From NCBI GenBank assembly GCA_905221615.1, contig CAJNDT010000581.1, forward strand, positions 116,433-180,432: a DNA stretch of 64,000 bases. The letters are read 5' to 3'. The stretch is from Symbiodinium sp. CCMP2592. Its lineage: Eukaryota > Sar > Dinophyceae > Suessiales > Symbiodiniaceae. Of this stretch, positions 1 to 64,000 are shown one piece after another (position 1 is the stretch's first letter; every line of letters begins with the position of its first letter). The translations under genes and the position numbers were made by a program. The notes beneath the pieces were generated by a model. That model saw only the letters and a list, made by a program, of their open reading frames with translations. It was not told where the DNA came from and did no database searches.

Positions 1-1230
1 GATCATTCTTCGATGCATCTAGGAATCTAGGCGGCCCGTATTTTAGAGGGCTTCCAGCTCGTGGAAGGGTGGGGAGGCCCTTGAAACATGTTGGGAGACT
101 TAGGGCAAACCAGGCCTTGGATCGCCGTCGTCATCAGCACCATAAGTTCCATAAGTATGACTTACCACAGTGACTAAGAGCCCCAACCCCCCGACCATGC
201 GCATCACCTACAGGCTGGCCTCCTCTGCATCCATGGCCATCCTTTGGAGCTGGTACGCCTGAGTCGGTAGTCTGTCACTTTGGCTAAAGCCTGCAGCATC
301 CTGACCCTTCGAAAATGAAGCACGAAAGTGCGGACACCCTGCTCCCGATCCTGCCAAGCTCCCGGCCTGCTGACAGTTCCAGACCTGGCAACTGTCAGGG
401 TTTAAAGATTTGGGGTTTAGAGTTCAAGGGCTTAGGCTGTCAGGTGCAGGCTTTATGAAAGTTTGGGCTTGAGGCCTTTGGGGCTTCGGGTGCCGGGTCT
501 AGGCTTTCGGGGTTTAGGGGTTGAGGATTTAGCAAGGGCGCTGGTCTGTAGGAGCCTCTGACTAGCCAGAGGGATGGGTCGACGAAGGCCGTGGCGTTCC
601 GAAATCTCCTGCGCCTTCCAGTTAGAAGCTGATCACAAACTGAAACGAATGCTGAAACAAAGGACCTCCCAAAAAGATAAGCATCCGCACAGTTGCCCCA
701 TGCTGTTACCCGCACGAGCATGAGTTCTAGGAGGCTTTGTATCACACCTTCACAGTAAATTGCTCGAATTGCGACTCTGCACGTCCAATCCCTGAAACCT
801 GTATCCGCCATGCTTGTCGATCCGGCTTTGTTCTCTCGAAACCACGCCGAACAAAGTAAGCGCAACACCAACACCAGACGTTGAGGCCTCCCGCAGCCAG
901 GCCTTCTGGTTTTGGGTTCGGCCTTAGCGCAAGTCTGGCTTTCGCATAGTGAAGCCCGTGACTCTTTGTAATTTGTTGCATAACGTGCTGCCAAGTTTCA
1001 GCATTCATTCACCTAACAAAGATGCGCAGCATCGCGGGGCCAGTACGATCTTTTGGCCGAGCGAGGCCTTGTCCGCGATGGCTTGAACCATCCGGCGGCG
1101 CCTTGCGCCTGCACTCACACGCGTTCTCTGGGAGATCGCACAAGCTCGAAAGGAGTGGAGAAAAGACCGGAAAGAAGTAGACTAATATACCCAGGTGGGC
1201 GGCCCGCAGGGCAAGAGCAGGGCCCAGGCC
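1..1230. other. non-coding host DNA with telomere-like words
   Basis: No gene is recognised here. Around 400-545 the sequence is built of degenerate GGGTTTAG-type words (GGGTTTA, GGGGTTTAG, AGGATTTAG). These resemble the TTTAGGG telomere repeat used by dinoflagellates and plants, but they do not form a clean tandem array. The long minus-strand reading frame across 440-994 is low-complexity Pro/Leu-rich and is taken as a chance frame in this repeat. Confidence 0.5.
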
Positions 1231-1651
1231 TCTCTTCACAAAACCATCCGGGAGATCGTCTGCGGCTCTTTAGCCGTACAACATTCATCCATTCAGGAGC
1301 TCTCACGCTCTCACATTAACATCCCTAAATCAAGGTTTGCGGGGCTGTGATGCTTAACCACAACACCGAACTGACTTCGACTCAGTGTCCACTTTTGAAG
1401 GTCCTGGGGTCTGTGGTGCTTTTTTTGAATAACTCTTCTGTGGACAACCTGCATGTCGATGTCACATGCCCCATGGTGCAAGTCTGACGGCTCCAAGCGC
1501 ACCCTGAATCCCGAAGCCTTGGAATTGAAGCACTCAAAAAATGGAGGACGCTAGGACTAGGAACAAAAATTCAATTGCGCAGGCAAGCAGGACCCCGCAC
1601 GCGCTGGGCGTGGGAGGCGCTGCTCAGGGCCTGGCCTCTACGAGAAGCTCA
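1231..1651 (+). repeat. 421-bp dispersed repeat, copy A
   Basis: This segment is nearly identical to 9819-10239 in the same orientation, and the two stay colinear with a constant offset of 8588. Similarity begins at TCTCTTCACAAAACCATCC and stops abruptly after GAGAAGCTCA. A handful of substitutions are visible, for example near 1252 and 1465. I see no terminal inverted repeats, poly-A tail or target duplication, so the element class is unknown. It contains no convincing ORF. Confidence 0.85.
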
Positions 1652-3824
1652 CCTGCCAGAAAGCACTCGACCCTGAATCCGGGAGCCTTGCTATGAGTAC
1701 CGGTCTTGACAACATCAAGAAAGGGAAGCAAGCACATGAACACTCGGGCAGACCTCAAACTACTGGGGCCAGCACGTGTCTCCGCCATTGCTGCGGGATG
1801 CACCTTCCCTACCAAGACCCTCCTTCGACCCTCAATTTGAGAAGCTGTGAAAATGGCTTCTAAATGAAGGCACCTCGAAAACACGCAAATTGAAGGCACT
1901 TGTAATGCTGCTGCCGGTGGTGTTACGTACTTGGCAAGTCACGGCAAAAAGCTGTCTGGTCGAGAGCACTCTAGTCATCGGTGGATGTTTGTTTGAAAGT
2001 AGCGGGCTCAGGCTCCGTAGCACAAGTTATAAGTTATAATGCTAAAGGCGAAAATTGATGGCAAATTGCCGCATGAAGACGGTTTCTCTGTCTGTGTATC
2101 ACCATATACCTTTTTTCCCGAAAGGGGTTGGGTTGGATGGCATCAGAGAGGATGAATGACCTAAACTATATGGACATGTGTATTGAATCGACTTCAGGTT
2201 GGGTTCGAGTAAACTCGATCAGGTTAGAACAGCAGATGCAATTCGACCGGGTTGGTCAACAAGTTAAGTTAGGTTGTGCGCCTGTGAATACAGGTTACAA
2301 GGTGTAAGTCAGAAACAGAAATGTTTGCTTGGATTGTGTGTCAGGCTTGGCCTATAGACTGTATAGACGAAAATCTTGGCTTGTTATAACACTGCATACT
2401 GCTCGTGTGCTCGAACTGTATATATTGCTGTAGGTTCGATAAGCTACATTTCATTACATCTTTCAACTTAAAGCAAATTCGTTTCGAAATCGCATTTTGC
2501 ACACATGCTGGATTCCGCTACACGGTTTAGAGTATTCTGGTTCAGTGCACCTACTTACCAGATTCGACTGGGAGATAACGTCGGACCAAATTAAGAGGAC
2601 AATTTACAGCAAGGCTGCTCGATAGATATTAGAAAGGTGACTAAGTGTGTGGATATATAGAACGTCGGTACACGATACATGCCTGGGTCGCTGCGTTCGG
2701 AACTATACCGCGTTTGCATGCACGTAATTGCGGATAGATAGGCTTGCAATATAATATGCAACATTGGAAAGGACCGACACTTCTTGAGCTGAGCCCCGCT
2801 AGGGCTATAGGTCTAGGTGCACTCATTCCTGATTTGTTGGTTGTGTTTCTGCTTGTTCCTGGTTCCTTCTTCCTAGCTTTTCTGTTGCTGGTTTAATCCA
2901 TAAGCAATGATCGACAGAGTTTTGGTTCCAAAAACTGTGCAAGCATGAGATCCGGAGGCGTTTTGGAAACAACTCTGTGAGTGCACCTCACCAGGCAAAC
3001 TGCTCGTGCACGTGCTGGACTGCTTTCTCTCTTTGTCGCGAAGGAATCCCGACTCCCGACACCCGAAATGGCTCCGTAGCACGCGGTGGCCCTCTACAGA
3101 GGTCGTTTTCTGGCGGTCATGGTCCAAAACTCGGGAAAGGTGGAAATGCAACAACGATGCAACAACTGACACGCACTGACACGCGCCCCTGTCGCCTGTA
3201 GGTATATAAGGCCTTGAAATTGAGGCCAGTACCCTCCTTTCGAAGGCACTTGTTGGAGAACCGACACGCGATGACACGCACTGACACGCACGATTTTGCT
3301 AATTCTGGTTTCTCGGACGACCTGCCCCGTTGCCGGCTCTGACATCAGTTTTGCAGGCCCATGAAAGGACCGTAGCTCGTAGCTCTGTGGAAGAACTGCT
3401 GTCCAAATCAAGACCGCCATGCAACCGCAAACCAATTCTTGCAGCAACTGTACAGTTGATGTGCTGTGCCTGTGCATGCATGCTATCTACAAGCAGTGTG
3501 TAAATATACGTATATATGTATACCTTGTGTACTAGCCATCCAACCGAACTTGAATGCAACAGTTTAGCACGGAATCTCGCTCAGCTCGCGACACCCAACA
3601 CCATCCATACCGCCAGCCGTTCACCATGTCATATTCCTACACGTGTCATATCTGTCTGTAGGTACATGCATATATCAGACCCATTAAATTTGCCGTACAA
3701 CCATCGAAATCTTGGTCGGCAACAGATTGGCACAATTTCAGCCCCATGTCTCGCCCCTCCAGCCTGCAACCCGAAAAGAGCACGCGAAAAACCTAAGGCG
3801 GATCATGCATGCTCATCCGCAATA
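1652..3824. other. no gene recognised
   Basis: AT-richer non-coding sequence with scattered short ORFs in all frames. No family motif, splice-consistent exon or structured RNA was seen. Confidence 0.5.
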
Positions 3825-3884
3825 CATATAGATATAGATATAGATATAGATATAGATATAGATATAGATATAGATATAGAGATA
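3825..3884. repeat. (GATATA)n hexanucleotide microsatellite
   Basis: About nine tandem copies of a six-base unit (GATATA/ATAGAT) with one interrupted unit at the end. The Ile-Asp dipeptide run readable on the plus strand is a translation of this repeat and not a gene. Confidence 0.95.
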
Positions 3885-5441
3885 CACAAAAACATGCATG
3901 TGTGCATGTGTACTGTGTGACCGAGTATTCAATGAAAGAAACGTGCAATTTTGAACTGCATACGACGACGCTGAGGCGATGCCTGGACGCCGATGGTGCC
4001 TCCGTGCCTCCTGCAAAGCCCCTGAATCGGAAAAGCGCTGCCCACGACGTTTAACATGATGCTGTGCATCATACTGCAACAAGGTTCCAGACGACCTGTC
4101 TATCCCTTAAGGACATAGCTTTTGAGGCAACAAAAGTCTGGAGCTTCAGCTGCCAAAGCGCACACACGACGCACAGTTTTTTTTCTAAAGGAAGGGCTCT
4201 CACGGCTGAAAGAGATTCGAGACTCAAGGGGTCCGCTGCAGACAGAGAGAGTTCATAACCTTGAACCCTTGTTGATGGGACAAGTGTCGATAGGTACATT
4301 CTGTTTCAACTTCTGGCTGGGTGATTACATCACAACTTGTTGTCGATCGATCTCACTAACACTGCTGAAGACGGAAATTGAAGTCCGCCGTACTGGCAAA
4401 AGCTGGATTGATAAGTTCAAACCTTTCTCACCGGGAATGCGAGCTCAGTGCGAGCTCTTCGAACCTCGGACAACCGGCTGCGTGTCTGAGCCGTAACCCT
4501 GTTTGAGACTCCTATGGAGAAGGATAATGATGCAATGTTTTTAACGGCAAATACATCGAATGATAAAATTGACGGTAATGCTGATCATACTAGCCGTAAG
4601 ACTGATGAGAACGATGGTGACAATCGAATGATAGCAATCTAACAATCGAATAAGTCTTAAATACCGACATTAACAAATGAACGATGGGTGATTAGATGAG
4701 TACATAAACAAATCAGTCATGACAAGTAACAATGAACGATACTGGACTAAAGGGACTGACAAATGGTCATAAAATGGATCTACAAACAGTAAACATCAAC
4801 AAAATACTGTACACAACAAAAAATCAAGTGCGCACTGCTATTTGTACTAATTCGTATTGGTGTCATTACTATGATCAACACTAAATCCTTTGTCGCCATC
4901 GCCTCAGCCGTGCAATAAGACAAAAGAAGCCAACGTCCCCTTCCGCTCCCACCGTCTGTGCTCAGGGTGTCACGCAATGGCAGCCTCGGAATAAGGGGGC
5001 GCACAGCCCACAGCAAATACTGTCCGGATTTCTTTTTGGAAGACCCGACACAAGGTGCACTACACTTCAGGGTCTCGGTAGTCATCGCACGACAGCCCTT
5101 TGGGGCCGCACCCCAGTCTTAGCGTTGGTTGGCCCCAGTTGCACCGCACCTTCCCTAAAGTTCTAGAGAATCTTGGTCGATGCTTACCACGTCTCATTGC
5201 CCGTGTCTTTTTGCAGAAGCGCCGAGGATTACAGTGACAGAAACGTGTAATTCTGAATCGCGCACGGTGACAATATTTTGACAACATATTCGGTGGTGCG
5301 AACAACAGCTCGCAGCGCGTCAGTTCAGTTCAAAACAACTTTGTGGACTGCCGAACATTTCGGTTAAGATGACGCATCTTTCAGGAGAGGGTTGGAGAAA
5401 CGATGCCGTGTGTGAAACTAGGCTGACCTGCAGCCTGTGGT
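3885..5441. other. no gene recognised
   Basis: Non-coding sequence. The stretch near 5060-5130 is a diverged relative of part of the repeat at 5442-5640: both carry CACTTCAGGG..CTCGG..GTCATCG followed by GGGCCGCACC. Confidence 0.45.
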
Positions 5442-5640
5442 GTCTCAGCGAGGCGAGTTCGTCATCTCGGGATCGGTGACGAAGCACCGCCGTACCGTAC
5501 TCCGGGCAAGCACTTCAGGGCCTCGGCGGTCATCGAATTGTGCCGCAGGCGGTGCTGCGCGACAGCATTTCAGGGCCGCACCGAGCCGTCGCCGATGAAG
5601 TCGCTGATCATGCCCAGCCACGTCTCGTCGGAGGGCTCCG
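5442..5640 (-). repeat. about 195-bp dispersed repeat with exon-like content, copy A
   Basis: This segment matches 16082-16275 at roughly 85-90 percent by eye, beginning GTCTCAGCGAGGCGAGTT and ending CGGAGGGCTCCG. On the minus strand both copies read a conserved short peptide, EPSDETWLGMISDFIGDG here and EPSGQTWLGMISDFISNG in the other copy, followed by a stop a few codons on. The substitutions look mostly conservative, which suggests that the repeat carries or derives from a coding exon. The family was not recognised. Confidence 0.7.
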
Positions 5641-5970
5641 GCGGAAACGCCCGGAGTGCGGGCCTTCTCTCGCACAACTTGCATCTTTTCTCTTTAGGCA
5701 CGCTGCGCGGCTTGAGAAGCAGGGCCTCTGTGTGGGCGAACTCCCACCCACCTCAGCTCAGGACTCGGACCGAGCTCAAACATGATCATCTAGCCGTACT
5801 GATCCTCAACTGCGGCATCACCATCACCATTTCCTGCACCATCACCATTGCCATTGGGGGCTCTATGTTGGTATCTGCCAACAGCTGAAGATGCCTGAAT
5901 GCTTGACGTCTGCCCGTGCTGCAAAGCATGTCGCTGGACATGATTGAAACACTGGCCGAAAGCCAGGGCA

Positions 5971-6918
5971 CTTGTTGTCAATCATATGATTGTCTTTCGC
6001 TTCCAAGGCTTTTTGAACTGACTCCTCGCAGGGGATGATGCACCAGTAGGACATCAGTGCGACCCAACCCCAACATTTCTCTTTCTCCGGCACATGCGTC
6101 TCCTCGTCTGTGAACTTCACAAACGCGAACCCACGAGATGTTCCGTCTGGCAGGCGCTTTATGTCAACGCTGTCCACCTTCCAAAGCTACACAAGGGACG
6201 TTCCGGAGACCTAAACTAACACGAGTTTGCGGCTCTGCATTTGCACAATGCCACGACGAGCAGAATAAGCCGAGCTTTCTCTGAACAAACGGATGCAACT
6301 CGCCGCCTGACCGTACTTCGCAAAATGGGCGGCCACCTGTCGAGGTGCTTGAACTGGCGGGCACACGCGAACTTTCATTTAAGGATGGATTCATGCGAAT
6401 TTCCTTTGCGTCGTCTTTAACCGGCAACAAAGCGAAGGCGCGCCCCCTGTGAGCAGGGGCGACACACCAATAGCAGGAATAGCCATAATAGTCATAATGA
6501 TAATGATGAAATGGTTTCCCATTCCATTACTTGCTTCCTGGCTTGGGGGGGCGGCAGTAGTTCTTTGAGAGCGAGAACGAAGTTGCGTCCCAGTTCGTCA
6601 GGCTCTGGAGAGATCTTTTCTGCCAAGCGCCGGTTCCCCGCCCAGGAGCACACAGTGGGCCTTGTTTGCACGAGTGGTTTTGCGCAAACCGCCAACGAAG
6701 ACCGTGGTTGCCTGGTCAAGGCGACATCCGGGAGTGCATAAAAAGCTCCACCAGACCCCGAACTGGCTGAACTGTTCCTGCCGCAGTTCACACCCCATTC
6801 TGATGACAAAGGTCCGAGCATAGTGTCTGATGCCGCCCTGCTATCCCAGTAAGCCGCTGACGCACAAATCATATCGCGTCAAATCTTGCGGGATGCGACC
6901 CACAAAGACTTTTCGCAC
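5971..6918 (-). CDS. RRM RNA-binding protein, split over several short exons (partial)
   Basis: Five minus-strand exon-like segments build RNA-recognition-motif pieces. They are about 6877-6918 (VRKVFVGRIPQDLT, an RNP2 strand), 6673-6711 (ATTVFVGGLRKTT, a second RNP2), 6312-6336 (VAAHFAKYG, helix 1), 6097-6177 (VDSVDIKRLPDG then the RNP1 motif SRGFAFVKF) and 5971-6024 (ESVQKALEAKDNHMIDNK, helix 2 and beta 4). Each begins after an AG|G acceptor. Several donors do not look like GT, which is usual in dinoflagellates. The last four run in RRM order and form one domain; the first is a second RNP2 strand without its own RNP1. The layout recalls two-RRM hnRNP or Musashi-like proteins, which bind single-stranded RNA. 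Exon edges are approximate and the ends of the gene were not found. The RRM assignment is strong and the gene model is weak. Confidence 0.75.
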
Positions 6919-7691
6919 CTGGCATAAAGTTCCATCACAAACATGGGCGTGCTGCACAAATTCGCCTCGGCCTTGGCCGAAGCGTTCGGAGTTTCCCACA
7001 GGGATCCTCCTTGCTTGCCCTCCGCTTAATCCGGCTCGCTGACCCCGCCCCCCCTCCAAGGTCAGATGACGAAGTTTCGTGTCTCCCCCCCCCCTTTTGC
7101 TTGGTTGTTTTCTGCGCTCAAGTGAAGCATCGGCCGAATTCGTCCGCCCTCTTGACATGTGGCCGCGCCGAGGCAGACGACGCGAAGGCGTTTGCAATCA
7201 GAGGCTGGAGGGAGTGAGCCTGAGAGGGCGGGACCGCTTTGTTCCGCTCAAAGTCCTGCATCCACGCGGAAGTGCAAAAGACGGAGTGCGTGTTCCATAG
7301 CTTATCAGCCTGGGACGGTGTCGGAGCAGCAGAAAATGAAGCCGGGCTGAACCTGGCGACTAAGAGAGCTCAGCTCTGTCTCCCGATCGTGGCCTCCAAG
7401 CACGGCCAGACCACTCCAGTCGACCTTGGCAAGATCCACTACTGATCATGCCAACTCGACTGCCACGACTCTGTTCAGGGCTAAGCTCGAGGCTTTGGTC
7501 GTCCAAGCTTGGGGTTGCGCCTGCATTTGTGCTGACGGCGCTCAGGGGTTTGTTCCTTGGAAGCGCAAGCATAAGCACAGTCAACGAAGACACTCGACCT
7601 CGCAGCTTGAGCCGGACACTCCCAAGGTACACGTTCGGAGGTTGCTGCACCTGGCGACTCACTTCAGAAACGTAAGTATCGCATTTCGAAG

Positions 7692-7790
7692 GAGTGGTAG
7701 ACAGCCTGCCGAAAGCTTCGACGATGTGCTGCTGCGCAGATCTGTCAACTCCTTCGACAATGGCAGCTGCTTCCAGCACAATGTTCCTAC
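7692..7790 (-). CDS. exon-like fragment, family unknown
   Basis: After an acceptor (ACATACAAG|G) the minus strand reads a clean helical segment containing NIVLEAAAIVEGVDRSAQQH and then IVEAFGRL. A second possible exon, VQQPPNVYLGSV, follows a CCAG|G at about 7654. These sit 0.8 kb upstream of the RRM exons in the same orientation and could be 5' exons of that gene. No domain was recognised. Confidence 0.35.
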
Positions 7791-9818
7791 CTTGTATGTC
7801 AAATTCAAAACCACTTCGGAACCTCTGTAGATTCGCACGGGCTGCTGCAAACAGACCCGCATGTTACCAGAAACGTGCGGTCACGGGTAATGGTGGCAAA
7901 CGTCGCAAATGCTTTCAAGCATCAGGCAGAGGTTTGAATTGACGGTCTCGCGGCTGCTGTCCGAGGTCTTTAATGAGGCATTTACAATACAATCTCCAGC
8001 TCGGCCCTTCATGCCACTGTGTACAGTTCGTGCGTACCGGCCCGGAAGTTTCTCCACTGATGGCGCAAGGACATCATGCGGCGAACGATGGGCTGGTCAT
8101 GCTTTTTCAAAGGACAGCCAAAACGGTGACGGAACGGGGAGTGAGACCAGACTATCAGGAGAAGCTGTGAAAGTCAGAGCAAAGCTTGCGACGCTCCGCA
8201 AAACCTGACTTGGCAGCATGCCGTCGTGTGCTGATCTTTCGATACCACGCACGTTTAACACTTCAAGTGCCTTGAACTACCAAAGCTGGCGGCTGAAATA
8301 CTCGCATGGCGAGGTCACCTGTGGACAAGTACTTCTGCACCTCACGGAATCCCTCTAAAGCCACTCTTCGACTTCACATGTGGATATCTGTTAGACATCA
8401 TGTTTGGAGGAGAAATTCCGGAGTGAATTTCAACGCGACCTCGGAGTGATGCTGGAGCGAATTTGCGATTTTGGTGCGAAGTTTCCACGAAGTTTTGCGG
8501 TTACCGGATCGGTCAGGGAGTTGGAGCGATTTGGAAAGTAGCGGAGTGATGGCTAGGTCCGCCAAGCGATTTTAGACTTAGAGTGTCTTCAAAGTCATTT
8601 TCGGGTTCTCTCCCTGCAAATCGTTCGACTCTCACGTCAGATGCAGGACAGGATTGAATGGGCCACTCCGGCCACTCCGTCACAACGTTTTCGGAGGTCT
8701 GGTGCGCATCACATGCAAACGAGTTCAATGACTCCCGAGCGGCAGACGATGCACTTTCTGCAGCGATTCGGCGAAGCTCTCTGAGCCCGGAGCTGAGGAG
8801 TTCTGCCACTCACCTGCCAAGTTACGTTTCAGTTTGCGGGTTTTTCTGCAAAGTGCTAGGAGTGCGAGGAGCACTGAGTCGGCGGCTGCTACCTGTAGAT
8901 GTAGAGCTAGAAGGGGATCTCGAGAATGTGCTTGTCTCCGTTTTTCCATCCTTTGCCCGGCTCGCAGTGCAGTGCTTGGTGTCGGTGTACATTCCCAACC
9001 ATTTCTGGCCGCCTAGATCATGACCGTATGACGGCTTTCGCTTGCACTGGGGCCTTTGCGAGACGCATTTCCAGCAGCGCGTCCTGCTGCAGTGGTCTTG
9101 AGCTGATCCAGCGCGCTTTCACTGGGAAAGTTACCCAAGCTGTGTGGGGCCTGGAGCATCCTGGTGAAGTTGGTCCGGCTGGCGCTGGCAGTGTCCTCGG
9201 AGACAAGTCACGAGCATACGGAGCTGACAGCCCTTCGCCAACTAACACGACGGACTCTTTTCAGGGGGCCCTGCTGCTGGTACTCCGTCGACGTGAGCGC
9301 GTATGAAACTCACAGCGAAGCGATGCAAAGACGAAACCAGCAAACCCAGCATCGCGACAATCTGTTGTAAGCTCCGAGCTGTCCTGTCAGCACAGCCTGC
9401 GGGCAGCTTGAGCTCAGTTAATCTCTGCCTCCACATGCCGCATGGACTGGCTGCAACTCTTCATGTCACAGTGTGCCTTGTGCCGCTTTGACATCCACTG
9501 CGCAACCTGCACATCACAAAGACGAAAGCCGTATTGTGGTCAGGGCCTGTGCAGCTGATACACCGAAACCGATCGCCAAACCTCAGGCCCCCGAAGTCTC
9601 GACCCACATCTCGGCAGGCCCGCAGCTCATGTCCAGCCTGGACTGCATCGAAGCTTTCTGGCCTGAGTCAGCACACCGCACAGGTAGAGAAGAAAGCAGG
9701 GTACGCAGTTACTTTCCTGGACAAAGGAACAAAGGCCGAGGCTCATCCAAAGTGCCATCGAAACGACCTGGCACGACAGACAAGCGGGTCTTGCCCGTTC
9801 GAGTAAGGGCTCTTTAAT
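7791..9818. other. no firm gene
   Basis: Non-coding in appearance. One minus-strand stretch near 8700-8810 (AELLSSGLRELRRIAAESAS..) has a coding-like helical composition, but I could not tie it to a family or to matched splice sites. Confidence 0.4.
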
Positions 9819-10239
9819 TCTCTTCACAAAACCATCCCTGAGATCATCTGCGGCTCTTTAGCCGTACAACATTCATCCATTCAGGAGCTCTCACGCTCTC
9901 ACATTAACATCCTTAAATCAAGGTTTGCGGGGCTGTGATGCTTAACCACAACACCGAACTGACTTCGACTCAGTGTCCACTTTTGAAGGTCCTGGGGTCT
10001 GTGGTGCTTTTTTTGAATAACTCTTCTGTGGACAACCTGCATGTCGATTTCACATGCCCCATGGTGCAAGTCTGACGGCTCCAAGCGCACCCTGAATCCC
10101 GAAGCCTTGGAATTGAAGCACTCAAAAAATGGAGGACGCTAGGACTAGGAACAAAAATTCAATTGCGCAGGCAAGCAGGACCCCGCACGCGCTGGGCGTG
10201 GGAGGCGCTGCTCAGGGCCTGGCCTCTACGAGAAGCTCA
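9819..10239 (+). repeat. 421-bp dispersed repeat, copy B
   Basis: Second copy of the repeat at 1231-1651, same orientation. Both ends are abrupt: the flanks on each side are unrelated between the two copies. This supports a dispersed element and argues against a larger segmental duplication. Confidence 0.85.
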
Positions 10240-10590
10240 GCTTGCCTGTACAGTAGCATGCAAGACTTACTTTGCGACATGAAAGAGATACTGATATGGT
10301 GCCAAAGTGCAAGCAGAAACACGACGCTCTCTATCTCTTTTTGTTTCGAGCACATTCCACAGCTCTTGGTCATGCAAATCTGGCCTTCTCAACCGTGCTT
10401 GCAGCAGATTTGGCACGGGAAGCACTATGCTCTCAGAGATGTCAGCCCCACATATCAGTGAGCACTTCAAGTGGTAGTCATCGCGGCCACGAATTCAACA
10501 ACAAACTTCCATCATCAATGCTTTCTTGCTCGCTTGTCATTTTTCCTATCGCTGATCCACTCCATGTGATCGATACAACGCTTCGCTGGG

Positions 10591-10715
10591 CCCACGTTTT
10601 CAAGGAGTCGTTGCACATCATGTCGGCGCAAACAGATCTCGGCGGCGCTCTGCTCGGCTGCTTTCTTGCCCTTCTGGACTGCACCCTCGACCCATTCATT
10701 GGTTCTTGGAACTTG
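10591..10715 (-). CDS. exon-like fragment, family unknown
   Basis: The minus strand reads TNEWVEGAVQKGKKAAEQ, then SAAEICLRRHDVQRLLENV. This is a helical, charge-balanced segment unlike the surrounding frames. No stop interrupts it, but the splice edges are unclear and no family was recognised. Confidence 0.25.
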
Positions 10716-12740
10716 TATTTGGCAGGACCAATTCCCATCTCCGTGGTCTGTATGGTGCTTTCGCAGCGAATCCCGGCGACTTGACGGCTCGAGTTGCCCG
10801 AGAAGCGTGTTGAGCCTGTCCATAGGAGTCGCATCCGACATGGCCCAGCGGCGTCTCTGCCGTGTGCTATTCCAGCTTGCTCCGCACAGAAGTTCATGCA
10901 ATGGCTAGACCGTCTAAATCACAATTCTGCCGCTCCAACTACTCACTGTAGTCTCGGCAGCTACGGCAGTTCCAAAAGGTGTTGCGGCAGAAGAATCGCA
11001 AAACAAACGCCTCGCAGCACAGAAAAACCCAAAAGAAACAAAAGGGCAACCGAGCGAATGCCAAGGCCCGCACACAGTGACTCCATGGCCTGGCCTCTCC
11101 ATGGCAAAGTCCATTGCAACTCAAGTCATCTGCCATGAGAAAACATTAAAAGGCAAAGAACCAAAACATAATCGATCTGAAGAACTACCCTCTGCTGCTA
11201 GCAGGCCCTTGCAACTTATTCGTGAGCCCGGGGTGGCAGCTAATGTTGCACCGGGCTTTGTCGAACTAGGGTCTATAACCACAAGTTTCGGAAATTTATT
11301 CAGCGAACCCAGTTTGTTGGGTGCACGCTTACAGACCAGAGCCTGGTCGTAAGATAATTGAAAGCCTTGGGGCTTACAGACCCAGAGCCTGGAGAATGCA
11401 GGAAGTTAAGCTTGGCCGGCTGCGGCCGGTTCCATCTCGAACCTTATTGAATTTGCTTACGAAACGAGGAGTCTGTCTGGTCACCCTCTATAATAACAAG
11501 ACTCCCGCAAAGGCTCGTTGAATGGCCTGGCTTTCATGATGTTCCCCCCGCCCCCAACCCCCGCCAACGCCTGGACACGACATGTTGGACGGCATCACGT
11601 ACTCCTGGCTGGATGCGGGGAGGGGGGGGGTTCAGGGTTTAGTATTTAGGGTCGGCTTGGAATGCACCTTCAGCAAACACTGGCATGCGAGAGTCCTTGA
11701 ACATGCAAACACACCCATTCATGGCCACTGTACGCACAAAACGGAAAGCATAATTGCACATGTAGAAAGGAGATGACCACGGTCGCATAGGGACTTGTTC
11801 TTTGACAAAGGATAAGATGTCCCCGTTGATGGGAGGGGTTTAGGGTGGTTCGCGGTCCTCTCAGATTGCTTTACATGTGTTCTGTCGCAGAAGAATAGGC
11901 GCCCAAAGAGCAGAGGGGCGACGAAGGGCAAATCCCGCACTGGTGGCAACGTGAGCTGGGGGGCTCTTGCAGACTCTGACACCATGTTTTACCAGTTTAG
12001 GCCAGCTTACACTATGTTGCGAAGTCTTGCGAATCTCCTCTACCGCCTTCACCCTCACAAGAGTCTCGTTGCTTGTGGTGCGCCCTACCAATGTCTGAGA
12101 CAAGAGCCTGCACCGCCCAGGATGAGGTCATGGGGCCTCAAGACAAAACTGCTACAGCGTAAACCTGCAATACCCTGCAACTCTCGGCATGAGGCTACAA
12201 TCGAAAGCACAGGGCATCCGCACAAATCCCGCGTGTCAGGATCCCGGCAGGAGAGCTAGCTGATGAGACTTGACAAGTATGCAGCGGAACACGTAATGAG
12301 CCAGCAAGTCTGCGTTCAATGCTCTCACACTTACACATTTCAACAAACGCGAAGCTAGAAACCCGACAAGCACCACTGCACCACGTCTATGCCCTGCGCT
12401 CTAACCCCTGAACCCTGAACCCCGAAACCCCTAAGCTCAACCGCCTCAACTCTCGGCGTCTTTCCGGCAGCAGAACAAAATCTTGCACCAAAATCAACTC
12501 ATCAATAGAATTGTGTGGTGCTTCTTGCTTCTTTTCACGCATGAGCATGCTTTGGCGGTCTGGCAATCATTGCATCTCGACCGTACGCGGGGAACGAAGC
12601 ACGGACCCACGCGACTTCACTCAACCATTACACGCCTGACGCTGTAGGACTGTAGGAGCCGCAGAGCTGACTCTGCGAACTCAAATCCCGAACCTGGTGC
12701 TGCTCTCCCAACGCTCGCCGGGTGCATTCGATCTGCAATG
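10716..12740. other. no firm gene; telomere-like words near 12.40 kb
   Basis: No gene is recognised. At 12395-12445 the plus strand carries degenerate CCCTGAACCCTGAACCCC words, the CCCTAAA-like counterpart of the run near 400-545. A GGGTTTAGGG word also occurs near 11830. Confidence 0.45.
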
Positions 12741-13191
12741 GGCGGACCTCGGAGTCGCCGGTGACCACCCGAGTGCAAAGCGCCTTCAGCTCCTGGAAGT
12801 ACTCCTCTCAAGGGCTGCCACCAGCAGCGATGCAGAGCTCCGTGCATGTCCGTGTGTGTTGAGAAAGGAAAGCTCAGCTCCGGTCCCGCTTGGCAAGCAG
12901 CCGAAGGTCGTTGTGCCCAGCCCTGGGGTACCTCGGCATGGCACTGAAGCTCTGGAAAGACGAAAGCCAGAAACAATGGGGGCAAACCTGGAGAGGGATG
13001 AGATGGAGAGAGCCCTAGGAGGACCGGCGGCCGTCGCCGCGACCTAGAACTATGGGATTCCCTCAAGCCAGTCGTTTCTTCTGTCTAGTGCACTGAGGAG
13101 AGAGAACCGACCGCTGCCATTTTGGAGAGCTCACCGGCTGCAAAACGGCGAGGCTCTTCTACAAAATGTCTGAAAACGTCATTCAACTTGA
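12741..13191 (-). repeat. about 455-bp duplicated segment, copy A
   Basis: Nearly identical to 16329-16790 in the same orientation. The differences are small indels (a 6-bp GATGGC-like unit and the GTGTGTTG tract) and scattered substitutions. On the minus strand both copies contain an open coding-like piece, EEYFQELKALCTRVVTGD then SEVRP, beside the right-hand part of the repeat. This again looks like a dispersed unit carrying an exon fragment. Confidence 0.85.
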
Positions 13192-14353
13192 GCGCCCCGG
13201 CCACGAGGTCGAAGAGCGCCTTGCACAGATGAGGTTTTGGCGAGAAGAGGGTTCGGGTTCGACATCTGGGGCTCATACCCCAAAACCCTAATTAAGCCAT
13301 GAAGCCGCATGAAGCCTTCCAGTCCAAAAGGCTGGAACAAGAATCCTGCAATGCCAAGCACTCAGCCCCAGATCTTGATTGTGACCCGAACCATCCTTCG
13401 TACGAGCTCCCTGTCCACGAACTTTCAAAGGCTCAGGCTTCAATGCTTCGGCTTTTCGGGTTCAGGGTTTGTATGAGGGCATGGTGTGTTTAGTGTTTCC
13501 TGCGTAGTCCTACATGTCGGCTTTAGTGCTTGGCACGCTTATGGCTGACAAGGCATAGCCCCACGAGCTCTCGTTTGGCTGGCCATGTACTCGCAACTCA
13601 GCATAACAAACAGTTTACGCCACTAAATTGTAAGTCCTAAAGCTTAAAGCTTAAAGATGCTTAAGACATCAACTCAAGACTCAAGCCTTAAAGCCCTAAG
13701 CGTACTAAGCCGCAAACCTTAGACCCCGCGAGGTGCAGCCCACTGCCTTCTTCTTCTTCGTGTTTTTCGCCCGGCATTTGTGCTTGGGATCCTGCAATGT
13801 GCACTGCGGCGCAAGCGCCGCAACCTTCTGAATACTATACACAGATTCGCACGGCAACAATGTGAGTAAATTAGGCCATGGCACTTCTAGCATGCCCCTA
13901 GATTCGAACTCGATGCCAAGTCACGCCTGGTCGGAACTCAAACTGCCCCATGAATGGGCTTCTTCAGACCACCGTAACCTCATCCTCTTCCACGTAATGG
14001 GTCTCAGTTGGATTGGCATGTCATCGCTTCTGTCATGCAGTCTTCGTACCGTTTCGCTGCTGCGTACCCTGAGCTTTGCACCGGGTCCCAACATTGGCTG
14101 TACAACCCGCACGTCCAAGAGTCTGCGAAATCACGCACCTGGGCGTCAGAAGAACATGACTGCGCCTGCAGCACTAGGCAAGCTCTCAGAAAGCTGCCCA
14201 AGACCGCAAAATCTTCTTGAAAACATCCGCCTGGCACGAGCTGTGATTCCATCGCAGCATGATGCACACCCCCTCTGGCGGGCAATCTAATCGCACGGCC
14301 TGCATCTGCTGGGCCTGCCAGATGCAACCATGCACAACGACTTCGACATGCCT
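13192..14353. other. no gene recognised
   Basis: Non-coding sequence. Short direct words such as CTTAAAGC repeat near 13635-13695. No family motif was found on either strand. Confidence 0.45.
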
Positions 14354-14460
14354 GCAAACCGACTTCGGGGGTCCTGCTGCTGGCGTCGCCTCTCTCGCAG
14401 GTAACGAAGGTATGCCACCTTCTCTTCATAGGTCATCTCATTCAGCGGCTTTCGCCGCAT
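14354..14460 (-). CDS. exon-like fragment, basic helical, family unknown
   Basis: From the ATG at 14458-14460 the minus strand reads MRRKPLNEMTYEEKVAYL, then RYLRERRRQQQDPRSRFAG. This is a highly charged helix typical of real coding sequence. The likely right edge is a GC-type donor near 14354. It could be an initial exon. No domain was recognised. Confidence 0.4.
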
Positions 14461-15984
14461 GATTGGCAGCGGGAAATGGCCACGGGCAACCTGGTTTTGA
14501 GTTAAGGGTGTTGAAGGTAGGTATGCCACAGTTGACGCTGCCTTTCGATGCCGCTGGCTCGATCCAAGGCAGCTCCGTCAATAGAAGATTCCACTGCGCA
14601 ACCCTCACGCAGTGAAGCCCCAGCAACGTGTCGTGCAACAATCCCAAGTCGCTTTTATTGCATATCTCCGCAGTAATTTTCCTTCTCGGACTGCCTTCAT
14701 GGAGGCGGGCGCGGAATCCCAACTGCATCTACCGGTGCAATGCAGGCTCAGATGAAAAGAAGGACACGAGCCAATCGAACACACAACCTACGGCTGAACG
14801 CCATGTGGCTCCGCGTCTCTTCTAGCATGCCCGAGGACATTGTGCTGAGCTTGCAACATCCCTGGCGTACTTGGCCCTCCTCAACCAAAATCTCTTGGTC
14901 CAACTGAGCCTTCCACAAGGCCAAAGGGTCAAAGATATTCCAAGGACAGCTGCGTGGCCTGTGTCAGCGGCCGCTCGTTATCATTATCCTGTGCAGACAT
15001 TTTGTTGCTGCTGCTACGCGATCGGGGACAGTGGGTTTTGCTCGCCTGGCACATATGAACTGGCTGCGACACCTGCCATCTTTGCAGCACGCAAGATTCC
15101 TGAGTGATCCTGAATGTGAGCTTCTAGCCCAACGTCTACTTCCAAGAGCGGTCAGCCTCGAGGGCACGATAGTCAAGCAAATCCTGACAGAAAGTCATCT
15201 CGGGCTGGCTTGTTTGGTGCAAAAAACAGCCAACTGCATTCAGACCCCCGCACGTCGCAATCTGGGCAATTGGCTTCCTGCGCACATTCGAGTTTCAGAA
15301 CATTTGCAGCAGAACCTCCAACGCTGATGCAGACATGCGCCTCCATCCAATCGAGGACTTTCAATCGGATGAGCAACTGAGCGCGGAGTTGGGCTGTCGA
15401 GCGGTATTTCCTCGACCTGTTGCGCCCAAGGCACGCATTCGCTGCAATTCTGGCCTTTGCAGCCATTGCGCAAGGCTAAGACGTCCAGAATCAAAGATTC
15501 ACGAACCAGTTGCTTCGTTTTTGTTTCCTCTCCTGGCATGCACCTCCTGATCCGCTAGTCCAGTACATGGGCGTTCTCGGCTTCATGTGTGTTTGGTGGA
15601 GAAGTGCGCTCTTGGGCTCACTTGAATCCCACCACACCCACACCAGGCTTGGTTCGGGACGTTGTTGAGAGAGCTCAAGGACGTGAGGCATTGTGTTTCA
15701 AAGCAATTTGCTGAGCCACGTTCAAAGGGCATCGTACAGCACAGAAACCCAAGGGCGACAGGTCCCTGCTTCGGCGTCCTCTCTCCCGCCTATCAGGTGC
15801 CCGTCAAGATGACATGTGCGTGACGCCATTTGTCAGTTAACTTCCGGTTCCCGATTCCCTGGACTTCTGGGCCGTATGACCGTGCAGCCGACAATCTCTT
15901 GCCCGATCCAGTCACTGAACTCAAAACCATAATCCAGGCCCGCCTTCTAAGCAAACAGAAACCAGTGCTCAAGTTCCAGGATTC
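14461..15984. other. no gene recognised
   Basis: Several short frames occur on both strands, but none has a recognisable motif. Confidence 0.4.
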
Positions 15985-16060
15985 CAGGATCTCGCGCGCG
16001 GAGCTAGCAGGAGAGGCGGCAGCTTTTTCCAGCGCTTGGAGAAACGTTGCCACGTCGGAC
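15985..16060 (-). CDS. exon-like fragment, family unknown
   Basis: The minus strand reads SESDVATFLQALEKAAASPA, then SSAREILES, a coherent helical segment. It lies directly beside copy B of the about 195-bp repeat, whose minus strand also reads exon-like peptide. The repeat may therefore have inserted into, or duplicated from, a gene here. Confidence 0.35.
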
Positions 16061-16081
16061 TCGCTGACAGTCCTGCATGGG

Positions 16082-16275
16082 GTCTCAGCGAGGCGAGTTT
16101 GTCATCTCGGGGTCGGTGACGAAGCACCGCCGTACTCCGGGCAAGCACTTCAGGGCCTCGGCAGTCATCGAATTTTCTTGCAGGCGGTGCTGCACGACAG
16201 CACTTCAGGGCCGCGCTGAGCCGTTGCTGATGAAGTCGCTGATCATGCCCAGCCACGTCTGGCCGGAGGGCTCCG
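16082..16275 (-). repeat. about 195-bp dispersed repeat with exon-like content, copy B
   Basis: Partner of 5442-5640. The minus strand reads LAEPSGQTWLGMISDF and then ISNG. In this copy the repeat lies only about 55 bp from the 455-bp duplicated unit (16329-16790). In copy A that unit is absent, so the two repeats move or duplicate independently. Confidence 0.7.
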
Positions 16276-16328
16276 CCAAAGCCTCGGCGGCGGAAAGCGG
16301 AGGGGGGCTCCGGGCTGGGGCTCCGGGC

Positions 16329-16790
16329 GGCGGACCTCGGAGTCGCCGGTGACCACCCGAGTGCAAAGCGCCTTCAGCTCCTGGAAGTACTCCTCTCAAG
16401 GGCTGCCACCAGCAGCGATGGCGATGCAGAGCTCCGTGCATGTCCGTGTAGGGAGAAAGGAAAGCTCAGCTCCGGTCCCGCTTGGCAAGCAGCCGAAGGT
16501 CGTTGTGCCCAGCCCTGGGGTACCTCGGCATGGCACTGAAGCTCTGGAAAGACGAAAGCCAGAAACAATGGGGGCAAACCTGGAGAGGGATGAGATGGAG
16601 AGAGCCCTAGGAGGACCGGCGGCCGTCGCCGCGACCTAGAACTATGGGATTCCCTCAAGCCAGTCGTTTCTTCTGTCTAGTGCACTGAGGAGAAAGAACC
16701 GACCGCTGCCAAAACTATTTTGGAGAGCTCACCGGTTGCAAAACGGTGAGGCTCTTCTGCAAAATGTCTGAAAACGTCATTCAACTTGAA
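16329..16790 (-). repeat. about 455-bp duplicated segment, copy B
   Basis: Partner of 12741-13191, slightly longer because of small insertions. Its ends are abrupt. Confidence 0.85.
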
Positions 16791-17034
16791 TGCTATTAGT
16801 ACACACCGAGCCTCTGGCCGTACCAGCTTCCGCTCTGAGCTACAAGCTTTGTGTGCGCACACGGCCTGTCAACAACGACCATGTCAACCAGCTCCAAGCT
16901 TAGGAGCAGGCGGAGCGGTGCTGGTCCAGGCCCAAACCCGGCAGGCGCGCTTGCTCCACGGGGCTGATCTGGCGCAGGCGGACAGGCTGTGCATGAGCAC
17001 AGGCCAGTGATGAGAGTTGCTCAGCTATGCTAAC

Positions 17035-17076
17035 CTCGTCCTGATCTCCATGGATGATCAGCGTTGGAACCGTGAC
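17035..17076 (-). CDS. alpha/beta-hydrolase exon (partial gene)
   Basis: After a CCAG|G acceptor the minus strand reads VTVPTLIIHGDQDE, followed by GTTAGC, a plausible donor. V-P-T-L-I-I-H-G-x-x-D is the strand carrying the catalytic Asp region of alpha/beta-hydrolase fold enzymes such as lysophospholipases, esterases and haloperoxidase-like proteins. I could not place the nucleophile elbow (GxSxG) or the catalytic His exon, so the substrate is unknown. It may be a separate gene downstream of the FKBP-TPR gene. The long 280-aa frame around it is mostly intron read-through. Confidence 0.55.
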
Positions 17077-18489
17077 CTGGCGGTGAGAGCTACTGCCAGG
17101 CCAGGCTAGAAAACAACTCCCCACGCTCACCGCCCCAAACTTCAATAAGTCAGGACAACTTCCCACCTCAAAATCACGGCTCAGTGCTGCGGCACCAGTG
17201 TTGGAAAAGGTTGGTACGGGTTGAGATTCGATGGGATAATGAAGCAGAGTGTGGGATTGTGTGTCCGAACGGTTGAGGTTGTCGCGGGCTAAACGGTCCC
17301 ACATGTTCAAACGAGGCCTCACGTCGTCTAGCTCCGCACACCACTCCGGTCTTCCCTCCTTTTTAATCGGACGGGGCGCATCTTTGGGGTCTTTCTGTGG
17401 TCTTTGAAAGCCCGACACACGCTGCAGAGCAGGTGTGCTGCTCAGCAATCGGGGCCCTCGAGCCTCCTCGAGGCCTCTTTCGAGCTGGGAAGTCACCACG
17501 GCACACGCCGGCGCACAAGAGATTCGGCCCTGCAGTTGCAACGGAACACATGGCACATACGCTGTTGAGGGCGACACTTCGTGAATTTGGCAGAGATGAA
17601 AACACAGCAAATCAAATCTAATGGGCCAAGACCGGAAGTCAAAAGAGCGACTCACTGCCTCTTGGAAAATTCGCAGTCTGCAACCTGCTCCCAATGTGAA
17701 ACGCGAATGCAAGGCCAACACTGCCCGCTTCTGAAGCACCAACGAGTTGAACGTGAAGCTTGCTCAAGTGACTTAAAGTCTTGAGAGCCCCTGCAAGCAG
17801 GCAGCTGCTGAAAAATCGCCTCAGATCACCTTGCACTTTTGACCGGAGATGCCTTGGCAGCACAGACTCTGCGAGACACCAAACCAAATTGGTCCTCATT
17901 GCTTGTGCATCACGGCTGTTACAGCGGCGCAACACAGCTTGGGGCTCTCCTTTTTGGACTCAAGTTTTCAACGCGCGCAAGCTCGGCAAGCACGGCAGCA
18001 GATTCCTTGCGAGCGCTCGAAACCGGACACAGGCCTCGGGTTCCGGATGGCTGCTGTGGAGTACAGAGAGGCCACTGACGGACCAACGCGACCAGCCAAA
18101 GGGCCGATTCTGAGCCGTCCTCACTGTCTCCTGCAGCTTGGAAGTGTGGCTTCAGATGCTGCGAGGACACATGCAATCACTGTTCACTCAAAGGTCCTTC
18201 TTGGGCTGCGGTCTTATCACTTCTGTCACCCAGCATGCGAGCCGCAGCGGCTTTGGCCTTCGCATCTTATCAGGGGAAGCCATGTACACGGATGCATGCG
18301 GATGCACATGGATGCCACGGACACTCGACAGATACTCGACTTCGCTTACTGCTTCGGGCCTCCTGTGAGTAGGCGCGCTGCGCCTTGCGCACTTGATCAG
18401 CGAGGGTCCGCGCTTCGCCTCGATGCGAACACTGCGAAGTCCCCTCACGGCTACGGTGCTGCACATGTGCAGGAATGGAAGGCCCTCGA

Positions 18490-19195
18490 GCACCACTGTC
18501 GCTTTGCCGTGCGGCTGTTCGTCGGTTGCTGCTTCAGCAATGCGTGCAGGTCGTGCAAGGCTGCGGAGTAGTTCGAGAGCTGAAACTCTGCCGACCTCTG
18601 CGATGCTGCGCTCAGCAGCGCGCAGACAGACAGGCGCGCGCACGCGCGCACGCGCGCGCGCACAGCAGCTCATCACCCGGTCCACCCTTGACGAGGCGAG
18701 GCACGCGCGACGGTAGCGTGCCTGCAGAAACGTGTATGAAACATTCCGCTTTCTGGACTTCTGCAGAACACTTCCGCGGCCTTCTGATTCTCAGGATCCT
18801 GATCTAGCACGCACGAGCATGCCTTGCGAGCTTCGTGGGGTCTCCCGATCTTCAGGAAACCTGTGCAGCCAGTGGCGACAGCACGTCAGCACATCTTTTG
18901 CATTTACAGGGTCCCGCACACGCCGCACGGTTCAGCTCGCAGAGATTGCAGAATTGCTTGGCAGCCTCGTCCCGATGAAAAGCAACCTTGAGCCTGCAGG
19001 CTGCACACGGGTCGCAGCCAAGAAGAGCCCAGCGGCCCAGCCTCCGATACACTTCCAAAGCAAAGCGGTAGCCTGGAGGCAAAGCTCATCGCGGCAGTCC
19101 CTGGTCGCCCTGATCCCTTGTATGCAGCTGAGAGCTGAACGCCCTTCTTTGAAGGCTTTGGCCGCACGGTCCTTGCACTGCTCTGCAAGGAGGAG
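18490..19195 (-). CDS. TPR region of the FKBP-TPR protein
   Basis: About 19150-19195 reads EQCKDRAAKAFKEG, the typical first TPR helix after an FKBP domain (cK-x-x-G-x-x-F-K-E-G). About 19010-19073 reads GYRFALEVYRRLGRWALLG, a TPR helix B and linker. 18490-18595 reads SAEFQLSNYSAALHDLHALL, then KQQP, matching the pattern A-x-x-D-L-x-x-A-L-x-x-x-P. Further exons between them (for example KVAFHRDEAAKQF near 18970) are likely. Confidence 0.65.
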
Positions 19196-21737
19196 GCCAG
19201 GGCCAGGGCTTTCTCTCCTCACACCTCTGAAGGGCAAAGCACGGCGGGGCATCTCGCTCGGACACCCCCCTTTCTCGAGCCGAGGTCCAAGCTCAGGAGC
19301 TTTACCTGAAGTGTGACCTCCAGTAAATCCTGAGCTCACGACACGAGGCTTCCATCACTGAAACTGCCAGAGGTCCCACATGCAGCACCAAGCACGGATG
19401 CCAAGCCGAGCTGTACATCGGAAAAATTCAGCGGGCTTCTGCAAACGATCTTGGCCTGTTACAAAGCATCGGAGCTCTACACCAGACACCGTCCTTCAAA
19501 ATCGCATCCCGGCCTCTTCGCCGACTTGCATCGCTGCTGCGGCAAAGTCCAACGCATCGCAGACATCCCCACTGCCGAGAGAAAACGACAGCACTTTCGG
19601 CTCAAGGAGAACTGTCTGCGTCGGCTGTGGGCCGGTCTTGGTATGCACCCGTGCTCTGTGTCTCAAAAGATGCTGCATATTGGCTCTCACACCAGCAATC
19701 CTGACTTCTAGAATCGGTTCGAGCGGCGAACACTCTGTCCACCCTCAATTCTACCAGGTCCGCATCTCGGGGCGGATCTTCGATTCCATCTGAAAGCAGC
19801 TTCTTGATGAGCAAGCCACTCTGCTCGGGCAGAAGGTCTGACGTCACATACACTCGCCTCCGAGCCGGGCAGATGCGAGACATTTAGAGAGCTCGCGATG
19901 TGCAGCCGACACGCTCGAGGAGCACGTCCACAGTAGCGCCACTGTGAGCCGAGTCCTCGGGCAGCATACATGTATGGAACACCTGCAAGACAAGCATGGA
20001 CAGTCCAGATCGCAGCCCAAGTGCCACGATTTTGTCGCCCGCAAACCTTCGAAGGAGCACCTAACACAAGCAGCCACACGCCGGAGATCACTGCAAGCCA
20101 ATTCAAGCAGACGGCCTTGCAGCGCTCGCCTGCCACCATGGTCTGGAGCACCTCCGAAATGATGTCAGAGACGGGCCCGAAGTCCTTCTCGCCAACCTCA
20201 GCCGCGAGAAGGCTTTCCCTCCAGGCCTGGTTTCGAGTCTTCGAGGCCCTGGCAACATGATCTGTCGCACTCTTCTTTTGAAGCACCTCCCCTTTGCGGG
20301 AGGTGATTTCCAATGAGACGACCTAAGGAACCCGGGTTCTCAGGTTCCCGCAGAGGTGGGCGTGCTCCTGCACATCCTATCCAAGCGGCGACATCTTGGC
20401 CCCGTCGTGGCCTGGTGCTTCCAGAGCCTCTTTGCTGGATCGTCTTGATGGCACCTCATGGGCCAAGCAGCACTTGTGCTCACACAATCTCAATGGCTAC
20501 CCTGTATGTGGGGCGCGTCTCCCACTATTCCTGCGCTTGCGAGCAACTTCGTGGGCCCCAACAGTTTTGATGCTCGCCTCCAGACTGTCAGCTGCAGCTC
20601 AGCCACTGGAGGAAATGTGGACTGGGTACGGATGCTGAAAGTACGCACTGATTCTCAAGATGCTCCCACTGTATTGTAGCCCTTACGGCTTGTAGGTCTC
20701 CCGTCCCCACCACCCTTCGGGTTGTTTGCGCTTTCTGCTTACCCCATGTGCAGGCTTCCATTTGTTCAGTTTGACAGTCTTTCTGACGACCCCACATGCA
20801 GGTGGCACACGGTGGCACCTGGCCAAGATAGAATCCTTCTTCCGTCCTTGTCCTGGGTGGTGGGATTTTCCAAACTGCTGAGGAGCCTTTGGGACACCAA
20901 AGCCTCGGACTTCTGTGCTTGCTCTCGCCGCTTCCTTTGCTGCCTGAGAGACGGTGGCTGGTGGCTCCTCCACCATTGAAGCTCATGATGCTCCTGCCTT
21001 GCCCTCGGACAGAGCTTCTACGGAACGTTGGTTCTCATGATGCTCGCACCCCACTCGGAAACAGATACCGTGAAAAGGCTCTCATGCTCGCGCTGCCGTT
21101 TCGTCACAGTGTCAGGATACGGCAGCTTCTCGGGACAACCTCTGTCTGCTGCGTTTGGTGGTTTGGAGTACGATGACTCTGAAAAGAGCCGCTTCACTTC
21201 TCTCAGTCATGTAGTGAGCTTGTAACGTGTAATGTCCATCTGCAACCAATCGACGGCCATCCCCAAGTACGTCCAACTTGTTCTGCCACTGTAGGAGCTC
21301 GATTTCGAATACAAGCGTCGCGTCGGGGGGCACAAGAGGAGGTGAGCCGAGGTCATCGTACGCGAATCTGGGTGCGATCGTAAATTCTGCTACCTCGGTG
21401 CAACAGCCGGGAGTCAACTGACCCGTGCATTAATGGCTGGAGGCAGGTAAGGTCCATGCTTCCCCTTTCCTCAGTTAAATCTCAAGGCGAGCACGGAACA
21501 CTGCAGGCATTTTGCACGCTACTGCCTCTGGGCTGCTTCATTGTTTGCACAGCAATCTCCAAGCCTTGGATGATCTCCCGGGGCCTCTGCGTCAGCTGGC
21601 TAAATGTTGGACGGGCTCACTCGTCAAGAGGCGGCCGGCATCTGCCTCTGGTTGACCACGAACTCGAAGGGACCGCTCTCCTTGGACGAGCCAATCGCTG
21701 TCCCATCCAGAAGCCGGACATCAAAGTGAATTTTCAC
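18490..21737 (-). CDS. multi-domain FKBP-type peptidyl-prolyl isomerase with TPR repeats, intron-split
   Basis: Nine short minus-strand exons read in the order expected of an FKBP-TPR co-chaperone (FKBP51/52 in animals, ROF-type FKBPs in plants). One well-preserved FKBP domain comes first, then parts of two more, then TPR helices. FKBPs catalyse proline cis-trans isomerisation, and the TPR part of such proteins usually docks on the C-terminal MEEVD of Hsp90. Acceptors are AG|G throughout, while donors are often GC or otherwise non-GT. The first half of FKBP domain 1 (upstream of 21737), the start codon and the last exons were not found. The individual blocks are listed as separate entries. 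The family call is strong and the exon edges are approximate. Confidence 0.8.
18600..18664. repeat. (CG/CA)-rich alternating purine-pyrimidine tract
   Basis: A run of GCGCGC/CACGCG words in the intron just upstream of the last TPR exon recognised. Alternating CG/CA tracts of this type can adopt Z-DNA; no function is claimed. Confidence 0.6.
19270..19857 (-). CDS. FKBP domain 3 (three exons)
   Basis: 19744-19857 reads VTSDLLPEQSGLLIKKLLSD, then GIEDPPRDADLVELR, the domain start (G-L-L-K-x-L-L-x-G). About 19508-19605 reads VLSFSLGSGDVCDALDFA, then MQVGEEAG, the F-x-L-G-x-G..A-L-D-x-A..M-x-x-G-E-E-A motif. About 19270-19317 reads VTLQVKLLSLD, the closing strand. All three follow AG acceptors. 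As in plant three-FKBP proteins, this last domain leads directly into the TPR region. Confidence 0.75.
20118..20248 (-). CDS. degenerate FKBP domain 2 fragment
   Basis: The exon reads AWRESLLAAEVGEKDFG, then PVSDIISEVLQTMVAGERC. The segment VLQTMVAGERC aligns with the FKBP motif A-V-x-T-M-x-x-G-E. It lies between the clear domain 1 and domain 3 blocks in the same strand order. The rest of this domain was not seen; it may be degenerate or hidden in unrecognised exons. Confidence 0.55.
21256..21737 (-). CDS. FKBP domain 1 (three exons)
   Basis: Three exons make up one FKBP domain. 21636-21737 reads VKIHFDVRLLDGTAIGSS, then KESGPFEFVVN. 21526-21584 reads PREIIQGLEIAVQTMKQ, the helix preceding the active-site loop. 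21256-21393 reads VAEFTIAPRFAYDDLG, SPPLVPPDATLVFEIELL and then D-x-L-G-D-G. The Asp of F-D, the IIQGLEIA helix, the Tyr (FAYDDLG, where FKBP12 has AYG) and the F-E-I-E-L-L strand fit the family in order. The G of the usual AYGxxG turn is replaced (AYDDLG), so catalytic competence cannot be assumed. Confidence 0.85.
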
Positions 21738-22975
21738 CTGTCCAGCGATCCCAATTCAGGACTCTTCACTCTGTCAGACAATGACAAAGGTGTGTCTGGT
21801 CCATCTTGCCTCGCTACGAAACCTTGGCCGCCACCTCACACCGGAATGGGCTTCTGCGCGCCCCGCACCCAGCCCGCCACCCCGAACCGCACGTACTCTC
21901 GGTCTTCTGTCGAGACAAACACTGTAATTCTTGCCCCGCCGTCCCTCCAGGTTTGCCGTGTCATGCCACTCTCACACAAAAATGCAAACTGAGTCGTTGC
22001 TTCTCTTCTTCTGACTTATCAGACGAATATCCAGCTTTGCTTGTTTCTCTACAAAGGCTGTCACCCCATTTGCCTACTTACCTACTTGGGAGACTGGAAC
22101 GGGTGCCCAGGATGCAATTGTCCGAGATTGTTGCAATCAGAACGGTGTGAAGTCCGGAGATGATTATGAACATTTGACGACATGAACAGTGGATCCTTAT
22201 ACAGGGTATGGACATGACATGACTACACTGAATACAGAATATACACATCAGACTGCATCATCATGTAGCCAGCCTGCAAATCAACACGAAACCGGCGCAA
22301 GGTCAATCACAGCCAGGAAGGACATCAGACATATGATTACGTTATTAAGATGACGATGGGCATGGGATGAAATAGAACAGCACAGCAAGCGAACATGGGA
22401 ACGGAAACGAATTCCGCGGGCCTCGTCGCCAGTCACCGGACGGTCTTCCGAGGCACCTTCCTGCAAGAGCGTCTTCCGAATGCCCCAGGGAAGGCGAGGC
22501 CCCGAGTCCTGCGCAGAGGCCAAACCCCACCGTCGACCGTTTCTACCACGGAGTGCCTCTCTGCGGCCCTGGGGCCTCTGCGGCCTCCTCTTCGCCGTCG
22601 CTTCCGCCTTCCAAGAGCTCCACATCCCAGCGGCGGCTCGCGGAGAGCAGAGGCAATGCCATGGCCATGTCTTCGTTTCGTTATCGAAGGGATGGTGGCT
22701 GGGATATGACGGTGCAGGCAGAACTGCAACACACTCTCACAAGCTGTCTCTCTCTGAGCATGCGTGTAGTGACGTAAGCATGAAACGTGGCCGCACAAAA
22801 TCTTGCCGCTGTGACATGGGCACCGATAGAGCAGGAAGAACTCGAACTGAGCTCGGAGCCCAGTCAGAGATTGCTGAACTTTGGATTCCTAGGGCAGTCT
22901 CCACCTGGAGTCGAAACTGAGACGGCCCCGTTCCCATCACTCCCTGGAGCCTGGAGCTATGTCTCTAAGGCCCCG

Positions 22976-23718
22976 GCAAAGATACGGATCCTTCCTGTCC
23001 GGATGCACGCACTGGGTCTTGGCGGAAGACACGAAGGCCGCCGCTGCGCAGACCTGGCGCAGTCAGCGCTCCTCCGGGTCTATATGGGAGTTTCCGAAGA
23101 TGAGGGGTACCTTACTTTGGGGGTCCGTATAATAATAAGGACCCTACTATTTAGGGTACTATATTAGGGTCCCCTATTTTCGGAAACCCACATATAGTCT
23201 CCGATTCTCCCAAGGACCGGGCGTCCTTCTTTGGCGCTGTCTGGGCTTTGGCGAAGCCGTTGCGAGGACAGTCACCGCCTCAGCACGGTTTCGTTTCAAA
23301 GCAGGGGCCGAGCTTCAAGCTTTGAAGCTTCTTGAGGCTTCTACAGAGATAGGGATCCTTTCGCTCCGGGTGCACACATTGGCTCTTCGCTGAGGACACG
23401 AAAGCCGCTGCCGCGCAGACCTGGCCAGAAGGTGCCATGTAAACGACTAGCCACACCTACAAAACAGTAGCATATAAAATATCTTAGTGTTCTTATGATG
23501 AGTTATCATATACAATCATACAATACCCGACTGGCCCTGGCCTTGTCGTCGAAGTCGACGGTCTTGAAATTCCGTGGGCAGTCACCGCCTCCCCAGAAGC
23601 GTCCCTTTTCCTGTGGGGCCTTCGGTCTGCCTTCGGGGCCCGCACAGAGGTACGGGTCCTTCCTTTCCGGATGCACGCACTGGCTCTTGGCAGAAGAGAT
23701 CAGTGCTGCGCAGGCCAC
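22976..23718 (-). CDS. tandem array of three near-identical Cys-containing exons
   Basis: Three minus-strand exons, 23644-23718, 23343-23420 and 22976-23053, each start after an AG|G acceptor. They read CAALISSAKSQCVHP..YLC, CAAAAFVSSAKSQCVHP..YLC and CAAAAFVSSAKTQCVHP..YLC, all sharing RKDPYLC with three fixed Cys. Between them a second conserved block, GGDCPRN, is readable (about 23583 and 23275). The unit is therefore a duplicated two-block coding module of about 300-370 bp including intron. Three Cys per exon suggests a disulphide-bonded or metal-binding repeat; no family was recognised. The gene ends were not found. Confidence 0.65.
23081..23196. repeat. fold-back (MITE-like) element
   Basis: Imperfect terminal inverted repeats of about 21 bp, TATATGGGAGTTTCCGAA on the left and TTCGGAAACCCACATATA on the right, enclose an AT-rich centre. 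Inside is a second hairpin, GGGTCC..GGACCC. The whole 116 bp can fold on itself. It lies in the intron between the first two Cys-exon units and carries no ORF. Confidence 0.7.
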
Positions 23719-23819
23719 CTGTCACTGTGTAATGTGGAGAGCAGTCTCAAGCCCAGGCCCAGGCCTTTCCACAGCCCGCGGCATCTTCGAAGAAGGCTTG
23801 AAATTCCTCCCCGAATAGT

Positions 23820-26054
23820 CGTGACAGCAAAGGCTCAAGGCCAGTGAAATCGCTCGAATCGGACGAAAAGTGGAATGCAAAGCTTGTTCATGGACGCAGT
23901 GCGAACGCGTCGATCTACGGCCAGCACCTGTTTGACAAGTGACTGACAGATTCTAAAGTCCGCTCGCTTCGCGAGGAACCTCTAAGACTCTAAGCCATGA
24001 GTTTTGTTTGCCGCTCTCACGACGCGGCACGAGAGGCCGCCGAGAGGTCTCCTGACTTCGACAGCAGCAGCTTGGCCGCGGCCTTGGCACCACCTTGCAA
24101 GGCCGGCAGGGCGGAGGGCAGAGATGCGCGCAGGAGTCACGCACTCTCAGTTTGTTCTTCGCAGTTTTCTGGGGTGCCGGCTTGACGCGTTCGAAGGTCG
24201 CTCGCCCGTCCTGTGCGGCAAGAGCCCAAGGAAGCTCAAGGATGTTTAAGGGTTCTCCGACATGGGGCGGCGCTTGAGCCTCAAGGCAGCTTCGGAGCGA
24301 CTGGCTCGGAGAGCCCTGCCAGGCACCACTTCGCACTCCGCTGTTGGGCTCGGCTCGTCCGGTCCGGCGCCTGGCGGCCTTGGAGATCTCCTCGGCGTCC
24401 GGCAGTGCTGGGCCCCTCCCGAGAAACCGGGAAGGCACCGGAAGCGCCTGAGGCGAAGAGGTGAGGCGCTAAGACCGAGAAGCACATCCCCAAGATTGCT
24501 CGCAGACTGAGCCCCCTGCCGAGGGCGCCGTCCGGCCAACCCCTCCCGTGACGAAGCGGCGCAGAGACCGGGAGGAGGCCAACACCTACGAGGCGAAAGG
24601 CGCGAGCGCGAGGGAGGGCTCCGCTGCGACTCCGCTGCGCCGCCTCCGTCGGGAGCTCTTCCAGGACCTGGCTGGGCCAAAAAGAAACACAGATGCAGCG
24701 GCCGCCGGACCCGGCCGGACCTTGCTGGCTTCGCTGAAATAAGGCAGAAGCCGATTGTGGCAGTACATCCTCAGAAACTGCGTCGTGAAAGCTACAACAG
24801 CACGCATTAGGAGGAGCTGCATGAGTCTCTTGCCAATGCAGATCTCCCAGCTCGTGGAAGCAGGGTGCAAGCTCCTCGGACACTACGACATACACATACA
24901 CATGGAGGCTCCCCTTGCAAGAAGATTGATGGACCAGCCCTTCTCACACTGAAAAACCGGAGCACCCTTTCAAGCCAAGCCGTTTGAGTTTTCCTCCTCT
25001 AGGGCTTGGAGTTTGACAGCAGGCTACGACAGAGCATTTCGAATGCTCTTATCAGATGACAGCTTCACTAGATTCGTGCGAATCAGTCACTGCTGGCCCT
25101 GAATCTGCGTTGCGTTCTCACTGCCGATGCGTGCTTCCTGTAAGCTCCTGGATTTGTTTTCTGCCGAACGTGAGAATGTAAAAAAACATGCGTCAAGGAC
25201 CAATCCGATTGGACGAAACCCCTGTGTGAAAAGCGGAGGATTCCACTCAACTCTCGGTCACAAAGCCCAAGGCAACCAATCGTAGATCAAGGCAAAGCAG
25301 CAAAGCAAAGCAAGGATGATCAGAGATTAAAACCGTAAGGTTGACGCTCAGGTAGAAGACAGGTCCTACAACCCCCAGGCTGTAAGCGGTCTTTTCCTGG
25401 GACTCGCAAAGCGGTCCTTGAGCAGTCAAGCTGCGTAGTGAAACAAAGTTGGCGTGAATCCTAACCAAGACACAGAAGCACATGTACGCATGTCCGTGAC
25501 AAATCACACCCCCCTCGACGCGAGCTCACGCGTGAGGAGAGCGGAGTTTAGGAGAGTCACGTACACTGTTTGTGCACCGAGCCACACCTCTTCCGGTCAG
25601 CTAAGCTTAAAGCAATAAGAACCATTAGATGTGGGTCGGCCTCTGCATCCGGATCAAACCTATGTTTCACTTCTGTACATACGCAGCCTTTTGTGATCGT
25701 CAGGCGCATAGCGAATTGCCGTGTGATCGTTGGCAATCGGATGTTCCATCGGATCTATGCGGGGGTAACACACTAGACTCAACGCGCTCAGAGTGTAGAC
25801 TCGGCAGCATCGAGTGTCCGTGAAAAGAGACGGACACACGAGGAAAATACCATGGCTAGCCATTGTGCCCCTGTGGGTCTTCTCAGCGCGGCGCAGGCAA
25901 GGAAGGCTGAGGAAGTAGCGGAAAGTGCGTCATAGCCGGGTTTCACCATCAGAATCCGCCTGACCCCGTAGATGCGTGAAGTGTGGGTCAGAAAGACTCA
26001 ACCGGATTCACCTTGCAGTGACACAATACGTCGCCACGTATAGGTCGACGGTCG
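23820..26054. other. no firm gene; GC-rich block, then Element 1 3' flank
   Basis: 24000-24900 is GC-rich with overlapping open frames on both strands (up to 206 aa on the minus strand). No frame shows a family motif, so I do not call a gene. 25230-26054 lies downstream of the last ORF of Element 1 and should hold its 3' UTR and 3' LTR. Without a second LTR copy in the window the LTR cannot be delimited. Confidence 0.4.
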
Positions 26055-29000
26055 TTACCTACGACTGGTGGGGCTACGGCGGCTACGGGTACGGTCCTTA
26101 TTTCCTCGTCCAGGACCGCCCCTTCCTTTATTTCCCTTATCGCCCTTTCCTCGGCCTTTTTCCTGCTTTCCTTTTCCCTTCTCGGCTTTCCCTCTTCCTT
26201 TGCCCTTCGTCGGCTGCCTCACGTCATCAGCTTCATCGATGAGGCCTGTCACGTTGGATCCAGCTCGGGACTTGCCTTTGGCCGTTGTCTCTTTGGCCGG
26301 GCCCATCGTTCGAGATCGTGGCTCCGACGAAGCAGTATCGGAGGGAGCTGGCGGAGCAACATCCGTTGCTTCAGCAGCACGCTGTTGCGTGCGTCCCCGT
26401 GCTTCCGCACCTTTGATCACCTGAGCCGGCGCTGGTCGCACAATCGAGGGAGCCCATTTTTCATCGCGCGGCAACTTCGACGGTGGATTGGACGCAGTGC
26501 GAACGCCTGGTGCATGGGGATTAATCCGCTCCTGAGTAGCAGCAGATGTGCTACCGGGCGAGGCTGCTCGTCCCGTCCCCGTATTCTCGGTATGGGGAAC
26601 AGTCACACCAGCCGCCCTCATATTGACATCGTCATCAGGATTCGCGCTCATCGCGATTATGACACCCGCGGCCTTCTTCCTGATGATGGAAAGCGTGTTC
26701 GGTGCATGATACATGCGAATGATCTCCTCAATCGTTGGGTTATCCAGATCCGACTCTGGAACCCGAGTCTTCATTCGCAGCACCGGGGGCAACTGCATCT
26801 GATCGGAGTATGCTGCCCTCCCCGACACCCTTAGCGGTTCTCCATCAGGATGAGCAGCGCTGTAGCCCGTTTGCCGATGTGACTTTCGAGTCGGCAAATT
26901 TGACGGCGGCGGCATGTTACGCGGCGGAGGCGGAAACGTCTCAGGAGCGACGCCTCCGAGGTGTTCTCGTCCAAGGCGTTGTGATGTCGGACCGGGTCGG
27001 ACCGCCCGTTCGAGCTCACTATCATCCTCATCCTCGTCATCTGGAGGAATGGGGACGGCATGAGCCTCGGGAATCGGCGCTTGTCTTTGCTCGGTGACCT
27101 GCACTCTGCGCTGAGGCGTAGTGTCACGCCGTCGTGCCTGTCGAGCTGCAACATCGAACAATCTCGGAGGTTCATCCAGTTCATCGGGTAGAGCCTCGAA
27201 GACATCCTCAGTCCTCTTCATCAGAAGCGGGTCAGTGCTCTTAGCATCGGGGAGCTGATCCTTCACTCCTTCAACAAGATTGAAGAATGTCTTCTCTGTT
27301 TCACGATCATCGTCAAAGCATTCCTTTATCTTGAGGGCGTGATCGCGAACGAACTCCTTGAATTCCTTACGCGTCTCATCCGGCGTTTCGGCTGCATCAA
27401 GGAGTGCCGTATTCCCCTCAGCGACAATCGTGAATCGGGGGTCAGAGTGGTGCGGAATGAGCTTCCGTCCCAAAGGGTCCAACTCACGCCAGTTGATGGC
27501 TTGGATGTCGGACTCATCTTCCCCTTTGCCCTTCCCTTTGGGCTTCTCACTCGCCGCTGCGGCTCCTTCGATCTCCTCTGCTTCATCGTCAGAGATATAG
27601 CCAGGCTCACCTTTCATCGGAATGCCGTAGCATGTGGTAAGGGTAACCTTGGCCAGGAGCGCGGAAAGGCTCTCACTATCGACACGCATGTAACGCTGAT
27701 ACTTTTGCGTAGTATTCGTGATAGTGGCACGGAATTCATCCAACGTTCCAAACTCGGTGGAGAGTCGAATGAGCCGCCTCATCGCCAGATTGGCGTTCTG
27801 CAAGGGCAGATGCGCAAGTCGAATCTTTTCTGCCATCTCTGGGTCGATGGTGTAATCGACCGTCCCACCTGTGTAAAAGGGGGAGAGATATCCTCGCGAC
27901 AGGCAGACTCGGTATGCGCGCTGGCAGTGGATCGACCAGCGTGCATAGTAGCACAGCGGCTTTTCGCGACATGTGGCGAAGACCGCTCCAAAGTGCTTGA
28001 CAAGCGTGGCAGCACATGCGATCGACTGTGAGTTGAAGAAGTCCTCCACGCCACATCGAGCTTCCTTGCCAGTGATACCGGCAACAAGCCTCTCAATGGA
28101 AATGTCTAAGCGAATGGCGCCTTGAATCGTACCGCGCACGCTTTTCTTGAACAGTTCCACTTCCTTCGGCGATGTGTCAGCTGCGGTGCATTTGATCGGC
28201 GGCACTCCGAAGAATGCGGTTTGCCTATGGTCCTCAGCGAGAGACCTAGACACCGGGAAATTCCTCAGCTGCTTGATCGCAGGAAACTCGTGAAGCTGGA
28301 ACTCGGTAAGCTCGTTTCGCTCGATCAGATCGTTGAGCCACTCAGCATGACTTCCGTAATATTCAACCTGGAAGGGGTTCACAGGATCGGCGTAGAACAT
28401 CCCATCAGGATAGTGAATCGGCTTAGTGCAAGAGTGGCACATGTGGAGACCAACCGGGAATGAAGCTCCGCACATGGGGCAGTCGAAGCTAGCGAGTGGC
28501 CACGTTTCTCGTTTGTGGTCTCCTCTCTTAGGGCCAGTGCCAAACTTCGGACCTCCGATGTATTTGAAGGCCGTGTTGAACACTAGAGATCCCGTATCCA
28601 TGAAGTATGCAATCGGCATACATGCGAGAGGGATACTGTCCTTGATCGCATAGTACCCTCTCGGATGGAAAGTAATCGGGTTGATACCCGCCGCAATCAT
28701 GTGCAAATCAATGGCAAAAACAATCATGCGGTTGGATCCCATTCCTTCGGGGAGCATGCATTGTGATGACGCGGTGTTCGAGAGCGTCTCACGTCCCGGG
28801 TTCATTCGGACGTTCATGTACACCTCTTCCCACTCATTGTTCTTCCCAGATCCAGGGGCATACGGGAGCAATGTGAGGAAGAGCTGCCCCTTCGGGGGAT
28901 TGATCTTGCAATCGTTCATGTATCCGAAGAACTCGCGAATCGTTGCGCATCCCCATCCGTACTGAGGATGGTATCGGGCCACATTTCGTCTCCTCTCGCC

Positions 29001-29870
29001 GCTGACATAATGGTCTTGAGCGAGCTGAATGAATGGCCCGTGCTGACACTTGATCAGCAGTCGGAATCGGTTGAAATTATCGGGACCGAAACCATAGGTT
29101 GCTCGGATGCCAACAAATTGAGGACTTCCATCGTTGTCGATCGTCGAATAGAAGAACTCAAACATTCGGTTGTTGTCCGTCCGAGCAATCTCCATGATGC
29201 ACTGGACGGTGAGCTCGCTCGGCTTATCGTCATCATCCAGAACGCTTGTCTGGAGAAGCGTCCGGCCGCTGAATTCGCCAGCGTTGGCCTTCATGTATTC
29301 CCTCTCGCGTTCCATGTACATCGGAATGACACCGAAAGCGATGATGCCACTCTGGTCGAGGTATGAATACAAGGGAACGCCCCTCTCTTGATCCTGGGGG
29401 CGATTCTGTGTTCTGACGGCAGTCGCGGATGGATACTCCTTCGTCTGCGTCAGCACTCGGAACAGCAGCTTACGCACCAAACTGATCATGCCTGCGTCCG
29501 GAATCCTGGCGGCAGGGATGTTTTGTGCGTCATCAATAAGCAATCGGCTGCATGACACAGATGTTCCGCCGACAGATCGGTATTTTGCCTCTTTGGCATT
29601 GTAGGCCCGGACAGCTTCATGAATCTCGCGGCAGTCCTCATAAGATTCCGGTCGGAGGAAAGAATCGTAGTCTCCTTTGACAGGTTTCTTGTGAAGTGCC
29701 ATGTTCAAGTACACTGTCTGATTCGAGGACAGCATGGCGAATCGGCGCCTCGAATACTTGCGCTGTTCGTCGGTCGGTGGGAGACAGGTCGCGGAGACCA
29801 ATCGACCATGGACGGAGTCATCGATGCCCATGTGGAGTTCGATCTGGGACGACGAAATCTGGCAGTGCAA
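26055..29870 (-). CDS. Element 1 ORF4, 1271 aa, zinc-ribbon, basic Gly/Lys tail
   Basis: Function unknown. A C-x2-C..C-x2-C zinc-ribbon (CPMCGASFP..MCHSC) lies near residues 463-482. The region after about residue 850 is acidic and Pro-rich and therefore disordered. The last 50 residues are a repetitive Lys/Gly tail (KGKGRGKAEKGKGK..) that would bind nucleic acid. The ORF begins 53 nt inside the end of the preceding 1124-aa ORF in a different frame. The last ORF of Element 2 has a comparable zinc ribbon and a comparable Gly/Lys/Arg tail, so the two probably play the same role. They are too diverged for me to align elsewhere. Confidence 0.7.
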   Translation of the reverse strand: MHCQISSSQIELHMGIDDSVHGRLVSATCLPPTDEQRKYSRRRFAMLSSNQTVYLNMALHKKPVKGDYDSFLRPESYEDCREIHEAVRAYNAKEAKYRSVGGTSVSCSRLLIDDAQNIPAARIPDAGMISLVRKLLFRVLTQTKEYPSATAVRTQNRPQDQERGVPLYSYLDQSGIIAFGVIPMYMEREREYMKANAGEFSGRTLLQTSVLDDDDKPSELTVQCIMEIARTDNNRMFEFFYSTIDNDGSPQFVGIRATYGFGPDNFNRFRLLIKCQHGPFIQLAQDHYVSGERRRNVARYHPQYGWGCATIREFFGYMNDCKINPPKGQLFLTLLPYAPGSGKNNEWEEVYMNVRMNPGRETLSNTASSQCMLPEGMGSNRMIVFAIDLHMIAAGINPITFHPRGYYAIKDSIPLACMPIAYFMDTGSLVFNTAFKYIGGPKFGTGPKRGDHKRETWPLASFDCPMCGASFPVGLHMCHSCTKPIHYPDGMFYADPVNPFQVEYYGSHAEWLNDLIERNELTEFQLHEFPAIKQLRNFPVSRSLAEDHRQTAFFGVPPIKCTAADTSPKEVELFKKSVRGTIQGAIRLDISIERLVAGITGKEARCGVEDFFNSQSIACAATLVKHFGAVFATCREKPLCYYARWSIHCQRAYRVCLSRGYLSPFYTGGTVDYTIDPEMAEKIRLAHLPLQNANLAMRRLIRLSTEFGTLDEFRATITNTTQKYQRYMRVDSESLSALLAKVTLTTCYGIPMKGEPGYISDDEAEEIEGAAAASEKPKGKGKGEDESDIQAINWRELDPLGRKLIPHHSDPRFTIVAEGNTALLDAAETPDETRKEFKEFVRDHALKIKECFDDDRETEKTFFNLVEGVKDQLPDAKSTDPLLMKRTEDVFEALPDELDEPPRLFDVAARQARRRDTTPQRRVQVTEQRQAPIPEAHAVPIPPDDEDEDDSELERAVRPGPTSQRLGREHLGGVAPETFPPPPRNMPPPSNLPTRKSHRQTGYSAAHPDGEPLRVSGRAAYSDQMQLPPVLRMKTRVPESDLDNPTIEEIIRMYHAPNTLSIIRKKAAGVIIAMSANPDDDVNMRAAGVTVPHTENTGTGRAASPGSTSAATQERINPHAPGVRTASNPPSKLPRDEKWAPSIVRPAPAQVIKGAEARGRTQQRAAEATDVAPPAPSDTASSEPRSRTMGPAKETTAKGKSRAGSNVTGLIDEADDVRQPTKGKGRGKAEKGKGKQEKGRGKGDKGNKGRGGPGRGNKDRTRSRRSPTSRR

Positions 29871-32800
29871 TCGGGACAGACGTCATTTCGTACTGCACGA
29901 TCGGCGCAATGGAGTCAATACCCCTTTCGGGCAACTGATCAGGGCGATGGATCGTTGTCGCCTTGATGCCAGGGCCCTCGATCCGGCAGTTTCTCGGATC
30001 ATTTGCCGCCTGATCGGCTGTGGTGCTGGCCGGGTCAATATCGACATCCGGTCCTCGAGCACCGGAGAGCACGGCTCCCTGAGCAGGCATGACATTCGGA
30101 GAACTGGAACGCACGCCGAGTTCCGGAGGGTTCTCAGCGGTTCGGGCAGCTGGTGGCGGGGCCTTGCCGGGGACCTCGTCATGCAGCTCCTTTCCGCCAC
30201 CCATATCTGAGTCCTCCTCGGGTTTCTGCTCAGGCAGCTGATCGGCCGTGTCATCATCCATCTTGGTATCATCGTCATCCTCCTTTGCACTCTCTTCGGA
30301 CGCCCTCGGAGGTGCTGCCGCTGTAGGCGGAGGAGGAGGAGCCACGTTTGGCGGGGGCGGCGTTGCCGTACGCCCAGATGCGGCACTGGCCTGCTCGGTG
30401 GACAGAAGATCGTTGTCCGCCGCGCCTTCACCCTGACTACTCAGGGCGCCTGAGGCGTCACTGCGACGCGAGGAGGAAGCGGCAATAGATCGGGCATGCC
30501 TCTGGAACTCGCTCGCAATGAAACCTGCAGTGTTTCGCAGCTGTACCGCAACACTGCGATGGAACTGGGACAACCTGTCATCCCCAGTTCGGCCGATAGT
30601 GCCATAGCTCAAGTCATCGGTGAGTCCCATTAGGCTCTGCACCGGGTCTTCTTCCGGCTTGCGGAATTCAGTCACTCGTCGTTGCATGGCGAAGCCCGGT
30701 GGCAGCTTGAGGTCCTCTCTCGTCAACCTCGCCGCTGTGTTATTCACCAGGGCAACCCGCATGGACTGAATGACTTTTCCGGGGGTAGGCGCAATGAGCT
30801 CTGGTTTGAACACCATCTGTTCGAAGGACATCGCACCCATGCCACGGTGTCGGATGGCAATCTGCAACGACTGGTATGTGTTGAGAAGCGATCGAGCCAT
30901 ACCATACGTCGAGGGAATGTGCGGATGGAACACAGGGAGGGTTGACATGCTTGCAACCACTGCATCCAGGTTGGAAATAATCGCACCAACCTTAGCTTCA
31001 AGCTCCCCCCTGTTTCCATACTCCGGGGTCCATCGTGCATCGATGGCAGACACAGTCTCACCAGTGTCTCGGTTGATGAGCACAGGCGTGAATCGGTCGC
31101 TGGCCATCTCCCTGATGAGATTGCTGTTCGATTCGACCCGACGTCTGCCTTGAGCCAGTCGGTTCGTGACAGCGTCAAGCGCATAGTCACCCGGAGGATA
31201 CAAGGCACCCTGGAACACATTGTCATCGCTCATGTTCGGGTCCAAGATCTTGGCTAGCCCATCGGCAATGGATCGAAGATGTTCGGCATTCTCAACACCG
31301 GTGGCGCCCTTTGCCACTTCAGCGATATGCGCTTTCATTGTCGCAGCCTGTTCGCGGCGAGCTTCAGCTTCACTGACTTGGCTTTCGAAGTGCGCATAAC
31401 CTTGTCGATTCTCGGCGGTGGGCCCCGCGGCTTCCTCGCCACCAATTGGCTTTGGCTTCTTCATCGTAGAGAGAGGGATCGACGGCACGGCAGGTGGTCG
31501 TGCAGCGTTCCGATTGGCAGCGACAGTTCGCTCGGCATCCCGAGGAGTAGGCATTTTCCCGAATGCCTCAGTCATTCCTTCGAGAAGCCCATTGAACTCC
31601 TCATTCTTGACTGCGGGCATCGCCGCATCACCATCCCCTTGCTGTTCGTCGTCATCGGAACTGCTGCTAGATTCTTCATCGTTCGTAGCAGCCGGAGCAA
31701 GGCCGGGCGACACTGGCATTGCCTCGCCAGGCACAGGAGTAGCTGGCAACTCAATCGGATCCGGATGACGAACACCCGGTAGATCCGCCAATGTTCCCTG
31801 TTCCTCTTTGATCGGATTCCCGGGAGCTGTCGGACCTACGTCGTCAGGCATATCGTCATCGTCGTCATCATCGAAGCCAAGCCGACTCATATCGACAGTC
31901 TCTGCGGCTTGATGATCGGCGCCGCGATCTGCACCATCGATGAGGTCCTGCACTGTGGAGTGCACAATGGCCTTCACCGTGCCCGTCGACTTCTCTTCCG
32001 GGACTGGGGTGCGTGCCCACATTTTATCGGCAGCGATCTGATACTCCCGGCGTGTCCCGTAAGACGGAAACCGTGCGAGAGCCGCAAGTGTGAACATCGA
32101 GCAGATACGAGTACACAGGACCCCAATCGTTTTGGATTCATGCATGATGTGATATCCCTTCAGGTACGGCAGACCTTCCAGGATAGCGTCAAACGACAGA
32201 GTGAGGAAGTTGGACCTCCTGATCTCGTCCCAGATTGATCTCATCTCCTCTCTGTATTTCTCGAAGAGAGGGCCAGGAAGAGTCGGAAGATGCACCATGC
32301 TCGGTGACACCGGTCCGCAAAGGGACACCGATCCGTAGATCGTATTATACTTCTCGAGAGCATCCCGGGCGGTTGTTTTGGCATATTGAGATCGTGCCAT
32401 GTCGATGTCACCAGTCAGCTTGTTCCAGCCCTGGTCTATCTTCCACAGATCTTCTCCTCTCCAAAGGATGAGGATGTGCACATTCGATGGCGGGATGGAG
32501 GTCTCGCTCTGCATCATCGCGAGCGTGTCGACCATATCCTTGAGCTTGTTGTCCTCACCAAACGCCTGCACGCGCACCTCGGAATCAGGGAACCCAAAGC
32601 TCGTCAGCGCGCTTTTCAGATGGGCGTTCATCTCACCATCGTGCCAGGACTTGGCAGACCTGAAGGACAGCAGGCCATCGTGCATGACAACGAATCTCTG
32701 CGGCTTGCTGGGTACCGCCGGCTTGATCGTTGGCGGAGCACCCCCAAATGCAATCGTGGAGGCCATGGTCGTGACCGTTCTGACTCCATGGATCGAGACG

Positions 32801-33192
32801 GCCACAAGTGCATCGGCCGGGCTCCAAACAGGCGCGCTAATGATATCCGTTGTTCCTTCTTCGCCGTACGGGATACCCTTGACGCTCTTGGCGGGCGTAT
32901 AGCCGAAATTTCCGAGCATAGTATGCCTTTCGGTAGTGTCTGCACCATGCCTCCCATTCTTTGGAGGGTCCTCCGACAATTGTCTCGAGCCTTGCAGGCT
33001 TTGGCAAACCTTGGCTTCCTTCCTCTCCCAGGATGGGTGCTCGAAGCTGGAAGAATGGAGCAAGCTCGAATCGGTAGCTGGAGGACTGAAGTTCGGATAG
33101 CAAGGCATACCTGCCACCGACAGTCGCGTGCTCACTGGTCCCGTGAGAGTCGGGCATCCAGTGATTGCGTCGAAGCACTGCTGAGTGGACAT
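29818..33192 (-). CDS. Element 1 ORF3, 1124 aa, unknown
   Basis: No family firmly recognised. Residues about 165-330 form a globular region with a buried strand NVHILILWRGEDLW, followed by a motif-poor helical part. It is superficially like the block of SGNH hydrolases around their second motif, but no GDS or catalytic DxxH was found. Acidic runs (DDDDDD near 31855-31870) and Pro-rich linkers (near 30320-30360) separate it from a helical C-terminal region. The ORF overlaps the preceding ORF by 61 nt and the next by 53 nt. Confidence 0.65.
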   Translation of the reverse strand: MSTQQCFDAITGCPTLTGPVSTRLSVAGMPCYPNFSPPATDSSLLHSSSFEHPSWERKEAKVCQSLQGSRQLSEDPPKNGRHGADTTERHTMLGNFGYTPAKSVKGIPYGEEGTTDIISAPVWSPADALVAVSIHGVRTVTTMASTIAFGGAPPTIKPAVPSKPQRFVVMHDGLLSFRSAKSWHDGEMNAHLKSALTSFGFPDSEVRVQAFGEDNKLKDMVDTLAMMQSETSIPPSNVHILILWRGEDLWKIDQGWNKLTGDIDMARSQYAKTTARDALEKYNTIYGSVSLCGPVSPSMVHLPTLPGPLFEKYREEMRSIWDEIRRSNFLTLSFDAILEGLPYLKGYHIMHESKTIGVLCTRICSMFTLAALARFPSYGTRREYQIAADKMWARTPVPEEKSTGTVKAIVHSTVQDLIDGADRGADHQAAETVDMSRLGFDDDDDDDMPDDVGPTAPGNPIKEEQGTLADLPGVRHPDPIELPATPVPGEAMPVSPGLAPAATNDEESSSSSDDDEQQGDGDAAMPAVKNEEFNGLLEGMTEAFGKMPTPRDAERTVAANRNAARPPAVPSIPLSTMKKPKPIGGEEAAGPTAENRQGYAHFESQVSEAEARREQAATMKAHIAEVAKGATGVENAEHLRSIADGLAKILDPNMSDDNVFQGALYPPGDYALDAVTNRLAQGRRRVESNSNLIREMASDRFTPVLINRDTGETVSAIDARWTPEYGNRGELEAKVGAIISNLDAVVASMSTLPVFHPHIPSTYGMARSLLNTYQSLQIAIRHRGMGAMSFEQMVFKPELIAPTPGKVIQSMRVALVNNTAARLTREDLKLPPGFAMQRRVTEFRKPEEDPVQSLMGLTDDLSYGTIGRTGDDRLSQFHRSVAVQLRNTAGFIASEFQRHARSIAASSSRRSDASGALSSQGEGAADNDLLSTEQASAASGRTATPPPPNVAPPPPPTAAAPPRASEESAKEDDDDTKMDDDTADQLPEQKPEEDSDMGGGKELHDEVPGKAPPPAARTAENPPELGVRSSSPNVMPAQGAVLSGARGPDVDIDPASTTADQAANDPRNCRIEGPGIKATTIHRPDQLPERGIDSIAPIVQYEMTSVPIALPDFVVPDRTPHGHR

Positions 33193-35090
33193 GCAGTGAC
33201 TCGCTCCGTTGCCTCACTGCCACCCGCTGCAGCCTGATCATCAGCCGCGGTCGCTCCAGATTGTTCTGTCTCGGTAGAAGCAACCTGTTGGGTAGCGTTG
33301 CCCCCCTGAATCGTGAGGTCGGCGAACTCGACACTATCGCGAGCGACGCTGTCTCCCAGCAGCTTCAGAGTGCGAGGATCGATCGGGCTCGCCTCCATCC
33401 ATGGGTGCCAGGCCACGGCTTTGGTCCCATCGGTACTGAGGAATCGGTGTCCGTGGATGACGTAGTGCGGAGAGGTAGAGACCCCTTGTTCGCGGTCATC
33501 CAGAAGGCGGAAGGGCCTGAACGCGATCCCGCACAGCTCGAGGAATCGAGTTCCGACGCGGATCTGTTTCTGGGATCCCCCCAGCCTCTTCGTCGTGCGA
33601 CCGTGGCTGTTCACCACAGTCCGGGAGACACAGATCATCACTTGGAACCAGTATCCTCCGCCGAGGTATGTGCCAGACGCGTAGCTACTGGCAGCCTCGG
33701 AAGCGTGTCCAGTCACCCAGACGCAGGGTTCGTGACTTCCATGATCGTCCGTCACGTAATCCTCCCCGAACAGACCTCCGTGTGCAAGAATCGACCAGAG
33801 GTATCGGAGATTTGTTCCGCGAAGGAACGTTTCCTGAGGATCGTAAATGTCCGAATTCATCGCGGGGACATACACCCATCCATCAGTCGGGCGGATGGTA
33901 GTCTGCCCCGCACCGTCCTCATAGGTCATAGGGGCGCTGGCTCCCCAGTTGAGCGTATCATCGACGCTAACGCATCGCCCGGGGTAGGTCTCAGCCATCG
34001 CTTTCATGAACGAGACCCACCCGCGCATCAACGGGGTATTTTCATCGTCGTCTTCGTTGCGAAAGGCGGCCGCTTCCCCGATCCCGTTCGCATCCACGGC
34101 AGGAAGATCGTAGCCGTGTTCCTTGCGATCGTTATCGAGGTGAGTCGCTTGCTCTTTCAAAGAGTCCAGCGTGGGGAATCGGTTAAGAGCCTTGAGTGCC
34201 AGGAACGATCCAGGGATGAAAGAAAGTGTCGGCCTGAGCTGCAGAAATCCCTTGAAGAACTTCACAGCATCAACCTGGCTGACCGCATCCCTTGACAACT
34301 CAATGGGCGACAGCTTGGTGAGGTCGTTGTGTTTGATACTCGTATCGGTCCTCAACCATCGCTGTTCCGCAGTCGAACTGCTGTATCCCATGAGATTTCG
34401 GTTCCAGCTCGCAAGAGGCGACGGGATATAGCAGGTTCCCATGAGACGGAGCGTATCGTTGCTCAGCGTCTCTCGGGATCCCTTAAAGCTCTGCGCTTGG
34501 AAGTGCATACAGTGGCGAGCCAGCGCCATCGTAAGGTCCATTTTCTCGCGGACCCCTGCGGCGTCACCAGACAACGTCGCCACTCGGGAAAATGCAAGAG
34601 CGCACATCACCCTGTAACGGTCGATGAAGTCCATAATCTCTCGGGGGTACTGCTTCCTCTGCTTATCCGCGAGCGGATGAGTAGTGAGGAGGAAGGAGTC
34701 AACCAGCTGGTGCAGCTTTTGATCGTAACCAGGGTTGCATGTCAGCTGCTCGAGGCGTTGCCAGATTGAGGCCTGTGGGATCTCTTGGATCCCAATCTTC
34801 AGCATCATCGCCTTCATCCTCAATCCTATCGGAATATCCTCAGAGCGCTTTCCACCCCCGGTAGACTCATCTCTCGGAGTCTGAATCGGGACAGGGGCTT
34901 CATCGGTGCCCATGTCAGAATCAGCCTGCTCCGTGGGAATCGGCGGAGCAGGAGGCCTTCCCGTAGTCGGTGCAATCGGACCGCTCGGAAGGCCTTCCCC
35001 GCATGGCGAGGGAGACTTCGGCTGAGGTGATCGGGCAGCCGGTGTCTTGGCAACAGCCTTCTTCGGTGGCTGCTTGTTCTTTCCTCCCAT
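33132..35090 (-). CDS. Element 1 ORF2, 652 aa, possible ADP-ribosyl-transfer-like fold
   Basis: The N-terminal 90 residues are Pro/Lys-rich. Residues about 415-500 read FLRGTNLRYLWSILAHGGLF, later VWVTGHASEAASSYA and then YWFQVMICVS. This order, H/R-G-T, then an x-x-I-L-x-x-G-L helix, then a strand with Ala-rich helix, then a beta strand, resembles the core shared by Tpt1/KptA and PARP-type ADP-ribosyl transferases. The first His is Arg here. This is an inference from pattern only. Element 2 carries a much clearer Tpt1/KptA match downstream of its pol. Confidence 0.55.
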   Translation of the reverse strand: MGGKNKQPPKKAVAKTPAARSPQPKSPSPCGEGLPSGPIAPTTGRPPAPPIPTEQADSDMGTDEAPVPIQTPRDESTGGGKRSEDIPIGLRMKAMMLKIGIQEIPQASIWQRLEQLTCNPGYDQKLHQLVDSFLLTTHPLADKQRKQYPREIMDFIDRYRVMCALAFSRVATLSGDAAGVREKMDLTMALARHCMHFQAQSFKGSRETLSNDTLRLMGTCYIPSPLASWNRNLMGYSSSTAEQRWLRTDTSIKHNDLTKLSPIELSRDAVSQVDAVKFFKGFLQLRPTLSFIPGSFLALKALNRFPTLDSLKEQATHLDNDRKEHGYDLPAVDANGIGEAAAFRNEDDDENTPLMRGWVSFMKAMAETYPGRCVSVDDTLNWGASAPMTYEDGAGQTTIRPTDGWVYVPAMNSDIYDPQETFLRGTNLRYLWSILAHGGLFGEDYVTDDHGSHEPCVWVTGHASEAASSYASGTYLGGGYWFQVMICVSRTVVNSHGRTTKRLGGSQKQIRVGTRFLELCGIAFRPFRLLDDREQGVSTSPHYVIHGHRFLSTDGTKAVAWHPWMEASPIDPRTLKLLGDSVARDSVEFADLTIQGGNATQQVASTETEQSGATAADDQAAAGGSEATERVTACPLSSASTQSLDARLSRDQ

Positions 35091-35324
35091 CGTTCAGCAG
35101 CGGCGGCAGCGCGGAGAAGTTCGCAGCCCGTGGCAGCTACAACCTGTCCTAGCGGGGAGCGCAAGTGGGCTATAGACTGAGTCGTAGTAGAGGTGGTCTG
35201 TGATGGTCGGTCGATGAAGGTGATCTATGATCGTCGTCCCTAGAGCTCCTTACCAAGCTGTAGTCAAGTGTAAGTGTGCAAGTGTGTGTGTGTGTGTGTG
35301 TGAACATGGCCTTGGCGTCTTTGT
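35091..35324. other. spacer between Element 1 pol and ORF2, with (GT)n
   Basis: 234 bp without an ORF. It contains a GT dinucleotide run at about 35284-35302. It may hold a splice-acceptor or internal promoter for the downstream ORFs; nothing definite is visible. Confidence 0.5.
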
Positions 35325-37709
35325 TTAAGCAATCGGCAACGCGGATTGCTGTGAGCCAAAGATCGCAGAATTCATGAAATGTTCAAGCACAGTCCACAAT
35401 GCAAGTCGAAGCTCCTTCGGGTCGGCCCTTTTGGCCTTCTTGTGATTGCATGCAAATCGTGACATGAAGATGGGCCCAAACCGGGCAGGCATGAAAATCT
35501 CACACATCCATGCATGCTGGGAACATCGACCAGAGGAGCACGAACATAGTTTAACAGGACAAAGCTCGTGCGATTCAGACCATCGTCTTATGTACTCCCT
35601 ACCCCACAACGGGTTTCCCTTCGGTAGCACAAGGAACACAGGGATTCCGGATGAGCGGGCAGCGGAAGCATACCCAAGTAATTTCTTGGCTTCCCATCCT
35701 TTTTCCTTTAAGTCGCCCCTCATTTCTTTCCAACCCCTGTTCTTGAAACCAGCTTCTCTTTTGTTAGCGGTGCCAGCAATCGGAACAGTGACAATACATA
35801 CCGCAGGCGTAGGCGGAACCCTGATGTTCGAAATAGCAATCCCTTTTGCATTATCATCGAGACTGAGATTGATACTTCGAGCATGAGGGAACCGGATTAT
35901 GCCTTCGCCTCCGATATGAATACATTTTACTGCTGCTCCGAATTGGTGAGCATCATCGATTGAAATACCCCCCTGACGAGACATGTCGAGGATGAAATCG
36001 TTGAAGGGGCTGTGACCGGTTTCAAGATGTACCCCCCTGGTTGGACAGACAGAGGGGAGAGCAGGGAGAGCGGGAGCGGCAGACAGCATACCGGAAGAAA
36101 TAAGAGTACCCTTACGAAAATGACCAATAGACATAAGGTTGCGGCCCCACACCTTGGCATCAGTGCGGGCCTTTGTCAGAATATCACCAGCCTCGAATTG
36201 AGAAGGACACGTCACGAACAGAAAATCCCCAGCGTGATAGCGCTCGTTCAGCGCAGAGATATCGATACGCTGGGTACGAGACATGTGACGCATGTTCGGA
36301 TTGTGACCAGTGATAACGACGCGAATAGCGGCCTCGTTGTCTTCCATGACCCGCAATCGGAAACGGCGGCCCAACATATACTCCCACATAGACAGAGCAG
36401 GCAGGCCCAATTTATACACAGCGTGGTCAAGAGAGACAATTTCGGCCTCGGGGGTAGACTTCGACACAGAAGTTTGCTTCTTGGACAAAGCATTAAGAGG
36501 CATAAAGCTACGCGGCCCAAGAAGACACATAAAGACACCAGAGGTGCTCTTGGAATCAGTACGGTCACCCGCAAGATCGGCATCGCAGTAGAGCACAAGC
36601 TCCAGCATCTCGGGTGCATCACCAATCCACCCATACAAATTGAGATCGAGGGTAGAATTGATATAGCACACCAGTCGATGGAGTTTCTTATCACACAAGC
36701 CATCCCACTTGGTGATGAGACTGGCAAGTGCCTGCACAGGACGAATCAAATCGTACCGCCCCATGCGAGCACCATACAGGATTTTCATCAGAACGGCGGC
36801 TGCACAATCGCCGAGAACGCCTTTACCAGGAGGCACAGGCGTGTCAACGGGATGGCCCATCAGGCGGTTCACAGCAGGTCGATCCGGATTGGTATCGAAT
36901 TCCGGTCGCGATTCATCGAGGAACGGCGTGTCAGCCGACCGCAAGGTGGCTTTATACTTAGGACCACAGAGCTCAACATAGCGAGAAACACATTGTTCCA
37001 TGAACGATCGCATATCGTATGTGATCATTCGAATTTCTCGAGGACCAACAGAGCCCTGCGCGACACTGGTGTCTCGATCGCCAAATGTCAGCTCGGGAAA
37101 CGCCTTCTTGGGTTCCTCGAAGCGCGTCCAATAGGAGCGCGGATCAAAGGCACTAGGAACAACGTGGGAGAAGGTAACATGCTCGCATCCCAAGTAACGT
37201 TTGATGCTCGAGGGCGGCTCCAATTTAATCTTCGATGCCATGAGCTCCCACCCTTTGGCCAGATTGGCCTTTGGTCCACTGAGTTTAAAATCATCGACGT
37301 AGACCACGAGCATAAGATTAAGTTTGGGATGACGAAACACACTCTTCCAGTCGGGACATTGCTCGAACCCAACTGAACGAAGAGCCTTCTCACAGTGCTG
37401 TTCCCAGAAACCACCGGCATCCGGATGCCCATAAAGGGCCAACACAAGGCGTACGACCGGATCGTGATATTTGCCATGCCATTCGGGCAACCAACGATCC
37501 TTGGGCAAGCGGACCCACGTTGCCGGGCCACCAAGCTTAGCCTGGGTGTAGGCAGATTCGCCATCGGCAACCTGTATTTCATGACCAGGAAGAAGGCCGA
37601 AAGCATCGGCGGCCTTTCCAGCTTCCATGGTCGCGGGGCAAGAGGTGATCTCGGAGAAAATAGCCCAATTATTGCCCTCGTCTTTGACATGGCATCCTTC
37701 AAACACCAC
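35325..37709 (-). CDS. Element 1 Copia RT-RNase H polyprotein with extra C-terminal module (5'-truncated)
   Basis: The reading frame starts inside the RT domain (FKGRVVFEG) and is open to 37776. RT palm motifs LYGHPDAGGFWEQH and VVYVDDFKL (YVDD, about residue 134) are typical of Copia. RNase H follows, with LYCDADLAGD (about residue 375), SKSTPEAEIV (about 420) and the DILTK motif. After RNase H about 250 further residues form a module seen also at the end of the Element 2 polyprotein: a strand (IPVFLVLPKG), Cys-containing CSCSSGR, then F-x-C-x-H (SRFACNH) and a final helix. The integrase, protease and gag are absent, lost at the 37776 junction. Confidence 0.9.
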   Translation of the reverse strand: MVFEGCHVKDEGNNWAIFSEITSCPATMEAGKAADAFGLLPGHEIQVADGESAYTQAKLGGPATWVRLPKDRWLPEWHGKYHDPVVRLVLALYGHPDAGGFWEQHCEKALRSVGFEQCPDWKSVFRHPKLNLMLVVYVDDFKLSGPKANLAKGWELMASKIKLEPPSSIKRYLGCEHVTFSHVVPSAFDPRSYWTRFEEPKKAFPELTFGDRDTSVAQGSVGPREIRMITYDMRSFMEQCVSRYVELCGPKYKATLRSADTPFLDESRPEFDTNPDRPAVNRLMGHPVDTPVPPGKGVLGDCAAAVLMKILYGARMGRYDLIRPVQALASLITKWDGLCDKKLHRLVCYINSTLDLNLYGWIGDAPEMLELVLYCDADLAGDRTDSKSTSGVFMCLLGPRSFMPLNALSKKQTSVSKSTPEAEIVSLDHAVYKLGLPALSMWEYMLGRRFRLRVMEDNEAAIRVVITGHNPNMRHMSRTQRIDISALNERYHAGDFLFVTCPSQFEAGDILTKARTDAKVWGRNLMSIGHFRKGTLISSGMLSAAPALPALPSVCPTRGVHLETGHSPFNDFILDMSRQGGISIDDAHQFGAAVKCIHIGGEGIIRFPHARSINLSLDDNAKGIAISNIRVPPTPAVCIVTVPIAGTANKREAGFKNRGWKEMRGDLKEKGWEAKKLLGYASAARSSGIPVFLVLPKGNPLWGREYIRRWSESHELCPVKLCSCSSGRCSQHAWMCEIFMPARFGPIFMSRFACNHKKAKRADPKELRLALWTVLEHFMNSAIFGSQQSALPIA

Positions 37710-37776
37710 TCGACCCTTAAATTTGCGGTTAGGGTCGGACTCCGGAAGCTCGGAATTCTTCTCAACGCATATATCG

Positions 37777-37961
37777 GTACACTAGCTAGCGTATCCTCCC
37801 GCCACCTCCCACTACACCTCCGGGAGTACGTAGCAAGCCTAGCAAAAGCTAACCGGCTTCACGCAGTAGCACGGACAACACGAACTTCTCTCTTTTTAGC
37901 GTTGTGGCGAAGTCCCGCGTTAGCCCGGAGAAGAACTCTAGCCTTTGGCTAGCTAATCTCC
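37777..37961 (-). repeat. 185-bp direct repeat, distal copy (TAGC element 3' end)
   Basis: Identical by eye to 38206-38390 (offset 429). It begins GTACACTAGCTAGCGTATCC and ends GCTAATCTCC. Its left edge is the abrupt junction with the Element 1 RT reading frame. It contains nine TAGC words although it is non-coding. Confidence 0.9.
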
Positions 37962-38205
37962 AGGGTGGGTTGGGTGGGCACTCGAAATTTGCCCCCAATA
38001 GCTGGGGGCCTTTCAGCACAATGGCCACGGAGTAGCACTGCTTCACCGGCCATGTGCAGTCACTCTAGCAAACAGACAAGCTTCGTTCTGTTTAGCTTCA
38101 GAGGAAAACCCCTTCGAAGTTTTCTAGCGAAACACCTTCGATGTTTCCCCAAAGGGATACTAGCGCTAGCATACACGGTCGTACCTCGTCCCTCGGTACG
38201 AGTGC

Positions 38206-38390
38206 GTACACTAGCTAGCGTATCCTCCCGCCACCTCCCACTACACCTCCGGGAGTACGTAGCAAGCCTAGCAAAAGCTAACCGGCTTCACGCAGTAGCA
38301 CGGACAACACGAACTTCTCTCTTTTTAGCGTTGTGGCGAAGTCCCGCGTTAGCCCGGAGAAGAACTCTAGCCTTTGGCTAGCTAATCTCC
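38206..38390 (-). repeat. 185-bp direct repeat, proximal copy
   Basis: Second copy of the repeat, 16 bp downstream (in sense) of the RNase H stop. The 244 bp between the copies is unique in the window and is also TAGC-rich. This B-A-B layout is what the 3' end of a split-direct-repeat retroelement would look like. The matching A copy expected at the 5' end is not present, because that end is lost. Confidence 0.9.
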
Positions 38391-38406
38391 TTGCGCAGCC
38401 GTAGGG

Positions 38407-39351
38407 CTACCAGGGACCTAGCTTACGGGCCTTCTTAGCGAACCTCGGAGCCTTCGGCTCTCTGGTCCTTTTCCTCACTCCTAGCTCCTGGAAGTAGCTA
38501 GCCGAGTGTTCGAGGAGACGGCCCAGCACGCGCCACTCTAGCTTTTCCCCCTCCAGGTTCACCCTGAAGTCCGGGGAGAAACTAGCAAAGTTCTCGTTCG
38601 TGAGGTCGTCCGCTAGCTGGTTCAGATCCCTGCGGATCCACTGTAGCTGAAGCTCACAGTTCTTAGCGGAGAGTTCTTCCGCTAGCTCCATCAACACCAA
38701 GGTCGACGGGAACTTCGTCGTCATAGCCTTCTTCAGTAGCGCCTCGTTGGACTGGTTGTCGGTGTAGCCACGGATGGCCACCTTGGAGGTCTTCTTAGCG
38801 TCCCCTTCCGGGACCCATAGCCTCACCCCGACCAGAGTAGCCAGTAGCTCCAGCGCGGCTATGACCTTGTTCGGGTCCCCTTTAGCGAAGGCCCAGGGGG
38901 CCCATTCCTTCTTCACCTCTAGCGAGAACCAGGGACCGTGGCAGCCGTCCACTAGCTCGAGGAAGCCCCCAATCCAGGCACGTCCATTCTCGGCTTTAGC
39001 ATCGGTGTAAAAGGAGAGCGGTGCCGCACCGTCCAATAGCGAGGCCGGCTTCTGGAGACGGCCTCCTGCTTCCAGGCGGTGCGCTAGCCAACCACAGAGG
39101 ACGCGAATCATCGTGGGTAGCGTGAGGAGCCCCAGCTTCCCCTGGACAGCCGAGGACCAAGCGTGTAGCGGTCCCAGGAAGGGGCGCTCCCAGTCTAGCG
39201 CCATGGAAGCGAACCCCAGGCGCCCTAGCCCTTGTGCGAAGGGTCGGGCCTCACACTTCCCATCTCGGACTAGCTTCCGTAGCCATTCCACTAGCCAGTC
39301 GGTTCTCTTCTGAGACAGGCCTAGCCTCCAGGTGGAGTACTCCGTTTCCAT
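38407..39351 (-). CDS. RNase H domain of the TAGC element, 314 aa
   Basis: The RNase H-like fold shows SFYTDAKAENGRAWIGGF (first catalytic Asp), then AALELLATLVGVRLW (Glu helix), GYTDNQSNEALLKKAM (second Asp) and DLNQLADDLTNENF (last Asp). It follows the RT end region (YPFKWAKTRG just upstream in another frame). Between them a TAG stop sits where W is expected in the string V-E-W-L-G, so this part is separated from the RT by a stop as well as a frameshift. Leu codons after a G are written CTA, making GCTA, while other Leu codons are CTC or CTG. Confidence 0.8.
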   Translation of the reverse strand: METEYSTWRLGLSQKRTDWLVEWLRKLVRDGKCEARPFAQGLGRLGFASMALDWERPFLGPLHAWSSAVQGKLGLLTLPTMIRVLCGWLAHRLEAGGRLQKPASLLDGAAPLSFYTDAKAENGRAWIGGFLELVDGCHGPWFSLEVKKEWAPWAFAKGDPNKVIAALELLATLVGVRLWVPEGDAKKTSKVAIRGYTDNQSNEALLKKAMTTKFPSTLVLMELAEELSAKNCELQLQWIRRDLNQLADDLTNENFASFSPDFRVNLEGEKLEWRVLGRLLEHSASYFQELGVRKRTREPKAPRFAKKARKLGPW

Positions 39352-39412
39352 GCCTAGCTACTCCACCCGAAATACCCCCCTCGTCTTGGCCCACTTGAAG
39401 GGGTACCCAAGA

Positions 39413-40228
39413 CTAGAGGGAGAGATAGCTTAGCGGGATCCCCATGCATCCTCTAGCCCCCCGGCCCAAGGACTCGAGGTCATCGGCATAGAGAAGCATG
39501 TCTAGCGGGAACGATGGCCCTAGCAGGTGGTACGTGAGTCGAAGCCCACACGCCGCTATGCAGCTCGCACATGATAGCCCGAAGGTCCCCACCAGATTAA
39601 CGTAAACCGTCTGGCTGTCGGGGTCCCCCGGTGTAGCTTCCTCGGTGTCGATCTGGCACCCTAGGTAGCCATGCTCTCCTTCGGCATGCTTGTAGCGTCG
39701 GTGGGCTTTAGCGATGTCACCCACCACGGAGAAAGCCACCTCGTTAGCGTCGATGTGCTCCCGAAGTAGCTGCTTCTTCTCCCTAGCTCCTGGGGCCCGG
39801 ATCTTGTCCCTGCACTTGATGCGGTGGTTGACCCGGACCCCGTGGGTAGCGTCGTGGATCATCCTCTTCTTTCCACTAGCTTCGTCCTCAACGATGACAG
39901 CTAGCGCGGCGATGGCTCGATGCTCGCCATAGCGGGCTTTGAACTCGCCTAGCGTCATCTTGACCATGAGGCCCTCCGCCACGTCCTCTTCGAACTTCTC
40001 CCTAGCGAACTCCGGTACTCCTCCACCGAGGAGTAGTTCGGGACCCAGGCTAGCGCCGCCTCCCAAGGGGCGTTCTCCAAGGGCCACTTTAGCTGTTCCT
40101 CGAAGACGTGGGGAGTGCGTGGTAGCGGGTCTCTCACCCCCACCGGTAGCCCCTCCTCGGCCTGGAGGAGGAAGTCCCTGTCGGGATCGCCGGCCGCGGT
40201 CAGTAGCGCCCGGATGAGGCGGGGCCAC
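39413..40228 (-). CDS. reverse transcriptase of the TAGC element
   Basis: The RT fingers and palm show KRMIHDATHGVRVNHRIKCRD, VVGDIAKAHRRY (first Asp), VNLVGTFGLSCAS and LLYADDLESLG (YADD, about 39480-39500). This is the DIRS-like/unclassified RT type common in dinoflagellates and not Copia or Gypsy. The true N-terminal part (DPLPRTPHVFEEQ..NYSS) lies in another frame at 39990-40140, so a frameshift at about 40010 splits the gene. The first about 60 residues of the listed frame are therefore probably not native. Confidence 0.8.
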   Translation of the reverse strand: MAPPHPGATDRGRRSRQGLPPPGRGGATGGGERPATTHSPRLRGTAKVALGERPLGGGASLGPELLLGGGVPEFAREKFEEDVAEGLMVKMTLGEFKARYGEHRAIAALAVIVEDEASGKKRMIHDATHGVRVNHRIKCRDKIRAPGAREKKQLLREHIDANEVAFSVVGDIAKAHRRYKHAEGEHGYLGCQIDTEEATPGDPDSQTVYVNLVGTFGLSCASCIAACGLRLTYHLLGPSFPLDMLLYADDLESLGRGARGCMGIPLSYLSL

Positions 40229-40230
40229 CT

Positions 40231-40623
40231 TTAGCAGCTCGGGTCTCCCAGGTCATTAGCTTCCAACCACTCTTTCCAGATCAAGCGTAGCTGCTCCTGG
40301 AGATCTTCGGAGCTAGCTAGGGCACAGCCCTTGGCCCCCCCGGCAGCCATGCGGAAGGCTTCCTTCTCTAGCTCCGCTTCCGAACCTACCTTAGCGAGGA
40401 TCACCTCCATCATCTTCTCCCGTAGCCAGTCCCAGTTGGGACCCTCGGCGTAGCTGCGGGTAGCGTGGGGCCAGCGCCCTGGGGAGCAGAGGCCCCCACC
40501 ATCGTGGTAGCTCTTGTTGCCACCTAGCTGCTGGCAGGTCCTTGGTGGTCCTGAACCCCCTAGCACTCGCGGACCCTCCGGCCGGGAAGGTCTCGGGGAG
40601 CGGGCACTCCGGCCTAGCGCCAC
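40231..40623 (-). CDS. linker region between MTase-like and RT domains
   Basis: The C-terminal half is a charged helical segment (NWDWLREKMMEVILAK, then LQEQLRLIWKEWLEAND) ending in a stop just before the RT frame. It probably belongs to one polyprotein running MTase-linker-RT-RNase H, now broken. The N-terminal half, up to about 40450, is likely out-of-frame reading. Confidence 0.5.
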   Translation of the reverse strand: MALGRSARSPRPSRPEGPRVLGGSGPPRTCQQLGGNKSYHDGGGLCSPGRWPHATRSYAEGPNWDWLREKMMEVILAKVGSEAELEKEAFRMAAGGAKGCALASSEDLQEQLRLIWKEWLEANDLGDPSC

Positions 40624-40972
40624 CCCCCTCCCCCTGGGCAGCGGTAGCAGGGTGCTGGCAGGAGTCCAGAATCAGGGTAGCCAGCCACTGGCACATTCTA
40701 GCGGGCCACTTCTCGGAACCTGAGGTCTTGAAGGGGCCCTTAGCGGGGCGCTTGAACATGCGGCCCAGAGTAGCAGCAGAAGGCAGCGGTCCTGTGTAGC
40801 AGCCCTTTTTGTCATAGCACGGCACGCCTTCGTGAACAAAGTGTGGCATAGCAGAAGAGCACTTGAGCAGCAGCCGTGTCGGCTTAGCGTATGGCGTACC
40901 AAAACTAGGCTGGTGGAAGCCACGGTCCGTAGCCCCTTTTCCAGAAGGTCGGCTAGCGGCGGCCACTGCCAC
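40391..40972 (-). CDS. C-terminal part of the methyltransferase-like domain, shifted frame
   Basis: Continues the MTase after the frameshift near 40935: QPSFGTPYAKPTRLLLKCS, a Cys/Gly loop, then helix KWPARMCQWLATLILDSC near 40670-40700. The remaining residues to 40391 are Pro/Gly-rich and overlap the linker frame, so the genuine part probably ends near 40620. Confidence 0.6.
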   Translation of the reverse strand: MAVAAASRPSGKGATDRGFHQPSFGTPYAKPTRLLLKCSSAMPHFVHEGVPCYDKKGCYTGPLPSAATLGRMFKRPAKGPFKTSGSEKWPARMCQWLATLILDSCQHPATAAQGEGGGARPECPLPETFPAGGSASARGFRTTKDLPAARWQQELPRWWGPLLPRALAPRYPQLRRGSQLGLATGEDDGGDPR

Positions 40973-41514
40973 ATGGAGGCCGGCCGTGTCCCTCGATGCG
41001 GGCCCTTAGCGAGGGCCCCGAGGTCCTCGGGCTGCTCCATGGCGAGGAAAGTAGCTGCACCGTCGGCCACGAGGTTAGCGACCTCAAAGCTGAAATCAGC
41101 AAAAATGCCCAGGATAGCGCGGTCTCGCTCTGCAGGTGTTAGCGTCTCCAGACCTCGGGGAAACTCGTAGCTGCGCACAGGGCGGGGCCCTTGAAAGTTA
41201 GCCCAAGGCGCTCTGGAGAAGCTAGCGCACGGCGGGGAGAGCACCACCGCATCGAACTCCTTGCTAGCGATCCGGTCCAGGTAGCTTTGCCGAATCTTGG
41301 GTTGACTGAGGTCGTATTTAGCGTGCCGTAGCAGGTCGACACACTCGACCCGCACGTCTTTTCCGAACTCTGCTGCTAGCTGGTGCAAACACTGCGCCAC
41401 ATCTAGCCGGCGCGAGGTACCCGAGAAGAGGTAGAGCACCCGTAGCGGCTTTGTGTGCGTAGCGGCCGGCTTTGCTGGCGTAGCAGCCAGTGGGTCTGGC
41501 GTAGCATCCCCCAC
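40672..41514 (-). CDS. C5 DNA-methyltransferase-like domain carried by the TAGC element
   Basis: Motif I-like VLYLFSGTSRRLDVAQ, acidic strand VRVECVDLL, catalytic-loop-like VVLSPPCASFSRA (the Pro-Cys dipeptide of C5-MTases) and MEQPEDLG at the position of the ENV motif. The frame then shifts (-1, at an AAAAGGGG run near 40935) into the frame open at 40391-40972. There the next motif FHQPSFGTPYAKPTRLLL, equivalent to Q-x-x-Y/F-G-x-P, continues. Cytosine methyltransferases carried by retrotransposons are already reported in Symbiodinium, so the presence of the domain is not new in itself. Whether it modifies DNA is not shown. With the frameshift this copy would be inactive unless slippage occurs. 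Confidence 0.75.
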   Translation of the reverse strand: MGDATPDPLAATPAKPAATHTKPLRVLYLFSGTSRRLDVAQCLHQLAAEFGKDVRVECVDLLRHAKYDLSQPKIRQSYLDRIASKEFDAVVLSPPCASFSRAPWANFQGPRPVRSYEFPRGLETLTPAERDRAILGIFADFSFEVANLVADGAATFLAMEQPEDLGALAKGPHRGTRPASMWQWPPLADLLEKGLRTVASTSLVLVRHTLSRHGCCSSALLLCHTLFTKACRAMTKRAATQDRCLLLLLWAACSSAPLRAPSRPQVPRSGPLECASGWLP

Positions 41515-41557
41515 CGGGGGGGGTCACAGGCACTGAGGGCGCAGCCGCCGTAGCGGG

Positions 41558-42856
41558 TCAGTTGGAGGGCTTGTCCTCCTTAGCGGCCTCCGTCTGCTTG
41601 GTGGGGCACTTCGTAGCTGGGTGCTTGCCGAAGCATAGCGAGCAGACGTGCTCGAAATGGCACTTGCTGCCATTCTTGCAGCCCTTGGCATTGTAGCGGA
41701 AGCAGATGGGCTTCCCTTGCGGGGTGCGATCGACACCCAAGCGCTTCTTAGCTTTGCCCCCCTTGGGGGGGGCGTCTTTGCCTTTGCCCTTCCCCTTGGG
41801 GGTCTTAGCAGGCCGCTCCTCGGTCCAGGTCCAGGGCTGCGGCCGTTTAGCATGGAGGGCTAGCGGTGTAGTGAAGTGCCTCTCCTTCACGCTAGCGTCC
41901 TTGTAGGCCAGGACTAGCGCAGCGCCGAAGGAATAGCCGGCCGTGGCCATGACCTTGTACGCATGCTTCCTGATAGCGTGCTCGTAGCTGAGCACCAGGG
42001 GCCACGGGGGCACTAGCGACCCCGAGTCGGCACTGGACCGGAGACCATAGCAATAGTCTCCGAGAAGATAGTCTTTGTAGCGCTCGAAGAGGGCCATGGT
42101 GACATCCTGTAGCTCCTCCCGGTTGGGGTGCTTTAGCTGCATTAGCGTGTTCTGGAGCACCGTGAGCCGCAGCCGTAGCTGCTCCGGCCCAGAGGGCATG
42201 GGGGCCCTAGCTCCCCCCTTCTTCATGGATAGCGTGCCATTGCCATTCCAGACGGGCAGTAGCGTGTCGGGGTCCCATTCGTCCCGGCTGATGACCTCGG
42301 TTAGCGGCTCAGCCCGGAACTCGCCAGATTCGAGCTCGCCTAGCTTCTTCTCAATGTACTCCTTAGCGGGAGTCTGCTTGTCCTCCAGGTCTCCGAACTT
42401 AGCGGTGAAGGCCTGGCGCATGGCCATATAGTCCGTAGCGGGGATGGGCTTTGCCCAGTCCCGGACCTCGCTTGTAGCCTCCGCCTCCGCTTGCCGCTCG
42501 GTGCGGGAATTAGCGGTCCTCCATGCGATGGTGACCCCCGCGGCCTGAGCGCGGCTAGCGAGCGAGGTGGACGGCTCAATTGCAAAACTGTCCTTTAGCA
42601 TCTTCTTGAGGTCCGCCTCATCTGTTGCCGAGGCTGCAAATTTAGCGACGGTATCGATACCGTTGGAAAAGAGCTCGGATTGGATAGTGCGTGGGGGATT
42701 GATCTCGACTTGGTTGCTGCTCTCCCCACCAGAGCTGTAATGAATGTAGGTGTGGCTGGCTAGCACTCTCCACAGACTGGACCCTGTCTCTCTCTCGTAC
42801 TCCCACACGTGCGATCCTATGCAGGCAGAACCGGCGGCCGTTCCTTTTGCACTCAC
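41558..42856 (-). CDS. gag of the TAGC element fused in frame to an LTR-encoded N-terminus
   Basis: 432 aa. Residues 1 to about 56 (MSAKGT..EINPPR) lie in the LTR of Element 2. The gag body follows without a stop after the 42688 junction. The body is helical. It ends with a Lys-rich stretch (KGKGKGKDAPPKGGK), a CCCH finger CFRYNAKGCKNGSKCHFEH (about residues 380-400) and a zinc-knuckle-like CSLCFGKHPATKC. These are RNA-binding modules of a nucleocapsid. The native N-terminus of the gag is lost; the present fusion is a by-product of the junction, but it is open and could be translated. Confidence 0.8.
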   Translation of the reverse strand: MSAKGTAAGSACIGSHVWEYERETGSSLWRVLASHTYIHYSSGGESSNQVEINPPRTIQSELFSNGIDTVAKFAASATDEADLKKMLKDSFAIEPSTSLASRAQAAGVTIAWRTANSRTERQAEAEATSEVRDWAKPIPATDYMAMRQAFTAKFGDLEDKQTPAKEYIEKKLGELESGEFRAEPLTEVISRDEWDPDTLLPVWNGNGTLSMKKGGARAPMPSGPEQLRLRLTVLQNTLMQLKHPNREELQDVTMALFERYKDYLLGDYCYGLRSSADSGSLVPPWPLVLSYEHAIRKHAYKVMATAGYSFGAALVLAYKDASVKERHFTTPLALHAKRPQPWTWTEERPAKTPKGKGKGKDAPPKGGKAKKRLGVDRTPQGKPICFRYNAKGCKNGSKCHFEHVCSLCFGKHPATKCPTKQTEAAKEDKPSN

Positions 42857-43119
42857 TGCCGGCGGCGGTTCGTATGTGCAACGGGATAGCTCTGATTGCT
42901 CAGGATAGAAGACACATATAGCACTTAGCTACGGGCATTGACTTGAGCCAAACGTTGCGTTGGCGGTCACATAGAAAGGTAAAGACGAGGGATGCGTAGC
43001 ATGCCCCCTAGAGTCGAGGGACGCGTAGCGTGCCCCCTTCTCCTGCACTTTACACGGTCTTGCTCACAGCTCTTATAGTGACACCTTAGAACTTGACAAG
43101 GCATCGCAGTCCGTTCGCA
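42688..43119 (-). repeat. Element 2 3' LTR (432 bp)
   Basis: On the plus strand it starts TGCGTGGGGG and ends CGTTCGCA; in sense it runs TGCGAACG..ACGCA. It contains an 11-nt spliced-leader-like segment (42942-42952) and, 86 nt further in sense, an ATG that opens a 56-codon frame running out of the LTR. The left edge is uncertain by one base. It abuts the TAGC element directly. Confidence 0.9.
42942..42952 (-). promoter_or_regulatory. spliced-leader relic in the 3' LTR
   Basis: The sense strand reads TTTGGCTCAAG, identical to the last 11 nt of the dinoflagellate spliced leader (ends ..CCATTTTGGCTCAAG). An identical copy lies at 62203-62213 in the other LTR. A few bases downstream CCGTAGC, equal to the start of the leader, also occurs. 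It could be a relic of a trans-spliced transcript that was reverse transcribed. A chance 11-mer cannot be excluded. Confidence 0.5.
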
Positions 43120-43369
43120 CCCCCCATGAGTTGCGTCTCCGACGCTGCTCACCCGGAAGATGGCACGATAGGACAGAAGAAAATTCCGCCGCAACGTTGA
43201 CATTGAAAATCAGAGCTTTGTATCCCAATTAGAAACGTTGTGACACTCATCTACGTCAGTAACGATCCCCTGAAATGACAAACGAATCAGGCGTCACCGA
43301 AGAAAGAAGCATTCGCGATGGCATTCCACAGGCGAAGCTCAGAGGTCACGAACTGATAGGCGTGGAAGA
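43120..43369. other. 3' untranslated segment of Element 2 with polypurine-like tract
   Basis: Between the last ORF stop and the 3' LTR. The sense strand reads ..CTCATGGGGGG directly before the LTR TG. The G run is a short candidate polypurine tract for plus-strand priming. Nothing else was recognised. Confidence 0.5.
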
Positions 43370-45607
43370 TCAGGCGTTGTCTCGCCACCATCTTCGCGTT
43401 GACGTAGGATCGCGTTCCCAGGGCCGGAGGTTCTCCTCTGGATATGGGTTCCTTGGCTTTCCCTTGTCCTTGCCTTTGTTTCGGCCTTTGGCGGCGATGT
43501 AGTCGTGGTAGGAATTGGTGTTCCAGCCACCATGTTGCTCGCCTCCGGTTCTTCCACGCCCTTTTGAAGGTCCCTTGGATGAAGAAGCGCTTTCACGTTC
43601 CTCCGTAGTGACAGGCGTGTCCAGGATGGAAGTACCACCTGGAGGAAGATAATCAGCGGCCGAAATGTGGTGTAGGGCCTCTGTACGCCTTGTCGTCGGG
43701 TTTTGCTGTCTCTCATTCTTGGATCTGTTCAATCTGTCCATAAAGTGCGCAGGCATTTGGATGCTGTGATCCACTAGCAAGGCGATGGTCTGGACTGACT
43801 GATCAGAATGAGTTAGCAGAATGCCGACAGGGTCGATGTACAAGAAGTCCACTGGTCCAGTTGGCGTTGGTCGTAGCACCGAGAATTGTTGGTGTCCCGT
43901 CACCATTGGGATCACCTCGCATAGGACGTTCAGGCAACAAAAGTGCATTGCCTTTACATCTTCATCCCTGTCGCTCTTCAAGTAAGTAGTAGGGCTGAAG
44001 TTGTCCCTGCCAATTCCCATCATGTTGGCTCCGCGTACAAGTAGAGAAAGCATCTGGTTCGTCCGGAAGCGCTTCAAGGTGTAAGTCCCGTTGGGATCAT
44101 ACTGTTTGAGGTTCTCAGGTTCCTTCGCAAAGCGAATGATCTCCTCATCAGTCACGTCCCTACTGACACCTGTTTCCTTATCCACTGCTGCCAAAGATCC
44201 CCACTTTCCAAGCACATCATAGCGTTGGCCAAGCGCGAAACTTTCCCTCATCTGAAACAACGGCATAGTCGCCCACTTTGCGAATCCTGACCAAGCTTTG
44301 TAGATGGATCGGCATACCACGTATGCCATGTACGACAGAGCGGTCATGTTCGCATCGATGCAATGAGCATTTCGCTTTCCAGAATAGTAGGATGGCTGCA
44401 TGGCGGTACGTGCAAGTTGTAGTTCAGGATCGATGTTCAAAGACTGGCCGGTAAGGAAGACGGGACGACGTTCCTGTGCGATTGCTTCCGGAACTGCGTC
44501 ATCGAAGTCCTCTTCAGGCTCAACGTCCATTTCTTCATCAGGTTCCTGTTCTGGATCGTCTTCCGCAACGACAGATGGTTCTGGGATTTCTTCCGGTTCC
44601 GCAACGGTCTCTACCTCCATGGCTTCCTGCTCTTCTTCGGGCGCCTCAGGCACTGCGGCTGCTGCGGCTTCCATTGTCTGAGCAATGAAGTCACTGGGGA
44701 TCTCCGTAGGAGTATCCCGTTGTGGAGAACCTTGATAATATCCGCTTGAAATGAACTGTGACCAGCAAGACGTGCATCGGGAGAAACATGCTGGAACAAT
44801 GTTGTAGCATGCCGGGCATACCCTCATTCTCCTTCCATCCTCGTCTCTGCGTAGGTCTTCGGGTCGCCAATTCTTGATGACAAACTTGATTCCCTTGTCC
44901 ATGTAGTGATGCCGAACCGTGTTCTCCCTGTGGGACTCCAGGACAGTCGTGAGGTCACGAATGATCTGCTCCTTGCTTGTGTCGTGGGGTCCAGGAGGCA
45001 TCTCGCAAAGCAATTCCATGATCTTGCTTGGCGTTCGGTATCTCTCGAACTCGGGAAGCAACGGTGATGCATTGTAGTCCAACACCAGCTCTTTCTCCAA
45101 CCTTTCATCGTAGATCTTTTCCACCAGAGCGAAAGAGTGTGTATCTCGAGGATCAGGGACGCAAAACCATACCTCCTTGACGAAATGGAAAGGTATCGTT
45201 CGACCAACGATCATGATGCCGCTGTCTGTGATACGACCATCTTCTCGTGCAAGATCTTGCGATGGGACATGAAGAACTGCCAATGGCATATGCTTGGCGT
45301 CTCGTCCGTGTACTCGCATCTTGGTCGTTGCGTTCCGGTGATCGAACGGCGCAAACACCCCCCAATAGCTGTGGAGTCTGCCGCCTTGGTTGCCTCGGAA
45401 TTGGCGCCGATGGTCGAAGTCCCCGTCGGGGTCCTCCGAACCAGGCATGATGCCTTGCGTGACAATGGAATCCAAGTTGCGGCATGCCGTAGCGTGGAAC
45501 GCACCTCCAAGACGTTGCAAGAGGGTCATAGATGGAGATATTGCGAAACCTGTTCTTGTCCAACTGAAGCAAGTTGTTCTGGGGATCTGAATGCGCAGAG
45601 TGACCAC
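43370..45607 (-). CDS. Element 2 terminal ORF, 745 aa: second half of Tpt1/KptA-like domain, zinc ribbon, basic tail
   Basis: Residues about 25-160 carry the C-terminal half of a Tpt1/KptA RNA 2'-phosphotransferase-like domain. GGAFHATACRNLDSIVTQGI corresponds to the family's HGT..I..GL helix, GGRLHSYWGVF to R-x-H-V-H, and LAVLHVPSQDLAREDG..ITDSGI to the D..L..DG..F/Y..NGVWL region. HGT is HAT here. A zinc ribbon CPACYNIVPACFSRCTSC lies at about residues 263-280, then an acidic Glu/Pro run (about 305-370), a helical domain, and a Gly/Lys/Arg-rich end. The first about 25 residues precede a +1 frame change from the upstream ORF. In Tpt1 the reaction transfers a 2'-phosphate from RNA to NAD; whether this protein is active is unknown. 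Confidence 0.7.
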   Translation of the reverse strand: MVTLRIQIPRTTCFSWTRTGFAISPSMTLLQRLGGAFHATACRNLDSIVTQGIMPGSEDPDGDFDHRRQFRGNQGGRLHSYWGVFAPFDHRNATTKMRVHGRDAKHMPLAVLHVPSQDLAREDGRITDSGIMIVGRTIPFHFVKEVWFCVPDPRDTHSFALVEKIYDERLEKELVLDYNASPLLPEFERYRTPSKIMELLCEMPPGPHDTSKEQIIRDLTTVLESHRENTVRHHYMDKGIKFVIKNWRPEDLRRDEDGRRMRVCPACYNIVPACFSRCTSCWSQFISSGYYQGSPQRDTPTEIPSDFIAQTMEAAAAAVPEAPEEEQEAMEVETVAEPEEIPEPSVVAEDDPEQEPDEEMDVEPEEDFDDAVPEAIAQERRPVFLTGQSLNIDPELQLARTAMQPSYYSGKRNAHCIDANMTALSYMAYVVCRSIYKAWSGFAKWATMPLFQMRESFALGQRYDVLGKWGSLAAVDKETGVSRDVTDEEIIRFAKEPENLKQYDPNGTYTLKRFRTNQMLSLLVRGANMMGIGRDNFSPTTYLKSDRDEDVKAMHFCCLNVLCEVIPMVTGHQQFSVLRPTPTGPVDFLYIDPVGILLTHSDQSVQTIALLVDHSIQMPAHFMDRLNRSKNERQQNPTTRRTEALHHISAADYLPPGGTSILDTPVTTEERESASSSKGPSKGRGRTGGEQHGGWNTNSYHDYIAAKGRNKGKDKGKPRNPYPEENLRPWERDPTSTRRWWRDNA

Positions 45608-47036
45608 TCGTAGCCCGAACTGCCCATGGCTTCACCCAGCCGTTGCATTGGTTCAGGTACCTCTGGCCATGTCGGCAATGGTCGTTGCTCTGGATCTCTG
45701 CGATCTGGTCCCGAACTGATACCAACATGTTCGAACCTGCTGACCCAAGAACTTCCGTGCCGGGGTCCTTCACTCTCACACCCAGGAACTGCAACCGAAT
45801 CTTGGCCTTGTTGCGTTTCGTGGCTGCAATCATGTTCCCCTGGAACAATAGCTGAAGTCTTTCATTGTACACTCTCTTCTTCTGTTGGTCATCGGTCCTT
45901 GAGACCCCTTCGGTGATGCGTCTGCTTTCATGGGTCCATAGTGGCTCATGCCTCACCAAGTCTTCGATCAGCACCCACCCTCCTTCATCACATTTGATGA
46001 CACTGTTGAATGCCACCTGGCACCGGTTGTCAAGCCATTCCGAGCCTGGGCGCCTGGCGATTCTGTGGCGCAAGTCAGACTGGATGCAAGATAGCGCCCA
46101 ATCCGCATTCAACCTGCGCTGACGGGTGATGTTGCGAAGGACAACTTCGTTCACGATGTCCCACCGATTGTTGATGAAGCTTGCACCCTTGGTTGGGATC
46201 AGGTCGAGAATTCCGCACCGGATTGGCCTTCCGCCGCCGATGGATTCATAGCCTGGATTGGTGTAGCTGTTGGTGTTCTCGTCGTACACATAGCTAGGAC
46301 GGTCTCCCCGTTGGGGTAGGCGTCGGTCGCGATGGTCCGAAAGCTGTTCAATGATGTCCACCACCCGCTGGCTATTCTCTGGTCCCGAATCCTGCAGTGG
46401 TACGCCACAAGCATCATTTAGGCCCCGACGATTCTCCACATCCGTGCAGAGATTATGTTTGTTCTCATAGCGGATCAAGACCACATCACCCCGAACGGCT
46501 TCGCCTCCGCGTCGCGGTCGGGCCTTGGCCTTGGGTCGTCGGTCCGAGGATGCAACACTCACATGATCTGTGGCGTCAACGTCCATGGGTTCAGCCTCTT
46601 GTGAAGGTACTCGACGTGGATATCGAAGAAGACTTTCCTTGATGATCTGGACGCTTCGAAGTACCAGGTCCCGGGTTGCAGCATTCTCTGTGCAATTTGA
46701 CAGAGTGTGTAGGTCACTGCCGCACGCAACACAAAATGTGATGCGATCGCTTCCGACTGACATCTCGCCCTGAGCGAGTACGCCAACATAGTCCTGAAGC
46801 TGCGTGACAACTCCTTCACGAATTGCATGTCTGGGATCAGGGCCTTCTGCACCCTGCTCTTCTTCAGGTTGCGCATCCACATCCACATCTTGCGCAGGTA
46901 TTGGTGGAGCAACTGAGAACCCTGGATCGTCCGTGACGTTGTCAGCGGCCTGTGTCTCGTCGGTTCTCGTAATCTCTACAGGGTAGATATCACCATCGAC
47001 GATCACTGTGAAATCAATCACGAGGTCAGCGGACAT
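45153..47036 (-). CDS. Element 2 ORF, 627 aa: first half of Tpt1/KptA-like domain
   Basis: Starts ATG within the last 19 nt of the preceding ORF. Residues about 320-365 read LRHRIARR, then KCDEGGWVLIEDLVRH, matching the Tpt1 N-lobe (L-R-H..DGWV-x-V-x-D-L). At about residues 470-478 it reads AVRATSGHSAH, matching R-A-x-Q-G-H-S. The frame must shift by +1 between about 45605 and 45520 to continue into HATACRNLDSI in the next ORF, after which about 115 listed residues are out-of-frame. An N-terminal acidic part and a (RPKAKARPRRG) basic patch precede the domain. Without the shift the domain is split in two. Confidence 0.65.
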   Translation of the reverse strand: MSADLVIDFTVIVDGDIYPVEITRTDETQAADNVTDDPGFSVAPPIPAQDVDVDAQPEEEQGAEGPDPRHAIREGVVTQLQDYVGVLAQGEMSVGSDRITFCVACGSDLHTLSNCTENAATRDLVLRSVQIIKESLLRYPRRVPSQEAEPMDVDATDHVSVASSDRRPKAKARPRRGGEAVRGDVVLIRYENKHNLCTDVENRRGLNDACGVPLQDSGPENSQRVVDIIEQLSDHRDRRLPQRGDRPSYVYDENTNSYTNPGYESIGGGRPIRCGILDLIPTKGASFINNRWDIVNEVVLRNITRQRRLNADWALSCIQSDLRHRIARRPGSEWLDNRCQVAFNSVIKCDEGGWVLIEDLVRHEPLWTHESRRITEGVSRTDDQQKKRVYNERLQLLFQGNMIAATKRNKAKIRLQFLGVRVKDPGTEVLGSAGSNMLVSVRDQIAEIQSNDHCRHGQRYLNQCNGWVKPWAVRATSGHSAHSDPQNNLLQLDKNRFRNISIYDPLATSWRCVPRYGMPQLGFHCHARHHAWFGGPRRGLRPSAPIPRQPRRQTPQLLGGVCAVRSPERNDQDASTRTRRQAYAIGSSSCPIARSCTRRWSYHRQRHHDRWSNDTFPFRQGGMVLRP

Positions 47037-48160
47037 GTTGTTGACGATCTCAGCGACTGCTTCATTCTTCTTGGGCGGTGTCCTTTGCGCGGGGAGTCAA
47101 CCGTGATCAGCTCGATGGCTTCGGCCGACGCGTAGCGGAAGAATGACCTTTCGATTCCTCTCGCGCACGCATTTGCTCCCTCAAGGCCACCCCAATTCGG
47201 AAAATGACTTGGGTGTCTCATGGCAATCGTAAGAAGCCCGAGTGCCAGCTCCAATGTATCACCCAGGAGCTCTTCCTTGGGCAAGACTGACCCTCGGTAG
47301 CATTCTTGGCGCTCTTCCGGAGTCAAAAGCATCCTCATGAAACCAGCATAAGCGCAGTTCCCGGCGTCGTAGTAGCAGATGTAGCATGTCTTGCCTTCGG
47401 AGTCGTACCCTCTGTCCCACGCCAACTGTTTGGCTTTTCCCCATGCCGCGTACTCGATGGCCTGACTGGCTGTGATTCGGAGACCACCATAGTGAGAAAC
47501 CGTCTTGCCGATGTCTTCATAGACCATTTCTGCACAGACTTTGAGGAACTCCTTGATGTCCACACGAGGATCCACGAATTGAAGCCTCAGGTCATAAAGG
47601 TGCTTTGCGCAAGCCAAGGTGTACTTCTGGGACGCGATCAAGTCATTGAAGGAGCTGATTTGATGCTGCATCTTCAAAGCTGAAGTATGCGCGCACCCAA
47701 TGCAGTGCCCAGGATACCCGTTTCCGGTAGGTTTGAAGAAGGCTTGTGCGTAGCACTCAGCCAACTTCATTCCTTCACATCCTTGGCAATAAAACGTTCT
47801 CCCTTTGACATAACCAGTGTTCGGGGTCGCATAGGTGTCGATCCTGAACCAGTAGTGCCGGTTGTCGTAGTAGGCCTCGGGAACGGTCATGGCGATGTCA
47901 AAATCCTGCCAGGTGACTGTGGACGACTCAGCGACCGTGTCACCCTGGGCACCCGACCTGATCTGTTGCTGCTGTTCCCCCGTAAACCATGTCTGCGAGA
48001 TCTTGGTGGTCGTCTTGACTTCACTCTTGTCCTCCCAAATCTCGACAAGCGACGGGTGAGCGACTAAGTCGGTTCTGACTGTGCTCGTCCCATGAGCGAA
48101 CTTTTGATGCCTCAACGAAGCACGTGGATACCATCTTCTCGCAAAACAACTGCTTCTCAT
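47018..48160 (-). CDS. Element 2 ORF, 380 aa, Cys-rich, unknown
   Basis: Contains a compact Cys cluster, FYCQGCEGMKLAECYAQ then GHCIGCAHTS, that could bind zinc, and a second Cys group (TCYICYYDAGNC). The first about 40 residues overlap the end of the 950-aa ORF and are probably not native. The real sequence seems to continue that ORF after a frameshift at about 48050-48100. Function not recognised. Confidence 0.55.
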   Translation of the reverse strand: MRSSCFARRWYPRASLRHQKFAHGTSTVRTDLVAHPSLVEIWEDKSEVKTTTKISQTWFTGEQQQQIRSGAQGDTVAESSTVTWQDFDIAMTVPEAYYDNRHYWFRIDTYATPNTGYVKGRTFYCQGCEGMKLAECYAQAFFKPTGNGYPGHCIGCAHTSALKMQHQISSFNDLIASQKYTLACAKHLYDLRLQFVDPRVDIKEFLKVCAEMVYEDIGKTVSHYGGLRITASQAIEYAAWGKAKQLAWDRGYDSEGKTCYICYYDAGNCAYAGFMRMLLTPEERQECYRGSVLPKEELLGDTLELALGLLTIAMRHPSHFPNWGGLEGANACARGIERSFFRYASAEAIELITVDSPRKGHRPRRMKQSLRSSTTCPLTS

Positions 48161-50873
48161 AGATAGCTAGGCCCAATTTGAACCTGACCCGATTGTCCGG
48201 TGGTGGTACCTTCTCGACTGACAAAGTGTGCACGCCAGACGACGCATGTTTCGCCTGACTGTACATTCTTGACCAAAACGAAGATCCATGAATCACCACA
48301 CATGCTCGGGCCCGCAACTCCAGTTCAATGTACATTCCCAGCGCGTGGAAACCAGTGAACATAGAAGCTTTCTGTCGAAGGTAATTGCTGGCTGCTCCTA
48401 CGAACCGTAAGTCGTGGTTGATGTTGACAATTGGAGGGCGCGTGGTACGCTTCCCTGCCGCAATGATGGGGTCAACGTACGTGGCTTTGAGCTGTCGCTG
48501 CAAATCAGCACGAATCGCTGCTCCGTCTCCGACCTCACTCATCGGAAATGAAATGTTCTCGATGAGGATCGCTTGGAGAGACAGATGGTAGTGCAATGTG
48601 ACGGTTGCAAGCTGCTCTTCAGTCAAGCCATCCAATGTCTCATTCACAGATTCCAACGATCCTTTCGTAACTTGGAAGTTGTAGTTGGCACCTGCGGTGA
48701 TCGACGGGCTCACAGTGTAGATCTCACTCCATCCATGCATGACGAGATTCTCCCTCACTGTATGCGATGACCCTCTGGTCCTTGCGACCATGTCAAAGTC
48801 TTGGACGAGGATCGTGCATTGAGAGCGCATAGTCGCGGCATCAGGCTTGCCACCCATACCCAAACTATTGCGAAATCCGTTCAGCGTGTTCATGGTATTG
48901 ATCCTTGCTTCTGCCGGAATTTCATCGTTGTCGACAAGATCGCCGTCTGCCTCGATCATCACAGCCGAGGTAAGCATTGGAGGAGAAGGAAGATGCACGC
49001 ACGACACCAATGCCAATGCATGGTATAGCCGCGAGTACATCCGTAACCACATCTTCGTGCTCAGCTTCACGTAGACCTTCAGGTTGAGACCCTTGTCGTC
49101 ACTTTGAGAGACGGAACGAATCCTTGCCAAGTAGGTCACCAGTCTTCTGACGTAATGCTGAATTGGTGTGGTCCCCACGTCGTGGTTGGCCACGAACTTT
49201 GGCGTCTCATCAATGGTAGGTGGGTACTCGTCTTGATCACGGGTCGTCGCCAGCAAGCTTGAGCGACAGCCCTTTTCATCGATGTTGACGTAATGGTACC
49301 AACTTTCCTGAGCGCCAGCGGGGATTGGAGCTTCCTCCCATGTCGGTTGCGATGGTTCCTCTTCCGGTTGCGAAGTCGGTGGTTGTGGAGGTGGTGCCGC
49401 AGAAGATGATGATGCCGATGCCGTTGCCTCGTCCGTCCTTGCCCTCTTTGGTCCGTGGCTAGGAGTGGCTCGAGGCTCGGTAGCGGATCCTTGTGGTTGT
49501 CCCGGCGATCTTCCATGCTCAGGGTGCACGATTCCTTCCGGTTCGAGGTTGCTTGCCGTAGGCATCGCCACCCTCCCCGTTGAATACACCCAGCTAGGAT
49601 GCCGTTGAAGATTGGGCGGAAATAGGCCATCATCTTGTAGAAGCGGTCTTGGTGCCTCCATCTGTTGGAATTCTGCTTCCCATATGCTCAACGTGGCGCG
49701 TTTGGTAGAGCAGTCGACCACATATCCAGATTCAACTCCGCATTGATTCCAGGTGTAGCTACGGAACGCATCCGGCAATTGGAAACCGTTCCTGTCTTGA
49801 TCTGCACATACAGCATCCACGTGGTGCTTGAGGAAAGCGTACGTGGTGTAGTCGGAATCAGGGAGCACATCATTTGACCATCTGTAATGCGGGTGTCCAG
49901 TGTCTGGATCAACCCATGATACGTAGGAATGAAGCACGTGGAGACAGACACTGAACGCCTGGAGCGAGTTCATCGCAAAGGCGAGCGGGTGTCCCATGCC
50001 TTGAGGCATTGTGCGCATCATCATGGCCAGCTGGTGAACGTTGAGTGGCGTGGCGCCATCGTTGTTCGCAGCACATTCCTGGTTGTAGGTCCGTAGTCCA
50101 TATCCAGTGTGTTTCGCGAACATGTACATCAGCTTGCACACCCTACATAACGTAGGCTCCGCCAACAGGTCTGATTGGTCAGGTGCTCTACCCGACATTG
50201 GCAACTTGTGGTAGTAGTCCTGATTCACCGTATACCATTGTTGTATTCTCGTGTCTGTCACAGTCTGGTAGGGCGTCTCCACGGAGTTGATGAGAACAGC
50301 GAGGTTGTAGTAGCCGTCCGCAGTGACGATGTTCCTTGTTGCAGTGTTCAAGTCGAACCGAACTTGCTTTCGTTCTTGTTCCAGTTCAACCACAGCCAAC
50401 TTTGCATCATCGCGGATCACTTCCTCATCCACCATGAACCTGGTGATGGCATTGTACTTTCCCTCGTGGTCAGCAACAATGTGTTTGAGACCTCCGCCAA
50501 ACTTAGTGACCATGGCGAGTATCTCCCCATAGGGTTTGTCCATGTACTCCTCAGGAGCGGCAAGCAAGCAAGCTTTGAGGATTTCTCGGACTCGAATGGA
50601 AAGATCCCCTCCTGACGACAGATTTGCACACGTGAACAGCAAGACCAACGGAGGTGCTTTGAAAGCTGCCCATGTGCGAATGAGATCATTGTCGACCACT
50701 TTGTCTTTCGTAATCTTCGGCGGGAGCGAGACGCTCTGCGACGCATCCCCAGAATACATCTCCAGGAACTTGTGGAACTTCAGAAACGTTCGCATCATCC
50801 CACCAGACGGGAAAACTTCTTCGTGGTCCACTCCATCGAAGGCCAGCTCGTAGGCATTGTAGCTTTCAGCCAT
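48021..50873 (-). CDS. Element 2 ORF, 950 aa, unknown
   Basis: First ORF after the polyprotein, starting 113 nt beyond its stop. The N-terminal about 400 residues are globular and mixed alpha/beta, with no motif I recognise. Residues about 460-535 are Pro/Ser/Glu-rich (disordered). The C-terminal about 400 residues are again globular. Neither a fusion-protein (env-like) signal peptide nor a transmembrane segment is visible, so it is not an obvious envelope gene. Confidence 0.6.
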   Translation of the reverse strand: MAESYNAYELAFDGVDHEEVFPSGGMMRTFLKFHKFLEMYSGDASQSVSLPPKITKDKVVDNDLIRTWAAFKAPPLVLLFTCANLSSGGDLSIRVREILKACLLAAPEEYMDKPYGEILAMVTKFGGGLKHIVADHEGKYNAITRFMVDEEVIRDDAKLAVVELEQERKQVRFDLNTATRNIVTADGYYNLAVLINSVETPYQTVTDTRIQQWYTVNQDYYHKLPMSGRAPDQSDLLAEPTLCRVCKLMYMFAKHTGYGLRTYNQECAANNDGATPLNVHQLAMMMRTMPQGMGHPLAFAMNSLQAFSVCLHVLHSYVSWVDPDTGHPHYRWSNDVLPDSDYTTYAFLKHHVDAVCADQDRNGFQLPDAFRSYTWNQCGVESGYVVDCSTKRATLSIWEAEFQQMEAPRPLLQDDGLFPPNLQRHPSWVYSTGRVAMPTASNLEPEGIVHPEHGRSPGQPQGSATEPRATPSHGPKRARTDEATASASSSSAAPPPQPPTSQPEEEPSQPTWEEAPIPAGAQESWYHYVNIDEKGCRSSLLATTRDQDEYPPTIDETPKFVANHDVGTTPIQHYVRRLVTYLARIRSVSQSDDKGLNLKVYVKLSTKMWLRMYSRLYHALALVSCVHLPSPPMLTSAVMIEADGDLVDNDEIPAEARINTMNTLNGFRNSLGMGGKPDAATMRSQCTILVQDFDMVARTRGSSHTVRENLVMHGWSEIYTVSPSITAGANYNFQVTKGSLESVNETLDGLTEEQLATVTLHYHLSLQAILIENISFPMSEVGDGAAIRADLQRQLKATYVDPIIAAGKRTTRPPIVNINHDLRFVGAASNYLRQKASMFTGFHALGMYIELELRARACVVIHGSSFWSRMYSQAKHASSGVHTLSVEKVPPPDNRVRFKLGLAIYEKQLFCEKMVSTCFVEASKVRSWDEHSQNRLSRSPVACRDLGGQE

Positions 50874-50985
50874 GGCTCGGGTTTCGGTCCTTCCTCCGTA
50901 GGAGGGAAGTCCCTACACCCTACTCGACTTCACGGTTCCGGGTTCTCCGTAAGAGGCACCCTTCCCCGATCCGTCTGGTCAGACC
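50874..50985. other. 112-bp spacer after the polyprotein
   Basis: Short non-coding gap between the polyprotein stop and the 950-aa ORF start. It contains an ACCGAAACCCGAGCC-like sense stretch. It could carry a trans-splice acceptor for the downstream ORFs, but none is obvious. Confidence 0.4.
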
Positions 50986-53900
50986 TTAGTTGTTCCTTAG
51001 TTGGGGCTGTCTAATAGCCCCTTCATCAGCGTCTACACACTGATGTTGCTGCCATGCAATGTCCTCAGATTCATGTGCAACATGACTGACACTGACATGA
51101 GCTCGAACAAGGCTGCGAACATTCCTCGCAATTGACCGCCATGAAACATCAATGCGCTGCGACAAACTGTTCTTCGAATCATGGTCCAAGCAATCATTCG
51201 GTCTCATCACCAAACGGTCCGCTTCAGGCATGTTAGAGAACATGATCCTGCGTCCACCACCATCGCCACCAGCACCAACATGATCATCAACCTTAACCTT
51301 CGTCACCTTGCCACTTGAAACAAGAGCATGCAACTCTGGCCAAGACCAACATGAACATGAAGAAGGCATGTCAAGCGAAAAATAGACGTCGGAAAATTCC
51401 GCACACTTCTTCAGCAGGCGTTTGAGAGATTTCAAGACACTTCTGAAAACCTTGTACTTCCCACCAGAACGTTTTTCACCCCCCACGCAAGCCCCTTCAC
51501 TACTTCCAGGACCAGCACCTGATCGCAAAAGCGATGCCACAAATAGCACAGGTGTGCGCAGGTCGTTCCGGCACGCATCCTTCATTGTACCGATAAGGCT
51601 ATCCTCATCGGCCTTGGAGCTGATCAGCTCCTTGCAAGTTATGCGAGAGCAACCTTTAGTGGACTTAGGTACGGCGTAGCCGTTACCCAAGCCACAAAGG
51701 TCAACAATCATGCGGTCTGGCTTCCGTCCACCAGCCTTCGACGGCATGGCTACCAATCTCCCATCGCCAGTTGCCTGAAATTTCAAGGCTTTAAGCAATC
51801 TTCTGGAGATTTGGCTAGTCAACTCGCATTTATCAGATCGATCCTTAGCGTCCGAATCAGTCATGTGCAAATGTTTGGACGAGCACACATCAGACGACTT
51901 AGGATGCAGCGCGACGTTTGCGGCAATGTACTCCCATTCATCCTTGCAGTAGCCGAGCTCAACGGCGGTTCCAGGAGACACAGGATCTCGAAAGATATAA
52001 CGTTGCCCGTGAGTGCATCCTTGGATCTTGATGCTCTTCCACATGGCATCTTCCTGAAGTCCCCTATACTGCTTGGTTTCCTGGACTGGTACTCGAGGAG
52101 GCACTTCGATGATGATTTGGAACCCCCATGACGCCGCTCTGCGCGCAATTCTTTGGACGACCTCCCCCCATGGGTAGTCTGTCCGCAATTTGCCCTTTTC
52201 GGGGTTGTCAGCGATTTTCCGACTCAGCCACGAATTCTTGCCCAACACCCCTGCACCAATGAAGATTACGGAGTTAGGGTTGTCTTTCCTTGCTTGCACC
52301 ACATCAAAGATGTAGGCGCACATGGCGTCGTCAACTTCTCGCCCCATACTCAGAACATTTACTTGCAGCCCGGGGTCGTAGTGAGAATCGGGAGCATGCT
52401 GGGCGATGCAATCCTTGCCTGGAGCATACTCGTTCCACCAGTTCTCCTCATCGACTCCTATCAATGTCCATACCGTCACTGCCTTTGGAGCATCTTTGAT
52501 AGTGATACGGTACTTCCACCGGCTGTAAGGATTCTTGTAAGCATGGACCAACCTTCCATCGTGGTCGAGGAATTGGATCACCAGACCCTCCTTGGGCTTG
52601 TTTTCGGCGAAATTGACCACGTGAGGCACAATTGCTCCATCATATCCTTGATATTCCCTTTTCTGTTCCGCCGCATCATGCCATACATCTTCGTACACCG
52701 ACGACCATTGGTCATAACCAAATTGAGAGGCTTGACTTTTGGATTGGCCGTTGAAACAAAATCCCTGGTGTAATGTAAAGCCCTGGTACCCCCCATGGAT
52801 GGCACGCGCCAGTGTGACAACCACCGCTCGCCATTTGGCGGGCAGGGCGCGCACATAAGACTGGCCTAGAGGCGGTTCAGGAATAGGCAAAAACGGCGGC
52901 GCAAGGACGTCCGCAATGGCAGCGGGGCGCAAATGCCCACGCACGGGATGGTACTGAAACACAGCACGTTCCACGTAGCGGTCGAACTTGCCCGGTGTGT
53001 CAAGGATAGCAGCACGATCCTCCATCTGGTGCCACTGCCCTTCACGAAGAATCCAAGTCGACCGAAGGTAACGACCAGGCGGCAACGCAGAAGGCGGCCC
53101 CCGCAACATGCGCGGGAACTTGACAACCAGGATGGGGTCCACACTGTCATGTTCTTGCAAGCCTTCCTTACTCGACAATCCGGCGCGATACAACACCTGA
53201 GGGAGGATCGGCGTCTGCGTGTAAGGAAAACAAGGCACCTCGCTCTTGAACGAGTAGTGCTGCTGACCCTTCTCATCCGTACTTTGGGAATGAGTAGGTC
53301 GCATCAGATCCATAATCTCTTGGGAGCCAATGAGATCCGGCGGAAAGATGTTGATGAGCTGACACGCATGTGTCCAGGATACAGAATCCTTGAACGACTT
53401 GGTGTGTATGTCCGCGGACATCTTGGCAGTGACCTCGTAGGCAAGAGAAACGTAACCTTCCTGAAAGATAGAATGCATCCATCCAATGCAGATGCCGTGG
53501 GTACGTTCCAAGTGACGCATAGTCGGATTCTTGCCCGTGCGAATCACCCCGATCATGGTCTGGTTGTCGTCGTAGAAGACGAAGTTGGGGTCTTGCCCCC
53601 CAAGCTGCTGCCACAACGTGATAGCAGGCAATCCAAGACGTGACATGGCAAAGTCGGCCGCGACAATCTCGGCCTCAGGTGTGGAATGACTCAAGCATCC
53701 CTGCCTTTTGCTAAGTCCCGCCAAGGGAAATCTTGTATGAGAACCTTGAATGTGCAAGTGAGCACCGGAGGTAGATTTCAAACTTTCTCCACAACCTGCA
53801 TAGTCCGCATCTGCAAACAGCCCGATGGACGAGTCCTCCAAGGAGTTCCCGACCCATCCAATCATCATGTGATGTTTGGACTGGTGCACATAGGCCATGA

Positions 53901-56900
53901 GATGATGAAGAAGAGCATCCTCCTTCTTGGTCCATTTCGTGATCTTGCGTGCGAGATTGTTGATACTGCGCAGAAGATCAAAGCGGCAAATGCGCGCGGC
54001 ATAAAGCAATTTCATGAGAATGCTGGCTGCCTGCGGAGCAAGTGCGCCGCGATTGGCCTCGTTGATTTCCTCTTCCTCGGGCGCCTTGGGAATAGGTGGA
54101 GGCGGAACGAGCCGACCATCCTTATCAACAGGCATGGTGTGTCCACACCACGTGCATCGATGGCTTTTACCTGACTGTGCCGGAGCGCGAGCTGGGTGAT
54201 TCTTAGTCTCCTCAGCCGGACTCGGCGATGGTACCGTCTTGAATTTTGTCGGATCGAACCCAGTCACGTCACAGTACTTCTTGACTGTCATGTCCAGGTA
54301 CGTCTCCATGTCGTAGGTAACGGTCTGCACCTTCGTTTTGTCATGCAACGTTGCCTCGCCCTTGGAGATGCGACAACCCAGATACAAGCCCAGCGGCGTT
54401 TCTTCTTCCAATCGAAGTTCTTGGCGCAACATATCCCAACCCTTGGGTAGATTCTCTTTGGGTCCTGCCATCTTGAGATCATCCACGTAGATGACAAGTA
54501 AGAGCTTCATTTGCGGGTGAAAATACAATGATGGCCATTCATCGCCAATCGGCTTGAACCCTACTTTCTGTACCGCGGTGTGGCAATGCTGTTCCCACAT
54601 GGTTCCTGCGTCAGGATGTCCATATAGAGCTTTGATCAGGCGACATACCGGCCTACGGAATTTATGCCGTTTCGCAGATGGATGCCAGGCTTCATCAGGC
54701 AGTTCAACCCAACACGGAGTGCCCGACAATCTTGCCTGAATGTATGCTTGGATAGCATCCGCCATCTGGACATCGTTACCAGGAAGACATCCGTAATAAT
54801 CTGCCCATCGTGAGGCGTCAAACGTAGCCGGGGAATTCCCCAAATCCTGAAACAATGCGGCTTCCATATTCTGGTCTTTGACCTGATCACCGAGTAGTAC
54901 ACCTCGCCCCTTGAACTTCCTGGCAGGATCGTCCTCTTTGAGCTGATAGTTCTTCTCGTAGATCAGTCCGTGTACTCGCGCCATATGTACTTTCTCACCT
55001 TTCTTCTTTGCCTCGGCAACGACGTCGTCATATTCACGCGTAGTTGAGAAGTCAAACACTTCTTGGTCCCACAATCCCTTCCATTCTTTCATGAAAGCTT
55101 CCATGGCCTTGGGATTGTTGATCATCTCTTTGCGTGTGACGGGTCGAGTGACCATGGCATTGAAGCACGATCCTCCTGCATGATTCTTTTCCCGATGTAC
55201 GTTTCTGTGAGAAGTCGTACACGGCATAGAAGGAATCCAGTTATCATCCATGACCATATGCGCCGGAACGGCCGGCACAACATCTGCCAAGAATTGTTCT
55301 TGCGTATATTGATCTACATAGGACTGTGCCCATGACCAACCATCGTCGTCGTCAACGGTCACGTTGAGTTGCAGATCAATTTCTTCACACGGAACAATCT
55401 TGGGAAAGATCATGTTGTCCAAAGTCTTTGTGACTATCTTCTTTCCTATCACAGCCTTCTTCCGGTCTTTCTTGGCAACTCGAGCTTTGTCTCGCTTTTC
55501 TTTCTTGTATGCTGCCTTCTTCTCCGCTTCGCTCATCTTCTTCCATGCTTCCGGAGAATAAGAATGGATAGGTCGCCGTGTAGGAAGAGTTCGTCGACCA
55601 TCACTTCGGATCTTGTACGGAACTCCCCTTTTGTCGATCTTGCAAGCTTCACCGTCATCGGTAAGATATACAATGCCGTCTCCTTTCTTCCCCGTACTCC
55701 AATGTTCAATCTCCTCGGGAGCCAACTTCTTTTCTTTCAAGATCTTGATAATCTCTCCAGGTTCTTCGATGTCTCCTTCGGGGATGAGTCTACCGGTTGG
55801 ACCGACTTCGCGGGGCGATCGTCGATCTTTCCCAGTGACCTTTGGTTCAGAAGGAGGCGGTGCTGCACGTAGACCTAGCTCTTCATCTAGTTCTTCGAGT
55901 CTTTTGTCTCCTATGGCATCAATAGCTTCATGCTCTGCTGACTTGAAGACTTCGCCGAGCGGCTCCGCCTCAATGTCAGATGGATCTATGTCCTGTAAGT
56001 CAGGATCTTCTCCGGGATCCGGTGGAGGAAGAAGTCCGCTTGGATCATCGTCATCCCCGTCGTCACCATCTCCTCCAGGCGGACCGTCGCCACCGTCATC
56101 GACGTCTTTTATCTCCTTGCCAGCGAGGTCGACGTTGTCCCTGAGTCCTTCAATGGTTGAGTTCATCCTTTCGTACTCGGCTTTCAGGGGAAACGTTATC
56201 TCCTCTGGGAAGTAGATAACTTCTGTCTCGTACGGTCTCATCAACTTCCTGGGAACGGATGCGTCCATCGACAAGTTCGCGTTGGCAAATTCCTTCATAT
56301 CCCAAACACGATACTTCTTGGACCATCCTTGACCAGCAGTGATGATGTATCCGGCGAAAATGCCTGGAATCCCCTTTGGATCGAACTTGTTGCCGTATGT
56401 CTTCGGCCTTGTGTCCGTCGGCTTGAAGAAGACTTTGGCACCAAAGGGTATGGCTTTTCCCTCGAAGTCCTTTCCAGTCATTCGCTTCCATGCTGAATCA
56501 CCGTCGCCCTCCACGTCTTCAACGTTGAGGTTCTGCATCACGCAATTAAGCGCAAAGGACCAGTATTGAGCGGGTAATCCGGCGTGTAGCATGGATGCTG
56601 CAACTGTGTTGATCACTTCTTGATTTGATCGTTCAGCGAGTGAATTGTTACTGGGTTTCCCTGGAAGGGAATGATCAATCACGATCTTCAACTGTGCCAT
56701 AGCTGAATCGAACTCTGGTGCTTCATCGCTGTACGCCATATGAATCTTGCGTCTTCCCATGAGGCGTCTGATGGCCATGACGACTTCGTCAGTGCTCCTT
56801 GAAGCCGTGGGAATCGCTGCGATCATTTTGGTGGCGATGTCCCTGATGACTAGAACTTCACGTGCTCCGTCATCGAGTCCAATACCTGCTTCGGCGGCCT

Positions 56901-59900
56901 TGCGCATGTCAAGGAAGTCGAACGTCACAAGATCTCCCCAGTGTTTGATCACACGTTGAAACGCACCTCGTTGTGTCCGCAAGTGCTTCATCTTCGCGCG
57001 TATGCACGATTCGCAATATGGATTGCGGTAGCGATGAGTACACAGATGTGCCAACGTCTTTGCTTCGGCTTTCAGTGTTCCGACTCTGGCCTTGCGGCTC
57101 GGCGCACCGTCGCCTTCCACATCAATGATCACCTCATCGTCACCATCCAACGGAATTTCACCCACTCCTTTTCCTTCGTCGTCGTCCGGAGGTCGTCCGG
57201 CCTCGGACTCTGGTACTTCTTCTATAGGAGGTTCTTGGGGTTCAGGATCAGGAGGTCGTTCATGATCATCACCTTCTTCTTCTGCTTCGATCTCGCTCGG
57301 TGCAGCTTCAGCGGCAGCTGCGACGCTGACGTCAACATTGCCTGCCGTCAACGCACCTTTGAAGATTTCGGTGATGGCTTTGGCCTCCGGATCATCATGA
57401 ACCAATGACTTAGAACTCCCAGCACGGACGTACGGGATGTCACCGTTCACGAACAGAGATATTCTCTTGCCCTGCGGGTTGATCATGAATGGTTCCCTTC
57501 CGGGAGGCCACACAAACCCGTAGTTGAAGTTCATACATCTCTTGCCTATGGAAAGCACCGACGGCGTGTCGTCCAACACATAAGCGTTGATCGGTTCCTC
57601 GAACGACTCAGTCTGGAAGTTCGACACGAGATCGGTATCGGTGATTCCATTGGCTGTCTGAAATGATATGGGCTCTGGAGTCACGAGTGTCTCGAGACTG
57701 TGCTTCTCGATCTTCTTCTGAGATATGAGGTCATGACCACATCCAGTGTCCATGAGAAACTTGATCTTCTTCTTAAGGATGACTGGTTGAACCATGCATT
57801 TGAATAAGCCTTGATTGATGATCCGTTTGCTGTGTGCAGCGTCGAGCTCGCGTTCAACGATGGAATCCTCACCGTCATAGAACGAAACTTCTTCCACCCG
57901 AGACGTTCCTGGGATTCGTACGAATGAGACTCGATCTCCGCGTTGATCATCACCATCGTCAACCATGTCTCTCATGATCTGTGCCCTCAATCTCGCTTTG
58001 TGCTTGGCGAACTCCAAGCTCACAGCGCGATCCTCATCATTGACAAACGCTTCCATGTCGACGTACTTCACCTTCCGCTCTTTGTCTTTCTTCGATCGTC
58101 TCGGACACGAAGAAATGAACTTCACGTCATTGGCAAAGGTCACATTGCGCTTTGTCACTTTTCGGGTCGACGTAGTCGTTCCCGAGGGTTCGTCATCTGT
58201 TGAACAATCCGAATCAGCGTCGCTGTCAACGGATGGACAATCTGACTCCTCCTCATCTTGCTTTGAAGATCGCTTCCATATAGCCGGAGCTGATGGATTC
58301 CACCTTCGACACAATCTGATGGCGGGTGCTGCTGGAAGTGCCTTGGCCTTGGCATTCGGCTTCGCTGGAGCTGCCTTCGCTTCGGATTTGGCTTTAGCTT
58401 TTGCCTTTGGTTCCGGAGCTGGGGTAGCTGCTGCCTCATGCTTGAAAGGACAATTCTCTCTTGAGCACGAGCCTGTGTTCTTGAACGAGTAGCAAATCCT
58501 GTTTCCTCCTCCTCCAGATGGACTTGGGGTTCTCGTCCTCGGTGTGAAGGGTCGTTCTGGAGTCTTCTTCGAGTGACTGAACGGACACTTGTCGCCATTT
58601 CGACACCCTGCATCTGTGAAATGGAACTTGCAGCGGATTTGCTTCTTGCTTTTGTCACCTCTGTTGTCCGCTGACTCACTCCTCGTCTTCTTCTTGGGCT
58701 TCGGCTTGGTCTTCGCATGACTCTTCGCTTTGCTTTGAGGTAGTACAGGTGTTGCTTTGTCCGGCTTGGTCGGCGAAGCCTTGACCTTTGCGGATGGAGC
58801 TGCGTTAGGCGTAGGTTTCTCAGGTACCTTGGCCGGTGCAGCAAGCAAATCCTTGCCCTCAAGCATCTGGCGCAAGCCAATTTGAGTCTGAGTGAGATTT
58901 GACTGTTCTCGTTTCCGCATGATGGTACGATCAATGATCTTCATCAGGTTGTCGTACGATCGATCTTCATGATTGTAGGGCAAGTGTTCGTAATGCATGC
59001 CCAAGTCCATTTTCATTGCGGGCGAGTCCTTGATCTTGCTGTACAAGCAATCACGGAGAGCTGTTTTGGATGGAATGTCCTCTGGTCTCATCCGTCCCAG
59101 AACTTCCAACCACGTCTGCTTGAACGTATGAAGCTTGTTGTCGCCTTGGTACTGGAGCTTCACCAAATACTCAAGAGTGATGATCATGTCAAGACGATCA
59201 TGCGTTCGAAAACTTTCGTACATCATCGCAATGACTTGTCGTCCTTTGATGATCTTCACGTCAGGCCTGCTGATGTAATCGTTGGCCTTCCGGTTCACCT
59301 CGAGGTACAGGTCAGCTGATTTGTCACCACCGGCACGTAGCATTGCTACCATGGCGATCCCCAACTTGACGTCGATGCTCTTGAACTTCTTGTGTCCTGA
59401 ATCATTCAATGCTTCGACATCAGGGAATGGGTTGAACGCTGGTGCCAGCCATAACATCCAGTCCTCATGATGTGGGTCGGCTGATGCCCCTAAGACATTT
59501 GCCGTGCACACAGATCGCCAGTTGTTGAGATGAGTAAGAGTAGGCCATGGAGGAACGGTCACTTTGTCGGCTTCCCTCCTGGAAATTCTCACCTCTGTAA
59601 CTTCAGGATCCGCATCTCCATCAGGATCACGCGCATGCGAACCAGGATCCGATTCGGGTTTGCCCCCTCCACCTTTCTTCTTGTCATCATCATCGTCAGG
59701 CGGATCTGGAGGATCATACCCCGTGCCGGTACCTTCATCATGCTCTTCCTCTCCATTCTCGTCGCCAGCTTCGTCACCGTCATCGTCTCCATTGTTTTCT
59801 TGAATCGTTTCAGCGAATAATCTCCACTCATCACGATCAGCTCTGAGACGTTGTTCGGCTTTCTGAGCCTTGAGTACTTCACTACGCAGATCAGCAATCT

Positions 59901-61104
59901 TCTCCTCGTACTGTTCCGCGATCTCTTTCTCGATCTGACGCCTCCTTGCCTCATGGATGGAATCGTCAAAGGCGACAGGGGGACCAATGTGGTCGTTGCC
60001 CTTCGTAGATGCGGTGACACCGTCGATGCCAACAGGTCTTGAGGAGCTGGCGGATGCTGTGGACTTCGATCCCAACATCCCGCGATCCCCCAAGAGTTCG
60101 CGTAGCTGTCGATCACGCACGGTTGCCGCATCACTTTTCCCATGAAATCCGCTTGGTATGCCAAACAACGTGGCTGCACTAGGCGTGGAACGCGCAAGCG
60201 CTGGACTGCTAATACCTGGCACGTGGTGCTCGGGCATTGCATCCGCCACGATTGGCATTGAACTGCGGCCAGTGAAGAAATTTCCACCGGTGAATGGAAT
60301 TCCGTCCATCACAAGGTTCTTGTCCTTGTCCGATTCCGAGAATGCGAACTTCTCTTTGGCGACTGGACTAACTTGACTTGGGGACCGTATTTCAGGGGAT
60401 CGTACCTCATCTCCTACGGAAAATGCAGGCATTACATCCTTTCCTACGTGCTCCCAGCCAGACTCAGTAGTCCTCGAAGACATGGGCATGCTCGAAGGTC
60501 GCGTCGCTCCTCCTTGGTGGGAGTTTCGTGCTGCCTCCAATTCGCTGCGTGTCCTCGCTTGAAGATCTTCTTGTGCTTTGAGCGTTTTCCTGAGTTCACT
60601 CAGCTCGTCGTGCAAGGTAGGCAATGATCGCCTTGCATGATCTTCATTCTGATGAAGTCGTTCCTCTGCTTCTTGCATCCTCTTCACAGCCATTCTGCGG
60701 TACTCTTCCTCTTCACCAAGACGTTCACGAAGCCGAAATCGTTCTTGTTCAATGGCTGCGCTGTTTCCAGCTAGCCCTTGGATCTCGTTCACAGCCCGCA
60801 ACTCCTGGTTCTTGACCAAGTGGAATCGTTCCTGCATTGCTTGTAAGGCTTGTTCCGAACTTGCTGTGTTTGACCGGAGGACCAAGTTCTCTCTGGCGTG
60901 TTCATGAAGTTCATGAGTCAGACGCTCATACTCACGTGCCATAAGCTCACCATCACCTTGCGCTCTTGCCTCCAACTGCACAAAGTTGGTGGCTGCCTCC
61001 GTGCGGAACACGTGTAGCTGTTGAGCTAACTCCTCGGCAACGGCATGTGCTTGACGTTGTTGAGCAGAGTTCTGTTCATCCATGCGAAACAAAGCTGGTT
61101 TCAT
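50986..61104 (-). CDS. Element 2 gag-PR-IN-RT-RNase H polyprotein, 3372 aa
   Basis: Domains in order. Coiled coil about residues 10-195. Gag core about 510-680. Two CCCH fingers, CKFHFTDAGCRNGDKCPFSH (about 825) and CYSFKNTGSCSRENCPFKH (about 875). Aspartic protease LMDTGCGHDL (about 1117). Integrase with HLCTHRYRNPYCESC (about 1352) and the D-D-E residues in TFDFLD, YSDEAPE and AERSNQE (about 1393, 1457, 1490). RT with LIKALYGHPDAG and VIYVDDLK (about 2203). RNase H with LFADADYAG and STPEAEIVAADF (about 2430-2475). About 750 extra residues follow, including VIFIGAGVLGKNSWLSR and a Cys/His module shared in outline with Element 1. Copia order (IN before RT) is clear. A typical Copia polyprotein is about 1,400 aa. 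Confidence 0.92.
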   Translation of the reverse strand: MKPALFRMDEQNSAQQRQAHAVAEELAQQLHVFRTEAATNFVQLEARAQGDGELMAREYERLTHELHEHARENLVLRSNTASSEQALQAMQERFHLVKNQELRAVNEIQGLAGNSAAIEQERFRLRERLGEEEEYRRMAVKRMQEAEERLHQNEDHARRSLPTLHDELSELRKTLKAQEDLQARTRSELEAARNSHQGGATRPSSMPMSSRTTESGWEHVGKDVMPAFSVGDEVRSPEIRSPSQVSPVAKEKFAFSESDKDKNLVMDGIPFTGGNFFTGRSSMPIVADAMPEHHVPGISSPALARSTPSAATLFGIPSGFHGKSDAATVRDRQLRELLGDRGMLGSKSTASASSSRPVGIDGVTASTKGNDHIGPPVAFDDSIHEARRRQIEKEIAEQYEEKIADLRSEVLKAQKAEQRLRADRDEWRLFAETIQENNGDDDGDEAGDENGEEEHDEGTGTGYDPPDPPDDDDDKKKGGGGKPESDPGSHARDPDGDADPEVTEVRISRREADKVTVPPWPTLTHLNNWRSVCTANVLGASADPHHEDWMLWLAPAFNPFPDVEALNDSGHKKFKSIDVKLGIAMVAMLRAGGDKSADLYLEVNRKANDYISRPDVKIIKGRQVIAMMYESFRTHDRLDMIITLEYLVKLQYQGDNKLHTFKQTWLEVLGRMRPEDIPSKTALRDCLYSKIKDSPAMKMDLGMHYEHLPYNHEDRSYDNLMKIIDRTIMRKREQSNLTQTQIGLRQMLEGKDLLAAPAKVPEKPTPNAAPSAKVKASPTKPDKATPVLPQSKAKSHAKTKPKPKKKTRSESADNRGDKSKKQIRCKFHFTDAGCRNGDKCPFSHSKKTPERPFTPRTRTPSPSGGGGNRICYSFKNTGSCSRENCPFKHEAAATPAPEPKAKAKAKSEAKAAPAKPNAKAKALPAAPAIRLCRRWNPSAPAIWKRSSKQDEEESDCPSVDSDADSDCSTDDEPSGTTTSTRKVTKRNVTFANDVKFISSCPRRSKKDKERKVKYVDMEAFVNDEDRAVSLEFAKHKARLRAQIMRDMVDDGDDQRGDRVSFVRIPGTSRVEEVSFYDGEDSIVERELDAAHSKRIINQGLFKCMVQPVILKKKIKFLMDTGCGHDLISQKKIEKHSLETLVTPEPISFQTANGITDTDLVSNFQTESFEEPINAYVLDDTPSVLSIGKRCMNFNYGFVWPPGREPFMINPQGKRISLFVNGDIPYVRAGSSKSLVHDDPEAKAITEIFKGALTAGNVDVSVAAAAEAAPSEIEAEEEGDDHERPPDPEPQEPPIEEVPESEAGRPPDDDEGKGVGEIPLDGDDEVIIDVEGDGAPSRKARVGTLKAEAKTLAHLCTHRYRNPYCESCIRAKMKHLRTQRGAFQRVIKHWGDLVTFDFLDMRKAAEAGIGLDDGAREVLVIRDIATKMIAAIPTASRSTDEVVMAIRRLMGRRKIHMAYSDEAPEFDSAMAQLKIVIDHSLPGKPSNNSLAERSNQEVINTVAASMLHAGLPAQYWSFALNCVMQNLNVEDVEGDGDSAWKRMTGKDFEGKAIPFGAKVFFKPTDTRPKTYGNKFDPKGIPGIFAGYIITAGQGWSKKYRVWDMKEFANANLSMDASVPRKLMRPYETEVIYFPEEITFPLKAEYERMNSTIEGLRDNVDLAGKEIKDVDDGGDGPPGGDGDDGDDDDPSGLLPPPDPGEDPDLQDIDPSDIEAEPLGEVFKSAEHEAIDAIGDKRLEELDEELGLRAAPPPSEPKVTGKDRRSPREVGPTGRLIPEGDIEEPGEIIKILKEKKLAPEEIEHWSTGKKGDGIVYLTDDGEACKIDKRGVPYKIRSDGRRTLPTRRPIHSYSPEAWKKMSEAEKKAAYKKEKRDKARVAKKDRKKAVIGKKIVTKTLDNMIFPKIVPCEEIDLQLNVTVDDDDGWSWAQSYVDQYTQEQFLADVVPAVPAHMVMDDNWIPSMPCTTSHRNVHREKNHAGGSCFNAMVTRPVTRKEMINNPKAMEAFMKEWKGLWDQEVFDFSTTREYDDVVAEAKKKGEKVHMARVHGLIYEKNYQLKEDDPARKFKGRGVLLGDQVKDQNMEAALFQDLGNSPATFDASRWADYYGCLPGNDVQMADAIQAYIQARLSGTPCWVELPDEAWHPSAKRHKFRRPVCRLIKALYGHPDAGTMWEQHCHTAVQKVGFKPIGDEWPSLYFHPQMKLLLVIYVDDLKMAGPKENLPKGWDMLRQELRLEEETPLGLYLGCRISKGEATLHDKTKVQTVTYDMETYLDMTVKKYCDVTGFDPTKFKTVPSPSPAEETKNHPARAPAQSGKSHRCTWCGHTMPVDKDGRLVPPPPIPKAPEEEEINEANRGALAPQAASILMKLLYAARICRFDLLRSINNLARKITKWTKKEDALLHHLMAYVHQSKHHMMIGWVGNSLEDSSIGLFADADYAGCGESLKSTSGAHLHIQGSHTRFPLAGLSKRQGCLSHSTPEAEIVAADFAMSRLGLPAITLWQQLGGQDPNFVFYDDNQTMIGVIRTGKNPTMRHLERTHGICIGWMHSIFQEGYVSLAYEVTAKMSADIHTKSFKDSVSWTHACQLINIFPPDLIGSQEIMDLMRPTHSQSTDEKGQQHYSFKSEVPCFPYTQTPILPQVLYRAGLSSKEGLQEHDSVDPILVVKFPRMLRGPPSALPPGRYLRSTWILREGQWHQMEDRAAILDTPGKFDRYVERAVFQYHPVRGHLRPAAIADVLAPPFLPIPEPPLGQSYVRALPAKWRAVVVTLARAIHGGYQGFTLHQGFCFNGQSKSQASQFGYDQWSSVYEDVWHDAAEQKREYQGYDGAIVPHVVNFAENKPKEGLVIQFLDHDGRLVHAYKNPYSRWKYRITIKDAPKAVTVWTLIGVDEENWWNEYAPGKDCIAQHAPDSHYDPGLQVNVLSMGREVDDAMCAYIFDVVQARKDNPNSVIFIGAGVLGKNSWLSRKIADNPEKGKLRTDYPWGEVVQRIARRAASWGFQIIIEVPPRVPVQETKQYRGLQEDAMWKSIKIQGCTHGQRYIFRDPVSPGTAVELGYCKDEWEYIAANVALHPKSSDVCSSKHLHMTDSDAKDRSDKCELTSQISRRLLKALKFQATGDGRLVAMPSKAGGRKPDRMIVDLCGLGNGYAVPKSTKGCSRITCKELISSKADEDSLIGTMKDACRNDLRTPVLFVASLLRSGAGPGSSEGACVGGEKRSGGKYKVFRSVLKSLKRLLKKCAEFSDVYFSLDMPSSCSCWSWPELHALVSSGKVTKVKVDDHVGAGGDGGGRRIMFSNMPEADRLVMRPNDCLDHDSKNSLSQRIDVSWRSIARNVRSLVRAHVSVSHVAHESEDIAWQQHQCVDADEGAIRQPQLRNN

Positions 61105-61884
61105 AGTCTCGCTTCATCTCCTGATTGACATTGTTGATGTGCCTCATGGCTAAGCATGCATGGTCACGTTGTCGTTCCAATTCTTCAATGCGAATTCCAG
61201 ATCCTTCATCTTCTTGTTGCATCTCCTTGATCTTGTCCATCAGGGTCTGCACGATTCCTTCGTACTCTTGCACCTGACTGCGATAGTACATTTGCTGTGC
61301 AAGGTTCGACGCTTCGAACTGTTGCGAAATCGTCAGCTCCTGGTAGGCATTCGGACCGTCAGCTATTGCAGGCGTGGCCACGGATGATGCATCACCACGT
61401 GCAGGAATCGTATCCAGAGTCATGTCCAGATCATCAGAATCGCGTGGTTGATTGGTAACCATCCGATTCCAAGTCATGGACTTGTCACGCCCACGGGTAG
61501 CCGAAGTCCTCGATCGTGCTGAAGAGCTTCTCGAAGATGATGGTCTTGACTTCTTCTCCAAGGTCTTGACTCCTTTGTCCTTAGCCCTGGACGTAGTCCG
61601 AGGTGCCTGAAAACCAGACGCTTCGGCCCGTCGTTCTGGAGCCTTGCCCGTCCTCGAACCTGTGGATGTCGGACGTGAAGGCGTAGATGCTCTTGGTAGA
61701 CTCTTTGCTTTCCCCTTGGGAACTGCCTTTGCATGGCAAGCGCAGAAGATTGACCTTTGTCATCTTCCGTGGAGCTATCAACGGATTGCACCACTGTGTC
61801 ATCAGCTGTTGACTCACCAACGGCTGGCGCTGCCACATCGGCACCGAAAGTCATTGTCGTATCTTGGCTTGATCCTGAGTTCAT
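61076..61884 (-). CDS. 5' gag-leader frames of Element 2, frameshifted
   Basis: Two overlapping frames (61474-61884 and 61076-61561) encode a Ser/Arg-rich segment (SSSRSSSARSRTS) and a coiled coil (VQTLMDKIKEMQQEDEGS). The coiled coil continues directly into that of the large polyprotein. The reading would need a frame change near 61735 and a second near 61080-61100, where the leader stop (61076) and the polyprotein ATG (61104) overlap by 29 nt. Either this copy has indels or the element uses shifting or re-initiation. The protein is probably the N-terminus of gag. Confidence 0.6.
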
Positions 61885-61948
61885 TGTGGTCGTAGTAGAT
61901 CAAGTAGTCGTTGCTGTAGAAAGGCAGAGCCGCGTACGGCTGATAACC

Positions 61949-62380
61949 TGCGTGGGGGATTGATCTCGACTTGGTTGCTGCTCTCCCCACCAGAGCTGTA
62001 ATGAATGTAGGTGTGGCTGGCTAGCACTCTCCACAGACTGGACCCTGTCTCTCTCTCGTACTTCCACACGTGCGATCCTATGCAGGCAGAACCGGCGGCC
62101 GTTCCTTTTGCACTCACTGCCGGCGGCGGTTCGTCTGTGCAACGGGATAGCTCTGATTGCTCAGGATAGAAGACACATATAGCACTTAGCTACGGGCATT
62201 GACTTGAGCCAAACGTTGCGTTGGCGGTCACATAGAAAGGTAAAGACGAGGGATGCGTAGCATGCCCCCTAGAGTCGAGGGACGCGTAGCGTGCCCCCTT
62301 CTCCTGCACTTTACACGGTCTTGCTCACAGCTCTTATAGTGACACCTTAGAACTTGACAAGGCATCGCAGTCCGTTCGCA
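61949..62380 (-). repeat. Element 2 5' LTR (432 bp)
   Basis: Constant offset of 19261 from the 3' LTR. The LTR-internal ATG (62117) opens a 79-codon frame here that leaves the LTR and stops at 61881, just before or overlapping the next ORF start (61884). The interior adjoining the LTR reads GGTTATCAGCC in sense. This vaguely resembles the initiator-tRNA primer site used by many Copia elements (TGGTATCAG), so a primer-binding site is plausible here. Confidence 0.9.
62203..62213 (-). promoter_or_regulatory. spliced-leader relic in the 5' LTR
   Basis: Same 11-nt segment as at 42942-42952. In this copy it sits 86 nt upstream (in sense) of the LTR ATG at 62117, where the 5' end of a trans-spliced mRNA would lie. 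Confidence 0.5.
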
Positions 62381-62771
62381 CTGAACCTTAAAATGACAAC
62401 CTGTTCTCCTCTGAACTTTGATTCGGACAGCAACGGCCAGGGCCCTCACCGAGCGATGAAGTAGCCAAGGGTCTCATTGTTCACCATACCACCTCGTCCA
62501 ATTCGTATTCACAGCCTCAGGCCCTCAAACCCCAAGCACCCGAACCTCCTAATATACGGACCTTAAAAACCTATACTATTTGGGGGGCTTCCTTATTGTA
62601 ATTTTAGTATAATGGAGCCCCAAAGCCCTATTCTAATTATTCAGGCCCCTATAGCCCCAGTTATAACTACGCACGAATCTCCAAGTACGCCCATGATTTC
62701 CCAAACCTCCGAGACTCGAGTCAGTACACATACGAACCGATTCTCCGCATGAACCTCTAGAAACCAGAGGG

Positions 62772-62863
62772 TCCATATACACTACTACTATGGAACTAGG
62801 TTCCCAAAACCATAATAGGGATGGTCTTTCGGGACCTAATTCCATAATAGCAGTGTATATGGA
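62772..62863. repeat. inverted repeat / fold-back hairpin
   Basis: Left arm TCCATATACACTACTACTAT and right arm ATAATAGCAGTGTATATGGA continue for about 36-38 bp as imperfect complements around a loop of about 15 bp. Short flanking CCTCTAGAAAC words occur on both sides. It is MITE-like or a structured hairpin and carries no ORF. Confidence 0.7.
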
Positions 62864-63767
62864 ACCTCTAGAAACCTCTGAAAGCAGCTCAAAGTATGGG
62901 TCCAGCCTTACAGTGCAAGAGTCTCGCAAGAAGCCTGCTACGCTTCTAAACACGAAGCTGAGACGCTAATCTTTGCGGATTCAGGATTCAGGGTTTCAGA
63001 GTGTAGGTCTTAGCCTCTAAACCCTTAACCTTCAAACCTAAGCCCTTAACCCTGAACTCTTAGCCCTGTCTGCAGCAAAGCTTCTAGCAACCGCATCGCC
63101 AATCGCGACCTTCTTGGGAGACCTTGGCCAGCGAAAGCCAGAGTTTCGGGACTGGGGCGGCGGTTGAGGGTTTATATCTATTCTTTTAAGGTGCTTTAGG
63201 GTTTAGGATTTAGGGCTGTCTAGATCGCCACCTAGCAAAATCCTGAATACAAGTAACTACGAGTAGCTGTCTCTTGAGGAAACGCACGTTATCCCTGGAA
63301 GCTTGATACCGTCACCCTAAGCCCAATTTCCACAAACCCTAGACCGCACAACCCAACCCCTAAACCCTAATTCGTCTTGATACTACAGTAGAAGCCCAAA
63401 AGTTGGAAACCCAGTAGCCTCAATAATGTATGGGGAATCCATCCCAACACTATCTGGCCTTAATCCGCTTTCCAACTCTAAGGGGTTTACTGTACTTTCT
63501 CTTTCCAAGGCTGGGAGATGGCTCTTCGATAAGCGAGTTCACTGCCGGGCCTGCCATGGTCTAGGATGAGGAATAAGAGCCTAGGGTGTAGGATTTAGAG
63601 GTTGAGGTGTAGGTTTTATGAGCTTTAGGGAGCTCCTCCTTTTTGGTCAAAGCTTCGTCTAGCCTAAATTGCGTTTCCATACTCTAAATAAACCGTTGCT
63701 TGTGCAACCTGCACGGGTTGACTCTAAGAGCCAGTTATTAGTGTCTTCGACCTCGCTGCTATCATCA

Positions 63768-63830
63768 AGGTCATCATCAGCATCATCACCAGCAGCACCA
63801 TACTGGTCACCAGCAGCAGGAGCATCAGCA
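63768..63830. repeat. CAT/CAG trinucleotide-rich tract
   Basis: An imperfect run of CATCAT, CAGCAT and CACCAG units. The Leu/Val-rich minus-strand frames over it are translations of this repeat. Confidence 0.75.
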
Positions 63831-64000
63831 AAACTAGCACTGGTAGTAGGACTATAGTAGTACAGAAGCAGCCGAGTTGCAGCAGCAGCCTCAGGAAAGG
63901 TAGCAAAAGTGGTGACAAGGAGCATCGTGGTCCTCGTAGTCTACGAGTCTCCCTACTACCCCAGTAAGCCACAGAAATGAGAGGTTAAACTTTTCGATTC

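Follow-up and report, generated by a model that had tools for sequence, protein, structure and literature searches.

An evenly spaced, strand-biased four-nucleotide word along a DIRS-like retrotransposon

Why would a retroelement repeat the same four letters at near-regular intervals? The question is raised by positions 37777 to 42687 of the window (the whole stretch of 64,000 nucleotides analyzed here), in which a first-pass annotation had described a grid of the word TAGC. That observation is correct, and the grid is stronger than was claimed. Between 38401 and 41460, where about 97 TAGC had been counted, 97 start and 96 lie wholly inside; as described, a single interval exceeds 63 bp (71 bp, 39355 to 39426) and intervals below 10 bp are scarce (four). 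Shuffles of this part hold 18.8 words on average and 33 at most, compared to the 96 observed. Over 37777 to 42687, TAGC is the most over-represented tetramer, with 158 occurrences (9.1 times the base-composition expectation) against a mean of 32.9 and a maximum of 48 in 500 dinucleotide shuffles. The spacing is indeed more even than chance, with a coefficient of variation (CV) of the gaps of 0.43 versus 0.94 in the shuffles (minimum 0.61); for 38401 to 41460 the shuffle CV averages 0.90 and falls as low as 0.36, because these shuffles hold few words. The reported strand bias is likewise present: the plus strand carries 28 GCTA versus 158 TAGC, and 19 GCTAGC palindromes contain both.

A truncated copy of a tyrosine-recombinase retrotransposon

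The region is a 5′-truncated copy of a DIRS/PAT-like tyrosine-recombinase retrotransposon, the full-length copies of which measure ~10.3 kb by blastn; its RNase H piece has 126 scored matches in the genome. The element is encoded on the minus strand, and the sense word is therefore GCTA. The word had been said to stop at both element junctions. This holds for 37777, a true element end; homology to the longer copies ends at 42687, and given their ~10.3 kb length this right junction is only a truncation, with six further TAGC just outside (42761–43026) in DNA unmatched to the element copies compared. The Gag-like open frame also extends beyond the truncation, to 42856. Self and pair alignments reveal split direct repeats ordered A1-internal-B1-A2-B2 (A1/A2 228 bp and B1/B2 185 bp in copy A_366), a plan retained in copies of two further families, B and C, with one additional unit in B_479. 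The grid continues through the outer B repeat, in agreement with the earlier remark that the word also occurs in non-coding repeats. The reverse transcriptase frame, separate in the window copy, lies within a single 1065-residue frame in A_366.

Features of the element copy in the window
Feature	Position	Strand	Basis
5′-truncated DIRS/PAT-like copy, 4.9 kb	37777..42687	-	blastn of copies; RNase H genome matches
Grid of sense-strand GCTA: 158 words with a mean gap of 31 bp, CV 0.43	37783..42646	-	
Outer B repeat (B2), 185 bp, not in long ORFs, grid present	37777..37961	-	
A2 repeat region; same sequence is the element start (A1) in full-length copies	37962..38205	-	self/pair alignments
Inner B repeat (B1), 185 bp, identical to B2	38206..38390	-	
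Pol ORF piece: C-terminal part, RNase H-like stretch	38407..39351	-	weak PF13456, E 0.11
Pol ORF piece: reverse transcriptase core	39413..40228	-	LLYADD by eye
Pol N-terminal cytosine-methyltransferase-like domain	40672..41514	-	weak PF00145, E 0.096; SPPC motif
Gag-like ORF, CCCH zinc finger and zinc knuckle	41558..42687	-	

The recombinase residues R392, K419, H508, R511, W534 and Y542 are invariant among 23 aligned sequences and form an R-K-HxxR-W-Y pattern, the spacing of which we take to resemble that of Cre; neither of the two recombinase ORFs scanned matched PF00589. Pol bears a YADD reverse transcriptase motif (PF00078 matched in 2 of 22 homologs) and a weak RNase H match (RVT_3, E 0.11). 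Searches of the PDB returned no match for the Pol profile (E up to 0.01) or for one recombinase (E up to 1). Gag combines its CCCH finger and zinc knuckle with a weak Ty3 Gag match (E 0.023); other clades have Gag proteins with other zinc-finger types. ORF2 evolves fast and has a Cys-rich end. Pfam scans of the Gag, Pol and recombinase ORFs name no DDE integrase in these three ORFs.

The most likely identity of this element is the SymbioDIRS kind of Symbiodinium (de Mendoza et al. 2018, PMC5890265). As far as the excerpted text of that source extends, SymbioDIRS(-Dnmt3) elements share the A-coding-B-A-B repeats, the tyrosine recombinase, an RT/RNase H Pol with a cytosine methyltransferase-type domain, and the shuffled order of the integrase and Pol ORFs. 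The host group is probably the same, judged from protein names: the few relatives with species names among the matches listed are from Symbiodinium, Durusdinium and Cladocopium. The genome carrying the element measures 1.1 Gb and is dinoflagellate-like. No relative turned up in the viral and GTDB scans. Unlike SymbioDIRS-Dnmt3, the methyltransferase-like domain here is weak in Pfam and Cys-less in family C. The excerpted main text of PMC5890265 contains none of 'GCTA', 'TAGC' or 'spacing' and describes no word grid, and a literature search did not find a published description of such a grid. The element is of a known kind, and the grid is apparently new, as far as the search reached.

Even coverage and conservation of the word in three families

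Spacing and counts were measured in seven copies of families A, B and C, and the grid is common to all three; a candidate fourth family, C203, turned out to be family B. Related copies could have lacked the enrichment, and it is present in 20 of 20 loci read, across their element part. In a full-length copy, 332 GCTA occur with a mean gap of 31 and a CV of 0.47, compared with 0.98 at random; they start ~36 bp within the element and stop ~9 bp short of its far end. In 7/7 copies the first word lies 35–39 bp inside the 5′ end and the last 9–11 bp before the 3′ end. Words are about equally dense in coding and non-coding DNA (32.0 versus 33.3 per kb in A, 24.7 versus 25.3 in B, 34.5 versus 33.4 in C). 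Copy A_366 holds 332 GCTA versus 10 TAGC that do not overlap a GCTA, and the word accounts for 75% of its TA steps (332/441). Power at 9–12 bp stayed within that of gap-permuted controls in three of three copies (A_366, B_479 and C_5299), leading us to reject helical phasing of the PATC-like 10-bp type.

The annotated word, TAGC on plus and hence GCTA in sense, stands for the window copy, but it is not fixed, since family C uses GCTA plus GATA. In that family GATA occupies the gaps left by GCTA: the CV of the union is 0.578, versus 0.825 (minimum 0.698) for 5000 random placements, and GATA performs best of 50 tetramers. Family C has one grid with two synonyms; the word lacks cytosine at 118 of 351 places, and the grid persists.

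The annotation had taken the pattern as a sign that the nucleic acid itself is under selection. Two lines of evidence support it, the related copies above and codon-preserving shuffles of the A_366 Pol ORF. In 500 such shuffles neither count nor spacing was reproduced (104 words versus a mean of 40.9 and a maximum of 53; gap CV 0.44 versus 0.89, minimum 0.55). Between A_366 and A_5280, GCTA is intact at 0.971 of 420 comparisons versus 0.791 for all words, ranking first of 133 tetramers; between family B copies the values are 0.959 of 990 versus 0.849 (rank 2 of 228). In family C, GATA (0.943 of 210) and GCTA (0.935 of 387) rank third and fifth of 182 tetramers, with all words at 0.845. Purifying selection bears on about four bases, centred on the word. 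As to whether copies keep word positions or only spacing, spacing is what they keep, and from family to family most positions differ: between A and C, at 66% protein identity, 32 positions coincide of 100 and 95, with density and spacing kept. Words with close neighbours are preferentially lost between diverged copies; the gaps that their loss merges are smaller (p = 0.006, 0.003 and 0.001 in A, B and C).

A comparable tetramer grid was found in neither of two other retroelement regions of the same genome, a Copia-like region of the window (12/31 GCTA/TAGC in 11.7 kb) and the distant relative in locus L035 (14/26 in 7.4 kb), where the counts are near background; host-type DNA of the window is also at background. 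A scan for even tetramers over 556 overlapping two-kb windows of the loci compared, its listing excluding GCTA, TAGC and four overlapping words, gave ten rows. Six were CTAC/CTAG/GTAG and came from element loci; of the others, TCCT and CCCT each had one and TCGG two, both of these within 28001–30500 of the window. Along the Copia-like region (26055–35090), TCGG is enriched (114 versus a shuffle mean of 64.2 and maximum of 84), with a mean gap near 80 bp, gaps up to 292 bp and a CV of 0.82 that 9% of shuffles equal in evenness; within the scan-picked 28001–30500 the CV is 0.58, equalled by 1.7%. ATCG, TCG and CATC rise together with it. We read the TCGG pattern as mainly codon bias and not as a comparable grid, though a weak grid may exist, and its enrichment in this control indicates that other words may matter in other elements.

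Taken together, the density, the kept spacing, the conservation, the redundant loss and the absence of a comparable grid in the two other retroelement regions show that what is under selection is the covering of a single strand by a word of 4 nt.

Candidate readers of the word

We tentatively read the grid as a coverage signal recognized on single-stranded nucleic acid by a candidate element-encoded protein, an explanation we place somewhat short of an even chance. Nearly every ~30–60 nt of the sense strand would need one word, GCTA, or in family C GCTA or GATA. The strand that is read would be genomic RNA or, in a DIRS-type cycle, single-stranded cDNA. The reading protein, with a ~30-nt footprint or reach, would coat the molecule and thereby label it as self, so that it is packaged and reverse-transcribed in cis. 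Candidate readers are Gag, ORF2 with its Cys-rich end and the methyltransferase-like domain, and a changed specificity of such a reader would account for the acceptance of GATA in family C. Predicted RNA unpairedness does not mark GCTA as unusually open (0.399, 0.369 and 0.314 in A, B and C, versus 0.391, 0.390 and 0.375 for other ACGT permutations); GATA in family C is predicted to be more open (0.562). Other observations also count against this explanation: family C shows less strand bias, with 38 TAGC that do not overlap a GCTA; the spacing combines short-range exclusion with a scarcity of long gaps and has no long-range order, so that the grid is nothing like a rigid lattice; among the three C copies closest to each other (0.7% divergence) GCTA does not stand out in conservation (rank 68/241); and at the A–C distance the exact word is in place only slightly more often than other tetramers (0.27 versus 0.214).

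The coverage-type selection, the loss of redundant words and the equal density in coding and non-coding DNA would also fit a reader supplied by the host. A host RNA or chromatin factor may require, or tolerate only, a word every ~60 bases or closer, the grid having evolved as an escape from silencing, decay or nuclear retention. We consider this unlikely: the two other retroelement regions compared have no grid of like strength, host-type DNA is at background, and a second word in one family is less easily explained by a single host reader.

Less likely still, the word may be a base-modification target of the methyltransferase-like domain or a host enzyme, with even spacing giving even modification. 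The PPC motif of that domain is invariant in 22/22 aligned sequences, family A included. Families A and B retain SPPC and the word GCTA, while the Cys position in five family C copies is V (three), A (one) or in a motif not found (one), in the family where A can stand in place of the word's C. However, among the three families compared it is this one in which the grid persists, with GATA conserved, at cytosine-free places; further, the excerpted text of PMC5890265 reports that retrotransposon DNMTs of the host group methylate CG.

A function at the level of DNA appears improbable, with the words as oriented sites of binding or, through their TpA steps, of flexibility that would serve to pack, recombine or integrate the element's DNA. 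The reach of the grid to both DNA ends in all seven copies and the concentration of TA steps inside the word would suit it, whereas the marked preference for one strand along the 10 kb of A and B and the lack of 9–12 bp power above controls do not. Mutation bias, codon usage or antisense-stop creation without selection for spacing is very improbable and was rejected: Leu after G is CTA in 49/66 and Ala before A is GCT in 42/49 codons of A_366 Pol, and TAGC contains a stop codon on the other strand, but existing words are conserved, their positions turn over, redundant ones are those lost, non-coding DNA is equally dense in them, and GATA/TATC creates no antisense stop.

Known systems and implications of a proposed coverage code

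Bacterial Chi, KOPS and DNA uptake sequences are words of 8–12 nt spaced by kilobases in chromosomes. Like the grid, they consist of short words with a strand bias or an even spacing that selection on the nucleic acid maintains; unlike them, the word here is 4 nt, recurs every 30 nt and sits in a mobile element. The PATC of C. elegans germline genes, AT-rich, mostly intronic and with a 10-bp helical periodicity, have been proposed to counter silencing; they too are a distributed signal at the non-coding level, although no 9–12 bp period is present here. Dispersed packaging signals of ssRNA viruses are short degenerate copies in coding and non-coding RNA, presented in stem-loops at tens of sites; the present element also has many short copies, but hundreds of them, with GCTA not linked to structure. 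The HIV-1 genome is A-rich throughout. This A-richness favours binding by the virus's own Gag/nucleocapsid, according to the excerpted text of PMC4991800, and is, like the grid, a distributed low-information RNA feature over a whole retroelement genome; it is a feature of composition, whereas here a discrete word is evenly spaced.

Our preferred reading, then, is that the word marks RNA or cDNA as self and would be bound by an element-encoded protein, perhaps zinc-finger Gag or ORF2. We give nearly an even chance to the wider proposition of a strand-specific 4-nt coverage code with family-specific synonyms and a co-evolving element-encoded reader, marking any stretch of RNA or cDNA as self. 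If true, a transposon would possess a sequence-based self/non-self system independent of position, reading frame and structure. A signal made of hundreds of 4-nt words, under selection for how evenly they cover the sequence and not for where they stand, would be a different way of writing cis-information over coding DNA. Neutral evolution could then not be read from codon choice or synonymous-site rates in such elements, and k-mer evenness would offer a simple scan for further such codes. The cis-preference of retroelements would become directly testable via a GCUA-binding protein.

Element copies and the GCTA grid

A search of the genome containing the window (1.1 Gb, 5383 contigs) with the RNase H piece of the element gave 126 scored matches. 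Around this piece 20 further loci were read, with upstream parts for 10 of the 20 and one short downstream piece; 8 shorter loci among the matches were used for alignment only. The loci sort into three families: A, comprising the window copy, its close kin and older relics, B (74% protein identity) and C (69–70%). Species-named protein relatives, few among the matches listed, come from Symbiodinium, Durusdinium and Cladocopium, which makes a dinoflagellate of the Symbiodiniaceae the most likely host. The plan of the full-length copies matches the SymbioDIRS plan of PMC5890265. The R-K-HxxR-W-Y recombinase signature is invariant across 23 aligned sequences; a Pfam scan made no call for the element recombinase.

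Features of the element, of its copies and of the surrounding sequence
Feature	Coordinates	Strand	Remarks
Element copy, 5'-truncated	37777-42687	minus = sense	Full length ~10.3 kb
Pol of the window copy	38407-41514		Broken into several frames; one open frame of ~1065 aa in A_366 and others
Split direct repeats	full-length copies		A1-internal-B1-A2-B2; A 228 bp and B 185 bp in the C366 copy
Tyrosine recombinase ORF	full-length copies
ORF2	full-length copies		Fast-evolving, Cys-rich end
Gag-like ORF	full-length copies		CCCH finger and zinc knuckle
Pol ORF	full-length copies		1065 aa in A_366; cytosine-methyltransferase-like N-terminus, RT, RNase H
Sequence just past the truncation point	42761-43026		Six TAGC in ~270 bp; no match to element copies analysed
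Right end of the window	62001-64000		18 TAGC and 25 AACC in 2 kb, more than elsewhere outside the element; no match to element copies analysed
Copia-like region	26055-35090		Enriched in TCGG, ATCG and CATC
Scan-chosen stretch of the Copia-like region	28001-30500		2.5 kb
Distant relative (locus L035)	2334-9717 of L035	minus	7.4 kb; CCCH finger, by eye

The family A copy A_366 carries 332 sense GCTA in 10,311 bp (mean gap 31.0, CV 0.47), B_479 carries 232 in 9,360 bp (mean gap 40.3, CV 0.51), and C_5299 carries 351 GCTA or GATA in 10,234 bp (mean gap 29.1, CV 0.58). Random placement gives a CV of 0.98, and the lowest value among 2000 draws was at least 0.80 for each of the three copies. Gap distributions fit a gamma with shape 3.1–4.1. 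Gaps below 10 bp number 17 in A_366 against 85 expected from random placement, and lag counts in A demonstrate exclusion below ~20 bp (20 pairs in the first 10-bp bin and 66 in the second, with 107 expected); this short-range exclusion is weaker in C than in A, and counts past it are roughly flat. Power at a 9–12 bp periodicity did not exceed that of gap-permuted controls. Gap lengths divisible by three are favoured (146 of 331 in A_366).

The grid runs nearly to both ends of the element. In 7/7 copies the first word begins 35–39 bp from the 5' end, and the final one lies 9–11 bp short of the 3' end; the 600 bp flanking the element hold 0–5 words per side. Word density is equal inside and outside open frames of at least 250 aa. 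TAGC without an overlapping GCTA occurs 10 times in A_366, 11 in B_479 and 38 in C_5299. TA steps in A_366 fall mostly within GCTA (332/441); in the window outside the element, TA stands at 0.52 of expectation. Among the open-licence PMC papers listed in literature searches, none reports such a word grid by title or abstract start, and neither 'GCTA' nor 'TAGC' occurs in the main text of PMC5890265.

Selection on the word

The grid word is under selection. The first-pass annotation had read the pattern as arguing for selection on the nucleic acid itself, and codon-preserving shuffles bear this out: with 500 synonymous-codon shuffles for each of 15 open frames, some overlapping, 0/500 reached the observed count in any frame, and shuffles retained 0.39–0.50 of the observed words. 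CV rose from 0.35–0.56 observed to a mean of 0.71–0.93 in the shuffles; the most even shuffle fell below the observed CV in 6/15 frames and equalled it at two decimals in 2/15, and in the three longest Pol frames it did not reach the observed value.

Pairwise comparison of copies, with each pair counted both ways and tetramers ranked irrespective of codon phase, demonstrated preferential conservation of the word. GCTA was intact at 0.971 of 420 sites between A_366 and A_5280 (all tetramers 0.791; rank 1/133), at 0.870 of 752 in the comparison with three older relics (0.614; 2/207), at 0.982 of 2483 in that with five young copies (0.919; 4/243), and at 0.959 of 990 in family B (0.849; 2/228), where GATA conservation is ordinary (0.867; 79/228). 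Between C_5299 and C_1014, GATA (0.943 of 210; 3/182) and GCTA (0.935 of 387; 5/182) both exceed the all-tetramer value of 0.845; among the three nearest C copies, GATA ranks 16/241 and GCTA only 68/241. Relative mismatch within the four word bases is 0.06–0.56 in A and B and 0–0.72 in C, against 0.60–1.38 one base upstream and 0.49–0.92 one base downstream; farther away it lies close to the average apart from the usual codon ripple.

Coverage and the second word of family C

Whether copies keep the positions of the words or only their spacing had been left to related copies to decide. A and C, 66% identical in protein, have 32 words in common in the Pol codon alignment, out of 100 and 95, with 3.1 expected at random; A and B share 29 among 75 and 56. 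Coverage is what selection acts on. The merged gap that remains when a word is lost is shorter for words ever lost than for words never lost in family A (56 bp, n=63, vs 64 bp, n=267; p 0.006), as in B (66 bp, n=29, vs 81 bp, n=425; p 0.003) and C (49 bp, n=41, vs 60 bp, n=592; p 0.001), where two reference copies were pooled and sites are not fully independent. The young family A copies alone (22 words lost, 308 kept) give p 0.048.

In family C, GCTA and GATA form one grid. The CV in C_5299 is 0.74 for GCTA alone, 0.98 for GATA alone and 0.578 for both combined, and when the same number of GATA was placed at random 5000 times, the combined CV averaged 0.825 (minimum 0.698). GATA was the top gap-filler of 50 tetramers with at least 60 copies (z -7.2), followed by GGAT (z -6.2), which overlaps it. 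GCTA gaps above 63 bp contain 70/118 GATA in 41% of the length of C_5299, and C_1014 is consistent (63/103 in 44%). Between C copies, the second base of GATA shows ten single changes; 6 of them yield GCTA, even though A-to-C is outnumbered by another change from A. No comparable second word was detected in A or B (best z -2.7 among 205 words and -3.7 among 215, respectively); GATA itself reaches z -2.7 in B.

Same-genome controls and candidate readers

If a host factor acted on every retroelement, other elements of this genome should bear the GCTA mark as well, and the controls, a small sample, argue against such a factor. The L035 element, situated upstream of the C1014 copy, is distantly related: by tblastn its Gag-like ORF reaches 39% and its recombinase-like ORF 30%. 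It has 14 GCTA and 26 TAGC in 7.4 kb; in the windows listed no tetramer exceeds z 6.9, and the top words have CVs of 0.7–1.3. Lacking the GCTA grid, it is a useful negative control. To the left of the element, 11.7 kb of the Copia-like region contain 12 GCTA and 31 TAGC. The TCGG pattern of this region (114 vs 64.2 in shuffles) is weaker and mostly uneven (CV 0.82 overall, 0.58 in the scan-chosen stretch), yet something is there, possibly codon bias only or a weak grid of a different word.

Several element proteins were considered as readers. The two zinc modules of Gag recur as a pattern in 71 of 120 homologs listed, some of them fragments, and the only PDB match to the Gag profile up to E 0.1 is Ty3 Gag, a weak one (E 0.023). 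Of the ORFs compared between families, ORF2 has diverged furthest (29–32% over matched stretches, vs 49–58% for recombinase and Gag). In the methyltransferase-like domain of Pol, those A and B copies in which the motif could be located keep SPPC, and the PPC cysteine is present in all 22 aligned Pol sequences; in five C copies (L017–L021) that position is V in three and A in one, the motif not being found in the fifth. It is tempting to see the altered cysteine in C as parallel to the loss of a strict C in the word, a comparison across three families only.

Taken together, the copies show that a strand-specific four-nucleotide word, whose synonyms depend on the family, is selected for coverage along the entire element. 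A putative reader would bind the single-stranded nucleic acid of the element with a reach near 30 nt, and is probably encoded by the element itself.
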